A stretch of DNA of 64,000 nucleotides from contig OY755240.1 in the NCBI GenBank assembly GCA_963576725.1, forward strand, positions 33,360,620 to 33,424,619, written 5' to 3'. Each line of letters begins with the position of its first letter. The first letter of the stretch is position 1. Position numbers and translations under genes: made by a program. Positions 1 through 64,000 of this stretch are shown piece after piece. The notes under the pieces are model-generated. The model saw only the letters and a program-made list of their open reading frames with translations, was not told where the DNA came from and did no database searches. Origin of the DNA: Azorinus chamasolen (taxonomy: Eukaryota > Mollusca > Bivalvia > Cardiida > Solecurtidae).

Positions 1-110
1 ATATAAAATCTGTATTAGAAGCTGCAGAGCTTTAGGTGTATAGGATGTAGAGATTATATTACATCTCAACAAAACATACCTTCATCCTTGCAGTCTCATC
101 AAAGTCTTAC

Positions 111-340
111 TTAATCCTTTACTCCATGAATATTCGTATAAGACATAATGGCACTATGAATTATAATTTTCCAAAACGGTTTAAAAACACAGGAATTTTT
201 TACTTTGGCAGAAACTGTAGAATCAGATCTATAATATTCTATATGCAAACAGATGAGACCCTGACCAAATGGTTCCTACAGGAGCTATCTGATCTGGTGC
301 TACTCTGTAACAAATGTGTTTGTATGGATCAAAGGTTTAA
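111..340 (+). mobile_element. Family A TTAA-flanked MITE
   Basis: Begins TTAATCCTTT with ATGAATATTC close by and ends AAAGGTTTAA. The core palindrome (GCAAACAGA...TCCTACAGGAGC...TCTGATCTGG) lies in the right half. It is diverged but full length. Confidence 0.8.
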
Positions 341-737
341 CATGCATGTTTTTGACATGTCAAAGGTAACAAACTTGACTTTAAAACTCACAAATCTGGC
401 AAAACTCACACTCATTTGTTGCATATATAAATACAAATTCAAAGATTTGTTACAAACATGAATAGTCCGAAACCAAAAGGCAAAAACTTTACACAAGGTG
501 CAAATCCTGTTAGTGCTGAAATATTGCTGTCAGTGATTGTCTACAAATAGCAAAATGTTACAAAACGCCCTTCACTAACAAAAGTAGTAAGCCCCACTTC
601 TGTTCCCTCCTGTTAGCGATCTCTACCATAAAGCATATAAACCTACCAAAAGCCCAAAAATGTGATGGAGTAAGTAAACCCATAGACTGCCCCTTGTGGG
701 TGAAGTCAAAGTATAAGTGGATAAGGACCTTACTAAC
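341..737. other. Septin intron, partly unassigned
   Basis: Holds no exon I can support. The C-terminal septin exon was looked for on the minus strand here and not found. No TTAA-flanked element is recognised. Confidence 0.6.
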
Positions 738-842
738 CTGGGCTTCTTGGCGGGTACTGCTGCGCCCGAGGCCAATCTCTCAGCTCGGAAATTCTCATAG
801 TGTACCTCTTGAGTCACCTCCTGCAGATCCTGCATATGTGTT
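738..842 (-). CDS. SEPTIN2-like: Septin exon: end of unique element and start of C-terminal extension
   Basis: Encodes [20 protein letters not shown], then [14 protein letters not shown]. The first part is the standard end of the septin core. The Ala/Pro/Lys tail starts the variable C-terminal extension. The acceptor is TATTTCAG and the donor GTTAGT, leaving two bases of a split codon. The next exon is not found in 1-737, so the gene runs out of the window. Confidence 0.93.
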
Positions 843-3800
843 CTGAAATATAACATCATCAATATTATACTAATGCTGAGGTCTAGAGCAGAACTTGTCT
901 TAACCCTTTCCCTGTTCAATATTCATGTAAGGAATAATAATATTATGAATATTTATTAGCTGAATTTTTCATATGTACGCAAGATGTTTTTGCTCAGACA
1001 GAAACTATAGAATCAGATCTACATGTATACCATAAGCAAACAGAGCAGACCCTGATCAGACACCTCCTACCAGTCCTCTGATCTGGGTCTACCATTTGCA
1101 AATGCATGAAAGGCGTTTGTATCAAGGAAAGGGTTAAGTGGCCATTCATTTTTAGAACACAGGAGTCTTAAAAAGCAGGCGGTTGCTTCATACTGGGCAA
1201 AAGTAATGCAGAAAACTCCTATAGGAACTTTCTGTATTACTTCTGACCTGCATTAAGATACCACCTGCCTTAAAGACCCATAATTATAAAGGCCCTTAAT
1301 ACAGGTTATACTGCAATTTTCCAACCCTTTATCTCAAGAATATTCATGAAATCAACTAGAAACTGACTCAGTCAGGGAGGGCCCTGTAATCAAGGGCAGA
1401 TAACTCTAGACATAGTGATCTGATTCAACCAAAAAACTATAGGCGTCTTCCTCTGATGATACTATGCATATGCCCTTCATATGAAACCAAATATGAAGTA
1501 GTTTGAGTTTTGGCATCACATCAAAAGTGTTGACAGACAGATGGACAGACAGAAAATGATATTTCTAATGGGCTCCAGCATTTTCAATGCAGGGTCCTAA
1601 TAATGGTATCATTAATATTTATCAGCGTGTATATAAACACAGAATATTTAAGCCAAGATAGAAACTGTAGAATGAGATCAATAACATTCCATAAGCAAAC
1701 AGGCAGACCCTGGTAAAACTTTGAAATCAACTGAAAAACTGGTTTCTGATCAGGCTCTAAAAACTAGTGCCTGATTCAGACTCTAAAAACTGGTGCCTGA
1801 TTCAGGTTTTAAACAAGAGACGCGTGCGTCACCAACGCTTGTTGGATTTGGTGCTTGTCCAGCTAAATTAAACATTTTTGAAAAATATAAAGGGCCAAAA
1901 TCAAGGGTTAAGGTCTTTATGTAGGGTCCTTCCCTTCAATGAGATCTACTAACCTATGAAGTTTCATGTTGATACCTCTTATACTTTTCGATTAATGAGC
2001 TACATTAAAGTTTTTGCATGCCACCAACGACGACGACAACGCCTACAACCCAGTGATCACAATAGCTTGACTTTTCTGTGGTGTCTGTGTCAGACTTTAA
2101 CCTTTACAATGCTGAATTTTCTAATGGACTATTCCAAAATTCAAACAGGTCTAGCTTACAGTGAATATTTAGGGATTTTTCTACAGAAAAGTGTAACATG
2201 TGCAGACCCTGATGAGAAGGCTCCTCTAGGAGCCCTCTATTTGGGTTTACACTGTTTGCAAACTGCCCACATTTACCTTTATATGACATTATGTCAATTA
2301 CAGTGCGAAACTCTCTCTGTTTGCTAATGGAATAATATAGATCCGATTGAGGGTTAGACATTTAATTAATATTCATCATGTTATTTTTTTACATAAGGTT
2401 CTATAATACATGTACTGTCAAATAGTGTTAGTTTGACAACTGGTGCAATAAAGCATCCAGTGTATCATCTGTGAAAACGGAGTGTAGCCATGAGACGAAT
2501 TTACAAAACTGACGTAAAACATATGGGTTTGTCTGATAGATCAGTGTGTAATCTACGATAACAGCATAGCAAAGAGGAGTATTTATGATATGGTAAAACA
2601 TGTTCCTTATTTCTAGACAAAGGTATGACTGAGAACAAAAAGCATTCTTTGATACATCAGTTCTCCTCATATCTACACCTCTAGAGTGTCATAAATTTTC
2701 ACTTACATCAACATGGTCCTCAGCTTAATGAAATCACAGTGATCGGGATTCTCCACCTCCACTACACCCCAGGGGTACATACGACCTCTGACCTTCTTAC
2801 CCTTCACCTCTATTACCGTATTAGACCCAACAACAGCAAATGGCACAGCTTCCTGTAAAACACAAACAAAAGTTTCTCTTGAACCAGTTTTTGTAAAATG
2901 TTCTCTTTTTTTTTTATATCCTGGCGAAAATATGTAAAGTTTATCAACATAAGTTTTAAATTAGCAAAAAATCTTTCAGAGCTTTTGCCAAAAACGTGTC
3001 TCCAACAAAAACAGGATGAATTTTTACCTAAAATGTATCCAAATGGCACATATAAATATCATATTAACCCTTTACTCCATGAATATTCATGTAAGAAATA
3101 ACGACATAATGAATTTTAATTAGATTAATTAATATAATAGTCTTTGCCTTCACAGAAACTGCAGAATCCTATTTATATTATATGAAAGCAAACAGAGCAG
3201 ACCTTCATCAGACGGCTCCTATAGGAGCTTGCAAATGTGCAGAAAGGCATATTTATGGAGTAAAGAGTTAAAACTACATCTCAATGGCAACATTGTAGCC
3301 ACTTAACCCTTTCCTCCATATGTATGCCTTTCTACGCCTCTGTAATAGTCACTTCTTGAAACCATTGTGATAAATAGAGCATATGCTCCTATAGGAACAA
3401 ATGCTCTATTTATCACAATAGTTTCAACTACAAAATTCTAAAATTTTACTTTTCTCCAGTAAATGCTCCTTTTGGGTAGATTCCTTCAAAGAATTTGGGT
3501 CTAAAAATAGCATATGGAGGAAAGGGTTAACAGATAACTGATATAAATGAAACATTTGACCATTCACTTGATGAATATTCATGTAAAGAAATAATGACAT
3601 CATGAATATTGATTAGCTGAAATTTTATACTGGCATGTAAACACAGGAGTTTTAGGCAGCAACTGTAGAATCAGATCAATGATCTGATCAGACACCTCCT
3701 GCAGCATTGGCCGTCTCATCTGGGTCTGCTCTGTTTGCTTATTACATGATATAGGTCTAATTCTATAGTTTATGTCAAAGCAAACACTTCCCTTGGAAAA

Positions 3801-6800
3801 CAAAGAGGGCCAGAATGGCCCTGAAGCGCTCACCAGACAATCAGAGGAGAATATTTTCAAAGTTTTCACTATATGTTTCTATAGAAAACTAGCAGGCCCT
3901 GGGGCTGGGCCAATTTTCACCCCAGGGCCATAACTTAAAAAAATTTGTAGGGGACCTGAACATGATGCTATGAGCCAAATATAAGCTGAGAACCTTCCAG
4001 TTTCAGAGGAGATTTTCAAAGTTTTCTCAATATGTTTCTATTGAAAAGTGCCCACCCCTGTGGCGGGGCCAATTTTGACCCCAGGGCCATAATTTATATA
4101 AATTTTGTAGAGGACCTGAACATGATGCTCTGTGCCAAATATAAAAGCTGAGAGCCTTCCAGTTTCAGAGGAGAAGACTTTCAAAGTTTTCACTATTTGT
4201 TTCTATTGAAAACTGCCCACCCCTGGGGCGGGGCCAATTTTGACCCCAGGGCCATAATTTATATAACTTTTGTAGAGGACCTGAACATGATGCCCTGTGC
4301 CAAATATGAAAGCTGAGAGCCTTCCAGTTTCAGAGAAGAAGATTTTCAAAGATTTCTCAATGTTTCTATTGAAAACTGCCCACCCCTGGGGCGGGGCCAA
4401 TTTTGACCCCGGGCCATAATTCATATAACTTTTGTAGAGGACCTGAACATGATGCTATGTGCCAAATATGAAAGCTGAGAACCTTCTGGTTTTAGAGGAG
4501 AAGATTTTCAAAGATTTCACTATTTGTTTCTATCGAAAACTGCCCACCCCTGGGGCGGGGCCAATTTTGACCCCGGGGCCATAATTTATACAACTTTTGT
4601 AGAGGACCTGAACATGATGCTATGTGCCAAATATGAAAGCTGAGAACCTTCTAGTTTCAGAGGAGAAGATTTTCAAAGTTTTCACTATATGTTTCTATTG
4701 AAAACTGCCCATCCCTGGGGCGGGCCCAATTTTGACCCCGGGGCCATAATTTATATAACTTTGGTAGAGGACCCGAACATGATGCTATGTGCCAAATATG
4801 AAAGCTGAGAATCTTCTGGTTTCAGAGAAAAAGATTTTCAAAGATTTCACTATTTGTTTCTTTTGAAAACTGCCCACCCCTGGGGCGGGGCCAATTTTGA
4901 CCCCGGGGCCATAATTTATAAAAATTTTGTAGAGGACCTGAACATGATGCTATGTGCCAAATATGAAAGCTGAGAACCTTCTAGTTTCAGAGGAGAAGAT
5001 TTTTCAAAGTTTTCACTATATGTTTCTATTGAAAACTGCCCACCCCTGGGGCGGGGCCAATTTTGACCCCAGGGCCATAATTTATATAAATTTTGTAGAG
5101 GACCTGAACATGATGCTCTGTGCCAAATATGAAAGCTGAGAGCCTTCCAGTTTCAGAGGAGAAGATTTTCAAAGTTTTCACTATTTGTTTCTATTGAAAA
5201 CTGCCCACCCCTGGGGCGGGCCAATTTTGACCCCAGGGCCATAATTTATATAACTTTTGTAGAGGACCTGAACATGATGTTATGTGCCAATTATGAAAGC
5301 TGAGAACCTTCTGGTTTCAGAGGAGAAGATTTTCAAAGTTTTACTATATGTTTCTATTGAAAACAAGGCACCCCTGGGGCGGGTCAATTTTGACCCGAGG
5401 GGCATAATTTATATAACTTTTGTAGAGCACCTAAAGATGATGCTATGTGCCAAAGATGAAAGCTGAGAACCCTGTAGATTCAGAGGAGAAGATTTTTCAA
5501 GGTTCAAATTGTTGACGACTGACGACGCAAGCCGACCCACGACGGACATCAGGCGATCACAAAAGCTCACCCTGAGCACTTTGTGCTCTGGTGAGCTAAA
5601 AATATAAAAAATCAGCTAATAAATATTCATGATCCTACAGGAGCTGTCTGATCTGGGTCTACTGTGTTAAAGTCGTAGGGAAGTGTATCTATGAATGTGT
5701 TATGGGTATCCTGAGAATTTTTTTAACTTATAGATGCTCAGAGAAATGCCAGAATTTTTTATGTCAGGCCTGTTGTGATCAAATCACAAGAGGGTAGTTA
5801 AGGACAATTCAAGGGCATCATATGGTGTCCCTGTGTATTTTTTTTAACTGATCCAAAAGTACAGTATCCTCGCACATACAAGCAACATATGATTTGCAAG
5901 TATCTAGCCATCTTCTGACAACTTGTCTGCAATGTCTTTGTGGACTTCCCAAGATTTCATGATCTAAAATCGTTGCATATATATGTACTTTTATGTGGCC
6001 TGTATTGACAGAAGTGAAGAATGTATAGACATCATGATTAAGATTAAATTTTGTGAAAGCTTATAGAGGCTTGCCATTTTATAAATTTCATTTATTTTGC
6101 TCAGATGAAAGTTAATTTTCTTTAACGGAAGGGAAAATGTTTTGAAAACCATCTGTGTGTTTTTAATCAAGTTGAAGTTAAGGTCTGCATCCTGTGTACA
6201 AAGCAACTGCTCACCTTCAACTGTCTGCACTGTTCCTTGTAGTCCTCATCTTCATCATCATCACAGTCTGGGAGAGGGTATAGGTTGATGCCGTACTGTT
6301 CTACCTGCCCCATAATCTGCAATGAAACAATAGCAAAACACCATAACAAACCTGCACCATAATCTGCAAAAAAACAACAGCAAAACACCATAATAAACCT
6401 TTATACAAGAGTGCCAATCTGTCCATATTCATCCTGTTATAGCTTGTTGTACATGTTAATTATTCAAATTCTATTATGTCAACATACCAGAAACACAGCA
6501 AGCTCAAACTTAAGATAAAGTCCCTTCAACAGTTCATATCAGAAAAAACTAGAAAATTGTGTCCGTAGGAAATGGATGCCCAGGAAATGGATGCCCTCTA
6601 GCGATACTGTCTCCAAATCAAACACTTTTCATTACATGTTGTATAGTGAAGAACATTTTAGAGTCCCATAACTCCAGTGAAAGAGGAGTTTATGACACAA
6701 ACAACCCATGTTACATGCAACAAGAGTGCCAGTGGGCACAATATATGCCTGTCGAGGCATTGTTCAACCAAACCATGCTTAACATATCTGCTAAACGCAA

Positions 6801-9800
6801 ATGCTAAATGCAAATACTAAATCCAATTGTGCGACATTGATCTTGGATATACATACCGGGACACGCCCATGCTACTGTGGCATGTCCAGATAAACATTGT
6901 GGTGTAATTTGAGAAGGATCCACCAAGCAGAATTTGAGTTAGAGATGTTGCAGACAGACAGACAGCACCATTCCATAATGCGTCCTTTTTTTTCCAAACA
7001 GATGAAGCTTGTGATGGTAGATAAGTTTTCCAAGTTTTAAGGCTTCATCTCGAAGGATTATATAAATAACTGGACTTTAACAAAAAACTTATAAAAAAAT
7101 TTATAAATTAAAAGGGGTCATAATTCTGTCAAAATGCTTGACAGAGTTATGCACACTTGCCTACAGTTGAAGTTTGTGATGATGAACAAGTGTTCCAAGT
7201 TTCAAAGCTTTATCTCAAAGGGTTATGTAAATAAGTGGACTTTTTCAACATAAATTGAGGTTAACATATTTGCTAAACGCAAAAGCTCCAAGTCCAATTA
7301 TGCGACCTTGACCTTGGATATACCTACCGGGACTGGACATGCTACTGTAGCATGTCCAGATAAATATTGTGGTTAACTTTGAGAAGGATACACCAAGCAG
7401 AACTTGAGATGTTACAGACAGATGAATGGACAGACAGCGCCATTCCATAATGCATCCCGTTTTTTTCAAAAGGGCGTGTAAAAATGACAAAAAATACTTT
7501 AGGGGTGATAGTTCTGCAATGCCTTGTGCTAAACACATTGAGGTTATGTCTTGCACATCTATTATTGGTGGTTAGAGGTGTAATTGATGGTTAGAGGTGT
7601 AATTGATGGTTAGAGGTGTAATTGATAGGAACGATATTGATATATCATCAATTCCTGTCGGTGGATCTGATATTGATACTGGTTTCAAAATATCGATACA
7701 AATGGAGGACATATAAACACCATTCCACAGGCTATATTTCTTACAGGTTGGTAACTTCTTACATACTTGCAGGTAAAATGATTCTTCTGAAGAATTTCCA
7801 TGCATACTATCATTTCCGCCATTTCCCTTCAACCTTTGTTTGCTAGGGTATAACTAGACTATATTTCATAATGGCATATGTACACAGGAAGTTTTAGCCA
7901 TGGCAGAAAATGTAGTCAGATCTATATCATTTCTTAACCCTTCACCTGTTCTATGTTTGTTCCACATTCCAATACCTACTGAACATTCATGGACAAAGAA
8001 CATTCATGGGCAAAATAGTTTTAACGAAATATGGAAGATGGAGCATTGTATCCATGTTAGAAAGTAAATGAACAGATCTTTCAAATTCCATTAGCAAACA
8101 GCGCAGATGGCTCCCTATAGGAGACATCTGATCTGGGTATACTCTGTTCGCAAATGTGTGAAAAGGCGTTAATATGAAGGAAAGGGTTAAGCAAACAGAG
8201 GAGACTTTGATCAGACAGTTCCTACTGAAGCAGTCTGATCTGGGTCTACACTGTGTCTACACAAAGGTGTTCCTAGGTATATCTATGGAGTAAACGGTTA
8301 CTGCTCACCTTCTTCTTTAAGTTCAGCACTTCTTTCTTTGTGAGGGTGTCAGCCTTTGCTATGACTGGGACTATGTTGACTTTGTGGTGTACGGCCTTCA
8401 TGAATGTAATATCTAATGGACGCAAACTGTCAAAAATATAAACAAAACGTAAAATCTAACAATAAGAAACAATGACATCACAAAATAAATTATTTAATTA
8501 GCTGATTTTTTATAAAGGATTTTTGGCCATGGAAGAAACTAGTATCAGATCTATAATTCCATAAGCAAACAGCAGACACTGATCAGAGGGCTCCTGTAAC
8601 AGGGGGCCATTTCAAGATCTACTTGCAGCAGGTCTATTAGTCAAATGAGGACGATACTTATCGATAGGCAGCAGAGATTAAAGAACGACAAACATGGCAC
8701 TTAATTGGATCTGGCTTGCAATTATTAGGAGCACTTTATAAATATCAATCAGTATACACATAATACATGTCTCTACCATTATCACTCGAAAGTATGCTTG
8801 TTAACCTACACCTGGTTTAGGCAGTCACCTGCTGTAAACGGTCAAATTGGCCATTTCCCTAGACTGGCCAATTACAGCAGGTTCAACTGTATATCCATTT
8901 TTTTCTTCATGCAGACAAATGGGAATATAGCTTACAGTGCATTATGTATGATATCTAATCCAGAAACATCTGCATAATCTGTCACCTGTTAGCAGCTACA
9001 GTATTTTGCAGGCTACTGCTGCATATAGATGTCACGTATGTGGCAACTGATCTGACTGTTTGCACAACTTCATAAGCCAAGTTTCTCTGTTGGTGTGGCT
9101 CCAAAATAAAGTGCATTTCAACACATCTTACCCATGACCTGAAGGATTGATGAAGTAGAAACAGCAGTGAACACGATTGTCTATGATGTGTCGACGATTC
9201 AAGCCACTCTCATCATTGAGATACCGCTCAAACTGGTCATCAACATACTGTATGATTGGTTTAAAGCTGAAAAGAGAAATTCTGATAATTATTCTCTGCT
9301 ATTGCTGAGTTCATTCTGCCCATATCTGGTGGTATGGTATCGTTGCTTATGCTTGTACTACTGGTAAACCCTCACTAAAAGTAGAGATAAAGTTTCTATC
9401 TTTAAATTTAAACAGACAATTTGCTGAAGCAAGCTACAATCAATGACATCTCATTTGATCCTTTCCACATTTGCAAACAGAGTAGACCCAGATCAGATGG
9501 CACCTACATGAGCTGTCTGATAAGGGTCTACTGTTTGCTTATGGATTTATATAGATGTGATTCTACAGCATCCTGTGTTCATGTACCATTATAAAAGTTC
9601 AGCTAATGAATATTCATGATTTTATTATTTCTTATATGAATAATGAATAGGGAAAGGGTTAAGTAAAAAAGAATTTGGATGCAGTAACAAGAGTGTTCGA
9701 AGGAACACAAAAATTGTTAATCCGCTGGGTGCAAAAATCAGAACAAAGGGGAATAACGAATCTTACTTACATCAATGGTCCTAACGAGAGGAAGACACAT

Positions 9801-12800
9801 GTGAAATTTGAAAGTTCTATAATGAGTAGTTTAGAAATGACGGCCCAAAAAAGGAAAATGTGACAGACAGACAGACGGACGGACGAAAGAAAAGTAATCC
9901 CTGTGTGACACACTGCCTCTCGGCAGCCGACACATAATATTTCTGTTTTTCAATACAATTCTCTTCACTTTTATTGTTTGGCTATCTAACTCTTTGAATG
10001 TTGAAATTTCAAAGTGGCATGGTCCATCATTGTTTCATGACAAAGAGTCTATTCAGTATGTAAGGGTGTGTATTTATAAACAGTTTTTGAATGACTGCAG
10101 ACCCTGATCAGAAGACTTGCTAGAAGATTTTGAATGACAAACTGTGCAGACCCTGTGGAGTTCCTCTTCTAGGTTCCCTCTGATCTGATTCTACACTATT
10201 TGAAAATGCCAGTCCACTTGCGTCTTGCATTCAAAGGGTTAAGCTAAAACTGCATACATAAATGTTTCTGTTAAAGACAATTAGACACCTCAGTTCTAAA
10301 CAGTAAAGATTTGACCTCACTTCTCTGACAGGCTTCAACTCCATTCTCCCCATAATTTACAGCTGTCATTGTCTAAGCAATTTAGATGGACTTTGGGGAC
10401 ATTTTTTGTCTTACTTCCGTGACAGGATCAATACTTCAAATTTCCTCTTCTACTCATGGCAGAAACCACACAATGCCACTAGCCAACTGAATGACTAATC
10501 ATTTTTGTATTCACATTATGTGTGAATTCTTTATGACCTTTGCAAGCAGTTCCGATCTAGATGAGATAATGAACAGCTATCGTACCATCATTTCTGCATC
10601 TGCTTCTAATCTGGATCCACACAGTTTGCAGAAGTCATCAAATATTATGTATGGTTAACCCTAGGCCTTTCCCCCCCATAAAACACCTTTTCAAACAGAG
10701 TAGACCCTGAGCAGACGACACCTGTAGGAGCCGTCTGATCAGGGTCTGCTGTTTGCTTATGAAATTATTTTATATTTTATTCTAAAGTTTTTACCAATAC
10801 CAAATAACCCTGTGTATATAAGCAATTATTAAAATTCAGTTAATAAATATCCATGATGTCATTATTTCTTACATGAAAAAGAAATAGGGAAAGTGTTGAA
10901 CAATCATCAATGTCCTTTATTTAGCTTTACTTTTACCGACCAAACATTTAATTTATACTATTCTATTGACCTCAAAAAACATGTGACACCTGATTGATTA
11001 CATTCCAAAACAAGGTGTACACCTTTAAACATTTACCTGACAGATACGCCCATTGACGCCATTGCAAACAGAGCAGACAGATCATATGGACCCAGAAGGA
11101 ACTGTCTGATCATAGTTTGCTCTGTTTGCTTATGAAATAATATATTCTACAGTTTCTGTCATGGTAAAAAATTTCTGTGTACAAAATTATGTCATGAAAA
11201 TTCAGCTAATAAATATTCATAGTCATTATTTCTTAACGGACTATTCATGGAGTATAGGTTTAATAGTATACATGTACACTCATATATTAGCAAATTATGA
11301 GTGTCAAACAATTTGGATTTTGATGGTTTGGATCCCAATCATGATAAAAACTGCATGCAAAGGCATGAAAATGAGTTTCTATGAGGGAAAGGGTTAAAGG
11401 TTCCATCCTACAAACAAGCCACTAAATCTCCCATTTCCAACTTACATGAGATATTGGTCTACTAACCCATGCAATGCTGAATTTCAGAGTGAAACAGTCC
11501 ATCATACTTTAACCCATTCCCTCATAGACTATTTTTAGATCCAACCACTTTGAATGAATCTACCCAAAAGGAACATTTACTAGAGAAAAATAAAATTTTA
11601 GAAACCATTGTGAATAATAGAGCATTTGCTCCTATAGGAGCAAATGCTCTATTTGTCACAATGGTTTCACAAAGTGACTTTTACAGAGTCGTCAATATGA
11701 GGGAATGGGTTAAAGATGTAGTCCAGTCAGTACGAAAAGCTATAATTTGCAAGAGAATTTTGAATAACTAAAAGTGCAGTACCTGATCAGAGGACTTCTC
11801 TAGGAGCCCTCTAATGTGGGTCTACACTGTTTGCAAATGCCAGTACACTCGTTTCCCACAAAGGCTAATGTTCAAAACAATATTCAGGCTTTTATTGCTA
11901 ATTTCCTCCAATTAATGAAAAAAAGTTCTCTCCAATAACCAATTTTGCTGGCAGGAAATAACTCTGTTAATGTCCAAACAATACAGAGAAAGCTGTACAT
12001 AAAAGGCTTTCAGTGTTACTATCTGTGATTGAAATAAGACACAGGGAAATATAACCTTGAGAATATGGGAGATTTATACCCAATTATTTGCTCTGTATAT
12101 GAAAGTGTGAAGTCTCCTGGGAGGGAAATAATGTTAACCCTTTGTATGCTGAATATTTAACCCATTCCTCCATAGACTATTTTTAGACCCAACCCCTTTG
12201 AATAAATCTACCCAAAAGGAGCGTTTACTAGAGATTTTTTTTTTTTTTAAATTGTGTAGTTTTGAAAGCATTGTGATAAATAGAGCATTTGCTCCATAGG
12301 AGCAAATGCTCTATTTATCAGAATGGGTTCATTAAGTGACTTTTACAGAGGTTTAGAAAGGCGTATTTATGGAGGAAATGGTTAAGTGGAATTTGCCCAT
12401 CATGTTTAACTATTCAGTGTTTAACCCTTTCCTCCATAAGTACGCCTTTCTATGCCCTTACAAACAGAGTAACGCCGACACATTCAGCTAATTAATATTC
12501 ACACTACCATTAAGTTTATATGAATATTCATGAGATACAGGGTTAAGGATTAATATCATACAGTTCTGAGGCCCAGAGTCATCTACCTTGTCATTAACAC
12601 AGCATGGCAAATCCTAAATCATGATAAGTCATTAACCCTTTCCCCGTTCTGTGTTTATTCCAAATTTCTGTACGTACTGAATATTCGTGGACAAAATAGT
12701 TAGCGAAATATCATAGAAGGAGGAACAATGTAGCAAATTTTAGAAACTTAAAGGAACAGATCAATCAAATTCTATTAGCAAACAACTGACCCTGATCAGA

Positions 12801-15800
12801 CGGCTCCTATAGGAGCCATCTGATCTGGGTCTACTCTGCAGATCTATGTGAGAAAAGGTGTTTATATGAAGGAAAAGGTTAACAGCACGGCAACTATACT
12901 ACATGATAAGTCATTAACAAAGAGAATTTTCTACTAACTGCAACTAAGGAACCATGGCAGCACCTTCCTCAATCATTATATAGTGTATATTGTTAGTAAT
13001 CATTGTTTCAAACAGTTCAAACCCTCATGAGATGCAAGGCCCAGCTAAAGGTTTATGTATAATTCTCCTAGCTTGCTTAGGCTAGTTATCATGCTTAGCC
13101 GCCCAGTCTTAGACGAGGATATTTTCTTTGTACATACCAGTCTACTGAGTTAAGTGAGTCACCAAAGCCTGGCGTATCAACAACTGTGAGCCGTAACTTC
13201 ACACCTCTCTCTTCTATCTCAACTGTTGATGCATCTATTTTTACTGTCTGCTGTATTTTCTCTGAAATGCAAAACAGTTTACTCATAGAAAATGAACAAG
13301 AGTTTGGTAAAACCTTGGCATACAAATATGGAGTGAGGCTACACTGTGTCTCTTTCTTCATGATTCAAAACGCTTAACCCTTTACTCCATGAATATTTAT
13401 GTAACATATCATGACAGCATGAATATTAAATAGCTGAATCTATTATATAATGGTATATAAACGTACTCTTTCCCTGTCATGCCACTCTTTGCCCATTAAC
13501 CTTTTACTTCATGTAAAAGCCTTTTCAAACAGAGTAGACCCAGTTCAGGCAGCGCCTACAAGAGCCGTCTGATCAGGGTCTTCTCTGTTTGCTTACGAAA
13601 TATATAGATCTGATTCTAGTTTCTGCCAAGGTAATAAAACGTGTTAACTCATTACCTCATAGGATATTTTTAGACCCAACCTTTTTGAATAAATCTACAG
13701 AAAAGGAGCATAAACTAAAGAAAAGGAACATTTTAGAATTTTGTAGTTTGAAACCATTGTGATAAATAGAGCATTTGCTCCTATAGGAGCAAATGCTCTA
13801 TGTATCACAATGGTTTCAACAGGTGTCTTTTGCAGATGCCTCAAAAGGTGTAAGGGAAAAATATAAGGGAATGGGTTAATGTACCATTATAAAACTGCTA
13901 ATACTCATGGTTTCCTTAATTATTTCTTACATATATATTCAACAGGAAAAGGCTTAGGAAAATTAATATTGGTAAGAATATTAAAACAGAAAATTCATAA
14001 CAGGAAATTTATAGTGATAGCAGTAGAGAATGAGTGTTACATATTAACACACAGAGCAAACCCTAATCAGATAAACTCCTAAATATAGCAGTAGAGAATG
14101 AGTGTTACGTATTAACACACAGAGCAAACCCTAATCGGATAACTCCTACAGATAGCAGTAGAGAATGAGATGTGTTACGTATTAACACACAGAGCAAACC
14201 CTAATCGGATAACTCCTACAGAGCCTGTCTGATCAAGGTCTACTCTGTTTGCAAAAATTTCCATGTAACGGGTGAAGTATTTGTATGAGATGTATAACTG
14301 CCAAGCAGAAAACAAAGCAATAATAAAATAATGTTGCTTTTTTTTTAAAAATCCAGATAAGATAAATTACAAATCTTTGCTAATACTCATGTGTCAGATA
14401 AGGACATAAATCAGTTAATATACAAGACAGGGTTAGTGCCCTTCATCAGACTGTGACCCATGTATATGAAATAACCATACTATTTTAAAATCTTGCTTGC
14501 TAAACCCTATCATGTTGGTACTCATTTGAGGTAATACTAATGAGTACCTGAAAGAGATAGGTCTGGGGAGCAAGAACAGACTTTGATCAATCAGATTGTC
14601 TCATTCCTTTACTTTGTAGAAACACCTTTGCAAATAGAGTAGACCATGACCAGACGATTTCTGTAGGTTCTGTCTATTCAAGGTCTGCTCCATTTGCTAT
14701 ACGGAGTAATAAAGATCTGATAACCAAAAATACCTGTGTGCATAATTATGCCGTAATAAAAAATAGATATTCATGAAATTCATAAAGTCATTATTTCTTG
14801 CATGAATATTCATCAGATAAAGCTGTTATGTAAAGCTGTGTAAGATGGAGTCGAAGCAAAGTAAGCTTTGCGTGCTGTAGACATTACGCCTAGTTTACAT
14901 TTGCCCTAAAATGAGTTTATGGTGCATGTAGACTTTTCATAAGGTCGTACGATCTCTGCACGGGCATTGTTCGGAGGCCGCACAAGGATCGGGCAACAAA
15001 CGGCCTATATTCGGTAGAGATGTAGCCAAATAAATTGTATGGTCATCGCAAGGTTGCCACTCGGTATCTGTGCATTACACGTGAAATCGTATGTACATCG
15101 CACGGTCATCCTGCGGCAACCTCATGGCGACTACACAATGGCCGTGTGGCAATTTGGTGATTTCAGATAGGTACATATTTATGTGACATTTCCTGCATTA
15201 ATAGTTTGTCTATATATAGAAGTAGGGAAACCACATGGGCTCTGCATCGCAGGATCTCCTTATGGTTGCCACTCAGTCATCGTACGGGTAAGCCCTGATC
15301 AGTTTACACAAATTATCATATGATGATCACATGCAATGTAAAAAGAAACATCGCAACCCGTAGACTTCTACGATAAACAAGATGTGATTGTGAAAAACAC
15401 TATGCCCCCTCGATATGATATTTGACCCTGAAGGATGACCTTGATCTTGACATGTCACCCCTCAAACTGTGCAGCTTCATGGGGTACACATGCATACCAA
15501 ATATCAAGTCTGTATCTCTACTGATTCAAAAGTTATGGCCAATGTTAAAGTTGGTGACCTTTGACCATGAAGGATGACCTTGACCATGACATGTCAACCT
15601 TCAAACTGTGCAGCTTCATGAGATACACATGCATACCAGTATCAAGGCTGTATATCTACTGGTTCAAACGTTATGGCCAATGTTAATGTTGGTGACCTTT
15701 GACCCTTCAAAGATGACCTTGACATGTCACCGCTCAAACTGTGCAGCCAAATGAGAAACACATGTATACCAACTATCAAGTCTGTATCTCTACTGGTTCA

Positions 15801-18800
15801 AAAGTTATGGCCAATGTTAAAGTCGGTGACCTTTGACCCTGAAAGATGACCTTGACATGTCACCCCCAAACTGTGCAGCTTCATGAGATACATATGCATG
15901 CCAAATGTCAAGTCTGTATATCTACTGGTTCAAAAGTTATGGCCAATGTTAAAGTCGGCGACCTTTGACCCTGAAAGATGACCTTGACATGCCACCCCAA
16001 ACTGTGCAGCTTCATGAGATACACATGCATACCAAATATCAAGACTCTATCTCTATTGGTTAAAAGGTTATGGCCAATTTGAAGTTGGTGACCTTTGACC
16101 ATGAAGGATGACCTTGACATGTCACCCCTCAAACTGTGCAGCTTCATGATATACACAAGCATGCCACATATCAAGTCTCTATCTGTACTAGTTCAAAAGT
16201 TATGGCCAATGTTAAAGATAGTGATTTGACCCATATGTTTGACCTCTGACCTTTAAGGATGACCTTGACCTTGACATGTCACCATGTGCGGCTTTATGAG
16301 ATACATATGCATGCCAAATATCAAGTCTCTATCTGTACTGGCTCAAAAGTTATGACCAATGTTAAAGTTACAGGCAAACAATTTGACCCTTGACCCTGAA
16401 GAATAACCTTGACCTTGACATGTCACCCCTCAAAATGTGCGGCTTCATGAGATACACAAGCATGCCAAATATCAAGTCTCTATCTCTACTGGTCCAAAAG
16501 TTATGGCCAATATTAAAGTTACAAAGAAACTGACAATTTGACCTTTGACCCTGAAGGATGACCTTGACCATGACATGTCACCCCTCAAAATGTGCAGCTT
16601 AATGAGATACATAAGCATGCCAAATATCAAGTCTCTATCTCTACTGGTCCAAAAGTTACGGCCAATGTTAAAGTCAGTGATTTGACCCATATATTTGACC
16701 CCTGACCTTGAAGGATGACCTTGACGTGTCACAAAATGTGCGGCTTTATGAGATACATATGCATGCTAAATATCAAGTCTCTATCTGCACTGGCTCAAAA
16801 GTTATGACCAATGTTAAAGTTGCATTAAAGTTACAGACAAAGAAACAGACAATTTGACCTTTGACCCTGAAGGATGACCTTGACATGTCACTCCTCAAAA
16901 TGTGCAGCTTCATGAGATACACAAGCATGCCAAATATCAAGTCTCTATCTCTACTGGTCCAAAAGTTATGGCCAATGTTAAAGTCGGTGATTTGACCCAT
17001 ATATTTGACCTCTGACCTTGAAGGATGACTTGACCTTGACATGTCACACCTCAAAATGTGCGGCTTTATGAGATACATATGCATGCCAAATATCAAGTCT
17101 CTATCTGTACTGGCTCAAAAGTTATGACCAATGTTAAAGTTGCTGACAAACAAACAGACAAACAGACAAACAAACAGACAGGGCAAAAACAAGATCTGAT
17201 CTGGGGGGGCATAAAAAAAAATATCGCAGGATAATCGCAGACAAAGAAATCATACGGCCTCCGGGAAAAATGTAAACTAGGCATTATCAGGGTTATGGCA
17301 ATACCTCAACGTTTTCATGTAAATAACAAATTGAAATGAAGTGAAAAGCAACATCAAATCAAAGCAAGTTCAAATCAGGCAATATTCCACATAGTTTGGC
17401 TGTGTTTATTCTCAATGTGTGTTTAGCAATTTTATCTCTTCCTCTACTCTCATAATGCCTGCCAATCCTTTTTACCAAGTCACATTTTTTCTGTTAGATC
17501 CTTATTTAATTTTATCCCACTTTTCGGGCAACCATAAAATTTTGATGAACTGTAACCATTTGTATGCATTGTTTAGACAAAGTGAGCAGCCAATATCAGC
17601 ATACAACATGCATAAAAACAGCCTTGAGGAACAGTAACCCTTTGAATGCTGAAATGGTCCATCACTGTTTGAACCTTTCCCCTCACAAACACACATTTTC
17701 ACACATTGCAAACAGAGTAGACCCAGATCAGACAACTCCTGATCAGGGACTGCTCTGTTTGCTTTTGATATAGATCCGTCGTGACTCTACAGTTTTTGTC
17801 AAAGCCAAACATTCCCATGAAAAGTTTACATTATAAAAAGCGAGCTAATAAATATTGATGTTGTCATTATTTCTTACATGAACACTGAACAGGTAAAGGG
17901 TTAAGCCGAGTTCATTTAGTATAAATGGCTATCATTTCAGAGAGGATTTTAAATGACTAACAGTATACACGTATACAGTAAAACCCCTCTAAACCGGGCA
18001 TTCAAATTAGTATCAATATCGATTTTTAAGACAGGTGGCAGCTTAATGCAGGGTGAAAGTCATACAGAATACTCCTCTAGGATTTTTCTGTATGACTTTC
18101 ACCCTGCATTAAGCAGCCACCAGCCTAAACATATCTACATTCTTCTCTACTAGAATTCCGGTTTAGGGGGGTTTTACTGTACGCATTTTCCACATCTTTC
18201 TATGTTGTATTCTTAGCCCAATTTGTGACAAGCTTTACTAACAGGCCGGATCCAGATGCTCAAACTAGTAGGTGTCTCATCAAAATCAAAACGGTTTTGA
18301 CCTTCTCAGATGTCGAGATAAGATGTGTAAATTGAAACACTTCAAAGAATAGCTAGCTCCTTTATTTCTCCATCAAACCCTAGCTTATGATGATTTTAGT
18401 ATTTGGGTATGCATGTTTATCTGTAGGTCTGCATTCTGATCTATTTTGTGTGAAGTAGAACCAACAGTTTTTGAAGGCAAAACTAACCCCGTCTTAACCC
18501 TTACCTCAGACACCTTAAGCAAACACAGCAGACCTAGATCAGATGGCTCCTATAAGACTTGTTTGGTAAGGGTCTGATGTTTGCTTATGGAACTATACAG
18601 AACAGCTTCTAATGTTTCTGGTATGCCACATGTTCCCTTGTAAATACACCATTATATTAAGTGCATCGCATGCGGGTGCCAACGCTCATCTGTTCAACTA
18701 CAGCCCTTGTGACATTGAACAAGTGTGCCAAGTTTCACAAGATTTGCAGGAATAGTAAAGAAGTTACATAGCCAACATTAAAGTTTCCAGACGACAAGAA

Positions 18801-21800
18801 GGTGGACGCAAGAGTTATGACAATAGTTTTTTCTTTGAAAAACAGATGAGCTAAAAATGCAGTCAACGTATAAAATTGATGAAGTGATAATAAAGGATTA
18901 AAGGGAACTAGAGGTTTTTGTCAAAAAAACGGATGTCTCCCCTCTAATAAAAACAATATGTAAAGGGAAATCACTAAAACTGTTATGGTCTTGATGAATG
19001 ATACTTCCCCTCAGTATGCGTTTTCCACACTACATTTTTCAAGAAGAATATGATAACAGCTAATAACTCCAAAAATACTGATACCAGATTTATGGCCCTT
19101 GTGCATGACACTTACTTTCATCATGCTCTTTCCAAAAATAAAATGTCATTCCAATAGCATCAGTCGAACAGGAGTTATTGATCGGCCAAAAAATGTAACA
19201 AAGGGCAATAACTCCAAAAGAATTGAAGCCAGAATTATGGCCCTTGTTCATGACACTTTCTCTCATCATGCTCTTTCCAGGTATGAAGTTTCAATACGAT
19301 GGCAAGAGCCATGTAGGAGTTATCGTCCGGACAAGAAAGAATTAAACAAATGTACATGGGGCAATAACTCTAAATTTATTGAAGCTCGAGTTAAGGATCT
19401 TATGCATGACACTTTCTCTTATTATGATCGTTCCATGTATGAAGTTTCACTCCAATGGCATGTGTCACATAGGAGTAATCATCTGGACAAAAGGTTGTGA
19501 TTTTTTTTTTACAAGGGCAATAACTCCAATATTAGTGAAGCCAGAGTTATGGACCTTGTGCATGACACTTCCTCTTGTTATGATCTTTCCATATATGAAG
19601 TTTCAATCCAATGGCATGAGCCATATAGAAGTTGTCGTCCGGACAAAAAAGTGTGATTTTTTTACAAAGGGCAATAACTCCTATATTAGTGAAGCCAGAG
19701 TTATTTTCCTTCTGCATGACACTTCCTCTCGTTATGATCTTTCCATATATGAAGTTTCAATCCAATGGCATCAGGCATATTGAAGTTATTGTCCGGACAA
19801 AAATTTATGATATTTTTTACAAAGGGCAATAACTCCAATATTAGTGAAGCCAGAGTTATGGACCTTGTGCATGACACTTCCTCTCATTATGCTCTTTCCA
19901 TATATGAAGTTTCAATCAACTGGCATCAGGCATATTGAAGTTATTGTCCGGACAAAAAATTATGATATTTTTTACAAAGGGCAATAACTCCAATATTAGT
20001 GAAGCCAGAGTTATGGACCTTGTGCATGACACTTCCTCTCGTCATGATCTTTCCATATATGAAGTTTCAATCCAATGGCATGAGCCATATAGGAGTTATC
20101 GTCCGGACAAAAAAGTGTTTTTTTGTTTTACAAAGGGCAATAACTCCAATATTAGTAAAGCCAGAGTTATGGACCTTGTGCATGACACTTCCTCTCATTA
20201 TGCTCTTTCTATATATGAAGTTTCAATCAACTGGCATCAGGCATATTGAAGTTATCGTCCGGACAAAAAGTGTGACAGACAGACGGACAGACAGACAGAC
20301 GGACAGACAGACAACTCTCACGAAAACAATATGTCTCCCCCATATAAATATGGGGGGAGACATAATAACATCTAGAGGGTATATTCCAACATGACAAGGA
20401 TGTGAAAGTCTTTTGGATCCAGCTGATATGACATTTAAGCGGGATTCTGATCAAGATCCAAACTATTACATTCCTTCAACACATAAGCAGAGCAAACAGT
20501 TTAGTTTTGGAGGAGATGTTGCTTGGATCTACCCTATTTAACCTATATATTCCAAACTTCCATTTCCACCACTTTGTAAATTGTGTAATTCTAATTGGCA
20601 CTACTTTGATCATTTAGAAATTTCTAGCAAAAACTATAGACCTTAATCAAACTACTACTTTAGAATCAGTTTGATCTAGGTCTACACTATTTGACTGTCC
20701 TTAGCATCAGTTTGATCTAGGTCTGCACTATTTGACTGTCCTTCACGATCAGTTTGATCTAGGTCTGCACTATTTTACTGTCCTTCAGGATCAGTTTGAT
20801 CTAGGTCTGCACTATTTTACTGTCCTTCAGGATCAGTTTGATCTAGGTCTGCACTATTTGTCTGTCCAAATTCTTAGAGTAATTTAGATACAAATGCATG
20901 ACACGTACACGCGCATCTCTAATTTTAGGTATTAATCCTTTCCCTCATGAATATTTATACAATATTTTTGACTTCATGAATACTCATAAACTTAATTTTT
21001 ACCACCCGTTACTCCATAAATATACCTTTCTATACCTTTGCAAACAGAGTAGACCCAGATCAGACCGCTCCTATAGGAGCCACATGATCGAGGTCCTCTA
21101 TTTGCTTAAGGAATAATATCGATCTGATTCTACAGTTTCTGCCATATCTAAACAATTCCTGTGTTCATGTGTCATTATAAAAATAAATCTAATTAATATT
21201 CATGATGTTATTATTTCTTACATGAATATTCATGGATAATGGACAATGAACAAGGGAAGTTTTGACCTTGGCATAAACTGTACAATCAGACCTATATCTG
21301 ATCAGACAATTTTGATCTGGGTCTGCTCTGCAAAGGCGTGGAAAAGCGTTATTTAAGATCCCATCTACCAAAAGTAAGAATCATTATCTTATATACTGGC
21401 TTACAAGGTGCTTATCATATTCACCTGCTGGGCACACCCAATTAAACAAATCTGGTATAAACTAGATAACACAGGAAACATAAACAACTCAAATCTAAAC
21501 AGATTATAACAGAAGAGAAACAATATCCCCCACTTGTGGTGTCTGTAATTTACAGAAGATTAATTTTAAGTCATTCCAAAACTGAAATACTATGTATTTC
21601 TCCATAATGTTAGAACATGAATATCATATCCCAACTCTTAAATGCTGATTTTTCAAAGTGGAATGGTCCGTCATTGTTTAACGATGGTCCATTCAGTATG
21701 ATTGGTGTAATTTGTGTGAGGAAAGTGCAGACCCTGATCAAAGGAACCTTCTACGAGCGCTTTGATCTGTGTCTATACTGTTTGCAAATGCAGCTGGTAC

Positions 21801-24800
21801 ACTTGTATTTAACTGTCAAAGGATTAACAAGGTGCTGGTCTCAAAACAATAGCCAGTTTGACCTTGACCTTTACAGGCCACCACTCAAAAGGTGTTGCTT
21901 CATGAGATGTGTATTCATGCCAAGTATAAGACAACCAATTTGGAAATATGACAAAAGTTAGTTTCAGACAGACAAAGGCTCGAACAGACAAACTGACTAA
22001 ATACAACAAGACTTCGACCTTGATCTTTGGGGCATAAAAACTGCATTTGTTTTAACCCTTTATTCCATAAGTATGCCTTTCTACACCTTTGCAAACAGAG
22101 TAGACCAAGATCAGATGACTCCTATAAGAGCCATCTGATCAGGGTCTCCTCCGTTTGCTTATGAAATAATATAGATATGATTCTATAGTTTTTAGTATGG
22201 CTAAAACTTCCCACCATGTCCATCAGTGTCACTATAGCGGTGGTCACAACCAGCCCTACGTGCAAGTGCGTGTTGTTTACGTGCAAAAACGTGGGGAAAT
22301 TTTGAGGATCTGTACGTGGTGAGTACTGCCTCCGTACGGATTTAGAAGCACGCAGACACGCCGTAGCACTTTTAGTGCATGCAAAACTTTCGCTGCGTTC
22401 GGGCTACGGATTCACCAACGTACATGTGACGCACGTGCCTTCTACACCCAACGTGCGCACAACGCACGGACTCCGTGAGTGTTTTAATATTTTTTCCAAA
22501 CAGTCGCTTGCTCTACAGACGGCGCACTTAGCACGTGCGTGTTGCGCACGTGATAAGTATGTGCTCACTCGGCACTTCCCCAATTCTACTGTCCAATGAA
22601 CTGACAAAACTCACGTGGACCCTACGTGAGCTGCACGTGTAAGTACGGCCTCCATACAATAATGTGGCAATCGTACGTTGTGAGAACTTTCAACTCACTT
22701 ACCACGTGTGCAATGTACGATGCACGCAACCGACCAGGGCGAAGCATGGTGTGCGTGCCACGTACGTACATCTTGCGCAACCGTACGTGTGACATGCGTT
22801 CCTCCCTGCATTTGCTACTCCTTCCCCACATTTTCAGTAAAACGTAGCCGCCGTGGCCTCCCCAAAAATGTACGTGCTAAAAACATGCACGGCGGGTTGT
22901 GACCAGGCCTTTAGATTAATCCAGTTCCTATTCATTCTGTCATTATTTCTTACGTGAATATTCATGGCGTAAAGAATTAAAGACTGGTGTTCAACTGACT
23001 TTGACTAAACAAGATGTTTGTGAGACAATATGGCTCCGATATGACCTTTGACCTTGATGTATGACCGTGACATTTATAAGTCACCCCTAAAAATGTTTGC
23101 CTCCATAAGTTGCACATGCATGCCAACTCTGAAGTCTGACCAACCGACCAACAGACAGAGCAAAAAATGCATGCCTTTGTAAATACATAAGACTAAAAGC
23201 AAAACAAGTTGCAAAAGGGCCCATGTAATCTTGGTCTGTATTGCTATCCATTTGAAATTCTTTCTTTGCAATATTTTTCAAGTCTGAACACTTCAAATGA
23301 CAATATATTCAATATCCAGGATCCAAAGGGTTGATATATGGAATGAGAAACTGAGACAAGGAAGTAGCTGTAATGATAAAGTTGCATAATAGTCAGTAAA
23401 ACAACCACTCAAAATTCTGAGTTATTTTTCAGACAGGTGGTGACTTAACCCTTTACCGGTTTCATATTTATTCAAGAATTCTTCACGTTATGTATAATTA
23501 TGAACAGAATTAACAAAATGGAACATGGAAAAAGGGATTGTTTCACTGTTGTGGAAACTGCATAAGCAAACAGCAGATCTTGATCAGATGGCTCCTATTG
23601 TAGATGTCTGATCTGGCTCTACTCTGTTTGCAAATGCATTTATATGAAGGAAAGGGTTAACCCTCGACTCCATTAATATTCATGTAAGAAATGATAACAT
23701 CATGAATATTTATTACCTGAATTTTTAAAATGATACATAAATAAAGGAAATGTTGCCCATGAAAGAAGCTGTAGAATCAAATCCATATTATTCCATAAGC
23801 AAACAGAGCGACCGTTAGACTGTTCCTGCAGGAGCCATCTGATTTCAGTCTACTCTGTTTGCAAAGGTATTTAAGGTGTATCTATGGCATAAAGGGTTAG
23901 CTTTCTGAATTATTTTCATTCTACATTATTAATAATAAACTACCATCTGATTTTACAGACCCTAAGATTTATTCATCTACTGTTCGGTATACATAGATTT
24001 TACTATAGCTGCAATATATCTCATTTTTTACTCTGCATATCATTTCAAAGTATACAGAACAACCTCTCTATAACGGCCACTAAATTGTATTAATTAGTTG
24101 GTATTTAGGGCAGGTGGCTGCTTAAAGCAAGATGAAAGTAAAACAATGCTCCTATAGGAGCGTTCTGTTTTACTTTCACCTTGCTTTAAGCAGCAGTCTG
24201 CCTTTAACACAAAATACTTGGATGTAATTTAGTGGCCGTTATAGAGAGGTTTTACTGTAGTTTTATGTGTATTATTTATACATCTCTTTTCCCCTCTCAG
24301 TCTTGAGGTGATCTGAAAATATTTTGCTATTAAATGCATAAATTCATATGAAACTAGGTCAATTTCAGCAGCTGAACGGAACATTAAGTACCAAGTAGAT
24401 GAGTGCATATTGCAAGAGGCCCTACCCTGCGTACATACCATTGAGTAAGAGGCCCTACCCTGTGTACATACCATTGAGTAAGAGGCCCTACCCTGTGTAC
24501 ATACCATTGAGTAAGAGGCTGTACCCTGCGTACATACCATTGAGTAAGAGGCCCTACCCTGTGTACATACCATTGACTAAGAGGCCGTACCCTGCGTACA
24601 TACCATTGAGTAAGAGGCCCTACCCTGCGTACATACCATTGAGTAAGAGGCCCTACCCTGTGTACATACCATTGAGTAAGAGGCCCTACCCTGTGTACAT
24701 ACCATTGAGTAAGAGGCCCTACCCTGCGTACATACCATTGAGTAAGAGGCCCTACCCTGTGTAAATACATACCATTGAGTAAGAGGCCCTACCCTGCGTA

Positions 24801-27800
24801 CATACCATTGAGTAAGAGGCCCTACCCTGTGTAAATACATACCATTGAGTAAGAGGCCCTACCCTGCGTACATACCATTGAGTAAGAGGCCCTACCCTGC
24901 GTACATACCATTGAGTAAGAGGCCCTACCCTGCGTAAAAACATACCATTGAGTAAGAGGCCCTACCCTGCGTAAAAACATACCATTGAGTAAGAGGCCCT
25001 ACCCTGCGTACATACATACCATTGAGTAAGAGGCCCTACCCTGCGTAAAAACATACCATTGAGTAAGAGGCCCTACCCTGCGTAAAAACATACCATTGAG
25101 TAAGAGGCCCTACCATGTGTAACAAGAGCTGTCACAGGACAGCGCGCTCGACTATTCTCAGAATTGTTAGTGTAAAAATGCTTGATAGTGGACTGAAATA
25201 GTGTCCAATGATACTAGAAGCAAGTAATCAGTCTCAGTAAAATATCTTTAATAGTATTCTGGATGTAGGATCTCTTTGAACTCTTTAATGAAAGAGAAAA
25301 ACTTAAGTAAAAAAGGGCAATAATTTCTGTTAAAATGCTTGACAGAGTAATGTACTCTTGCCTACATATGAAGCTTGAGGTGGTGAACAAGTGTTCCAAG
25401 TTTCAAAGCTTTATCTCAAAGGGTTATGTAAATAAGTGGACTTTTAACAAAAACTTAACAAAAAGTTATAAGTTAAAAAGGGTCATAATTCTGTCAAAAT
25501 GCTTGACAGAGTTATGTACTCTTGCCTACAGATATAGATTTTGATGGTGAACAAGTGTTCCAAGTTTTAAAGCTTTATCTCAAAGGGTTATGTAAATAAG
25601 TGGATTTTAACAAAAACCTTAACCAAAGGTTCTAAGTTAAAAAGGGCCATAATTCTGTCAAAATGCTTGAAAGAGTTATGTACTCTTGCCTACAGATGAA
25701 TATTGTGGTGGTGAACAAGTGTTCCAAATTTCAAAGCTTTATTCCAAAGGTAAGAGGCCAAAAAGTGGACTTTAACAAAAACCTTAACCAAAAATTCTAA
25801 GTTAAAAAGGGCCATAATTCTGTCAAAATGCTTAACAAAGTTATGTACTTTTGCCTACAGATGAAGTTTGTGGTGGTGAACAAGTGTTCCAAGTTTCAAA
25901 GCTTTATTCCAAAGGTTAGAGGCAAAAAGTGGACTTTAACAAAAACCTTAACCAAAGTGTGACGCGGACGCCGGGGCGAGTAGGATAGCTCCACTATTCT
26001 TCGAATAGTCGAGCAAAAAACATACCATTGAGCAAGAGGCCCTGCCCTGTGTACATACCATTGAGTAAGAGGCCCTACCCTGCGTAAATACATACCATTG
26101 AGTAAGAGGCCCTACCCTGTGTACAAAAACCCTGAATAAGAGGCCTAGTGCCGCCCTACCCTGTGTACATACCACTGAGTAAGAGGGCCTGCCCTGTGTA
26201 CATACCATTGAGTAAGAGGCCCTGCCCTGTGTACACACCTGTGAATAAGAGGCCCTGCCCTGTGTATATACCACTGAGTAAGAGGCCCTGCCCTGTGTAC
26301 AAACCACTGACTAAAATGTCCTGCCCTGTGTACATACCACTGAGTAAGAGGCCCTGCACTGTGTACATACCACTGAGTAAGAGGCCCTGCCCTGTGTACA
26401 CACCACTGAGTAAGAGGCCCTGCCCTGTGTACACACCACTGAGTAAGAGGCCCTGCCCTGTGTACAAACCACTGACTAAAATGTCCTGCCCTGTGTACAT
26501 ACCACTGAGTAAGAGGCCCTGCCCTGTGTACATACCACTGAGTAAGAGGCCCTGTCCTATGTACATACCACTGAGTAAGAGACCCTGCCCTGTGTACATA
26601 CCACTGAGTAAGAGACCCTGCCCTGTGTACATACCACTGAGTAAGAGGCCCTGCCCTGTGTACATACCACTGAGTAAGAGGCCCTGCCCTGTGTACAAAC
26701 CACTGAGTAAGAGGCCCTGCCCTGTGTACATACCACTGAGTAAGAGGCCCTGCCCTGTGTACACACCACTGAGTAAGAGGCCCTGCCCTGTGTACATACC
26801 ACTGAGTAAGAGGCCCTGTCCTATGTACATACCACTGAGTAAGAGACCCTGCCCTGTGTACATACCACTGAGTAAGAGGCCCTGCCCTGTGTACATACCA
26901 CTGAGTAAGAGGCCCTGCCCTGTGTGCATACCACTGAGTAAGAGGCCCTGCCATGTGTACAAACCACTGAGTAAGAGGCCCTGCCCTGTGTACAAACCAC
27001 TGACTAAAAGGTCCTGCCCTGTGTACATACCACTGACTAAAAGGTCCTGCACTGTGTACAAACCACTGACTAAAAGGTCCTGCCCTGTGTACATACCACT
27101 GAGTAAGAGGACCTGCCCTGTGTACAAACCACTGAGTAAGAGGACCTGCCCTGTGTACAAACCACAGAGTAAGAGGACCTGCCCTGTGTACAGACGGCTG
27201 AGTATGTACACTTTGCAAAGAGACCCTGTCCTGTGTACTAACCACTGAGTCAGAGGCCTTTCCCTGTGCAGATACCACTGAGTAAGAGGTCATGTCCTGT
27301 ATAGACCCCTAAATAGTAAATACTTCATGACATAATCCCATCTGAGCTTGCTCTAATGAAGTAAGCTTCACAGTATAACCTATATTCAGCACTTTACTGG
27401 CTAATTTGTGATGGCTTTGCAAACAGTTTGGATCCAGATGAGGAGTTGAGTAACTAGACCATAAAACTTGAAAGCACCGACTTTATTATAGCCCATCAGT
27501 GTTTAACTAGAGTCCACTCAGTGTGAAAGGCTCGACACTTGCTACAGAATTTTCAATTACAAAAAGTGCAGACCTGGACCAGAGGGCCTCTGATCTGGGT
27601 CTACACTGTTTGCAATTGACAGTGAATGCATGTCTGGCATTTAAAGGGTTAATCAGCATCCTCTGCTCTAGTCCTAAAATGTTGACATTGTAATGCTAAA
27701 TTTGTAGTAATAATGTGAAATTCCTCACATCTGTTCTTTATTCTTTTTTGCCAGCTAAAGAACAGTTGTATGCAGAACATGTCATTTTAATTTTTAATTT

Positions 27801-30800
27801 TCTTTCATTTGTTACTGTACTGATTTTTTTTCAATTTTCAAAGATCAAGGCATTGAGTAGTTTGGATCTTAATCAGACACTGAATTATTCAAGCATTTTG
27901 TTTCATTTCAAACTGTCAGAATTTACTCTAGATCTATAGTTTACATAGAAAGAGTCAAATGAATAGGCTTATCTCATGGACATTAACATTTCCTCTGTAG
28001 CAATATCTGGCCACAACTTTACTGGAGAAATTAGGCTTGCGCCTGAACCTTCTGGTACATTGTATTTCAGAGTGACCTACCTTGTGCTGTGGGGATGTGT
28101 CGCTCAGGATAGAGATCTGTGAGGAACAAACTGTTGACTAAGGTGGATTTCCCCAGGCCAGACTCACCTGAAAATACAAATACACAATTACCAATACACA
28201 GTTAATTGAAAAATGTCCCATTAACCTTTTACTCCATGAATATTCATGTAACAAATTATGACATAATGAAGATTCACTGTTATAATGGCAAAGTCACACA
28301 GAAAGTTTGGCCATAGTAGAATCTATAGAATCATATCTATATCATAATCAAACAGAGCAGACATTGATCAGAAATTGTGGTAAATTATTCAAGTACAAAT
28401 TGTTTTTGTAACGGAGTGAGGGGAGGGAATTTATTAGATATTTTAGGTACAGTCCAAATTAGAAACTGCATGATATTACCCATATTACCCAGAGTATTCA
28501 GACAAACTTAGATAAATAGTGCAGAGCCAGATCATAGCAGCTCCTGAAGACATAAATAGTGCAGACCCAGATCATACAGTGCAGACCCAGATCATAGTGC
28601 AGACCCAGATCAAACAGTGCAGACCCAGATCATACAGTGCAGAGCCAGATCATAGTGCAGAGCCAGATCAAACAGTGCAGAGCCAGATCATACAGTGCAG
28701 ACACAGATCATACAGTGTAGACCCAGATCAAACAGTGCAGAGCCAGATCATACAGTGCAGACCCAGATCATACAGCTCCTGAAGACATTTTATCAGACAT
28801 CTACACTATCTGCTACTATGTAAGTTTATTTGAAAGTTAGCAAAATGGTGCCAGATTTAAAAACCCAGCTGTACAAATCAGATGGGTGGGGAGTTGGGGT
28901 GTTTGAATACTTAGGGTAATTAGGGCAAGGGTAATTAGGGCAACTAAAAGATTAACTCAGGAATTGCTTCAACATGTTGTGTTAATGTGCATTTATCATG
29001 TTAATGTACAGTAACTGTATCCATTCTGATATAACCTGTTTACAGTAACTGTATCCATTCTGAAATAACCTGCTTACAGTAACTGTATCCATTCTGATAT
29101 AACCTGCTTACAGTAACCGTATAAATTCTGATATAACCTGTTTACAGTAACTGTATCCATTCTGATATAACCTGCTTACAGTAACTGTATCCATTCTGAA
29201 ATAACCTGCTTACAGTAACTGTATCCATTCTGAAATAACCTGTTTACAGTAACTGTATCCATTCTGATATAACCTGCTTACAGTAACCGTATCCATTCTG
29301 ATATAACCTGCTTACAGTAACCGTATAAATTCTGATATAACCTGTTTACAGTAACTGTATCCATTCTAATATAACCTGCTGTCAGTAACAGTATCCATTC
29401 TGATAGGTTATATATAATCTGCTGCCAGTAACTGTATCCATTCTGATATAACCTGCTGTCTGTAACTGTATCCATTCTGATATAACCTGCTGTCCGTAAC
29501 TGTATCCATTCTGATATAACCTGCTGTCCGTAACTGTATCCATTCTGATATAACCTGCTGTAGGTAACTATCAATTCTGATATAACCTGCTTCTGTAACT
29601 GTATCCATTCTAATATAACCTGCTGTCCGTAACTGTATCCATTCTGATATAACCTGCTGTCCGTAACTGTATCCATTCTGATATAACCTGCTGTCCGTAA
29701 CTGTATCCATTCTGATATAAGCTGCTGTCCGTAACTGTATCCATTCTAATATAACCTGCTGTCCGTAACTGTATCCATTCTGATATAACCTGCTGTCCGT
29801 AACTGTATCCATTCTAATATAACCTGCTGTCCGTAACTGTATCCATTCTGATATAACCTGCTGTCCGTAACTGTATCCATTCTGATATAACCTGCTGTAG
29901 GTAACTATCCATTCTGATATAACCTGCTGTCAGTAACTTATCCAGATATAACCTGCTGTCAGAAACTGTATTCATTCTGATATAACCTGCTGTCTGTAAC
30001 TATCCATTCTGATATAACCTGCTGTCAGTAACTTATCCAGATATAACCTGCTGTCTGTAACTGTATCCATTCTGATATAACCTGCTGTCAGTAACTGTAT
30101 TCATTCTGATATAACGTGCTGTCTGTAACTATCCATTCTGATGTAACCTGCTGTCAGTAACTGTATCCATTCTGATATAACCTGCTTACAGTAATTGTAT
30201 CCATTCTGATATAACCTGCTGTAGGTAACTATCCATTCTGATATAACCTGCTGATATAACCTGCTGTAGGTAACTATCCATTCTGATATAACCTGCTGTA
30301 GGTAATTGTATTCATTATGATATTACCTTCTGTCAGTAACTGTATCCATTCTGATATAACCTGCTGTAGGTAACTGTATTCATTCTGATATAACCTGCTG
30401 TAGGTAACTGTATTCATTCTGATATAACCTGCTGGCAGTATAACCCTTCTCATGCTGAATATTCAACTGTGAATCAGTCCACTATAAATATCATAATTGG
30501 ATCAATTATGATACCCTCAGAATCATAGCATGGCAAATAGTGCAGACCCATAGGAGACACAGAGACAGACCCATAGGAGACACAGAGACATACCTATAGG
30601 AGAATAGGAGACACAGAGACAGACCTATAGGAGACACAGAGACAGACCTATAGGAGACACAGAGACAGACCTATAGGAGACACAGAGACAGACCCATAGG
30701 AGACAGCTCCTCTATGAGTTATACAGAGCCTAGCACCGTTCTCATACAGGTCTATACTATTTGCAAATGCAGATATTTTTAACTCTAGGAGCTCCTCTAG

Positions 30801-33800
30801 CAGTTGTCTCATACATTACCTGGTCTACACTATTTGCAAATGCATATATGTATGCTAACAGCATTAGAGGGTTAACTCTAGGAGCTGTCTCATATTGGTC
30901 TAAACTATTTGCAAATGCAGATATGTACGCTTGAACAGCACGAGAAGGCTTGACTCTAGGAACTGTCTCCTATGGGTCTATGCTATTAGCAAATGCAGAT
31001 ATGCATGTATGCTAACAGCAAGAGTAGGTTAATAAATTCATGTTTTACAATACTTGCTGTTTTCACCAATCCCAAAAATTTAGGCTGTTATCATCCTTTT
31101 CCTGTTAAATTTTAGATTACATGATACTTTGATGAGGCTTAATAATGCTTTTATTACTCTACCCTTGGTGAGATATGTAGAGATTTTATATAGCAATTTA
31201 GTATCTGTATGATAAGAATTGAAGATCTAAATCAGATTCAGATATGTTATCTAAATGACTAGAAATTTAATCCTTAACTTGCTGAATAATTAAAACTTGC
31301 ATCTCCCTTTCTGAATTTGAATTGACCCTTTCCCTGTTGCATGTATTTATTCATGTAAGAGATGACATTATAGCTGAATTTTTACGTTAAATTTTCAAGG
31401 GAATTTTTTGCTTTGACAAAAGCTGTAGAATGAGATCTATATCTCATACTTACCAAATAGAGTAGATCCTGATCAGACTTTTCCTACAGGAGATGCCTTA
31501 TCTGGGTCTACTCTGTAAGCAATGGTGTGAAAAGGTCTTTCTATTTAAAGGCTTAAACAAAATATTGTATCAAAGTGTTTCATGGCAGAAACTGATTTTT
31601 ATGACAAACAATGCAGACCCTGATCACAGGGCTCCCTGCCCCAACAGACCCTGATCAGAGGGCTCCCTGCCCCAAAGTCCATTGATCTGGGTCTGTACTG
31701 TTTGCATTGCATTTAGGTCTTTTATAATCGGTTCCTACACTTCAACCCATTCCCTCATATTGACCCCTTTTGACGCCTCTTTATTCAAAGAGGTTGGATC
31801 TAAAAATAGCTTATGAGGTAATGGGTAAAGAAAGTAAAGTGTATGATCTCAACAAAAGTGAAGGAGTACAAGCAAGAGTGTTCAATAGAACACAAGTGTT
31901 AACTTCCAGGAGAAATGGGACAAAATAGGTGTTTAACAGACAGACAGATAAACATCTTGCTTATACACTGGTAACATAAAAATATTTAAATTTAACTCCT
32001 TTTCATTTATGAGCTAAGGGTGACAGCGGAATTTAAACAAGAGGGCCAGAATGGCCCTGAAGCGCTCACCAGACAATCAGAGGAGAAGATTTTCAAAGTT
32101 TTCACTATATGTTTCTATAGAAAACTAGCCGGCCCTGGGGCAGGCAAATTTTGACCCAGGGGCGTAATTTATATAACTTTTGTAGAGGACTTGAACATGA
32201 TGCTATGTGCCAAATATTAAAGCTGAGAACCTTTCAGTTTCAGAGGAGATGATTTTCAAAGTTTTCTCTATATGTTTCTGCTGAAAACTACCCACCCCTG
32301 GGGCTGGGCCAATTTTGACCCCAGGGCCATAATTCATATAACTTTTGAAGAGGACCTATACATGATGCTATGTGCCAAATATGAAAGCTGAGAACTTTTC
32401 AGATTCAGAGAAGAAGATTTTCAAAGTTTTCAGTATTTGTTTCTATTGAAAACTGCCCACCCCTGGGGCGGGGACAATTTTGACCCCAGGGCAATAATTA
32501 ATATAACTTTTGTAGAGGACCTGAACATGATGCTCTGTGCCAAATATGAAAGCTGAGCGCCTTCCAGTTTCAGAGGAGAAGATTTTCAAAGATTTCACTA
32601 TTTGTTTCTATTGAAAACTGCCCATTCCTGGGGCGGGGCCAATTTTGACCCCAGGGCAATAATTAAAATAACTTTTGTAGAGGACCTGAACATGATGCTC
32701 TGTGCCAAATATGAAAGCTGAGCGCCTTCCAGTTTCAGAGGAGAAGATTTTCAAAGATTTCACTATTTGTTTCTATTGAAAACTGCCCATCCCTGGGGCG
32801 GGGCCAATTTTGACCACAGGGGCATACTTTATATAACTTTTGTAAAGGACCTATACATGATGCTATGTGCCAAATATGAAAGCTGAGAACTTTCCAGATT
32901 CAGAGAAGAAGATTTTCAAATATTTCACTATTTGTTTCCATTGAAAACTGCCCACCCCTGGGGCGGGGCTAATTTTAACCCCAGGGCCATAATTTATATA
33001 ACTTTCGTAGAGGACCTGAACATGATGCTATGTGCCAAATATGAAAGCTGAGAACCTTCTAGTTTCAGAGGAGAAGATTTTCAAAGTTTTTACTATATAT
33101 TTCTATTGGAAACTGCCCACCCCTGGGGCGGGGCCAATATTGACCCCAGGGCCATAATTTATATAACTTTTGTAGAGGACCTGAATATGCTGCTCTGTGC
33201 CAAATATGAAAGATGAGAGCCTTTCAGTTTCAGAGGAGAAGATTTTCAAAGATTTCATTATTTGTTTCTATTCAAAACAGCCCACACCTGGGGCGGGGCC
33301 AATTTTGACCCCAGGGTCATAATTTATATAACTTTTGTAGAGGACCTGAACATGATGCTATGTGCCAAATATGAAAGCTAATAACCTTCTGGTTTCAGAG
33401 GAGAAGATTTTCAAAGTTTTACAATATGTTTCTATTGAAAACTTCCCACCCCTGGGGCGGGGCCAATTTTGACCCCAGGGCCAAAATTTATATAACTTTC
33501 GTAGAGGACCTATAGGTGATGCTATGTACCAAAGATGAAAGCTGAGAACCCTGTAGATTCAGAGGAGAAGATTTTTAAAGGTTCAAATTGTTGACGCCCG
33601 ACGACGCACGACGCACACCGCACGACGGACGACGGACATCTGGCGATCACAAAAGCTCACCCTGAGCACTTTGTGCTCTGGTGAGCTAAAAAAAAACACC
33701 TTCAACCAGCGCTGATAACTTTTGCAAGTTTATAGCATGGCAGGCAATAAATGACAGCTTCTTTTGAAAACTAGTGACTCGTAAAAATTGTTGTATGCTT

Positions 33801-36800
33801 AAAAATTGCTAAATACTGTTAAATTCATTTTGTTGTTTCTTCCTTATCTTAACTTCTACATATAACCCTTTACAACATATATACCCAGTTACATTATAGA
33901 AGCTGTCAGATTTGGGTCTGCTCTGTGAACTTATGAAGTAATATAGATCTGATTCAACAGTTTTACCAGGGCTAAAACTTCCCCTGTACAAATTCCACTA
34001 TAAAACTGCAGTTTATTAAAATTTATAAAGTGATTATTTCATGAAGTAAATGGTTTAGAATCCAAGCAAATGCCAGTTACTGGAAGTAATAGGAGTTTAT
34101 GAAATGAACAAATCTATAACTCTTGGCAGAATCCACTCTTCTTCATTGATTTCCGTCAAATGCATTATCAATGCATGCATGTCTCGATACAGTTAGGACT
34201 AACTATTAGAATGATCAAAAGTACACTTTGTTTGTACAGGAGGATATCATTGGAAACAGTTGGATCAATGGCTTGAACTCAGACAAATCAATTCACATGT
34301 TCAAAACAATCATTCTGGTACAGACACTTTCGATTTTTCTGTGAACCCAGCCATTTCTAGATTTCCCTGTTCAATATTCATGAAAGTAATAATGACATCA
34401 TGAATATGTATTAGCTAAATTTTTGTAATGTAAACTTTTCAAGGGAAAATTTTGCTTTTTCTTAAACTGTAGAATCAGATCTATATCATCTCATAAGCAA
34501 ACAGAGTAGATACCCATAAAATAAAAAGAAAATGTGTCCACGGGACACAGATGCCCCCACCTGCAAACTGGAAGTAGATGAACGACAAACTTGAAAAGGG
34601 GAGACACGGTACAACTGATCACTATGATTATGCTTCAGACTAAATATCAAATATATTAAACAATCACCAAAATTCAATCAATGTGTCGGAAAACAGGAAG
34701 TTGATGAACCATAGACTTGAAAAGGGGAGACACAGTACAACTCTATGATTATGCTTCAGACCAAATATCAATTTCGACAAACAGGAAGTAGATGAATGAC
34801 AGACCTAAAAAAGATGTGTTTGTGAAACCATGCCCGCCCAATTTGACCTTTGACCCTGAAGGATGATCTTGACCCCTCAAAATGTGCAGCTTCATGAGAT
34901 GCCAATTATCAAGTCTCTATCTCTACTGGTTCAAAAGTTATGGCCAATGTTAAAGTCAGTGATTTGACCTATATATTTGACCTCTGGCCTTGAAGGATGA
35001 CCTTGACATGTCACCCCTCAAAATGTGCGGCTTTATGAGATACATATGCATACCAAATATCAAGTCTCTATCTGTACTGGCTCAAAAGTTATGCCCAATG
35101 TTAAAGTTGGTGACAAACAAACAAACACACAAACAGACGGGGCAAAAACAATGTGCCCCCTAGATCTGATCTGGGGGCATAAAAAGGGAGACACGGTACA
35201 ACTCACTATGTCTATGCTTCAGAACAAATATCAAATCACTCCAGCATACACAAGCCAAGAAATATTTGACGAAAATTTTACAGGACGGACGTACAAGTGT
35301 AAAACTAATTATCCCCACCCCACCCCGATGCTTAAGGCGGGGACATAAAAATTCCCTTGAAAAGTTTACATTATAAAAATTGAGCTTACAAAATTCATGA
35401 TGTTATTTCATACATCTCTGTATGAACTCTGTTGATATCAACACTGGTCTGTATGTAAATTATATAATTCTAAAATATTACAGTTTGGCTCTCATGAGCT
35501 CTGTTGGAACAAGGCAATCCTTCTATTATCATTACCTGAATGTCTTTATACAGGTATTGTGATGACCTGAAAAATGCTGTGTAGGTCAGGGGGTCAATAA
35601 AACAATTTTGAACAGGCTATGAATAAATTACAGTTTTACCCACCCATTGTGTTTTAATATTTTCTAAGATGTCTTATCAGTAAATAATACTTCAGACAAA
35701 GATGTGTTTTATATTGCTTCCAAGAGAGTTGGCACAATCCCAAACATATGCTGATGTCAGAATAACAAATTCTGAATCTGATTGAAGGAAATGAGCTATA
35801 AATGCCACAATACAAGCCAACATTGACTCTGCTTATTTCATTCTTTTAACCCTTTCTCTGCTGAATATACAGCTAAGAGCAAAATTAATGACATCATGAA
35901 TATTAAATAAGAATTTTTTTTATAGTGGCTGCTGGCACATGAACACAAAAAAAGTTTTGGCCGTATGGCAGAAACTGTAGAATCATATCTATATTATTGT
36001 ATAAGCAAACGGAGAAGACCCTGATCAGACGACTCCTACAGGTGCCATCTGATCTGGGACTACTTTGATTGCAAAAATGTAGAAAGGCGTATTTATGGAG
36101 TAAAAGTTTGAACTTTTCTTAATTTTCAAATCAATGATGTCAGTCTTTGTAACGTTTTTGGTGCCACACATTTGACCTTGGCTTCAACAGTTTACTGGTC
36201 AATTAGCAGTTAACCCTTTACCTGATGAATATTCATGTATGAAATAATGACATCATGAATGTTTAATTGCTAAATTAACTGTATATGAACACATACGTTT
36301 TTGGCTATGGCAGAAAGAGTTAGTGTAGAATCTATATGCAATTCAAAATACTAACTGCACGTAAAAGCATGACACACCGACAGACAGACAGACAGACATA
36401 CGGATATGTGCAAAACATAATGCCCCCTGACTATCGTCAATAAAAAAGGAAATTTTAGAACTGTGTAGTTTTGAAACCATTGTGATAAATAGAGGCATTT
36501 GCAGCTATTTATCACAACTGGTTTCAAAATGGGAATTTTATAGAGGCATCAATACGAGGGAATGGGTTATAAATACAGGGTTAAGGTTTTGGGTCCGACA
36601 ATAAACCCCAAGTGTTTTATAACCTCAGCAATCAATGACTCTACATTAATACTTATTGATCAGCTTTGGACAGACAATGTGAGCATGCAACATGCATGGT
36701 TCCCACGCTCCCTCCACAATGACAGAAAATGTTGTCAGCTTTAAACGAATCAGCTAATTTCTCAATGTTTCAAAAGATCCCTAACAAGTTGTGATACATC

Positions 36801-39800
36801 ATAGATGGTTTTGATACACCTGGCACCACAGCTCTACAATACAGCAATAATTATATGGATAAAAAAAAAGCTCATGAGTTCTGTCTAGCAATAAGCCGCT
36901 AATATCCCGATAAGCAATTTATATTATTGAACATCTGTCAATCAAGTAAATCTTTAGAAAATATTTTTGTCTTCCTTCTAAAGACTTTCCCATCACAGCA
37001 TCTATTTCTCCAAATTCTTCTTCTATCATGAGGGTATCTTTCAGCTAAGCCAATTAGGAATGTTTCTAAACAAGCTGCATGGCACTCATGGGGTCAGTAA
37101 TTACCATCACCTGTGTGAACCATATCCAATTATACTAGACCGTTATAGTACTGAAATGTTCATCTGTGCCAGCACTGACATATCCAGCTATATGTCTGGC
37201 CTTTACTCAATAAATATGCCTTTTTACTCTGCAAACAGAGTAGACCCAGATCAGACGGCTCCTATAGGAGCTGTCTGATCAGGTTCTGCTCTGTTTGCTG
37301 ATGGAATAATATAAATCTGATTCTACAGTTTCTGATTTGGCAAAACAACCATGTTAGTATGCTGTTTAATCTGATTTATATGCATGATGTCACCATCTTT
37401 CATGAATATTCATGGAGTTTAACCCATTCCCTCATAGGCTATTTTTAGATCCAACCACTTTGAACAAATCTACCGAAAAGGAGCATCAACTAGAGAAAAG
37501 GATTTTTTTTTAGAATTTTATACTTTGAAACCATTGTGATAAATTGAGCATTGTTCTAGTTATCACAATGGTTTCAACAGGTGATTTTTACAGAGGCGTA
37601 GAAAGGCGTATTTATGGAGGAAAGGGTTAAAGGGTTAACAGTATGTACTTAAGTGACTTAATTCAAATAAACTATATATGGTATCAAGTATGTATTTGTT
37701 TGAAGGATTAATTGTTCTTGTTAATTTGTTAAAACACCTTTTTATTTCATATGCACAGAGTAGACCCACATCAGATGGCTCCTGTAGGAATCATCTGATC
37801 AGAACTGCTCTTTTTGCTTGTGAAACTAGAAAACTGACTTAGTCAGAGAGGGCCCTGTAATCAAGGGCAGATAACTCTAGACATAGTGATCTGATTCAAC
37901 TTCCTCTGATGATACTAAGCATATACTCTTAGTATGAGACCAAATTATGTGAAGTACTGTTTCGAGTCACATCAAAAGTGTTGACGGATGAACAGACTGA
38001 CAGAAAATGTGATTACTATAAGGCTCCTGCATAGATCTAGCTGACTACAGTTTCTACCAATACCAAATAGTCCTGTGTACATTATGCCATTCATAAATAT
38101 TCATGATCATCATGATTTGTTACATGAATATTCAACAGGTGAAGGGTTCCGAGTAACCGTTGAAGTTTGAAGATATAAATATTTACTCTCAGCTCTGCAA
38201 GTTTAACTTTCACTTCATGAATATTAACATGTAAGAAGTAATACATCATGAATATTAACATGTAAGAAGTAATACATCATGAATATTAACATGTAAGAAG
38301 TAATACATCATGAATATTAACATGTAAGAAGTAATACATCATGAATATTAACATGTAAGAAGTAATACATCATGAATATTAACATGTAAGAAGTAATACA
38401 TCATGAATATTAACATGTAAGAAGTAATACATCATGAATATTAACATGAATTGAATTTTTATAATGGCATATATTATGAACTTGGAAACCTTTGGCCATT
38501 GCAGAAACTGCAGCATCAGATATCTATGCAAACAGTTTGGATCCCCGGAAGATGCGAGTGACTCGTCATCTCATCAGGATCCAAACTGCTTGTTACTGTG
38601 GTCATGTTTTTGAAAGAAAAGGGGTGGGGAGTACGATAACCCCTTTGTAAATGACTTTTTCAAAATTTGCAACCAGAGTAGACACACAACATATCTTAGG
38701 AGTCATCTGATCAGGGTCTGCTCTGTTTGCTTATGAAATTATAAAGATCTGCGCCAACAATATAGATCGGATTCTACAGTTTCTGTCTGAACCAAAATGT
38801 CCTGCGTTCACGTGGCATTATAAAATAAGAATCTAATCTAGTCATGATGTCATTATTTCTTACATGAATATTCAACAGGGAAAGGCTTAAAATGACATTG
38901 ATGGTAAATTTGAAAGTTTTACTGTAATTGAGCTATCAGCTACTTGTAAACATACCAAGTTTGATTCAATGACTCATAAAATGTCTAACATAGTTTAATC
39001 AACAAGACACACATTGTTTACAAGTCAGATGGTTTTGTCATAGCAGAATGTGCTGAAACTCTTAGTTACAGAATATGTATTGAATAAAACAGAAAAAGAC
39101 AATAGCTAATTACCATGATGACCATAAGAGTTAATCAGTAATTTGGTTGTACATAACACATATTGAACAGAACATAAGGTGTACTTACCCACGACCATGA
39201 GAGTAAACTCAAAGCCCTTCTTAACAGACTTTCTATGGACCTGGTTTGGAAGATTGGCAAACCCCACATAGCCAGACTGCTCTGGATTCACAAACTGGAA
39301 TGGTAAAAAGTAATTGTCAGCAATTTCCTATTCTTTAAGACTTAACAGTGTTCCCATTCACATACATTTGTGTATTTTATGCACAAATCCCAACTTTCAC
39401 GTAAGAAAATTGTCCTGCAAACGTACATGTGCGCGCAGAAGAATCGGAAGTCAAAGCCTGATATTTTACCCCAAACGTGTGTGTAACTGTCACTGTGTAC
39501 CTTCATTTTAGCCCAGGAATCCCAAAAGTGCGAGGTCACCTAATTTAAATATTGATCGTCCAATGGTTTGATTTTTGGTATTTCACGGTTATGTACATTT
39601 TCAGAAATTTCGAGACACAGTCGATTTTCACACTGTCTGACCTTAGGTTGACAGATGTCTGCAATATGATAATGTGCATGCATGTTTCCCACAATGTTTT
39701 CAAAATTATCTGCCCCTATGAATTAGAATACTTTCCACCATTATATGCTACTGACGATTACGAAGTTTTGCTGATTTAATAAAGATTTTGGATTGTGTAG

Positions 39801-42800
39801 ATATGTATTATGAACGCCATTTAAGTAATTTGTATAAACAAATAAGTCATAACGCCATACAAAAGAAGTTCAGTGAAACAATGTGCTGCTTTTCACTGCA
39901 ATAACTGCTAGAAAAAAACTGTATCGCGCAATGTTTGGTGAGGAACACAACATTCTGCATAAAGACTGAGTTTGTCCTTGTTTGAGCCTAACAAAATGTT
40001 CCTCGCATTGAAGAAATTACTTTGCTGTGGAAATTTGGGACTGTCACTATACATTGAATAGGAGGCAAAAGCCGCAAAACACTGTAAGTAGAGGTTAAAA
40101 TCAATGAGTAACTATAAAACATCTACTTTCAGAACAGTTTATTGTTTGTTTAGCCACTTTACACTAGTTACCCCCAGTTTTCATTTTGTACCCCCAGTTT
40201 TCAAGAGCTGGGGGGTAAAAATACACCCAGTCCAAAAAAGTAGTGGGAACACTGCTTAAATTGGTTATTATGGAACAGTGTTGCACGTCATCAAAGTACT
40301 ACAGACAATTTTTTTTCTCTATTTGGGGCATTTGTTAATTACAAAATTTCAACTGATTAATATATATATATATGTAGTCATTATTTCTTACATGGCTATT
40401 CATTAGTTAACCTTTTCCTTCATATATATAAAAAGACATTTCCGCGGCTTTGTGAACAGAGCAGACCCAGATTGGATGGCTCTGTTTTTTACCTGAAACA
40501 AAATTGCCTGTGCTCATATACCATTATAGCAGCTAACACAAATTAATGATGTCATTATTTAAGAGAGGAACTTAAAGCATGCACCCAGAGTCTCCCACTT
40601 CACTAGATAAGCAAAACTCTCAAGGATTATAAACAGAAAGCTGCAGATTAGCCTGTGATATTGTTATCTGTAAAACAGATCTCTGATTTGGTAGGATCTG
40701 ACCTCACATTCCATCTTCAGTAAAACATGTCTTAAGCGGCCATCAAAATGATCTAATTATGGGTCTGTAAGGTAAGTGCTAGCTTATTGCTGGTCAAAAG
40801 TAATGCAGGAAGCTCCTAAAAGAGCTTGCTGCATTACTTTTGCCCCGGATTAAGTAACCATCAGCTTTTTAAGACTCCTATGTTCAACAAGAGGGCCAAG
40901 ATGGCCCTTAATCGCTCACCTGATTACCATAGATTTAAGATTTTTGCAGGGTAGCCCATGGGTAGGGTCAATATTGAACTTAGGGACAATATATGAACAA
41001 TGTTGATAGTGGATCATGAGCAGTGGATCATGAGCAGTGGTTCTGCATAACAAGAGTTTCAAAGATTTAGTATATTGATTTTATCAAGACAATGATTCTG
41101 ACCAATGAAGATTGCGCTAAAAATGTGCTCTCTAAAGTATTTTTCTAAGATTTGACCTAGTGACCTACTTTCTATTCCCACCTAACCCATGATCACACTC
41201 AACCTTGATATCACCAAGACAAACACTCTGAGCAAGTTTGACGAAGACTGGGCTAAAAATGTGGCCACTGGAGTGTAAACTAGATTTCTCTAAGATATGA
41301 CCCAGTGACCTACTTTTTGACCTCACATAACCCACTTTCAAACTTGTCCAAGATTTTATTAGGACAATCATTCTGACCAATTTTCATGAAGATTTGGCTA
41401 TAAATGTGACATCTAGGGTGTTCACAAGGTTTTCGTACTATTTGACCTAGTGACCTAGTTTTTAACCCAACATAACCCACTTTCAAACTCGTTTGAGATT
41501 TTATCAAGACAATCATTATGACTAAGTTTCATGAAGATTGGACTAAAATTGTGACCACTAGAGTGTTCACAAGGTTTTTCTACTGTTTGACCTAGTGACC
41601 TAGTTTCTAACTCCACTTGACCTACTTTCGAACTAGTCCGAGATTTTATCAAGACATTCGTTCTGATCAAGTTTCATGAAAATTGGACTAAAATTGTGAC
41701 CACTAGAGTGTTCACAAGGTTTTTCTACTATTTGACCTAGTGACCTAGTTTTTAACTCCACTTGACCCACTTTCGAACTCGTCCGAGATTTTATTAAGAC
41801 ATTCATTCTGACCAAGTTTCATGAAGATTGGACTAAAATTGTGACTACTAGAGTGTTCACAAGGTTTTTCTACTGTTTGACCTAGTGACCTAGTTTTTTA
41901 CCCCACATAACCCATTTTTCAAACTCCTCCGAGATTTTATCAAGACAATCATTCTGACCAAGTTTCATGAAAATTGGGCTAAAAATGTGACCTGTAGAGG
42001 GTTCACAAGGTTTTCCTACTATTTGACCTAGTGACCTAGTTTTTAACCCAACTTGACCCACTTTCGAACTCGTCCGAGATTTTATCAAGACATTCATTCT
42101 GACCAAGTTTCATGAAGATTAGACTACAATTGTGAGCACTAGAGTGTTCACAAGCAAATTGTTGACGACACACGACGCACGACGGACGACGGACGACGGA
42201 CATTCAAGTCTCCCAAAAGCTCACCCTGAGCTTTGCTCAGGTGAGCTAATAAATGAATGGCCGCTTAAGACGGGCGCTCACTGTACATAATTGTCACTGT
42301 TGAGTAACCCTCTGAATGGAGAGAAACGCGCAAACAGTGTAGTCTACACTGTCATTCAAAATTATCTCACAAATTATACCCTTTTGTAACAAATAATCTT
42401 TGTTAGTTACAATGATGGACTAAAGCACTTTGAACATTCAGCATTCAAGTTAATTTCATTTTTATGATGAATATTCAACAGGAAAAGGGTTCACACAAGT
42501 AAACTAATATTTTGATTGGCTTTCATAGTTTATGCCCAGTTAGCTTCATATGAGAGCTTGTTTATCATAATTCAAAATGTTTAATTTCATGATTTACACT
42601 GATCCAATGCACAAAATATTAAAAATAAATTTCTATTATACATTATCAAAAATCAGTGGGAGTCACTAACATACTTTGCAAACTGTGTAGGCAAAGATGA
42701 GGTGACAGGGCTCCTAGAGGAGCCCTCTCTACAGGGTCTGCACTGTTTGTCATGTTACACTTTTATTAATCATATCTATATTATATCATAAGTAAACAGA

Positions 42801-45096
42801 GCAGACTGATCAGACAGCTCCGGCTCCTATAGGAGCCGTCTGATCTTGGTATGCTCTGTTTACAAAGGCATAGAAAGGTGTGTTATGTAGCACAGCTTCC
42901 AACAGGTTTGTATCCTCTAACTACCATCTCTGACAGGCAGGGGGAGATAAGCCAGCCCTATCTCTACTCCACATCTGCTGCCAGTCTGGGTGAAGTGTGG
43001 GAAACACAAGTTGGGTAGTAATTGGTGTACAAAATCGAATCAAAATACTTGAGACAACTAAAAAAACTTTGTCATGTTAGTTGGCTATTTTGTGTGTGTG
43101 TGTGTTGCTTCTTTTTGCTTGGGCTTGTAAATGTGAACAAAGTAAATTTATCAATCACAAACAATAGTCTTAATCCTTTCCCTCATACAAAATGCTTTTT
43201 CACGTCTTTGCCAAAAGGTTAAGACCCATATCTAACAGCTCCTGTAGGAACAGTCTGATCAGGGTCTGCTCTGTTTGCTTGTGATATAATATAGATATGA
43301 TTCTACATTTTGTGTTAAGGCCAAAGATTCCTATGTCTATGACCACTGATGCCAGGCGCATGACATATTTCTTTCGTGTAGTATCTAATACTACGTAAAG
43401 GCAGAAAATTGCACTAACTACATTCTACGTCTTTTTACGACGTCAATTTCCGCTCAATTTTAATCAAATAAGATTCATTACACGCAGAAATGTCCAGTCT
43501 TTGAAATAAACACCATCGATGATCATGCCGATCATTGGCCTAAAAATTACTGTACTGAGATGATAAACTCTAACTCGGCTTTAGTTGACCGAGTCCGAAT
43601 ACCGACACATGTATGTATGTATGTACATGTGTTGACAGCCGCTGTGGAAAATCTCCAGTCAATACCGACACATGCATGTATGTACATGTGTTGACAACCG
43701 CTGCAGAAAATCTCCAGGGTCGTAGAAACAGAAGTAACTTTGTGGTTGACATTGACAGTAAGTTTAATTTTTATGTTAGATTTATTGAAGGATAGTGTAA
43801 CACGGACATGAGATTCGGTGTGACTTTCGATGTCATCAGTCGTGAAAATGTACATGTATGTGTCCGTAGCGACTCGGTCGACTAAAGCTAAGATGGAGTT
43901 TATTGTCTCAGTACAGTAATTTTTCTGCTAATGATCGGCATCAATGGCTTGTATTTTAAACTCTAGACATTTCTGTGTGTAATGAATCATATTCTATTAA
44001 AATCGAGCCAAAATTGACGCCGTAACAAGACGCTGAATGTAGTTGGTGCAATTATTTCTGCCATTTTGGACCATTTAGTTACACAACTTTACATAGTATT
44101 ATACTATACGAAACTGTCACTCGCCTTTATAGCAATTAGTCTAATCAATTAATATTACTGATGTCATTTTCTTCTTACATGAATATTCATGGTGTAAAGG
44201 GTTAATAAAGATGAAATTTAGATGACTGTTTTATATAATACTTTAGAGCAGACCGTTTTTAGAGAACTCCTACAGGATAAGTCTGATTTAACCCTTTCCC
44301 TAATGCATTTGCAAACAGAGTAGACCCAGATCAGACAGCTCCTAGGAGTCGTCTGATCAGGGTCTGCTCTGTTTTCTACTATTATTTAATAGATCTGTTT
44401 CTTTACTTTCTAAATTGGCTACAATATTCCACCTTCCATTATAAGTATTTTGTCCATGCATATTCAGTAGGTATTGAAATTTGGAAAGAACAGGGAAATG
44501 GTTAAGGCTACTCTGTTTGCAAAGGTATTAACAGTTTAGATCCTGATGAGATGCTGCATTGCGGTTTTGCCGCTAGCGTGCAGAGAGAGAGATTTAAGCT
44601 TCTAAATAAAATGTACACGTGTATCAATAATTATGGTTAGACCAACATCCTCCCTCATCAAGGCTGTGCCCTATTATAGTGATCTCCATTTAGAGTTTCT
44701 AAATTACTGTTGTAGGCATTGATAGAATTGTTTTTGTCAGTGAGTAAACCCTTTCCTCCATACGCTATTTTTAGACACAACCTCTTTGAATGAATCTACC
44801 CAAAAGGAGCATTTACTAGAGAAAAGTAAAATTTTAGAATTTTTTAGTTTGAAACCATTGTGATAACTAGAGCATTTGCTTCTATAGGAGCAAATGCTCT
44901 ATTTATCACAATGGTTTCAAGAAGTGTAATTACAGAGGCGTAGAAAGGCGTATTTATGGAGGAAAGGGTTAAAGTCTGTAGCAGGTTCAATCTGTCTTCA
45001 CCTGTTGGTGATCAGTTTCAACTCACACCATGTAAACATGAGCAACAGTTTTCATACCTCTACATCTGTTGAACTCATTGTCTGTACAAAACTCAT
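738..45096 (-). CDS. SEPTIN2-like: Septin, SEPT2 group (partial, 9 exons seen)
   Basis: Septins are GTP-binding proteins that assemble into hetero-oligomeric filaments at the cell cortex, cytokinetic ring and membranes. Nine minus-strand exons join in frame: 45096-45058, 39294-39189, 28167-28081, 13261-13138, 9266-9132, 8426-8309, 6316-6215, 2852-2707 and 842-738. They total 962 coding bases, about 320 codons, with no stop. Visible in order are the polybasic segment before the G domain, P-loop GESGLGKS, switch DTPGFGD, AKAD (the septin form of the G4 motif), and septin-unique-element residues around [17 protein letters not shown]2-group proteins are about 360 residues, so roughly the last 40, normally including a coiled coil, should lie left of the window. 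Spacing of motifs matches vertebrate SEPT2 and SEPT5 from memory. The group assignment (SEPT1/2/4/5 type) is firm; one-to-one orthology with SEPT2 is inference. Introns reach about 15 kb through repeat accumulation. Confidence 0.95.
900..1137 (+). mobile_element. Family A MITE, full length
   Basis: TTAACCCTTTCCCTGTTC at the left, AGGAAAGGGTTAA at the right, with TTAA at both ends. The internal hairpin arms are GCAGACCCTGATCAGA and TCTGATCTGGGTCTAC. Confidence 0.88.
1137..1316. mobile_element. Family D hairpin element, diverged
   Basis: GTGGCCATTCA is followed by AAAGCAGGCGGTTGCTTC, then AAAAGTAATGCAGAAA-CTCCTATAGGA and an inverted arm ending CCACCTGCCTT. The arms match other D copies, but the outer ends are degraded. 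It directly abuts the family A copy at 900-1137. Confidence 0.65.
1319..1725 (+). mobile_element. Family A copy interrupted by repeat J
   Basis: The left arm (AACCCTTTATCTCAAGAATA) and the body (ATCATTAATATTTATCAGC, then the AGAAACTGTAGAATGAGATC segment) belong to one family A element. They are separated by about 240 bp of unrelated sequence, repeat J at 1353-1590. The right end is lost. Confidence 0.7.
1353..1590. repeat. Dispersed repeat J, copy 1
   Basis: Shares long stretches with 37823-38033, including GAGGGCCCTGTAATCAAGGG and CTAGACATAGTGATCTGATT, and a GACAGACAG-type simple repeat near its right end. Both copies lie inside family A elements. Confidence 0.75.
1810..2075. repeat. Fragment of a GTGCGTCACCAACGC-type interspersed repeat
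   Basis: Starts near AAACAAGAGACGCGTGCGTC and ends in a CGACGACGACAACGCC simple stretch. This is the layout of the longer AACAAGA elements here, but without a tandem array. A related fragment, GGGTGCCAACGCTC, is at 18676. Confidence 0.45.
2098..2275 (+). mobile_element. Family C MITE, diverged
   Basis: TAACCTTTACAATGCTGAAT at the left and the C hairpin (GTGCAGACCCTGATGAGA, apex GGCTCCTCTAGGAGCC). The right-hand terminal GGGTTAA is lost. A short family A fragment (CTCTGTTTGCTAATGGAATA) follows to about 2390. Confidence 0.65.
2707..2852 (-). CDS. SEPTIN2-like: Septin exon: septin unique element
   Basis: Encodes [20 protein letters not shown], then [20 protein letters not shown] and [13 protein letters not shown] is the G5-like segment, and [13 protein letters not shown] lies in the septin unique element that forms filament interfaces. 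The acceptor is TTTTACAG and the donor GTAAGT. It ends after two bases of an isoleucine codon. Confidence 0.97.
3064..3271 (+). mobile_element. Family A MITE with shortened hairpin
   Basis: TTAACCCTTTACTCCATGAA at the left, GGAGTAAAGAGTTAA at the right. The hairpin right arm is deleted after the apex GGCTCCTATAGGAGC, joining directly to TTGCAAATGTG. Confidence 0.85.
3303..3530. mobile_element. Family B MITE, full length
   Basis: A model copy of 228 bp from TTAACCCTTTCCTCCATA to TATGGAGGAAAGGGTTAA. It is palindromic throughout, and its central stem runs from AAACCATTGTGATAAATAG to its inverted copy with apex GCTCCTATAGGAAC. Confidence 0.93.
3558..5650. mobile_element. Family A copy split by a tandem-repeat element
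   Basis: The left part runs from TGATGAATATTCATG through a hairpin to TTATGTCAAAGC. The right part resumes at 5610 with ATCAGCTAATAAATATTCAT. The inserted DNA is the element at 3799-5600. Confidence 0.6.
3799..5600 (+). mobile_element. AACAAGA-type element with about ten 165-bp tandem repeats
   Basis: The start carries the hairpin GGGCCAGAATGGCCC followed by GCGCTCACC. The body is an array with units about 160-166 bp apart, tracked by GAACATGATGC. The end is a GACGACGCA-type stretch and the hairpin GAGCACTTTGTGCTC inside GCTCACC...GGTGAGC. Short open frames inside are repeat units, not genes. Layout recalls bivalve 'pearl' elements and Helitron-derived elements with tandem cores; that relationship is inference. 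Confidence 0.8.
5651..6214. other. Septin intron, no recognised repeat
   Basis: AT-rich intron sequence with no repeat family, exon or structured element that I can identify. Confidence 0.6.
6215..6316 (-). CDS. SEPTIN2-like: Septin exon: acidic DEDED segment
   Basis: Thirty-four codons in phase 0 at both ends, encoding [18 protein letters not shown], then [16 protein letters not shown]. The acidic run corresponds to the S/D-DEDEDFK stretch of SEPT2 and SEPT5. The acceptor is TTTCATTGCAG and the donor GTGAGC. Confidence 0.96.
6720..7560. repeat. Two related repeat blocks around 165-bp units
   Basis: The blocks at about 6780-7000 and 7260-7470 share TAAACGCAAA, GGATATAC.TACCGGGAC, GCATGTCCAGATAAA and GACAGACAG followed by CCATTCCATAATGC. 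Between them lie about two units of the 165-bp repeat seen at 25321-25980 (CATAATTCTGTCAAAATGCT). The start, AACAAGAGTGCCAGTGGGCA, resembles other AACAAGA elements. Confidence 0.65.
7934..8189 (+). mobile_element. Family A2 MITE, full length
   Basis: TTAACCCTTCACCTGTTC to GAAGGAAAGGGTTAA. The outer arms differ from A (TACTGAACATTCATGGAC, then AACGAAATATGGAAGATGG), but the hairpin core is the A type. A partial family A copy lacking its left arm follows to about 8300. Confidence 0.85.
8309..8426 (-). CDS. SEPTIN2-like: Septin exon: G4 motif AKAD
   Basis: Encodes [20 protein letters not shown], then [23 protein letters not shown] is the guanine-specificity motif in septins. The acceptor is TTTTTGACAG and the donor GTGAGC, ending in phase 0. 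Confidence 0.97.
8427..9131. other. Septin intron with family A fragment
   Basis: About 8470-8600 resembles a family A piece (GACATCACAAAATAAATTA, CATAAGCAAACAGCAGACAC). The rest has a small inverted repeat near 8836-8885 (AAACGGTCAAATTGGCC...) and nothing else recognisable. Confidence 0.5.
9132..9266 (-). CDS. SEPTIN2-like: Septin exon: central G domain
   Basis: Encodes [20 protein letters not shown], then [20 protein letters not shown] and PSGHG. ESGLNRR and DNRVHCC are septin signature stretches. The acceptor is CTTTTCAG and the donor GTAAGA. It starts with one base and ends with two bases of split codons, both matching the neighbouring exons. Confidence 0.97.
9456..9662 (-). mobile_element. 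Family A MITE, reverse
   Basis: TGATCCTTTCC to GGGAAAGGGTTAA. The core hairpin sits at the left (GCAAACAGAGTAGACCC...), with the ATGAATATTCATGATT arm at the right. Confidence 0.82.
9690..9935. repeat. AACAAGAGTGTTC repeat fragment
   Basis: Starts AACAAGAGTGTTCGAAGGAA, with a hairpin GTGTTC...GAACAC, and ends in GACAGACAGACGGACGG and a GTGTGACACACTGCC hairpin. A related start (AGCAAGAGTGTTCAATAGAA) is at 31872. Confidence 0.5.
9986..10242 (+). mobile_element. Family C MITE
   Basis: CTAACTCTTTGAATGTTGAA to CATTCAAAGGGTTAA. The core is expanded by a partial duplication of the GACTGCAGACCCTGATCAGA arm. Confidence 0.8.
10655..10899 (-). mobile_element. Family A MITE, reverse
   Basis: Left TTAACCCTAGGCCTTTCC, right GGGAAAGTGTTGA. 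The full hairpin has apex CACCTGTAGGAGC. Confidence 0.82.
11040..11398 (-). mobile_element. Family A fragments
   Basis: A reverse A core (GCAAACAGAGCAGACAGATC...GTTTGCTCTGTTTGCTT) is followed by the ATAAATATTCATAGTCATTA arm, then a second right-hand end GAGGGAAAGGGTTAA at 11398. Confidence 0.6.
11462..11867 (+). mobile_element. Family C copy interrupted by family B
   Basis: The left part is ACCCATGCAATGCTGAATTT to AACAGTCCATCATACT. The right part resumes AGATGTAGTCCAGTCAGTAC and carries the hairpin CAGTACCTGATCAGAGGAC and its inverted arm. The family B element at 11509-11713 lies between them. Confidence 0.85.
11509..11713. mobile_element. Family B MITE inserted at TTAA in family C
   Basis: TTAACCCATTCCCTCATAG to ATGAGGGAATGGGTTAA, with the central hairpin apex GCTCCTATAGGAGC. 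TTAA is present on both sides. Intact C copies have a single TTAA at this point (for example near 21678 and 27511), so this is a visible 4-bp target duplication. Confidence 0.95.
12157..12385. mobile_element. Family B MITE nested in family C
   Basis: TTAACCCATTCCTCCATAG to GGAGGAAATGGTTAA. The hairpin apex is GCTCCATAGGAGC, one base shorter than usual. It contains a T-run of about 14. Confidence 0.92.
12421..12546 (-). mobile_element. Family A deletion derivative
   Basis: A 126-bp A element: TTAACCCTTTCCTCCATAAG at the left and ATTCATGAGATACAGGGTTAA at the right. The hairpin is mostly deleted after AACAGAGTA. It sits at a TTAA within the family C copy. Confidence 0.85.
12632..12882 (+). mobile_element. 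Family A2 MITE, full length
   Basis: TTAACCCTTTCCCCGTTCTG to GAAGGAAAAGGTTAA. It shares TACTGAATATTCGTGGAC and TTAGCGAAATATC with the other A2 copies. The apex is CGGCTCCTATAGGAGCC. Confidence 0.88.
13138..13261 (-). CDS. SEPTIN2-like: Septin exon: switch regions and G3 motif
   Basis: Encodes [20 protein letters not shown], then [28 protein letters not shown] is the G3 motif contacting Mg2+ and the gamma phosphate. The acceptor is GCATTTCAG and the donor GTATGT. The exon ends with TG of a cysteine codon finished by the C that opens the next exon. Open frame past the donor is intron read-through. Confidence 0.97.
13375..13480 (+). mobile_element. Family A left-arm fragment
   Basis: TTAACCCTTTACTCCATGAA followed by ATGACAGCATGAATATTAAA. 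It stops before the hairpin. Confidence 0.7.
13496..13957 (-). mobile_element. Family A copy (reverse) interrupted by family B
   Basis: TTAACCTTTTACTTCATG, full hairpin, then TTTCTGCCAAGG. B is inserted at 13644-13879, after which the A body resumes GTACCATTATAAAACTGC and ends near GGCTTAGG. Confidence 0.85.
13644..13879. mobile_element. Family B MITE nested in family A
   Basis: TTAACTCATTACCTCATAGG to AAGGGAATGGGTTAA, with a TTAA on each side. The central stem at 13750-13817 is 68 nt with one mismatch. Confidence 0.94.
14025..14230. repeat. Tandem triplication, about 60 bp units, of a family A segment
   Basis: ATAGCAGTAGAGAATGAG, TATTAACACACAGAGCAAAC and CCTAATC.GATAACTCCT repeat three times. 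The ACAGAGCAAACCCTAATC part is a diverged hairpin arm. Confidence 0.75.
14601..14826 (-). mobile_element. Family A MITE, reverse, diverged
   Basis: TCATTCCTTTACTTTGTAG at the left, hairpin GCAAATAGAGTAGACCATG...GGTCTGCTCCATTTGC, and the ATGAATATTCATC arm at the right. Confidence 0.7.
14887..17282. mobile_element. Inverted-repeat element with TIR GCCTAGTTTACATTT
   Basis: GCCTAGTTTACATTT at 14888-14902 is matched by AAATGTAAACTAGGC at 17268-17282, with ATTA adjoining both ends. The left part (to about 15370) is richer in CG steps than its surroundings (GGTCGTACGATC, CGGAGGCCGC). The rest is taken up by the tandem-repeat element at 15374-17220. The right remnant is AATCGCAGACAAAGAAATCA. No transposase frame is visible. 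Confidence 0.7.
15374..17220 (+). mobile_element. AACAAGA-type element with tandem repeats, nested
   Basis: Starts AACAAGATGTG with ATGCCCCCT and ends TGGGGGGGCATAAAA, so the two ends pair. The body has about 12 units built on GACCTTTGACC, TGTGCAGCTTCATGAGATAC and AAAAGTTATGGCCAATGTTA. Early units are about 130 bp apart; later ones are longer. A CAAACAGACAAACAGACA stretch precedes the end. Confidence 0.75.
17635..17972 (+). mobile_element. Family C copy interrupted by family A, then by D
   Basis: AACCCTTTGAATGCTGAAAT, GGTCCATCACTGTT, then A at 17669-17904, then GTTCATTTAGTATAAATGGC and AAATGACTAACAGTATACAC, then the family D element. The A insertion point is the same C position used by B at 11509. 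Confidence 0.8.
17669..17904 (-). mobile_element. Family A MITE nested in family C
   Basis: TTGAACCTTTCCCCTC (left TTAA mutated to TTGA) to ACAGGTAAAGGGTTAA. The hairpin is shortened at its apex (ACAACTCCTGATCAGGG). Confidence 0.85.
17974..18181. mobile_element. Family D MITE, full length
   Basis: TACAGTAAAACCCCTCTAAA at the left, inverted as TTTAGGGGGGTTTTACTGTA at the right. The internal stem CTTAATGCAGGGTGAAAGTC pairs with its inverted copy, with apex ACTCCTCTAGGATT. Confidence 0.88.
18494..18662 (-). mobile_element. Family A MITE, truncated at right
   Basis: TTAACCCTTACCTCAGACAC, then a hairpin with a decayed right arm, then GTAAATACACCATTATAT. It is cut off by an unrelated sequence (GCATCGCATGCGGGTGCC). 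Confidence 0.7.
18925..20364 (+). mobile_element. Tandem-repeat element, about eight 155-bp units
   Basis: Starts near ACGGATGTCTCCCCTC and ends with the palindrome ATGTCTCCCCC...GGGGGGAGACAT at 20330-20362. Units are tracked by GGGCAATAACTCC at 19203, 19358, 19515, 19669, 19824, 19979 and 20135, spaced 154-157 bp. A GACAGACGGACAGACAGACA stretch precedes the end. Open frames across it are repeat artefacts. Confidence 0.82.
20660..20870. repeat. 42-bp minisatellite, five units
   Basis: ATCAGTTTGATCTAGGTCTG plus CACTATTTGACTGTCCTT repeats with GTTTGATCTAGG at 20669, 20710, 20752, 20794 and 20836. The unit resembles the family A/C hairpin right arm (TCTGATCTGGGTCTACACTG). Confidence 0.85.
20934..21360. 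mobile_element. Cluster of three family A pieces
   Basis: A left-arm fragment is at 20934-21000. A near-complete reverse copy is at about 21006-21240 (apex CCGCTCCTATAGGAGCC). A forward remnant ending GGCGTGGAAAAGCGTT lies at about 21245-21352. Confidence 0.7.
21638..21827 (+). mobile_element. Family C MITE
   Basis: TTAAATGCTGATTTTTCAAA to TGTCAAAGGATTAA. It has an uninterrupted GTCATTGTTTAACGATGGTC, the empty form of the TTAA site hit in other C copies. Confidence 0.85.
21850..22040. repeat. Remnant of a CAGTTTGACCTTGACC repeat element
   Basis: One unit of the GACCTTGACC...TTCATGAGATG type seen at 15374-17220, followed by AGACAGACAAAGGC and GATCTTTGGGGCATAAAAA, a single-unit version of that element. 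Confidence 0.55.
22052..22980 (-). mobile_element. Family A copy (reverse) carrying an ACGT-rich insertion
   Basis: TTAACCCTTTATTCCATAAG, full hairpin, GATATGATTCTATAGTTTTT; interrupted at about 22239-22907; resumes AGATTAATCCAG and ends CATGGCGTAAAGAATTAA. Confidence 0.82.
22239..22907. mobile_element. Inverted-repeat element rich in ACGT/GTGCGT motifs
   Basis: TGGTCACAACC at 22241-22251 pairs with GGTTGTGACCA at 22895-22905. The interior is dense in CACGT, GTGCG, CGTACG and TGCGCA, and is clearly richer in CG steps than all neighbours. Short open frames on both strands reflect the composition; none looks like a transposase. Confidence 0.75.
23010..23175. repeat. Single-unit AACAAGATG repeat
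   Basis: AACAAGATGTTTGTGAGAC, then GACCTTTGACCTTGATG, ACCCCTAAAAATGTTTGCC and ACCAACAGACAGAGCAAAAA. This is the layout of the 15374-17220 element with one unit. Confidence 0.55.
23445..23660 (+). mobile_element. Family A2 MITE abutting family A
   Basis: TTAACCCTTTACCGGTTTC to GAAGGAAAGGGTTAA. Its right TTAA (23657-23660) is also the left TTAA of the next element. Confidence 0.87.
23657..23900 (+). mobile_element. Family A MITE sharing a TTAA with A2
   Basis: TTAACCCTCGACTCCATTAA to GGCATAAAGGGTTAG. The hairpin apex is TTCCTGCAGGAGC. Confidence 0.87.
24053..24259. mobile_element. Family D MITE, full length
   Basis: TACAGAACAACCTCTCTATA at the left and TATAGAGAGGTTTTACTGTA at the right. The internal stem is GCTTAAAGCAAGATGAAAGT with apex GCTCCTATAGGAGC. 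Confidence 0.9.
24408..25120. repeat. 33-bp minisatellite, left block (about 21 units)
   Basis: The unit contains ATTGAGTAAGAGGCCCTACC and CTGYGTACATACC. As 33 is a multiple of 3 and the unit lacks stops in most frames, long open frames appear on both strands; I do not call them genes. Confidence 0.93.
25121..26016 (+). mobile_element. AACAAGA-type element with four 165-bp units, inside the minisatellite
   Basis: Starts AACAAGAGCTGTCACAGGAC followed by GCGCGCTCGACTATTC, and ends CGAATAGTCGAGCAAAA, so GCTCGACTATTC is inverted at the other end. Units are tracked by AAAATGCTTGACAGAGT at 25332, 25497, 25660 and 25825. The same 33-bp array continues on both sides. Confidence 0.85.
26017..27310. 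repeat. 33-bp minisatellite, right block (about 38 units)
   Basis: Same unit as the left block, but most copies read CACTGAGTAAGAGGCCCTGC and CCTGTGTACATAC, with higher-order variants such as CTGACTAAAATGTCC. Open frames of 350-380 codons run across it in three frames on two strands, giving 11-residue repeats; these are products of the unit length. Confidence 0.93.
27455..27652 (+). mobile_element. Family C MITE, left end eroded
   Basis: GCCCATCAGTGTTTAACTAG to GCATTTAAAGGGTTAA. The hairpin is shortened, with GACCAGAGGGCCTCTGATC at its centre. The TTAA target site is uninterrupted. Confidence 0.75.
27653..28080. other. Septin intron without recognised repeats
   Basis: Contains one T-rich open frame (27715-27939, plus strand) with no recognisable domain. 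I take it as intron. Confidence 0.5.
28081..28167 (-). CDS. SEPTIN2-like: Septin exon: P-loop (G1)
   Basis: Completes the split glycine codon and encodes [16 protein letters not shown], then [21 protein letters not shown] is the nucleotide-phosphate-binding P-loop (GxxxxGKS). The acceptor is TATTTTCAG and the donor GTAGGT, ending in phase 1. All key P-loop residues are present. Confidence 0.97.
28222..28375 (+). mobile_element. Family A MITE, truncated at hairpin
   Basis: TTAACCTTTTACTCCATGAA through to CAAACAGAGCAGACATTGAT, then unrelated sequence. Confidence 0.75.
28515..28775. repeat. 15-20 bp minisatellite CAGTGCAGACCCAGATCATA
   Basis: About 13 units alternating with and without ATACAGT or AAACAGT. 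The unit matches the family C hairpin arm GTGCAGACCCTGATCAGA. Flanks contain GCTCCTGAAGACAT on both sides. Confidence 0.85.
29000..30430. repeat. 34-bp minisatellite, about 40 units
   Basis: Units of GTAACTGTATCCATTCTGAT plus ATAACCTGCTGTCC; early units use TTACA in place of GTCCG. Late units show short forms lacking GTATCC. Three units make 102 bp, hence 34-residue repeats in open frames; not coding. Confidence 0.92.
30437..31040. mobile_element. Family C remnants with an inner minisatellite
   Basis: TAACCCTTCTCATGCTGAAT starts a C copy. Its TGCAGACC segment is expanded at 30540-30700 into about seven units of 23 bp (CCTATAGGAGACACAGAGAC). Several partly duplicated C right arms follow (TCTACACTATTTGCAAATGC), each ending near GAGGGTTAA or similar. 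Confidence 0.7.
31322..31556 (+). mobile_element. Family A MITE
   Basis: TTGACCCTTTCCCTGTTGC to TTTAAAGGCTTAA, with complete hairpin arms and apex TTTTCCTACAGGAGA. Confidence 0.82.
31600..31720 (+). mobile_element. Family C hairpin fragment, partly duplicated
   Basis: ATGACAAACAATGCAGACCC, then CTGATCACAGGGCTCCCTG and a second CTGATCAGAGGGCTCCCTG, then the right arm GATCTGGGTCTGTACTG. Outer ends are missing. Confidence 0.65.
31742..31829. mobile_element. Family B deletion derivative without hairpin
   Basis: Only 88 bp: TCAACCCATTCCCTCATATT, GACGCCTCTTTATTCAAAG, then ATGAGGTAATGGGTAA. Both ends are kept, but the centre including the stem is gone. Confidence 0.85.
32036..33690 (+). mobile_element. 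AACAAGA-type element with about nine 165-bp repeats
   Basis: Same family as 3799-5600: starts AACAAGAGGGCCAGAATGGC, units of about 165 bp (CATGATGC at 32196 and 32361 and onward), a GACGACGCACGACGC stretch, and the hairpin GAGCACTTTGTGCTC with final GGTGAGCTAAAA. Confidence 0.88.
33855..34060 (-). mobile_element. Family A MITE, reverse, eroded
   Basis: TAACCCTTTACAACATATAT, then AGATTTGGGTCTGCTCTGTG, AATATAGATCTGATTCAACA and a decayed right arm. The hairpin left arm is missing. Confidence 0.65.
34061..34360. other. Septin intron, nothing recognised
   Basis: Sequence with no family match, exon or tandem structure that I can see. Confidence 0.5.
34364..35410 (+). mobile_element. Family A copy split by element G
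   Basis: Left: CCCTGTTCAATATTCATG to GCAAACAGAGTAGAT. Right: CCTTGAAAAGTTTACATTAT and GAGCTTACAAAATTCATGAT. The inserted block at about 34513-35350 differs from both. Confidence 0.65.
34513..35350. mobile_element. Composite element G with GTGTCCACGGGACAC hairpin
   Basis: AAAATGTGTCCACGGGACAC opens it and CTTAAGGCGGGGACATAAAA closes it. Inside are three partial GGGGAGACACGGTACAACT units. A complete smaller AACAAGA-like element (about 34806-35185: AAGATGTGTTTGTGAAACCA to GATCTGGGGGCATAAAAAG) is nested within it. Confidence 0.6.
35846..36111 (+). mobile_element. Family A MITE
   Basis: TTAACCCTTTCTCTGCTGAA to GGAGTAAAAGTTTGA, with near-complete hairpin arms. Confidence 0.82.
36210..36590. mobile_element. 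Family A fragment and family B right half
   Basis: TTAACCCTTTACCTGATGAA starts an A left arm that fades at about 36340. At about 36445-36570 a B copy lacks its left arm but keeps a stem with a shortened apex (AGAGGCATTTGCAGCTATTT), ending GGGAATGGGTTA. Confidence 0.7.
36591..37190. other. Septin intron, nothing recognised
   Basis: Apparently single-copy intron sequence; no element boundaries found. Confidence 0.5.
37199..37638 (-). mobile_element. Family A copy with family B inserted in its terminal TTAA
   Basis: The A body ends ATTCATGGAGT, where B (37419-37630) interrupts; A then finishes AGGGTTAA. The A end consensus GGAGTAAAGGGTTAA, here changed to GGAGTTTAAAGGG, supplies the extra TTAA. 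Confidence 0.85.
37419..37630. mobile_element. Family B MITE with shortened hairpin
   Basis: TTAACCCATTCCCTCATAGG to GGAGGAAAGGGTTAA. The stem keeps GAAACCATTGTGATAAATTG and its inverse, but the CTCCTATAGGAG apex is deleted (GCATTGTTCTAG). Confidence 0.92.
37730..38148 (-). mobile_element. Family A copy interrupted by repeat J
   Basis: The A hairpin (AGTAGACCCACATCAGATGG...) runs to TTTGCTTGTGAA. Repeat J follows at 37823-38033, then A resumes TAGATCTAGCTGACTACAG and ends ATATTCAACAGGTGAAGGG. Confidence 0.78.
37823..38033. repeat. Dispersed repeat J, copy 2
   Basis: Matches 1353-1590 over CTGACTTAGTCAGAGAGGGC, TCAAGGGCAGATAACTCTAG and CACATCAAAAGTGTTGAC. Confidence 0.75.
38216..38447. repeat. 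31-bp minisatellite, seven to eight units, inside a family A copy
   Basis: CATGAATATTAACATGTAAG plus AAGTAATACAT, nearly identical units. The unit equals the family A left arm (ATGAATATTCATGTAAGAAA, TAATGACATC), and the A body continues at 38448 (TTTTTATAATGGCATAT). Confidence 0.92.
38525..38592. repeat. TTTGGATCC hairpin
   Basis: CAAACAGTTTGGATCC pairs with GGATCCAAACTGCTTG across GATGCGAGTGACTCGTCATC. Similar inverted TTTGGATCC pairs or half-sites are at 20408-20463, 27418-27435 and 49013-49071. Confidence 0.65.
38640..38891 (-). mobile_element. Family A MITE, reverse
   Basis: CCCCTTTGTAAATGAC, hairpin GCAACCAGAGTAGACACAC..., body with a duplicated TATAGATC.GATTCTACAG region, end ATATTCAACAGGGAAAGGCTTAA. 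Confidence 0.75.
39189..39294 (-). CDS. SEPTIN2-like: Septin exon: N-terminal segment and polybasic region
   Basis: Encodes [18 protein letters not shown], then [18 protein letters not shown], nearly the same as this part of vertebrate SEPT2. The basic HRKSVKK stretch corresponds to the phosphoinositide-binding polybasic segment before the G domain. The acceptor is ACCATTCCAG and the donor GTAAGT. The exon ends after the first base of the glycine codon that opens the P-loop. Confidence 0.95.
39300..40395. other. Septin intron, low repeat content
   Basis: Mostly free of recognised elements. A short inverted repeat at about 40168-40220 pairs TACCCCCAGTTTTC with a GGGGGGTAAAAA region, and a TATATATATATATG stretch is near 40360. 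Confidence 0.5.
40405..40560 (-). mobile_element. Family A remnant
   Basis: GTTAACCTTTTCCTTCATAT, half hairpin (AACAGAGCAGACCCAGATTG), GTGCTCATATACCATTATAG and ATTAATGATGTCATTATTT. Confidence 0.65.
40717..42285. mobile_element. Family D copy interrupted by a tandem-repeat element
   Basis: CAGTAAAACATGTCTTAAGC at the left, inverted as GCTTAAGACGGGCGCTCACT at the right. The stem AAAAGTAATGCAGGAAGCTC and inverse lies at 40798-40845. The element at 40888-42249 is inserted right of the stem. Confidence 0.82.
40888..42249 (+). mobile_element. AACAAGA-type element with 145-bp repeats
   Basis: Starts AACAAGAGGGCCAAGATGGC with CGCTCACC. Units of 145-146 bp are tracked by GACCTAGTGACCTAGTTTTT at 41444, 41589, 41734, 41879 and 42025, with diverged units before. 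It ends GACGCACGACGGACGACGG and AGCTCACCCTGAGC...GGTGAGCTAAT. Terminal hairpins resemble the 3799-5600 family, but the internal unit is different. Confidence 0.85.
42300..42890. mobile_element. Family C (reverse) and A/C fragments
   Basis: TAACCCTCTGAATGGAGAGA with AACAGTGTAGTCTACACTGT (hairpin mostly deleted) ends near TTCAGCATTCAAG at 42445. C and A hairpin cores follow at about 42680-42750 (apex GGGCTCCTAGAGGAGCCC) and 42790-42860 (apex GGCTCCTATAGGAGCC). Confidence 0.65.
43170..44205 (-). mobile_element. Family A copy split by a long inverted-repeat element
   Basis: TTAATCCTTTCCCTCATAC, hairpin, GATTCTACATTTTGTGTTAA; interrupted at 43354-44126; resumes TAATCAATTAATATTACTGA and ends CATGGTGTAAAGGGTTAA. 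Confidence 0.82.
43354..44126. mobile_element. 773-bp long-arm palindromic element
   Basis: AGGCGCATGACATATTTCTT at the left is inverted as ACTGTCACTCGCCT at the right. Pairing continues about 250 bp inward (AGTATCTAATACTACGTAAA with TTTACATAGTATTATACTAT; GTACTGAGATGATAAACTC with its inverse). The centre holds a duplicated GACACATG.ATGTATGTACATG and CGCTG..GAAAATCTCCAG segment. No transposase frame. Confidence 0.82.
44288..44505 (-). mobile_element. Family A2 MITE, reverse
   Basis: TTAACCCTTTCCCTAATGC to GGGAAATGGTTAA, with GTCCATGCATATTCAGTAGG, the A2-type arm. Apex AGCTCCTAGGAGTC. Confidence 0.87.
44744..44972. mobile_element. Family B MITE, full length
   Basis: GTAAACCCTTTCCTCCATAC to GGAGGAAAGGGTTAA. 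The stem at 44851-44918 has apex CTTCTATAGGAGC. Confidence 0.92.
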
Positions 45097-45103
45097 GTTT
45101 CAC
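45058..45103 (-). CDS. SEPTIN2-like: Septin exon with predicted start codon
   Basis: A pyrimidine-rich acceptor ending TTGTTCAG precedes 7 untranslated bases and an ATG at 45096-45094 with A at -3. The exon encodes [13 protein letters not shown] and ends at a GTATGA donor in phase 0, which fits the next exon (FVNPEQ...). A second in-frame ATG, at codon 7, could also start translation. The upstream acceptor means at least one more 5' exon lies at higher coordinates. Septin N-termini are poorly conserved, so this exon rests on splice signals and phase rather than similarity. Confidence 0.7.
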
Positions 45104-45218
45104 CTGAACAAACATATTTCAAACATGACTTCCAGAATCTCAGCCATGCCAGTAAGAGGTGAATGTATAACCAGGTCCAGATAAAATTGTAAATTTAAAC
45201 ATTTTCAACAATTATAAC

Positions 45219-45365
45219 CCCTTCATTTCTCCACCAAACCCTATACTGTGACCACTCTTTAGAATCGCCTCAAAGAAACGATTCTAATGAGTGGTCACTG
45301 AGTATATACCGTTGGGTGGAGAAATGACGAATTTAGTATTTGGGTATGCACCTTTATCTGTAGTT
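45219..45365. mobile_element. Small hairpin repeat, CATTTCTCCACCAAACCC type
   Basis: GTGACCACTCTTTAGAATCG pairs with CGATTCTAATGAGTGGTCAC, and outer TTTCTCCACC pairs with GGTGGAGAAA. A hairpin-less relative is at 18355-18440 (TTTCTCCATCAAACCCTAG, then TTTAGTATTTGGGTATGCA). Confidence 0.65.
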
Positions 45366-45529
45366 CTGTATAACAGAAAATATTAAAAACATCTTAGTCA
45401 ATAAAAATTTTTTAATTGAAATAGTCCAATGTTTTTATAAATGAAAGAGTCCAATCAATATGGAAGGGTATATTTTGCCAGGATATTTAATGACAAACAA
45501 CGCAGACCCTGATCAAAGGGCTGCAATAT

Positions 45530-45738
45530 GATTTCTTTACCTTAATGAAATGCCTTTTCACACAGAATAGACCCAGATCAGACAGCTCTTCAAAGAGCTG
45601 TCCTATCAGGATCTGCTCTGTTTGCTTATGATATAATAGATATGATCCTATTGACTCTTGTGTTCACATTGGCACAATAAAAATTCAGCTAATTAATATT
45701 CATAGCATTTCTTACTAAATATTCATAAGGTTGGTTTG
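45530..45738 (-). mobile_element. Family A MITE, ends eroded
   Basis: Hairpin CACAGAATAGACCCAGATCA...GGATCTGCTCTGTTTGCTT and body to AATTAATATTCATAGC; no clean TTAA at either end. Confidence 0.7.
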
Positions 45739-45789
45739 TCGTGTTGAACAATGTCAATGAATGGGCTAAACTGGATAATGATTTGCAGA

Positions 45790-46135
45790 TCAAACTGATT
45801 ATACATTTATAATATTGAGTTGCCGGTCAAACTGACTATATATACATATGATATTGAGTTGCACATATATATGATATTGAGTTGCAGGTCAAACTGATTA
45901 TACACTGACAATATTGAGTTGCCGGTCAAACTGACTATATACATTTATGATATTGAGTTGCAGGTCAAACTGATTATACACTGATAATATTGAGTTGCAG
46001 GTCAAACTGATTATATACATTTATGATATTGACTATCGAGTTGCCGGTCAAACTGATTATATATACATTTATAATATTGAGTTTGCATGTCAAACTGATT
46101 ATACAATTATACTATTGAGTTGCTGGCCAAACTGA
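45790..46135. repeat. Minisatellite with units of about 37-65 bp
   Basis: GATATTGAGTTGCAGGTCAA plus ACTGATTATACA repeats about eight times with irregular spacing. Confidence 0.75.
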
Positions 46136-46545
46136 CGTTTTAGACCCTTATCAGTCACAAAGTAACTTGTTTGCTCTAGGTGTTGAGTTACACACACTTT
46201 CCCATTATGTAAGTGCTCTACAAGTTTGTGAAGTTTGGATGAGATTCTATACAGTGTACCTTGTATTAGTTACAATATTACCCAGTCTGATAGTACAGTA
46301 TTAATTAATAATTCAATCCCCCAAAACATCCAAAGCTAGTGAACATTTATTAGGCAAAGTACATTACTGTGTAATTATGTCAGTTAAATGTTTTTCAAAT
46401 CTAAGATTCAGATAAATTTCACATCAAAGAGTTTCGGACTTCAGAGTGATATTTTGTGATTTCCTTACCAAAGGCAAACCAACACATTAAGCAAATTAAC
46501 TTCATCTGTGACTCATGCAGATCCTACAACTAGACCCTAAATGAG

Positions 46546-46642
46546 AAAGTCTTATCTTTGATCATGAAAAGGAAGCCAAATAACTTAAGGAAGCACATCT
46601 TTGATCATGAAAAGGAAGCCAAGTAACTTAAGGAAGCACATT
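46546..46642. repeat. 43-44 bp tandem duplication
   Basis: ATCTTTGATCATGAAAAGGA, AGCCAARTAACTTAAGGAAG and CAC occur twice in direct succession. Confidence 0.85.
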
Positions 46643-46739
46643 AAATATTGGTGCCACTATCAAACAGCCTGATTCACTCTAGATATGGTCTGTATGTATG
46701 AGTTATTAAAAATTATTTCCCTTCAGAATATGCTGAAAA

Positions 46740-47150
46740 ATGATTCTATGTAAAAAGTTTAAAGTCCCATAACTCTGCAGAAAATCTTCAAAGCAGAACA
46801 GATATAATATATGCACAACTAGACATGGTGCTGATCAATCCTATGAAGCTTCATGAAAATGTGACCAAAGGTTTTGGAGAAACCGTGCAGACAAAAATAT
46901 GTTCCATGTAAAATTTCCAAAGTCCCATAACTCTGCAGAAAATCATCAAACCTGAACTGGAATTTTAAGTTATGCACATCTAGGCATGGTGCTTAGATCA
47001 ATCCTATGAAGTATCATGAAAATCTGATCAAAGGTTTAACAGAGCATACCCTGATCAGACAACTCGTACAGGAACCATCTGAACTGATTCTGCACAGTTT
47101 GCAAACTTTTGTTACATGTATGACTTGTCTATGGAGTAAAGTGTTAAATA
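46740..47150. repeat. Two diverged 165-bp-type repeat units and a family A end
   Basis: AAAGTCCCATAACTCTGCAG and CTATGAAG.TTCATGAAAAT occur twice, about 160-180 bp apart. At 47036-47145 they run into a family A hairpin (AACAGAGCATACCCTGATCA) and its end GGAGTAAAGTGTTAA. Confidence 0.6.
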
Positions 47151-47504
47151 GTCTACCACGTCACTGTAGCATTTATCATAATTCCTGTGCAGTTTCACAA
47201 AAATCAATTCGCGGATTGATGTATGAACATTGGAAGTCATCCATTGGGTCTAATCTATGACATAAGTGACAGCCCTTGATTTAATCATTTTTCCTCAGAA
47301 TAAAACAGTATAACAATTCATTATTTATTTGATGATTTCATTTTTATGCCTTTGCAGAGCAAACCGTTCTTCATGTCAGATATGTCATACAAGAATTCAT
47401 TATGGACAGATCGAGTCTTTCAAAGTAAAGGTTTACTGAAACAAATACTTTCTCTTGCAATTAACAAAACAAGAAATATTGATGGTAAACTCTACCTGTG
47501 TCAC

Positions 47505-47740
47505 TCTAATTACCTCATCTCTTTGCTTCATGAACATTCATGTATGAAATAATGACATCATGAATATTAATTAGATTAATTTGTTATAATAACATGTCAT
47601 GGACACAGGAAATTTCAGCTTAGGCAGTAACTATAGAAGAATATACAAGAATCATATTTATATCATATAAGCAAACAGAGCAGACTCTGATCAGACAACT
47701 CCTATAGGAGCTGTCTGATCTAGGTCTATTATGATTGAAA
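47505..47740 (+). mobile_element. Family A MITE, ends eroded
   Basis: CTTCATGAACATTCATGTATG, ATTAATTAGATTAATTTG, hairpin with apex AACTCCTATAGGAGCTG; right end lost. Confidence 0.72.
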
Positions 47741-47939
47741 TGATGATATTATTTTTCCTCCAGGAGCAATTTGATCTAGGTCTTCGCTATTTGTCTAGGT
47801 CTGTCTGTACCCGAGACCACCTGACCTGGTTATTGTATACCGGGTGTTTTTCTCTGACAAGTCTCCACATGTGAAACACGAGAGGCACTTTTACAATGTA
47901 ATTTGAACACCATTCATTAGTCTGGAAGCTGCCATGCTA

Positions 47940-48355
47940 CTTAAGTATTAACCATTTCAATGCAGGAAATGAGTGCTGGTATTTTGCAAACAGTGTAGAT
48001 CCAGGGGACCCACCTGATTAGGGTCTGCACAAAATGTTTGTCATTTGAAATTCTCTGTAAAATCTGAGCATTTTATATTGAAAGGCCTCTAAGTAATAAT
48101 AAAACACTATTTGGCCATTACATTTTGAATATCCAGCAGTGAAACCCTTTGTATGCGGGGAAACAGATGTACCGACATCTGCAAACAGTAGAGACCAAGA
48201 TCAGAGGACTCCTAGGTACACAGGAGCCCTTAGATCAGGATCTGCACAGTTGTCAACTCCTCTCACAAAGCTAGTATAACATTTTATACTGAATGAACTT
48301 TATCGTTTTAAACAATGATGGACCCTTCAGCATTCAAAAGATTCAGCTGTCAAAG
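47940..48355 (-). mobile_element. Two family C copies, reverse
   Basis: About 47950-48125 (TTTCAATGCAGG...CATTACATTTTGAATATCCA) and 48141-48345 (AACCCTTTGTATGCGGGG to CAGCATTCAAAAGATTC). The second apex is expanded (ACTCCTAGGTACACAGGAG). Confidence 0.7.
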
Positions 48356-48507
48356 ATTTACAACAGGTGTCAAGTTTGTGAGGTTATGCTGGGCTACTGA
48401 AAAATGTCTACATACTGATAGCTTTTACACTGGACTTTAGTAAACTAAGGTCCTGCACTCACAGTAACAAATAACATGAGAGGAAAACAAAGATAATTGT
48501 TCTCTCT

Positions 48508-48718
48508 TTAACTCATTACCTGCTCAATATTCATGTAAGAAATCATGAATATATATCAGCTGAATTTTTACAATGTAAAATTTTGGAGGGAATTTTTCAC
48601 ATTGACAAAAATTGTAGAATTAGATCTCTATCTTGTTATAAGCAAACTGAGCAAACCCTGATGAGACGACTCCTACAGGAGAAGGCCTAAAAAGCATTTA
48701 TTTGAGGTAAAGGGTTAC
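48508..48718 (+). mobile_element. Family A MITE with shortened hairpin
   Basis: TTAACTCATTACCTGCTCAA to GAGGTAAAGGGTTAC; the hairpin right arm is deleted after CTCCTACAGGAG. Confidence 0.82.
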
Positions 48719-49111
48719 AACTCTCTACTTGAAATATTGAAATCTTGAATACTATTTGATGAATTATATTACCGCATATGTACACTGAAACGTTTGGCCA
48801 CGGTAGAAATGTTAACCTAAACCATATCTATAATTATTCTATAGTAAGTATACACAAACAGCAGATTTTCTGATCAGATTCCTCAGCAGGCTGGATTTCA
48901 AGATAACAACAGTTTCTCTGAATAACTTCTTGTCTGCAATATTTGCAATCTGCTAAATTTCTTTCAGTGGTTAATTTCTCCATTGTTTATGTAGAACATC
49001 ATTTGTTACTCTTTGGATCCTGATGTGCTGCCAAGTTAATCAGCTTCTCATTTGGATCCAAATTATTTGCACAGTCAATCGTGATTTTGTCACTATAGCA
49101 TGCATAGATAT

Positions 49112-49327
49112 TTAACCCTTCACTCCATAAATATGCCTTTGCAAACAGAGTAGACCAAGACCAGGGTATGCTCAGTTTGCTTATGATATGAAATACACAA
49201 TGTCATATGATTCTAGTTTCTGTCATGGTAAAAAAAATCCTGTGTCCTTGAATTATAATAAATTAATCTAATTAATATTCATGACATCATTATTTCTTAC
49301 ATGAATATTCATGGAGGAAAGAGTTTA
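49112..49327 (-). mobile_element. Family A MITE, reverse, shortened hairpin
   Basis: TTAACCCTTCACTCCATAAA to CATGGAGGAAAGAGTTTA; the centre is reduced to AGACCAAGACCAGGGTATGC. Confidence 0.82.
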
Positions 49328-49640
49328 GGAAAATAGATATTTTTTATATATTTTTTACTGCAACAGACAAGAAGGAAAAATTCAGAGGTAAGGAAAAAAG
49401 TAAGTCACTGAATAAAATTATAGAAATAGTTTTGGCGCTCAAGGCATTGCAGTGCATTAAGAAATGTTGTTTTAATAGCATGGGGTGTTTTCAGATAGCT
49501 GCCGATAGCTTATCATGGCCCCACATTCATCAGCTCCAAGATGTCAATCAATTATACCCTCCCCAATCCCTGCACACACATTCTGCATGTGGACATGTAC
49601 TGGTATTAGTCAGGCATGCAACAGCCATCTGACTATTACC
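49328..49640. other. Unassigned sequence
   Basis: No recognised element. Short open frames on the plus strand (49432-49709) show no domain and run into the next family B copy, so they are not called. Confidence 0.5.
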
Positions 49641-49641
49641 C

Positions 49642-49868
49642 TTAACTCATTCCCTCCTAGTGACGCATTTTTGCGCCTCTGTAAAAAGTCACATTTGAAA
49701 TCATTATGATAAATAGAGCATTTGCTCCTATAGGAGCAAAAAATTTAATGCTCTATTTATCCCAATGGATTAAAACTACAAAATTCTATTTTTTTCTTTT
49801 TCTATACTTAATGCTCCTTTTTGGTAGATTTATTCAAAGAGGTTGGGTCTAAAAATAGTCTCGGAGCG
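49642..49868. mobile_element. Family B MITE fused to family A
   Basis: TTAACTCATTCCCTCCTAG, stem with apex GCTCCTATAGGAGC followed by an extra AAAAATTTAA, then CTAAAAATAGTCTCGGAG. There is no GGGTTAA; the sequence passes directly into a family A arm (AATACGCCTTTCTATGTC). Confidence 0.85.
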
Positions 49869-50840
49869 AATACGCCTTTCTATGTCTTTGCGAACAGAGC
49901 AGACCCAGATCAGACGGCTCCAGCAGGAGCAATCCAATTAGTTTGCTTGTAGAATAATATACATGTAGGTCTGATTCTACAGTTTCTGCCATGGCCAAAT
50001 TTCCTGTTTCCATGTGCTATTAAATCAATTAATCTTATTAATATTACATGAATATTCATGGAGTGAAGGGCTAAACAACGAATATTCATGTAAGACATAA
50101 TGACTTTATGAATATCAATAAGCCGAGTTTGTTTAATGGCATATGGACAAGGGAAATATTGACCATTGCAGATACTATATATCACTCCATAAGCAAACAG
50201 AGCTGACCTAGATCAGACAGGTTCTATAGGAGCTGTCTGATCTGGGTCTACTCTGTTTTCGAATGAATATATGTGTCTTGATAAAATAAATGTTAACCCT
50301 TTCCCTCATATAAACCCACTTTCACGCATTTGCAAATAGAGCAGACAGGCAGATCTGATGGTTCCTGTAGGAGCCGCCTGATCAGGGTCTGCTCTGTTTG
50401 CTAATGGAATTACATTGATCTGATTCTACAGTTTCTGTCAGTCCAAGATTTCTTTGTAACTAATGCTTTAAAATAGTTTTGCACATTAATATTCATAAGG
50501 TCATTATTTCTTTCATTAATATTAAACAGGGAAAGTGTTAACTTGTTTCCTAACAGACCCAAATCAGATCATTCCTGATGAATTTTTATGATGCTTTGGA
50601 TCTGGCAGCAACTGTAAAATCAGATTTATATTAACCCTTAATGCCATCAATACGCCTTTGCAAACAGAGTAGACCCAGATCAAATGGCTCCTATAGGAGC
50701 CGTCTGATCAGGGTCTGCTCCATGTGCTTATGATTTTATATACATATGATTCTACAGTCTCTGCCATGACCAAACATTCCTGTGTTCATGTGCTATTATA
50801 ACAAATTAATTTGATTAATATTCATGACGTCACCTACAGG
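49869..50840. mobile_element. Run of four family A copies
   Basis: Reverse at about 49869-50074 (ends GGAGTGAAGGGCTAA), forward at about 50075-50290, reverse at 50293-50541 (TTAACCCTTTCCCTCATAT to GGGAAAGTGTTAA), reverse at 50631 to about 50830 (TTAACCCTTAATGCCATCAA, apex GGCTCCTATAGGAGCC, right end lost at TTCATGACGTCACC). Confidence 0.8.
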
Positions 50841-51082
50841 AGTCTTCTATTTGTAATGCAGTCTTCTATTTGCAATGCATGAAAGAGAAAGGGATACTTG
50901 CACAATGGCCTAATTACTAAGAGTTAAGTCTCATGATGACTGGACAATCCTAAGAAAACCATTATTGATCAAGCATGTACAAGTCCATCTGATTTCATTT
51001 TCAGTGAAACGTGAGATGCCTACAGTGACTGTATTCTCCCTCTCCATCAGTTTGTAGAGCTGAGGAAGATCAAGGGTTGTGA

Positions 51083-51313
51083 TTAACCCATTCCCTCATA
51101 TTGACGACTTTTGGCGACTCTGTAAAAGTCAATTTGTGAAACCAATGTGATAAATAGAGAAGTTGCTCCTATAGGAGCAAATTCTCTATTTATCACAATG
51201 GTTTCAAACTACAAAATTCTAAAATATTTTCCTTTTCTCTAGTTAATGCTCCTTTTCGGTAGATATATTCAAAGAGGTTGTGTCTAAAAATAGCCTATGA
51301 GGTAATGGGTTAA
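51083..51313. mobile_element. Family B MITE, full length
   Basis: TTAACCCATTCCCTCATATT to GAGGTAATGGGTTAA. The stem at 51138-51205 differs from other B copies by a paired change (GAGA...TCTC where others have GAGC...GCTC). Confidence 0.94.
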
Positions 51314-51524
51314 ATACGATACATACTGACCTATAATTTGTTTTTGTTTCACAGCCAAACCCTATGCTGCTGTATCTCAATACTCCAGTAACAAGTTGCT
51401 GCAAGATAGATTTTGGCAGAGAAATATCAAAAATGCTTTTATTAGATTTTCTAAATACATGTAATCATCTTACCTACAGCTCTGAAGTCAAAACCATTTT
51501 GATAATGTTATACGCAACTAATGG

Positions 51525-51745
51525 CATAGAACATAATGTAGACCATTATCAAACTGCTCCCTCAAGACTAATTTGATCTGGGTCTACACTATATGCCTGA
51601 GTATACCTGGCCAAATAGTACAATAGTCCATTCAGTATGAAATGGTGTAATATGCTATAGGATTATGCATGACAGCATGTAGACCTTGTTTAAATGGCTC
51701 CTGGTAAAACCCTCTGATCTGGGCCTACACTGTTTGTAAATACCA
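51525..51745 (+). mobile_element. Family C remnants
   Basis: A C-like half hairpin AATGTAGACCATTATCAAAC...CTGGGTCTACACTATATGCC is followed by CAATAGTCCATTCAGTATGA and a second hairpin CATGTAGACCTTGTTTAAAT...CTGATCTGGGCCTACACTG. Confidence 0.65.
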
Positions 51746-51765
51746 GAACACAAGGCTTGTTGTTA

Positions 51766-53075
51766 TAACCCTTTCTCCCATTAAGATGAATTGCAAACAG
51801 ATAAGACCCAGATCCGACAACTCCTGTAAGAGCTGTATAATTAGGTTCTGCTCTTGTTGGCTTATGGAATAATTAAAAGATCCAATTCTGAATTATCAGT
51901 CAAATCCATTTACCTATCCCTGATAACCCTGAGGCTCCATCATATCACAAATTGCGAACAGAGTAGACCCAGATCAGACAGCCCCTGTAGGAGCCATCTG
52001 CTCTGTTTGCTTATGATATTATAATAGATCGGACTCTAAAGTTTCTACCAATACCAAACAAGAGCTGTCACAGTCACGTGACAAATGCCCCCCAAAATTG
52101 TACCCTGTGACCTTGACCTTTGACCCATGGACCAGGGAGTTGACACATCGTCTTTGTGTGGTGAACATTTGTGCCAGGTTACTTTGAAATCCATTCACAG
52201 ATAAACAAGTAATTGTACCCTGTGACTTTGACCTTTGACATATGGACCAGGGAGCTAAACGAGACACATCGTCTTTGTCTGGTGAGCATCTGTGCCAAGT
52301 TATATTGAAATCCATTGATAGATAAAGAAGTTACAGACCGGACACGAAATTTGTGACAAAGTAATTGTACCCTGTGACCTCGACCTTTGACCCATGGACC
52401 AGGGAGTTGAAAGCAACACATCATCTTTGTCTGGTGAACATTTGTGCCAAATCATATTGAAATCCATTGATATATAAAGAAGTTATAGACCGGACACGAA
52501 ATTTGTGACAAAGTAATTGTACCCTGTGACCTTGACCTTTGACCCATGGACCAGGGAGATGAAAGCGACACATCATCTTTGCCTGTGAACATTTGTGCCA
52601 AATCATATTGAAATCCATTGATATATAAAGAAGTTACAGACCGGACACGGAATTTGTGACAAAGTAATTGTGCCCTGTGACCTTGACCTTTGACCTATGG
52701 ACCTAAGAGTTGAAAGCGACACATCGTCTTTGTGTGGTGAATATTTGTGCCAAGTTATATTGAAATCCATTGATAGATAAGGACACGAAATTTGTTACAA
52801 AGTTATTTTACCCTGTGACCTTGACCTTTGACCCATGGACCTGGGAGTTGAACGCGACACATCGTCTTTGTGTGGTGAACATTTGCGCCAAGTTATTTTG
52901 AAATCCATTCACAGATAAAGAAGTTATAGAAGGGACACAAAATTTGGGACGGACGGACGGCGTGATGGATGGAAGGACGGACGGAAGGATGGACAATGCG
53001 ATTACTATATGCCCGCCGTTGGGGGCACAAAAATTCATGATGTTATTATTTCTTACATGAATATTTAACAGGGTT
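51766..53075 (-). mobile_element. Family A copies, one split by a tandem-repeat element
   Basis: An eroded reverse A lies at about 51768-51920. A second starts near 51925 (hairpin GCGAACAGAGTAGACCCAGA) and runs to TTTCTACCAATACCA. After the insertion at 52057-53032 it resumes TTCATGATGTTATTATTTCT and ends ACAGGGTTAA. Confidence 0.78.
52057..53032 (+). mobile_element. AACAAGA-type element with six units of 115-152 bp
   Basis: Starts AACAAGAGCTGTCACAGTCA and ATGCCCCCC, ends CCGTTGGGGGCACAAAAA, so CCCCC and GGGGG ends pair. Units are tracked by TACCCTGTGACCTTGACCTT at 52101, 52216, 52368, 52520, 52671 and 52809. A GGACGGACGG-type stretch precedes the end. Confidence 0.85.
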
Positions 53076-53398
53076 AAAGCGAAATTTAAAAATATATATA
53101 TATATTCATAGAGCAATAAATTGTTAAATGGGCACCCACAATAGAAACCTATTTTTTTATGTAGATTAGTAGCAAATGTTACTGTACTCTTATAGTCATT
53201 TTGAAGAGAATTGTAGCAGATGGTATTCTCTCTTTTTTTTGCAGATTACAATTACTTACCTCAGAAGAGGTTAAGTGTTATGATGGGCAGGTTTATTACA
53301 CATGTACATTTTTATGATCATGAACCAAAGAGGTATGCTTTAATGCTTTGAAATTGCACTCCTTGAATCCACTGCTTCATTAAGCAGAACAGCTTATA

Positions 53399-54032
53399 TA
53401 AACCTTTAGAATGCCGGAAACACGTGTACTGGTATCTGTAAACAATGTAGAACCAGATCAAAGGGCTCCTACAGGAGTCCTCAGTCTGACCATGGTCTGC
53501 ACTGTCATTCAAAGTCCTTTCATAAAATATACCCTTTCACACTGAAAGCACTCTATTGTTAACCCTTTCCCTAATATAAACACTTCACTCCTTTGCAAAC
53601 TGAGTAGTCCCAGATCAGATGTCTCCTGTATGAACTGTCTGATTAGGGTCTGTTCTTTGTTTATGAGATGATATAGATCTGATTCCACAGCTTTTGTCCC
53701 ACAAAATATTTTCTTAGCTAATAAATATTCATGATGTCATAATTCTTACACGGATATTGATCTGGCGTAGGGTAGGGTTAAACGAAGATCATTTGACTTT
53801 GAAGATTCAGTATTCACAGTTTATGCCTTTATCTGATGAATATTCATGTAACAAGCATGACATCATGAATAAGCACATTAAGAACACCAGAATGTTCAGC
53901 TATAGCAGTAACTTTAGAATCAAACTTATAGTATTTCATAAACAATCTGAGCAGACCTGGATGAAAAATAGTTGATCTGGGTCTACTCTGTTTGCAAAGG
54001 GGTCAACAAATCTCTATAAGGGAAAGAGTTAA
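53399..54032. mobile_element. Family C, A (reverse) and A (forward) in a row
   Basis: C reverse at about 53399-53562, with apex GGGCTCCTACAGGAGTCC. A reverse at 53559-53781 (TTAACCCTTTCCCTAATAT to GTAGGGTTAA), starting at a TTAA inside the C right arm. A forward at about 53820-54032, ending GGGAAAGAGTTAA, hairpin shortened. Confidence 0.8.
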
Positions 54033-54222
54033 TCACACAACCATGTTCCTTAACAATGAATAGACACCAAGTATGTGTTGCCATCAGTAAGGAAGTAAGG
54101 AAGAGTGAGATATATGTTGTACAAACTCTACTGTACTGCTACTCATCAAGGCTATTCTAATGAGTAGTGCTCAGCAAGACAGGATTTGGCAAAGAAATTA
54201 TCAAATATCAAAAATAGTTTAC

Positions 54223-54390
54223 TTAACCCTTTACCTCATACACATGCCTTCTCACGACATTGCAACCAGAGTAGACCCAGGTCTGACTGGTCCCTCGAGG
54301 AGCTGTCTGATGAGGGTCTGCTCTGTTTATCAAATTATAATATATCTGACTACACAGTTTCTACCAATACCAAATGTGTATGAATGTATG
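54223..54390 (-). mobile_element. Family A MITE, truncated
   Basis: TTAACCCTTTACCTCATACA, hairpin with apex GGTCCCTCGAGGAGC, body to CTACCAATACCAAATGTGTA; right arm lost. Confidence 0.75.
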
Positions 54391-54444
54391 TGTGATTATG
54401 TGTTTGCTTCAGAGACAAAGGGGGCTTCTGCCTCTGTGTGTGTT

Positions 54445-54464
54445 GGGGGGGGGGGGGGGGGGGG
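54445..54464. repeat. Poly-G run of about 20
   Basis: Follows TGTGTGTGTT. Such runs are often mis-sized in assemblies. Confidence 0.9.
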
Positions 54465-54779
54465 CACAGACAGCCAGATTACCAAGAGATTTATATTCAA
54501 CTGTAGTATCACAAAAGCATGAGAAGTAAACCTGTGTCCTGAAAGTACATTCTTGCCGCTAAATTAATATGCAGGTATATAGTGTGGAGATAATTGATGC
54601 TCACATTACTCCAGCAATAACATTCCTCGCCCATGAGGCATGAAGACTGTATTCCAATAAAATATTTCATGGCAGCAGCCCTTATACATGACAACACCAG
54701 CAGGCTGTGTAGGCAGATATAGTACAAACACTTTTTGTAAACTCAACTCCTTGCACTCCAAACAATTGCAATATTTGAC

Positions 54780-54915
54780 AACTGCTATAATTTTCAGTTA
54801 TTGTGTTGCAATTATAGCAAATGGCAAACAGTGTAGACCTTGATCAAAGGGATCCAACAATATAGCCCTCTCTCATCTGGTCTTCACTGTTGGCAAAGAA
54901 ATGTTGACTTATTTT
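54780..54915 (+). mobile_element. Family C hairpin fragment
   Basis: GGCAAACAGTGTAGACCTTG, ATCAAAGGGATCC and CTCTCATCTGGTCTTCACTG; arms diverged and ends missing. Confidence 0.5.
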
Positions 54916-54927
54916 CTAAGATCATGG

Positions 54928-55193
54928 GTAACACTCTGATTACACTATCTATCATCCATGGGTAACACTCTGATTACACTATCTATCATCCATGGGTAAC
55001 ACTCTGATTACACTATCTATCATCCATGGGTAACACTCTGATTACACTATCTATCATCCATGGGTAACACTCTGATTACACTATCTATCATCCATGGGTA
55101 ACACTCTGATTACACTATCTATCATCCATGGGTAACACTCTGATTACACTATCTATCATCCATGGGTAACACTCTGATTACACTATCTATCAT
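54928..55193. repeat. 34-bp minisatellite, eight near-identical units
   Basis: CATCCATGGGTAACACTCTG plus ATTACACTATCTAT; units are essentially identical, unlike the diverged array at 29000-30430. Confidence 0.95.
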
Positions 55194-55262
55194 CAACTCA
55201 ATAGCTCAAGTGGTAGTGTTTGATTTCTAAGTGGGAGCCTGGCAGTTCTTTTCCAGGCATGT
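55194..55262 (+). repeat. tRNA-like fragment, possible SINE remnant
   Basis: TAGCTCAAGTGGTAGTGTTT resembles a tRNA A box and GGCAGTTCTTTTCC a weak B box, about 35 bases apart. The acceptor stem is not convincing, so it is not called a tRNA gene. Confidence 0.3.
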
Positions 55263-55285
55263 CAACTTGTTCCTTCACTTGGCAC

Positions 55286-55503
55286 TTAAAACCCTTTCCT
55301 CCATAAATACGCCTTTCTACTCCTCTGTAAAAGTCACTTTTTGAAACCACTGTGGTAAATACAGCATTAAATTTTGCTCCATAGGAGCAAATGATCTATT
55401 TATTACAATGGTTTCAATATTACATAATTCTAAAACTTTCCTTTTCTCTAGTAAATGTTCTTTTTCGGTAGATCTAAAAGTAGTCTATGGAGGAAAGAAT
55501 TAA
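55286..55503. mobile_element. Family B MITE
   Basis: TTAAAACCCTTTCCTCCATA to GGAGGAAAGAATTAA; apex TTGCTCCATAGGAGCAAAT, left arm interrupted by an extra AAATT. Confidence 0.9.
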
Positions 55504-55669
55504 CTCTGTGTAATAGCTATGAGCAAGTGATAACAAACTAATATGTAAACTCAAGGTGTCTTATCTGGATAAATATACCTGGTATTGAAGATAAATGGAA
55601 TTTTTTTAGTTTCCATTGAGTCACAGCAGACATCAAAAATCACAAGTCCCACTGTTAACATTATCCTTC

Positions 55670-55738
55670 AGCCGTATGATCTGGGTCTACTCTGTTTGCA
55701 AATGGATTAAAAGGTGTATTCTATTGAGTAAAGGGTTA
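55670..55738 (+). mobile_element. Family A right-end fragment
   Basis: GATCTGGGTCTACTCTGTTT to TTGAGTAAAGGGTTAA; only the hairpin right arm and terminus remain. Confidence 0.75.
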
Positions 55739-55883
55739 ACATGTATTCTTCAGTCAACAGTATCCTTAACTCTTGGCATGCCAAGTTATTATCTACAAAA
55801 ACTTTTGTCTGATTCAGTTTTCATCTATGCGTTTTCACTAGATACTATAAGGCAATATGTCAAGCCCTGGGATCGACAACATT

Positions 55884-56088
55884 TTAACCCTTTCCCTCAT
55901 ATTGATATGCCTTTTGACAACTCTTTAAGTCACCACTTTTGAAACAAATGTGATAAAAAGAGCAGTTACTCCATTAGGAGCAAATGCTGTTTATCACAGG
56001 GGTTTAAAAACTACACAATTCTAAAACTTTGTTTTTTTTCTAGTAAATGCTCCTTTTCAGTAAATTTATTCAAAGAGGTTGGGTCTCA
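55884..56088. mobile_element. Family B MITE, right end missing
   Basis: TTAACCCTTTCCCTCATATT, diverged stem with apex ACTCCATTAGGAGC, and AAAGAGGTTGGGTCTC, where it is cut off. Confidence 0.87.
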
Positions 56089-56109
56089 AAGAATATGAAA
56101 CACAAGATC

Positions 56110-56345
56110 ATTTAAAATCTGGTGATACTAGAGCTGTTATTCTTTTACATGACACACAGCCTACTCACTATTTAGAAATCTTTGAAGGCATAAGGGAAGT
56201 TATAGCGGAAACCAAATTGATCTATGGAAATATCAGTACAGGCAGACAACTTAAAATCAAATGATGCTAGAGTTATGCTTCTTGTATGTTATACACCATC
56301 TAATAACGATTGTGATGTGTGCTATCACAAATTAAAATTCACCAA
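56110..56345. repeat. Duplicated unit of about 160 bp, diverged
   Basis: TTAAAATCTGGTGATACTAG with AGCTGTTATTCTTTTACATG resembles TTAAAATCAAATGATGCTAG with AGTTATGCTTCTTGTATGTT about 150 bp later, as in the other tandem elements. Confidence 0.5.
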
Positions 56346-56372
56346 TGCACAAAAAGTTACCATCCAGAAAGA

Positions 56373-56402
56373 CCCCCCCCCCCCCCCCCCCCCAAAAAAA
56401 AA
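56373..56402. repeat. Poly-C then poly-A run
   Basis: About 21 C followed by 9 A. Confidence 0.9.
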
Positions 56403-56419
56403 CCCACACACACTCAAAC

Positions 56420-56870
56420 CGCCTAATGAATATTCATGGATAAAATAGTTATACATGTAATAAAATATGGAAGTTGGAATATTGTAGATATCTTAGAAAC
56501 TGAAAAAAAACAACAACATCAAATTTCATTAGCAAACAGAAGAGACCCTGATGAGATGGCTCCTATATAGGAGCTGTCTGATATGGGTCACTCTGCTCTG
56601 TTTGCAGATGCGTGAAAACATGTTTATAAGAAGGAAAGGGTTATGTGTACATCTGTAAATACATTTGCGTAAAATGGTCATTTCATGAATATTCATTAAC
56701 TTTTGTAATATAAAATTTTCAAGGGAAGTTTTTCTTAAGACAAGAACTGAAGGATCAGATCTAAGTAATTCCATAAGCAGAACGAACCCTTATCAGATGG
56801 CTCCTATTGGCGCTGTCTGATGTTTATCTACTCTGTTTGCAAATGTGTTATTATGACAGAAAGGGTTACA
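56420..56870 (+). mobile_element. Family A2 then family A, ends eroded
   Basis: A2 at about 56420-56643 (AATATTCATGGATAAAATAG, apex GGCTCCTATATAGGAGC, end GAAGGAAAGGGTTAT). A at about 56680-56868 (TCATGAATATTCATTAAC, apex GGCTCCTATTGGCGC, end ACAGAAAGGGTTAC). Confidence 0.75.
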
Positions 56871-56959
56871 AGCAGAAATGAGGGAGTTATGTGATTAGGC
56901 GAAAACCAAAACGACTGTATTTAAACAAAACCAAAAAGACTGAATTGAAACGCCAAAGG

Positions 56960-57560
56960 AGAACAATGATACACGAGTAGACTGGAGCTTCATGATCAGG
57001 ATCTAAACTGTTTGACAGTCTGGAGGTATTTTTGAAAAGAAATTGAGAAAACAGATAGAGACTTCAGATTTAGCTGGTGGACAGACAGACAGGTGGACAG
57101 ACATAGACGAATCCCTCACCGTTTCCTCATTCCCAGTGGGCAACATGGCTTATTTCCAAACTGAGCCTCAAAAAGCACTACACAAAATACCACAAAACAC
57201 TCCAACAGGCTGAATGAAATAAACTCTGACACTAATCCACACAGTGTTAGCCGAGCATGGGGATACAGTTTCAATGAATGGGCAAAATGTACATATAAAA
57301 CTTTATCACCCTGTCAATTGGTACTCATGTATTTTCAGTAGGGAAACAATCTCCACGCTAATCTCCACTAGCTCCCCGAAACTCATGAACAAGTGAACTC
57401 CAAGCACGTTCATACACAATCTGTTGAAGGATGAAGAATTTATTTCCTATCAGTGAAATGCTGTGTCATGTGATCAGCTTCAGCAGCTATAACTCATGAG
57501 GGAGCATCTCGAGGTTCTCATAACATAAAAACAGAAAATCAGGGGTCTTCTCAAATAATC
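56960..57560. other. Unassigned sequence, low repeat content
   Basis: A GACAGACAGGTGGACAGACA stretch lies near 57075. The rest (57120-57560) shows no family match. It could contain a 5' untranslated septin exon, but I see no decisive signal. Confidence 0.4.
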
Positions 57561-57569
57561 TTTTCATTA

Positions 57570-57772
57570 ATCTATACCTTTTTAACACCCAAAGGAGCCA
57601 TCTGATTAGGGCCTGCTCCGTATGCTTATGGAAGTATAAAGATTTCATTCTACAATTTTTAAATGGACAAAAACATTTCTTGTTAATGTCATTACAAATA
57701 TTAAGCTACAGGTAATTAATATTCATGATGTCATCATTCTCTACAAGAATATTCATGGAGTAAAATGTCAGA
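57570..57772 (-). mobile_element. Family A remnant, reverse
   Basis: AAAGGAGCCATCTGATTAGG, GCTCCGTATGCTTATGGAAG, TAATTAATATTCATGATGTC, ATTCATGGAGTAAAATG; left half of the hairpin is missing. Confidence 0.7.
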
Positions 57773-57853
57773 ATACATCTTGGCTATTCCTGAGGCCTTT
57801 CTAAGCCTTTGACCTCATACAACAAACCAATCAACCAGTCAATCACATCAATT

Positions 57854-58065
57854 TTAACCCTTTGAACGCGAAATCGAGTATATTGACATTTGCAAACAGT
57901 GTAGACTAAGATTAGAGGGCTCCTACAGGAGCCCTCTGATCAGGGTCTGCACTATGTCATTAAAATTCTTCTCTCAAATTACACTCATTCATACTGAATA
58001 GAATATATTTTTAACCAAAGATAGACCATTCAAATTGAAAATTCAGCGTTCAACTGAGCTGATCC
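57854..58065 (-). mobile_element. Family C MITE, reverse
   Basis: TTAACCCTTTGAACGCGAAA to TTCAGCGTTCAACTGAGC, with a well-preserved hairpin, apex GGGCTCCTACAGGAGCCC. Confidence 0.82.
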
Positions 58066-58523
58066 TGTCTTTATAAGCCTTTATAAACTAAGCAGACCAA
58101 GATCAGACGGATCAGGATCTACCCTGTTTGAATATAGAATAGGGAGTCTGCTATTTCTTCCATGGCAAATTCCTGTCTTCAAACACGATTATAAAAATTC
58201 AGCAAATTAATTTTCATGAAGTTATTACTTCTTTCAAGTCTTTCAAGTAAAGGGTCAATATAAAATTGCTTTAACCCTTTCCCTCGTATAAACGTCTTTT
58301 CCCGCCTTTGCAAACAGAGTAGACCCAAATAAGATGGTTCTTATACGAGTCCTATCAAGGTCTGCTCCGTTTGCTTAGGGTATAATATAGATCTGATTCT
58401 ACAGTTTCTGTCTGAGAGAAAAAGTCCTTTATTCAATCATATACCATGTATTATTGTAAAAAATAATTTAAATAATATTCATGATGGCATTATAACTTGA
58501 ATATTGAACAGCTAAAGGGTTAA
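58066..58523 (-). mobile_element. Two family A copies, reverse
   Basis: An eroded one is at about 58070-58255. A full one is at 58271-58523 (TTAACCCTTTCCCTCGTAT to AGCTAAAGGGTTAA). Confidence 0.8.
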
Positions 58524-58689
58524 CCAGTCTGTAATACAATGTCATGATAGGTCAAAGTGACATACAATAAACACAATGCATGACTAAAGCTTCAGACCAG
58601 GAAGATTAAATCAAGAGACACTTAGCCACTTTCCTGTCTTCACCATTCTTCGATCATTATGATGTATTTTTTCACAAAAATGAAACATT

Positions 58690-58885
58690 TTTAGCTCAAT
58701 TTACCTATTATACATGCAAATGAACTCCTCCAGTCTGATCATCGGTCTGCTCTGTTTTTTAATGGAATATAGATTTCATTATACAGTTTTTGTCAAGGCC
58801 AAATTTACCATTTGTTCATTAAGAATTATATATCTGCTAATTATATTCATAACATGAATATTTATCAAGTAAAGTATCAGGGGCA
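58690..58885 (-). mobile_element. Family A remnant, reverse
   Basis: ATGAACTCCTCCAGTCTGAT, TCTGCTCTGTTTTTTAATGG, CATTATACAGTTTTTGTCAA and a decayed right arm. Confidence 0.6.
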
Positions 58886-58889
58886 ACGT

Positions 58890-59365
58890 AAAATACATGA
58901 TTTAATTTCTGTAAAGTTAACCTATATACAGTAAAAATATTTGAAAATACTGTCCCAGATGATTCCCCTTGTAAAACTCAACATCAATAAAGTTACGGCT
59001 ATTGCAACACTATCCAATTTCCTTTGTTGTTCATGACTTCAAGCACCTGCCCAATTAGTCATGAATCTCGCTGACATCTGTCAACCTTAGCCATCTGAGA
59101 TAATGTTCTCCAGCAAATATTCTACGTCAGCTTAGAATACATGCTCAAATTTCTTCCAAAAACCAAAGAGTATTTAATAGTTTGGATTCCGATGACATTA
59201 GCTGCTCTGCACTTCATATTTGATCTAAACTGCTGCCATAAGCCATCAGAAATTCACAAAATGTGTAGCAAAAAGGGTTGAACACTCGCTGGCTATTATA
59301 TGAATGAATGAACTCTCATAAAGATTGCCCACGGCTCATGAATTAGAATCAATATCTTTTTTAAG
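58890..59365. other. Unassigned sequence
   Basis: Contains one inverted TTTGGATTCC/GATCTAAAC pair at about 59180-59232 of the TTTGGATCC hairpin type; otherwise nothing recognised. Confidence 0.45.
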
Positions 59366-59367
59366 TT

Positions 59368-60137
59368 CCTTTACCTCATCGAGACACCTTTTGAAGCCTT
59401 TGCAACCAGATTAGACAGCTCATGGAGGAGCTGTCTAATCAGGGTCTGCTCTGTTTGCTTATAAAATGCAGATCTGATTCTACAATTGGATCCCTTGTTC
59501 ATAATGCTATTATTGAAATTCAGCTATCTAATATTCATATAGTCATTCAGCTATCTAATATTCATAGTCATTCAGCTATCTAATATTCATATAGTCATTC
59601 AGCTATCTAATAGTCATATAGTCATTCAGCTATCTACTAGTCATATAGTCATTCAGCTATCTAATATTCATATAGTCATTCAGCTATCTAATATTCATAT
59701 AGTCATTCAGCTAGCTAATAGTCATACAGCTATCTAATAGTCATATAGTCATTCAGCTATCTAATATTCATATAGTCATACAGCTATCTAATAGTCATAT
59801 AGTCATTCAGCTATCTAATATTCATATAGTCATTCAGCTATCTAATAGTCATTCAGCTATCTAATAGTCATATAGTCATTCAGCTATCTAATAGTCATAT
59901 AGCTATCTAATAGTCATATTGTCATTCAGCTATCTAATAGTCATATAGCTATCTAATAGTCATTCAGCTATCTAATAGTCATATAGTCATTCAGCTATCT
60001 AATAGTCATATAGTCATTCAGCTAACTAATAGTCATATAGCCATTCAGTTATCTAATAGTCATATAGTCATTCAGCTAACTAATAGTCATATAGTCATCA
60101 TGGGTTTCTTACATTAATGTTCATGAGGTAAAGGGTT
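59368..60137 (-). mobile_element. Family A copy (reverse) expanded by an internal minisatellite
   Basis: CCTTTACCTCATCGAGACAC, hairpin, TATTATTGAAATTCAGCTAT; then the array at 59514-60110; then GGGTTTCTTACATTAATGTT and CATGAGGTAAAGGGTT. Confidence 0.85.
59514..60110. repeat. 27-bp minisatellite and variants, about 25 units
   Basis: ATTCAGCTATCTAATATTCA plus TATAGTC, with shorter forms missing ATAGTCATT. The unit equals the family A segment ATTCAGCTAATTAATATTCA with TGATGTCATT. Confidence 0.92.
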
Positions 60138-60140
60138 GAG

Positions 60141-60286
60141 GCAGGTGGCAGCTTAATGCAGATTGAAAGTCATGCAGAAAGCTCCCAAGAGCTATCTGCA
60201 TGACCTTTGCCCTGCATTAATCAGCAGCCTGCCTAAAAAGATCTAAAACCTGTTTCACTTAGTCCATTTCAGAGGATTGTACTGTA
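60141..60286. mobile_element. Family D MITE, left end missing
   Basis: GCAGGTGGCAGCTTAATGCA and AAAGTCATGCAGAAAGCTCC with inverse, ending TTGTACTGTA. Apex AGCTCCCAAGAGCT. Confidence 0.78.
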
Positions 60287-60469
60287 GACCCTGGCTAGCT
60301 AAGATATTCAACATGTGTGAAATACCCATGACAACTCTCGACCATGTAATATATATGGTAAAAAATCTTGCTACATGTTAAGCTTCCTAAGGTAAAATCA
60401 CCCCAAGCACAGCCAGCATTTTAACTGTTTGAATGCTGCAGGAAATTAGCCCATCACTTTTTAACGTTT

Positions 60470-60675
60470 TGCTCCATTAATACCCCTTTTCAAACAGAAT
60501 AGACCCAGATCTGACAGTTCCTGTCTGTTTGCTAATGGCATTATATAGATCTGACTCAGCAGTTTCTACCAGGGCCAAATCTTGTTCGTGTTCATATGCC
60601 ATTATATATATTCAGCTAACAAGTATTAATACATACATTATTACATGAATATATTCAGGGAGTATAGGGTTAACT
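60470..60675 (-). mobile_element. Family A MITE, reverse, shortened hairpin
   Basis: TTTTGCTCCATTAATACCCC to ATTCAGGGAGTATAGGGTTAA; centre reduced to TGACAGTTCCTGTCTGTTTG. A C fragment with end TAAATGGTTAA follows to about 60802. Confidence 0.75.
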
Positions 60676-60869
60676 ATAGTGTTTATTCATTATAAAACAG
60701 TTATTTGCAAGAGGATTCTGTATGACAAACTGTGCAAACCCTAATCTTGCTCTACATGGTTTGCAAATACACAAACATGCATCTTTATCAAGTAAATGGT
60801 TAACTCTATCTGATAACAACAAAGCTATAAATTAAAGTGCATAATTATTCAAATACTAAAATCATCATC

Positions 60870-60970
60870 TCGCCAAATCGTATGATTGCCTCTTTCAGGG
60901 GATTCTCATTGGGTCCCTGATAAGGGACCCTGAAACCAACATAATAAGAATCCAAACTGGATGACAATCT
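60870..60970. repeat. Inverted repeat with GGGTCCCTGATAAGGGACCC
   Basis: A 20-bp near-palindrome at about 60914-60933 lies within a wider pairing of ATTCTCATTG with CATAATAAGAAT. Confidence 0.6.
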
Positions 60971-60997
60971 TGTCAAAATGATCAAATAGAAGAAAAC

Positions 60998-61235
60998 AAT
61001 AACCATTTACTCTATGAATATTCATGTAAGAGATGATAACATCATGAGTATGAATCTGCTGAAATTTTACAATGGCAAATAAACACTGAAAGTTTTGGCC
61101 ATAGCAAACACAGTAAAATCAGATCTATATTATTATATATGAAAAACAGAGCAGACTGGTCAGACAGCCTACAGGAGTTGTCTGAGCTGGGTCAACTCTG
61201 TAAAAACACTGTGTATATATGGAGTAAATGGTTAA
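60998..61235 (+). mobile_element. Family A MITE
   Basis: AACCATTTACTCTATGAATA to ATGGAGTAAATGGTTAA; hairpin right arm shortened. Confidence 0.8.
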
Positions 61236-61800
61236 TCAGAAAATTGAGGAAAAATCAGTATCTGTAGACAATGAATACTTCATATTCAATATTAACCACC
61301 TCCATTTTTCATCATGTATGTATATTGGGCTTGCTCTGGGTCTGCGCAGTTTGCATACTGAATAATACAGATTTGATGGCAACAATTTCTGTGTTCAAGA
61401 TAATTATGCTACCATAAAATTTATAAATAAACATCTACTTCATACTCATTTGTTCAAATTAGTTATGAGTATTTATTAGGTAACTGTCAAGGGAAAACAA
61501 ATGACCAGAGTTGATTGTCTAGCTTATTCAGATGGCTAAGAAAAACATAAAATCAAGAATGACACATTTCATACTACATGTTCCAATATTCAAACTAATA
61601 CCTAAGGGACAGCACTCTTCTCCTTTCAAAAATAAGAATGTGACAGAATTACCTCCCTTACCATACAATATCGCAGGGTCAGTTTTGGGTAATGACTCAA
61701 TCCATTGTTTCACAATGACATTGTTTTGCAAGAACATAACCCACTCATGATATCCTTTCTAATGAGATATCCATAAATGGAAATAATTGTTTCCATAGTT
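61236..61800. other. Mostly unassigned sequence
   Basis: A weak family A trace is at about 61330-61480. Short open frames at 61528-61750 occur on both strands over the same bases and match no domain. Confidence 0.4.
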
Positions 61801-61970
61801 TGAAATTATGTGGGAAATGTGTGGACTGGAATTGCAGAAGACCCAGATCTCCAGGTTCCTCTTCTTGACATGGTCTACAGAGTTGAAATCCTCCAGCAAG
61901 TTATACCACTTTCATACTAAAATAATGGACAATTCCACCTTGAATATTCAGCATTCAAAGGGTAAATGAA
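61800..61970 (-). mobile_element. Family C remnant, end used by the 39-bp minisatellite
   Basis: GCAGAAGACCCAGATCTCC..., ACTTTCATACTAAAATAATG, GAATATTCAGCATTCAAAGG; the following array repeats AATATTCAGCATG. Confidence 0.7.
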
Positions 61971-61974
61971 TGTA

Positions 61975-62460
61975 CAGGTTTCCTGTTGATACACAATATT
62001 CAGCATGAATGTACAGGTTTCCTGTTGATACACAATATTCAGCATGAATGTACAGGTTTCCTGTTGATATACAATATTCAGCATGAATGTACAGGTTTCC
62101 TGTTGATATACAGTATTCAGCATGAATGTACAGGTTTCCTGTTGATATACAGTATTCAGCATGAATGTACAGGTTTCCTGTTGATACACAATATTCAGCA
62201 TGAATGTACAGGTTTCCTGTTGATACACAATATTCAGCATGAATGTACAGGTTTCCTGTTGATACACAATATTCAGCATGAATGTACAGGTTTCCTGTTG
62301 ATATACAATAATCAGCATGCTTGTACAGGTTTCCTGTTGATATACAATATTCAGCATGAATGTACAGGTTTCCTGTTGATATACAGTATTCAGCATGAAT
62401 GTACAGGTTTCCTGTTGATATACAGTATTCAGCATGAATGTACAGGTTTCCTGTTGATAT
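61975..62460. repeat. 39-bp minisatellite, about 12 units
   Basis: AATGTACAGGTTTCCTGTTG plus ATACACAATATTCAGCATG. The unit includes the palindrome ACAGGTTTCCTGT. Thirteen-codon open frames on both strands are by-products of the 39-bp period. Confidence 0.94.
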
Positions 62461-62636
62461 ACAGTAGAACATGCCTTAAGCGGCCATCAAAAATGTCTGT
62501 GTCGGTAAAACAGGTGGTAGCTTAATGCAGGTTAAAAGTAATGCATTACTTTTGTTTACTATTGTCCTGCATTAAACAACTACTAATATTCTTATAATCA
62601 ATAATTGAATGGCTGCTTAAGACAAGTTCTACTGTA
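62460..62636. mobile_element. Family D MITE at the end of the 39-bp array
   Basis: TACAGTAGAACATGCCTTAA to AAGACAAGTTCTACTGTA; stem CTTAATGCAGGTTAAAAGTA with a deleted apex (GCATTACTTTTG). Confidence 0.88.
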
Positions 62637-62659
62637 TTGGATGAGACCATAAGGTTCTA

Positions 62660-63085
62660 CTGTTAACATGAATAGTCATATGTTAGAATTAATGAATGTA
62701 TGAACAAGGGACATGGGTACCATTGGCACAAACTATGAAGTCAGATCTATATGACTTTTTATAAACAAATGGAGCAGACCCTGATCAGGGCTCTCCTATA
62801 AGGAGTCATAGGCATGTGTAGGTAAAGAGTTAACCCTTTCCTTCAAATAAACACCTTTTTAATCCTTTCCTCTATATATACATCTTTCTATGCCTTTGCA
62901 AACACAGTAGAGCCTGACCAGGGTCTGCTCGGTTTGCTTATGATATAACACAGATCTATATGATTCTACAGCTCCTGCAATGACCAAAGATTTCTGTTCC
63001 CATATGCTATTATAACAATTAATCTATTTAATATTCATAAAGTCATTATTTCTTACTTGAATATTTATGGAGTAAAAGGTTAAAT
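62660..63085. mobile_element. Family A copies (forward remnant, reverse)
   Basis: Forward remnant at about 62665-62833 (AACAAATGGAGCAGACCCTG, end GGTAAAGAGTTAA). Reverse copy starting at about 62830 with a partly doubled left arm (TTAACCCTTTCCTTCAAAT, then TAATCCTTTCCTCTATATAT), ending TGGAGTAAAAGGTTAA. Confidence 0.75.
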
Positions 63086-63296
63086 CATTCTTTGTATTGT
63101 TAAATTGTGAGTAATTCAATTCAATTTCTTAAGTTATTCACAAACATATTGATCTTAACATAATCAAGATAACTGACACCAATTTAAATCAAATTTCATT
63201 TATAATCCATGTAAACTACCTTGCAGTTAATAGACAAAACAAAATCATTCGGGAAGGTGACCTTGACCTTTGGTGTATCATGAAACACTATACACT
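63086..63296. other. Unassigned sequence
   Basis: AT-rich; holds one GGTGACCTTGACCTTTGG motif of the tandem-repeat elements. Confidence 0.45.
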
Positions 63297-64000
63297 TAAC
63301 CCTTACTCTAGGGCTTCTAGAGAAACCCTCTCATCAGTGTCTGCCCTGTTTGTCATGTTACACTTTTCTTTAGAATAATCCCTAATATTCACCATAAACT
63401 AAAATGGCCAGTTTGAATTTTGGAATAGTCCATTTAAAAATTCAGCATTGTAAGGGTTAATCATTTAACAACCAATTTTCATCTAACTCTAGCCCATCAG
63501 TGTTTAACTACAGAGTCTACTAAGTATGAAAGGCGTAACCAGGCTTAAACTTGTTGGATGGTTTTGAATGACAAACAGTGCAGACCCTCAGATCAGAGGG
63601 CTCCCCGAGGACCTCTCTGGGTCTACACTGTTCACAAATGTCAGGGCACACTGGTGTCCTACATGCACAGGATAAAACAATTACTTCAAATGCAAACTAC
63701 CATAAATTATGCAAGAGAAGGTCCCAATAACCTTGAAAGAGCCATACGCTGTTAACCCTTCATTGATAACCCTGCATGTTTGCCGTTGCATTTGAAAGCT
63801 CCTGTAAGGACTGTCTGATCTGGGTCTGCTCTGTTTGCTTACCTTATTCTCTGCTGTTTGACACAGTCACAGTCTATTTACATTTTATCAACCCTTTGGA
63901 TGCTTGAAATGAGTGTTGTGGCATTTTCAAACAGTATAAACCCAGATCAGAAGACTCCCGGTGGAGTTCTCTGATCAGATTCTACACAGCCTGACATTCC
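63297..64000. mobile_element. Family C and A copies to the window end
   Basis: C reverse at about 63297-63460 (ends CAGCATTGTAAGGGTTAA, hairpin left arm lost). C forward at about 63480-63750 (TTTAACTACAGAGTCTACTA, apex GGGCTCCCCGAGGACC). An A reverse fragment at about 63752-63845. C reverse from 63890 running out of the window (AACCCTTTGGATGCTTGAAA). Confidence 0.72.

What the first reader, a model, noticed from the sequence alone, without database searches (positions are those of the whole stretch)
3303..24259. Four MITE families share one hairpin apex, CTCCTATAGGAG
Families A, B and C (TTAA ends) and D (TACAGTA ends) have different outer sequences. Their central palindromes nevertheless all close on CTCCTATAGGAG or near variants: A near 12806, B near 13780, C near 42710 and 57919, D near 24151. 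Independent origin of the same apex in four families is unlikely. Either the apex is a mobile or copied module, or it is a functional site such as a protein-binding palindrome that several element lineages keep or acquire. I know of no described counterpart.
Basis: partly seen in the sequence, partly recalled or inferred. Interest (0 to 1): 0.78.

Follow-up and report, generated by a model that had tools for sequence, protein, structure and literature searches.

The report
Unrelated hairpin MITEs share one tip
Three kinds of small hairpin-shaped jumping DNA, whose hairpin arms look unrelated and which carry two different types of transposon end, turn on the same 14-letter tip, which suggests that the tip is passed on as a module or does a job of its own.

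Summary
A palindrome scan blind to the motif found 19 strong hairpins (none in one shuffle), all in A/C, B or D copies; 17 of 19 centre on the apex or a near variant. HMM recruitment gives 78 A/C, 11 B and 6 D copies with consensus centre GCTCCTATAGGAGC; recruitment by arms alone repeats it for A and B, more noisily for D. Two further families matching the half-site by chance: about 2e-8 or less.

Corrections. C has A's arms, so there are three palindromes, not four. A and B share one outer end, so only D (Tigger-like ends) is outwardly foreign. Copies of A and B do not conserve the apex better than the arms (A 0.79 against 0.85-0.86), the two central bases vary, and A/C shows no compensatory pairing. 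Sharing exists at source-element level only.

Best reading: the tip is an inherited module of hairpin MITEs, kept while arms and outer parts are swapped, perhaps by fold-back copying at the tip (0.42). A host-factor or mobilisation site is the main rival (0.28). Other animal genomes, and the window's own, could not be examined.

The parts
12776..12838 (-). family A hairpin core; apex 12804-12815 CTCCTATAGGAG exact
22052..22163 (+). family A copy: TTAA end at 22052, outer segment, hairpin core 22089-22163, apex 22119 CTCCTATAAGAG (right outer part not included)
900..1137 (-). complete A element (TTAA to TTAA) inside the left end of a D element; the D copy at 40770-40866 has the empty TTAA site
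13644..13879 (.). complete family B element (TTAA to TTAA) inserted in an A element; hairpin core 13748-13819, apex 13778-13789 exact
3356..3427 (.). family B core, apex 3386 CTCCTATAGGAA; a TTAA lies at 3303
44849..44920 (.). family B core, apex 44879 CTTCTATAGGAG
51137..51207 (.). family B core, exact apex 51166
42676..42749 (+). family C (arms of A) hairpin core, apex 42711 CTCCTAGAGGAG
57889..57957 (+). family C hairpin core, apex 57920 CTCCTACAGGAG; TTAACCCTTTGAACGC end at 57854
24053..24259 (.). complete family D element, TACAG...CTGTA ends; hairpin core 24108-24203, apex 24149 exact
18029..18126 (.). family D core, apex 18072 CTCCTCTAGGAT (two mismatches)
40770..40866 (.). family D core, apex 40813 CTCCTAAAAGAG
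1173..1271 (.). family D core, apex 1216 CTCCTATAGGAA
60139..60234 (.). family D core with shortened apex GCTCCCAAGAGC; an A element lies in its left flank
62511..62582 (.). family D copy whose apex is lost by a central deletion
37525..37577 (.). family B copy whose apex is lost by a central deletion
3186..3236 (-). one-armed A copy: outer end joined directly to an intact 14-bp apex
48638..48681 (-). one-armed A copy: outer end joined directly to the apex (CTCCTGTAGGAG)

Best explanation
These are non-autonomous hairpin MITEs: A, B and C insert at TTAA (piggyBac-like by recall), D has TA-CAGT ends (Tigger/pogo-like by recall). The 14-bp tip GCTCCTnnAGGAGC is one inherited module. Elements exchange outer parts and hairpin arms around it, so the tip is the innermost and most widely shared layer. 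Proposed mechanism: an existing hairpin MITE loses one arm, leaving the short self-complementary tip next to other DNA; when single-stranded, the tip folds back, primes copying of that neighbour and makes a new palindrome with new arms and the old tip. Shown: the shared tip, arms of A and B unlike in register, a shared A/B outer end, one-armed copies with the tip joined to other DNA, insertion at TTAA; A's hairpin in several outer contexts (read by eye). Inferred: fold-back copying, the direction from A, and that D got its tip the same way.
For: Consensus centre GCTCCTATAGGAGC in A/C (78 copies), B (11) and D (6); arms-only recruitment repeats it in A (25 of 49 paired loci have the modal spacing) and B (6 of 9), more noisily in D (independent alignment). 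A and B arms show no in-register similarity (7-8 of 28, shuffle mean 7.3-7.4), yet A and B share about 33-36 bp at one outer end: a 36-base probe has 9 hits, 5 beside B cores, 3 beside A cores, 1 beside neither. A's hairpin sits in at least three right-hand outer contexts (by eye). In 11 of 78 A copies the HMM match covers one arm only, and in some of these the tip abuts the outer segment or unrelated DNA. Outside the families the half-site GCTCCTA is not enriched (3 of 110,462; composition expects 3.6e-5 per site). Selection on inserted copies is not needed.
Against: No intermediate (one new arm plus tip) was seen; B and D arms as single arms were not seen among the 11 and 6 HMM copies and were not listed separately. 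One-armed break points were not shown to be enriched at the tip. The 14-mer is no outstanding DNA hairpin (rank 2976 of 16384). Signs of distant arm relationship: A-D 13 of 28 in register for A's left arm (P 0.018-0.025), 10 of 28 for its right arm (P 0.23); B-D 12 of 28 (P 0.08-0.09); A right arm against B by free local alignment score 15 (P 0.013-0.020); all uncorrected. The D query also hits one A copy weakly across the tip (E 0.012). These would favour divergence from a common palindrome.
Confidence: 0.42

Rival explanations
1. The tip is a functional site used by source elements: two inverted AGGAGC half-sites with a free 2-bp spacer, bound by a dimeric host protein, or a hairpin tip needed for mobilisation or amplification, which elements of two superfamilies keep or acquire.
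For: The half-site GCTCCT is the same in A, B, C and D consensus sequences while the central two bases differ, as in a dimer site. Seven of 78 A/C copies have a deletion of 4 or more columns across the centre, with seven different pairs of break points, so no apex-less subfamily is seen to have spread (low power). In D the inner 12 bases agree slightly better than the arms (0.883 against 0.844 and 0.823).
Against: 14-bp apex against arms: A 0.787 against 0.860/0.846; B 0.938 against 0.942/0.944; D 0.848 against 0.844/0.823, though dead copies need not be conserved. No compensatory changes in A/C (B and D not tested). Two superfamilies with different transposases would need a common host factor; none is known to me.
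Confidence: 0.28
2. A, B and D descend from one ancestral palindrome by ordinary divergence; the arms changed beyond recognition and the tip did not.
For: A and D share CAGAnnGCTCCTA; A left arm and D 13 of 28 in register (P 0.018-0.025), B and D 12 of 28 (P 0.08-0.09), A right arm and B local alignment P 0.013-0.020, all uncorrected; weak D-to-A hit E 0.012 including the tip.
Against: A and B arms are at chance in register (7-8 of 28) although their outer ends and tip are nearly identical, a block pattern that point mutation does not give. It would need constraint on the tip, which A and B copies do not show.
Confidence: 0.18
3. Coincidence: unrelated palindromes happen to have the same centre.
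For: A perfect palindrome needs only 6-7 half-site bases to match, and three families are compared. A hairpin with another centre exists (45272).
Against: About 2.4e-8 (6-mer) to 7.4e-10 (7-mer) for two further families, by frequencies outside the families; for one family such as D 1.5e-4 to 2.7e-5 (computed after the pattern was noticed).
Confidence: 0.04

Closest known systems
Palindromic (foldback-type) MITEs with TTAA target sites, piggyBac-like (recalled)
   Same: Short, no coding sequence seen, TTAACCC...GGGTTAA ends, insertion at TTAA shown by nested copies
   Different: Hairpin tip shared with a family of other arms and with elements that have another kind of end
Tigger/pogo-like MITEs (Tc1/mariner superfamily; recalled)
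   Same: D: TA-CAGTA.AAC..CTCTA/TTAA.CGG-type ends
   Different: Same central 14-mer as the TTAA elements
SINE families sharing a highly conserved central domain (CORE, V and others; recalled; PMC6887750 seen only in the search listing with the start of its abstract)
   Same: One central module in families with different outer parts; by its title that paper links spread of the V domain to a DNA transposon
   Different: Retrotransposons, not palindromic, module much longer (recalled); here a 14-bp hairpin tip in DNA transposon derivatives

Membership tests
MITE (non-autonomous DNA transposon) | Short element with inverted ends, dispersed in many copies | tested here: met
   Complete A, B and D copies of 238, 236 and 207 bp with inverted ends; 78, 11 and 6 core copies
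piggyBac-like TTAA element (A, B, C) | Insertion at and duplication of TTAA | tested here: met
   A at 900-1137: flanks TTGTC-TTAA and TTAA-GTGGCC of a D copy; empty in another D copy (ATGTCTTAAGCGGCC near 40733). B at 13644-13879 in an A copy has TTAA on both sides, but no sister A copy with that empty TTAA was shown. C was not tested
piggyBac-like TTAA element (A, B, C) | Mobilised by a piggyBac-family transposase | not tested
   No transposase was searched for; a Pfam scan of window ORFs failed and was not repeated
Tigger/pogo-like element (D) | TA target site with CAGT-type inverted ends | tested here: inconclusive
   TACAG...CTGTA ends read in D copies; no empty site for D examined
Tigger/pogo-like element (D) | Related transposase | not tested
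   Not searched for
SINE with shared central domain | Retrotransposed element without terminal inverted repeats | tested here: not met
   Inverted ends and TTAA insertion instead
Conserved structured RNA | Match to a known RNA family | tested here: not met
   No Rfam match at gathering score in the window
Conserved structured RNA | Covariation of paired positions | tested here: not met
   A-type (37 copies) 17 double changes against 16.4 shuffled; C-type (20 copies) 15 against 13.6; B and D not tested

The most novel reading that the evidence does not exclude
A 14-bp palindrome is a trans-superfamily hairpin tip needed for the birth or amplification of palindromic MITEs (through a host factor or by fold-back priming), so that piggyBac-like and Tigger-like MITEs of one genome come to carry the same centre.
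Probability: 0.25. Interest if true: 0.85.

Novelty: new variant of a known kind. Interest (0 to 1): 0.55.

Why it matters
How perfectly palindromic MITEs arise is, to my knowledge, unsettled. A tip shared by hairpins with unlike arms and by two kinds of transposon ends would mark the step that makes the palindrome. If it is a fold-back seed, new MITE families can be traced to their parent; if it is a binding site, a host factor common to two transposon superfamilies awaits identification. Either can be tested by counting in a complete genome.

Tried and rejected
Functional constraint on copies: not shown by conservation or covariation in A. Special hairpin stability: the 14-mer ranks 2976 of 16384 palindromic 14-mers by DNA folding energy, not an outlier; the model gives the same energy for all sixteen centres tested. 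Genome-wide abundant motif: not enriched outside the families in this window. Wider occurrence: 50 stretches of viral contigs were returned with GCTCCTATAGGAGC; the best arm match beyond the 14-mer is 12 of 20, which I take as chance or terminators. Longer family patterns: 1 hit (already in the first set) and 0 hits in viral contigs, 1 hit in prokaryote contigs without a long hairpin. Apex-centred break points: one-armed copies (11 of 78) and central deletions (7 of 78) are seen, but local alignment favours some positions and no enrichment is claimed. RNA families: none. Ten paper searches gave nothing on this motif by title and abstract start; the four papers that hold the string CTCCTATAGGAG are unrelated by title, and the bivalve/MITE/satellite papers listed were not opened.

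Weak points: the consensus queries contained the apex, which is why one search repeated the recruitment with arms only; there the three D copies with the modal spacing gave AAAGATCCTATAGGAGTTTT, a noisier centre. The chance figures were computed after the pattern was noticed. The outer consensus sequences of A were read by eye. Single-shuffle control only.
Full report
OBSERVATION. CTCCTATAGGAG is present at the stated places: 12 exact copies, 7 in family A, 4 in B, 1 in D. The count excess (79 matches at up to 3 mismatches against 21 in shuffles) is mostly copy number, so I tested the claim without using the motif. A scan for palindromes of any sequence gave 19 peaks at score 14 or more and none in one shuffle; all 19 are in A, B or D copies. 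Seven have the exact 12-mer, seven have it with 1-2 mismatches, three with a 1-2 base deletion, and two (27585, 37550) have lost it by central deletions. A laxer scan gave 44 peaks (three shuffles: 0, 0, 1): 18 A, 9 B, 6 D and 11 others. None of the 11 others has the apex at its centre; they include a hairpin at 45272 that scores as high as several family copies (24-bp arms, centre GCCTCAAAGAAAC) and peaks inside tandem arrays. So not every hairpin has the tip, but all three multi-copy hairpin families found in the window do.

FAMILIES. HMM recruitment with full cores found 78 A/C, 11 B and 6 D copies, with median identity to consensus 0.84, 0.94 and 0.84. The consensus centre is GCTCCTATAGGAGC in all three (D from 4-6 letters per column). 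Recruitment by arms only, with the centre left out of the query, gave CGGCTCCTATAGGAGCCG for A (25 of 49 loci had the modal spacing) and GCTCCTATAGGAGC for B (6 of 9 loci). In D, 3 of 6 loci had the modal spacing and gave AAAGATCCTATAGGAGTTTT; of the other three, one reads GCTCCTATAGGAGC (24146), one GCTCCCAAGAGC, one has lost the centre. C shares A's arms and differs at few positions (20 of 57 near-complete A/C copies carry its marker T in column 12), so it is a subfamily of the same hairpin with other outer segments. The four families are therefore three palindromes.

THE TIP IS SHARED, NOT SPECIALLY CONSERVED. Mean agreement with consensus for the 14-bp apex against left and right arms: A 0.787, 0.860, 0.846; B 0.938, 0.942, 0.944; D 0.848, 0.844, 0.823. 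For the inner 12 bases: A 0.797, B 0.928, D 0.883, so D alone is slightly above its arms, on 5-6 copies. In A the centre varies: column 37 is A in 16 and G in 17 of 37 A-type copies; C-type copies have A-G by plurality (10 and 8 of 20). Pairing between the arms shows no compensatory excess: A-type 17 double changes against 16.4 in shuffles, C-type 15 against 13.6 (B and D not tested). Inserted A copies thus decay like ordinary DNA. That is expected of dead MITE copies and does not tell whether source elements need the tip.

CHANCE. Outside the families the half-site GCTCCT has frequency 17 of 110,462 and GCTCCTA 3 of 110,462. Two further families matching a first one at the exact centre have probability 2.4e-8 (6-mer) or 7.4e-10 (7-mer). 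The figures are post hoc, but the palindrome scan did not choose families by their tip.

LAYERS OF SHARING. A and B share about 33-36 bp at one outer end (consensus read by eye; a 36-base probe hits 9 places, 5 beside B cores, 3 beside A cores, 1 beside neither). Then their arms differ (7-8 of 28 in register, shuffle mean 7.3-7.4), then the tip is the same again. A's hairpin occurs, by eye, with at least three right-hand outer segments: one ending in TTACATGAATATTCATGGAGTAAAGGGTTAA, one with CAGTAGGTATTG near the end, and C's with TCAGCATTCAAAGGGTTAA. D has Tigger-like ends and clearly shares only the tip. Results that point to a distant relation of arms: A left arm and D 13 of 28 in register (P 0.018-0.025; A right arm 10 of 28, P 0.23), B and D 12 of 28 (P 0.08-0.09), A right arm and B by free local alignment P 0.013-0.020; the other free alignments gave P 0.24-0.74. 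Twelve comparisons of each kind were made, without correction. The D query hits one A copy at E 0.012, across the tip.

TTAA INSERTION. A sits at 900-1137 in the left end of a D copy: the flanks read ..TTGTC|TTAA and TTAA|GTGGCC, and the D copy at 40770-40866 has ATGTCTTAAGCGGCC undisturbed. A second A element (59361-60139, with a tandem array inside) lies in the left flank of the D copy at 60139: D-like AATTAGAATCAATATCTTTTTTAA precedes it, compare AATTAGTATCAATATCGATTTTTAA in the D copy at 18029; its right end reads TTGA. B sits at 13644-13879 in an A copy, with TTAA on each side.

MECHANISM. The block pattern (shared end, unlike arms, shared tip) is easier to get by replacing arms around an inherited tip than by point mutation. 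New arms on both sides at once imply that one side was copied from the other, which is what fold-back priming on a short palindrome would do. One-armed A copies in which the tip abuts the outer segment or unrelated DNA exist (11 of 78 are covered on one arm only), so substrates are present; intermediates with a new arm were not seen. The tip is no exceptional hairpin, so if it is a seed, this would be because an abundant element carries it (A, B and D cores with 10-bp margins cover 12.8% of the window), not because of its stability. A dimeric binding site (two AGGAGC half-sites, free spacer) remains the main rival.

ELSEWHERE. No counterpart was found in viral contigs (50 stretches with the 14-mer, none with long arms; two longer patterns) or prokaryote contigs (one pattern, 1 hit without a long hairpin). 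A septin-2-like exon on the minus strand (13140-13280; E 3.6e-18 to chain 9bht_A, named CiSeptin-2) lies among the elements.

LITERATURE. Ten full-text searches showed no report of this tip or of these sequences by title and abstract start; no paper was opened.

VERDICT. A sharing of a hairpin tip by three MITE palindromes with two types of ends, unlikely to be chance, without visible selection on A and B copies. Interest 0.55.

Noticed in passing
900-1137 and 59361-60139: A elements lie in the left flank of 2 of 6 D copies, at TTAA sites; the second carries a long tandem array (59518-60098) inside it and its right end reads TTGA.
   Followed up: partly
45225-45326: A hairpin with ends ATTTCTCCACC...GGTGGAGAAAT and a different centre, a control hairpin without the shared tip; further copies were not looked for.
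   Followed up: partly
20658-20867, 28554-28775, 30543-30705, 14016-14222: Tandem arrays that look, by eye, built from pieces of the A/C hairpin core (for example AGTGCAGACCCAGATC units).
   Followed up: no
13140-13280: Septin-2-like exon on the minus strand.
   Followed up: yes
43407-44053: Long inverted repeat (arms of 115 and 71 bp, 83% and 86% complementary) around 275 bp, not one of the hairpin families.
   Followed up: no
49695-49771 and 55341-55417: Two B copies share an AAATTT-type insertion on one side next to the tip: perhaps a B subfamily that spread with a slightly broken palindrome.
   Followed up: partly
3841-5504 and 32077-33580: Two distant arrays of what looks like the same 165-bp tandem repeat.
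   Followed up: no
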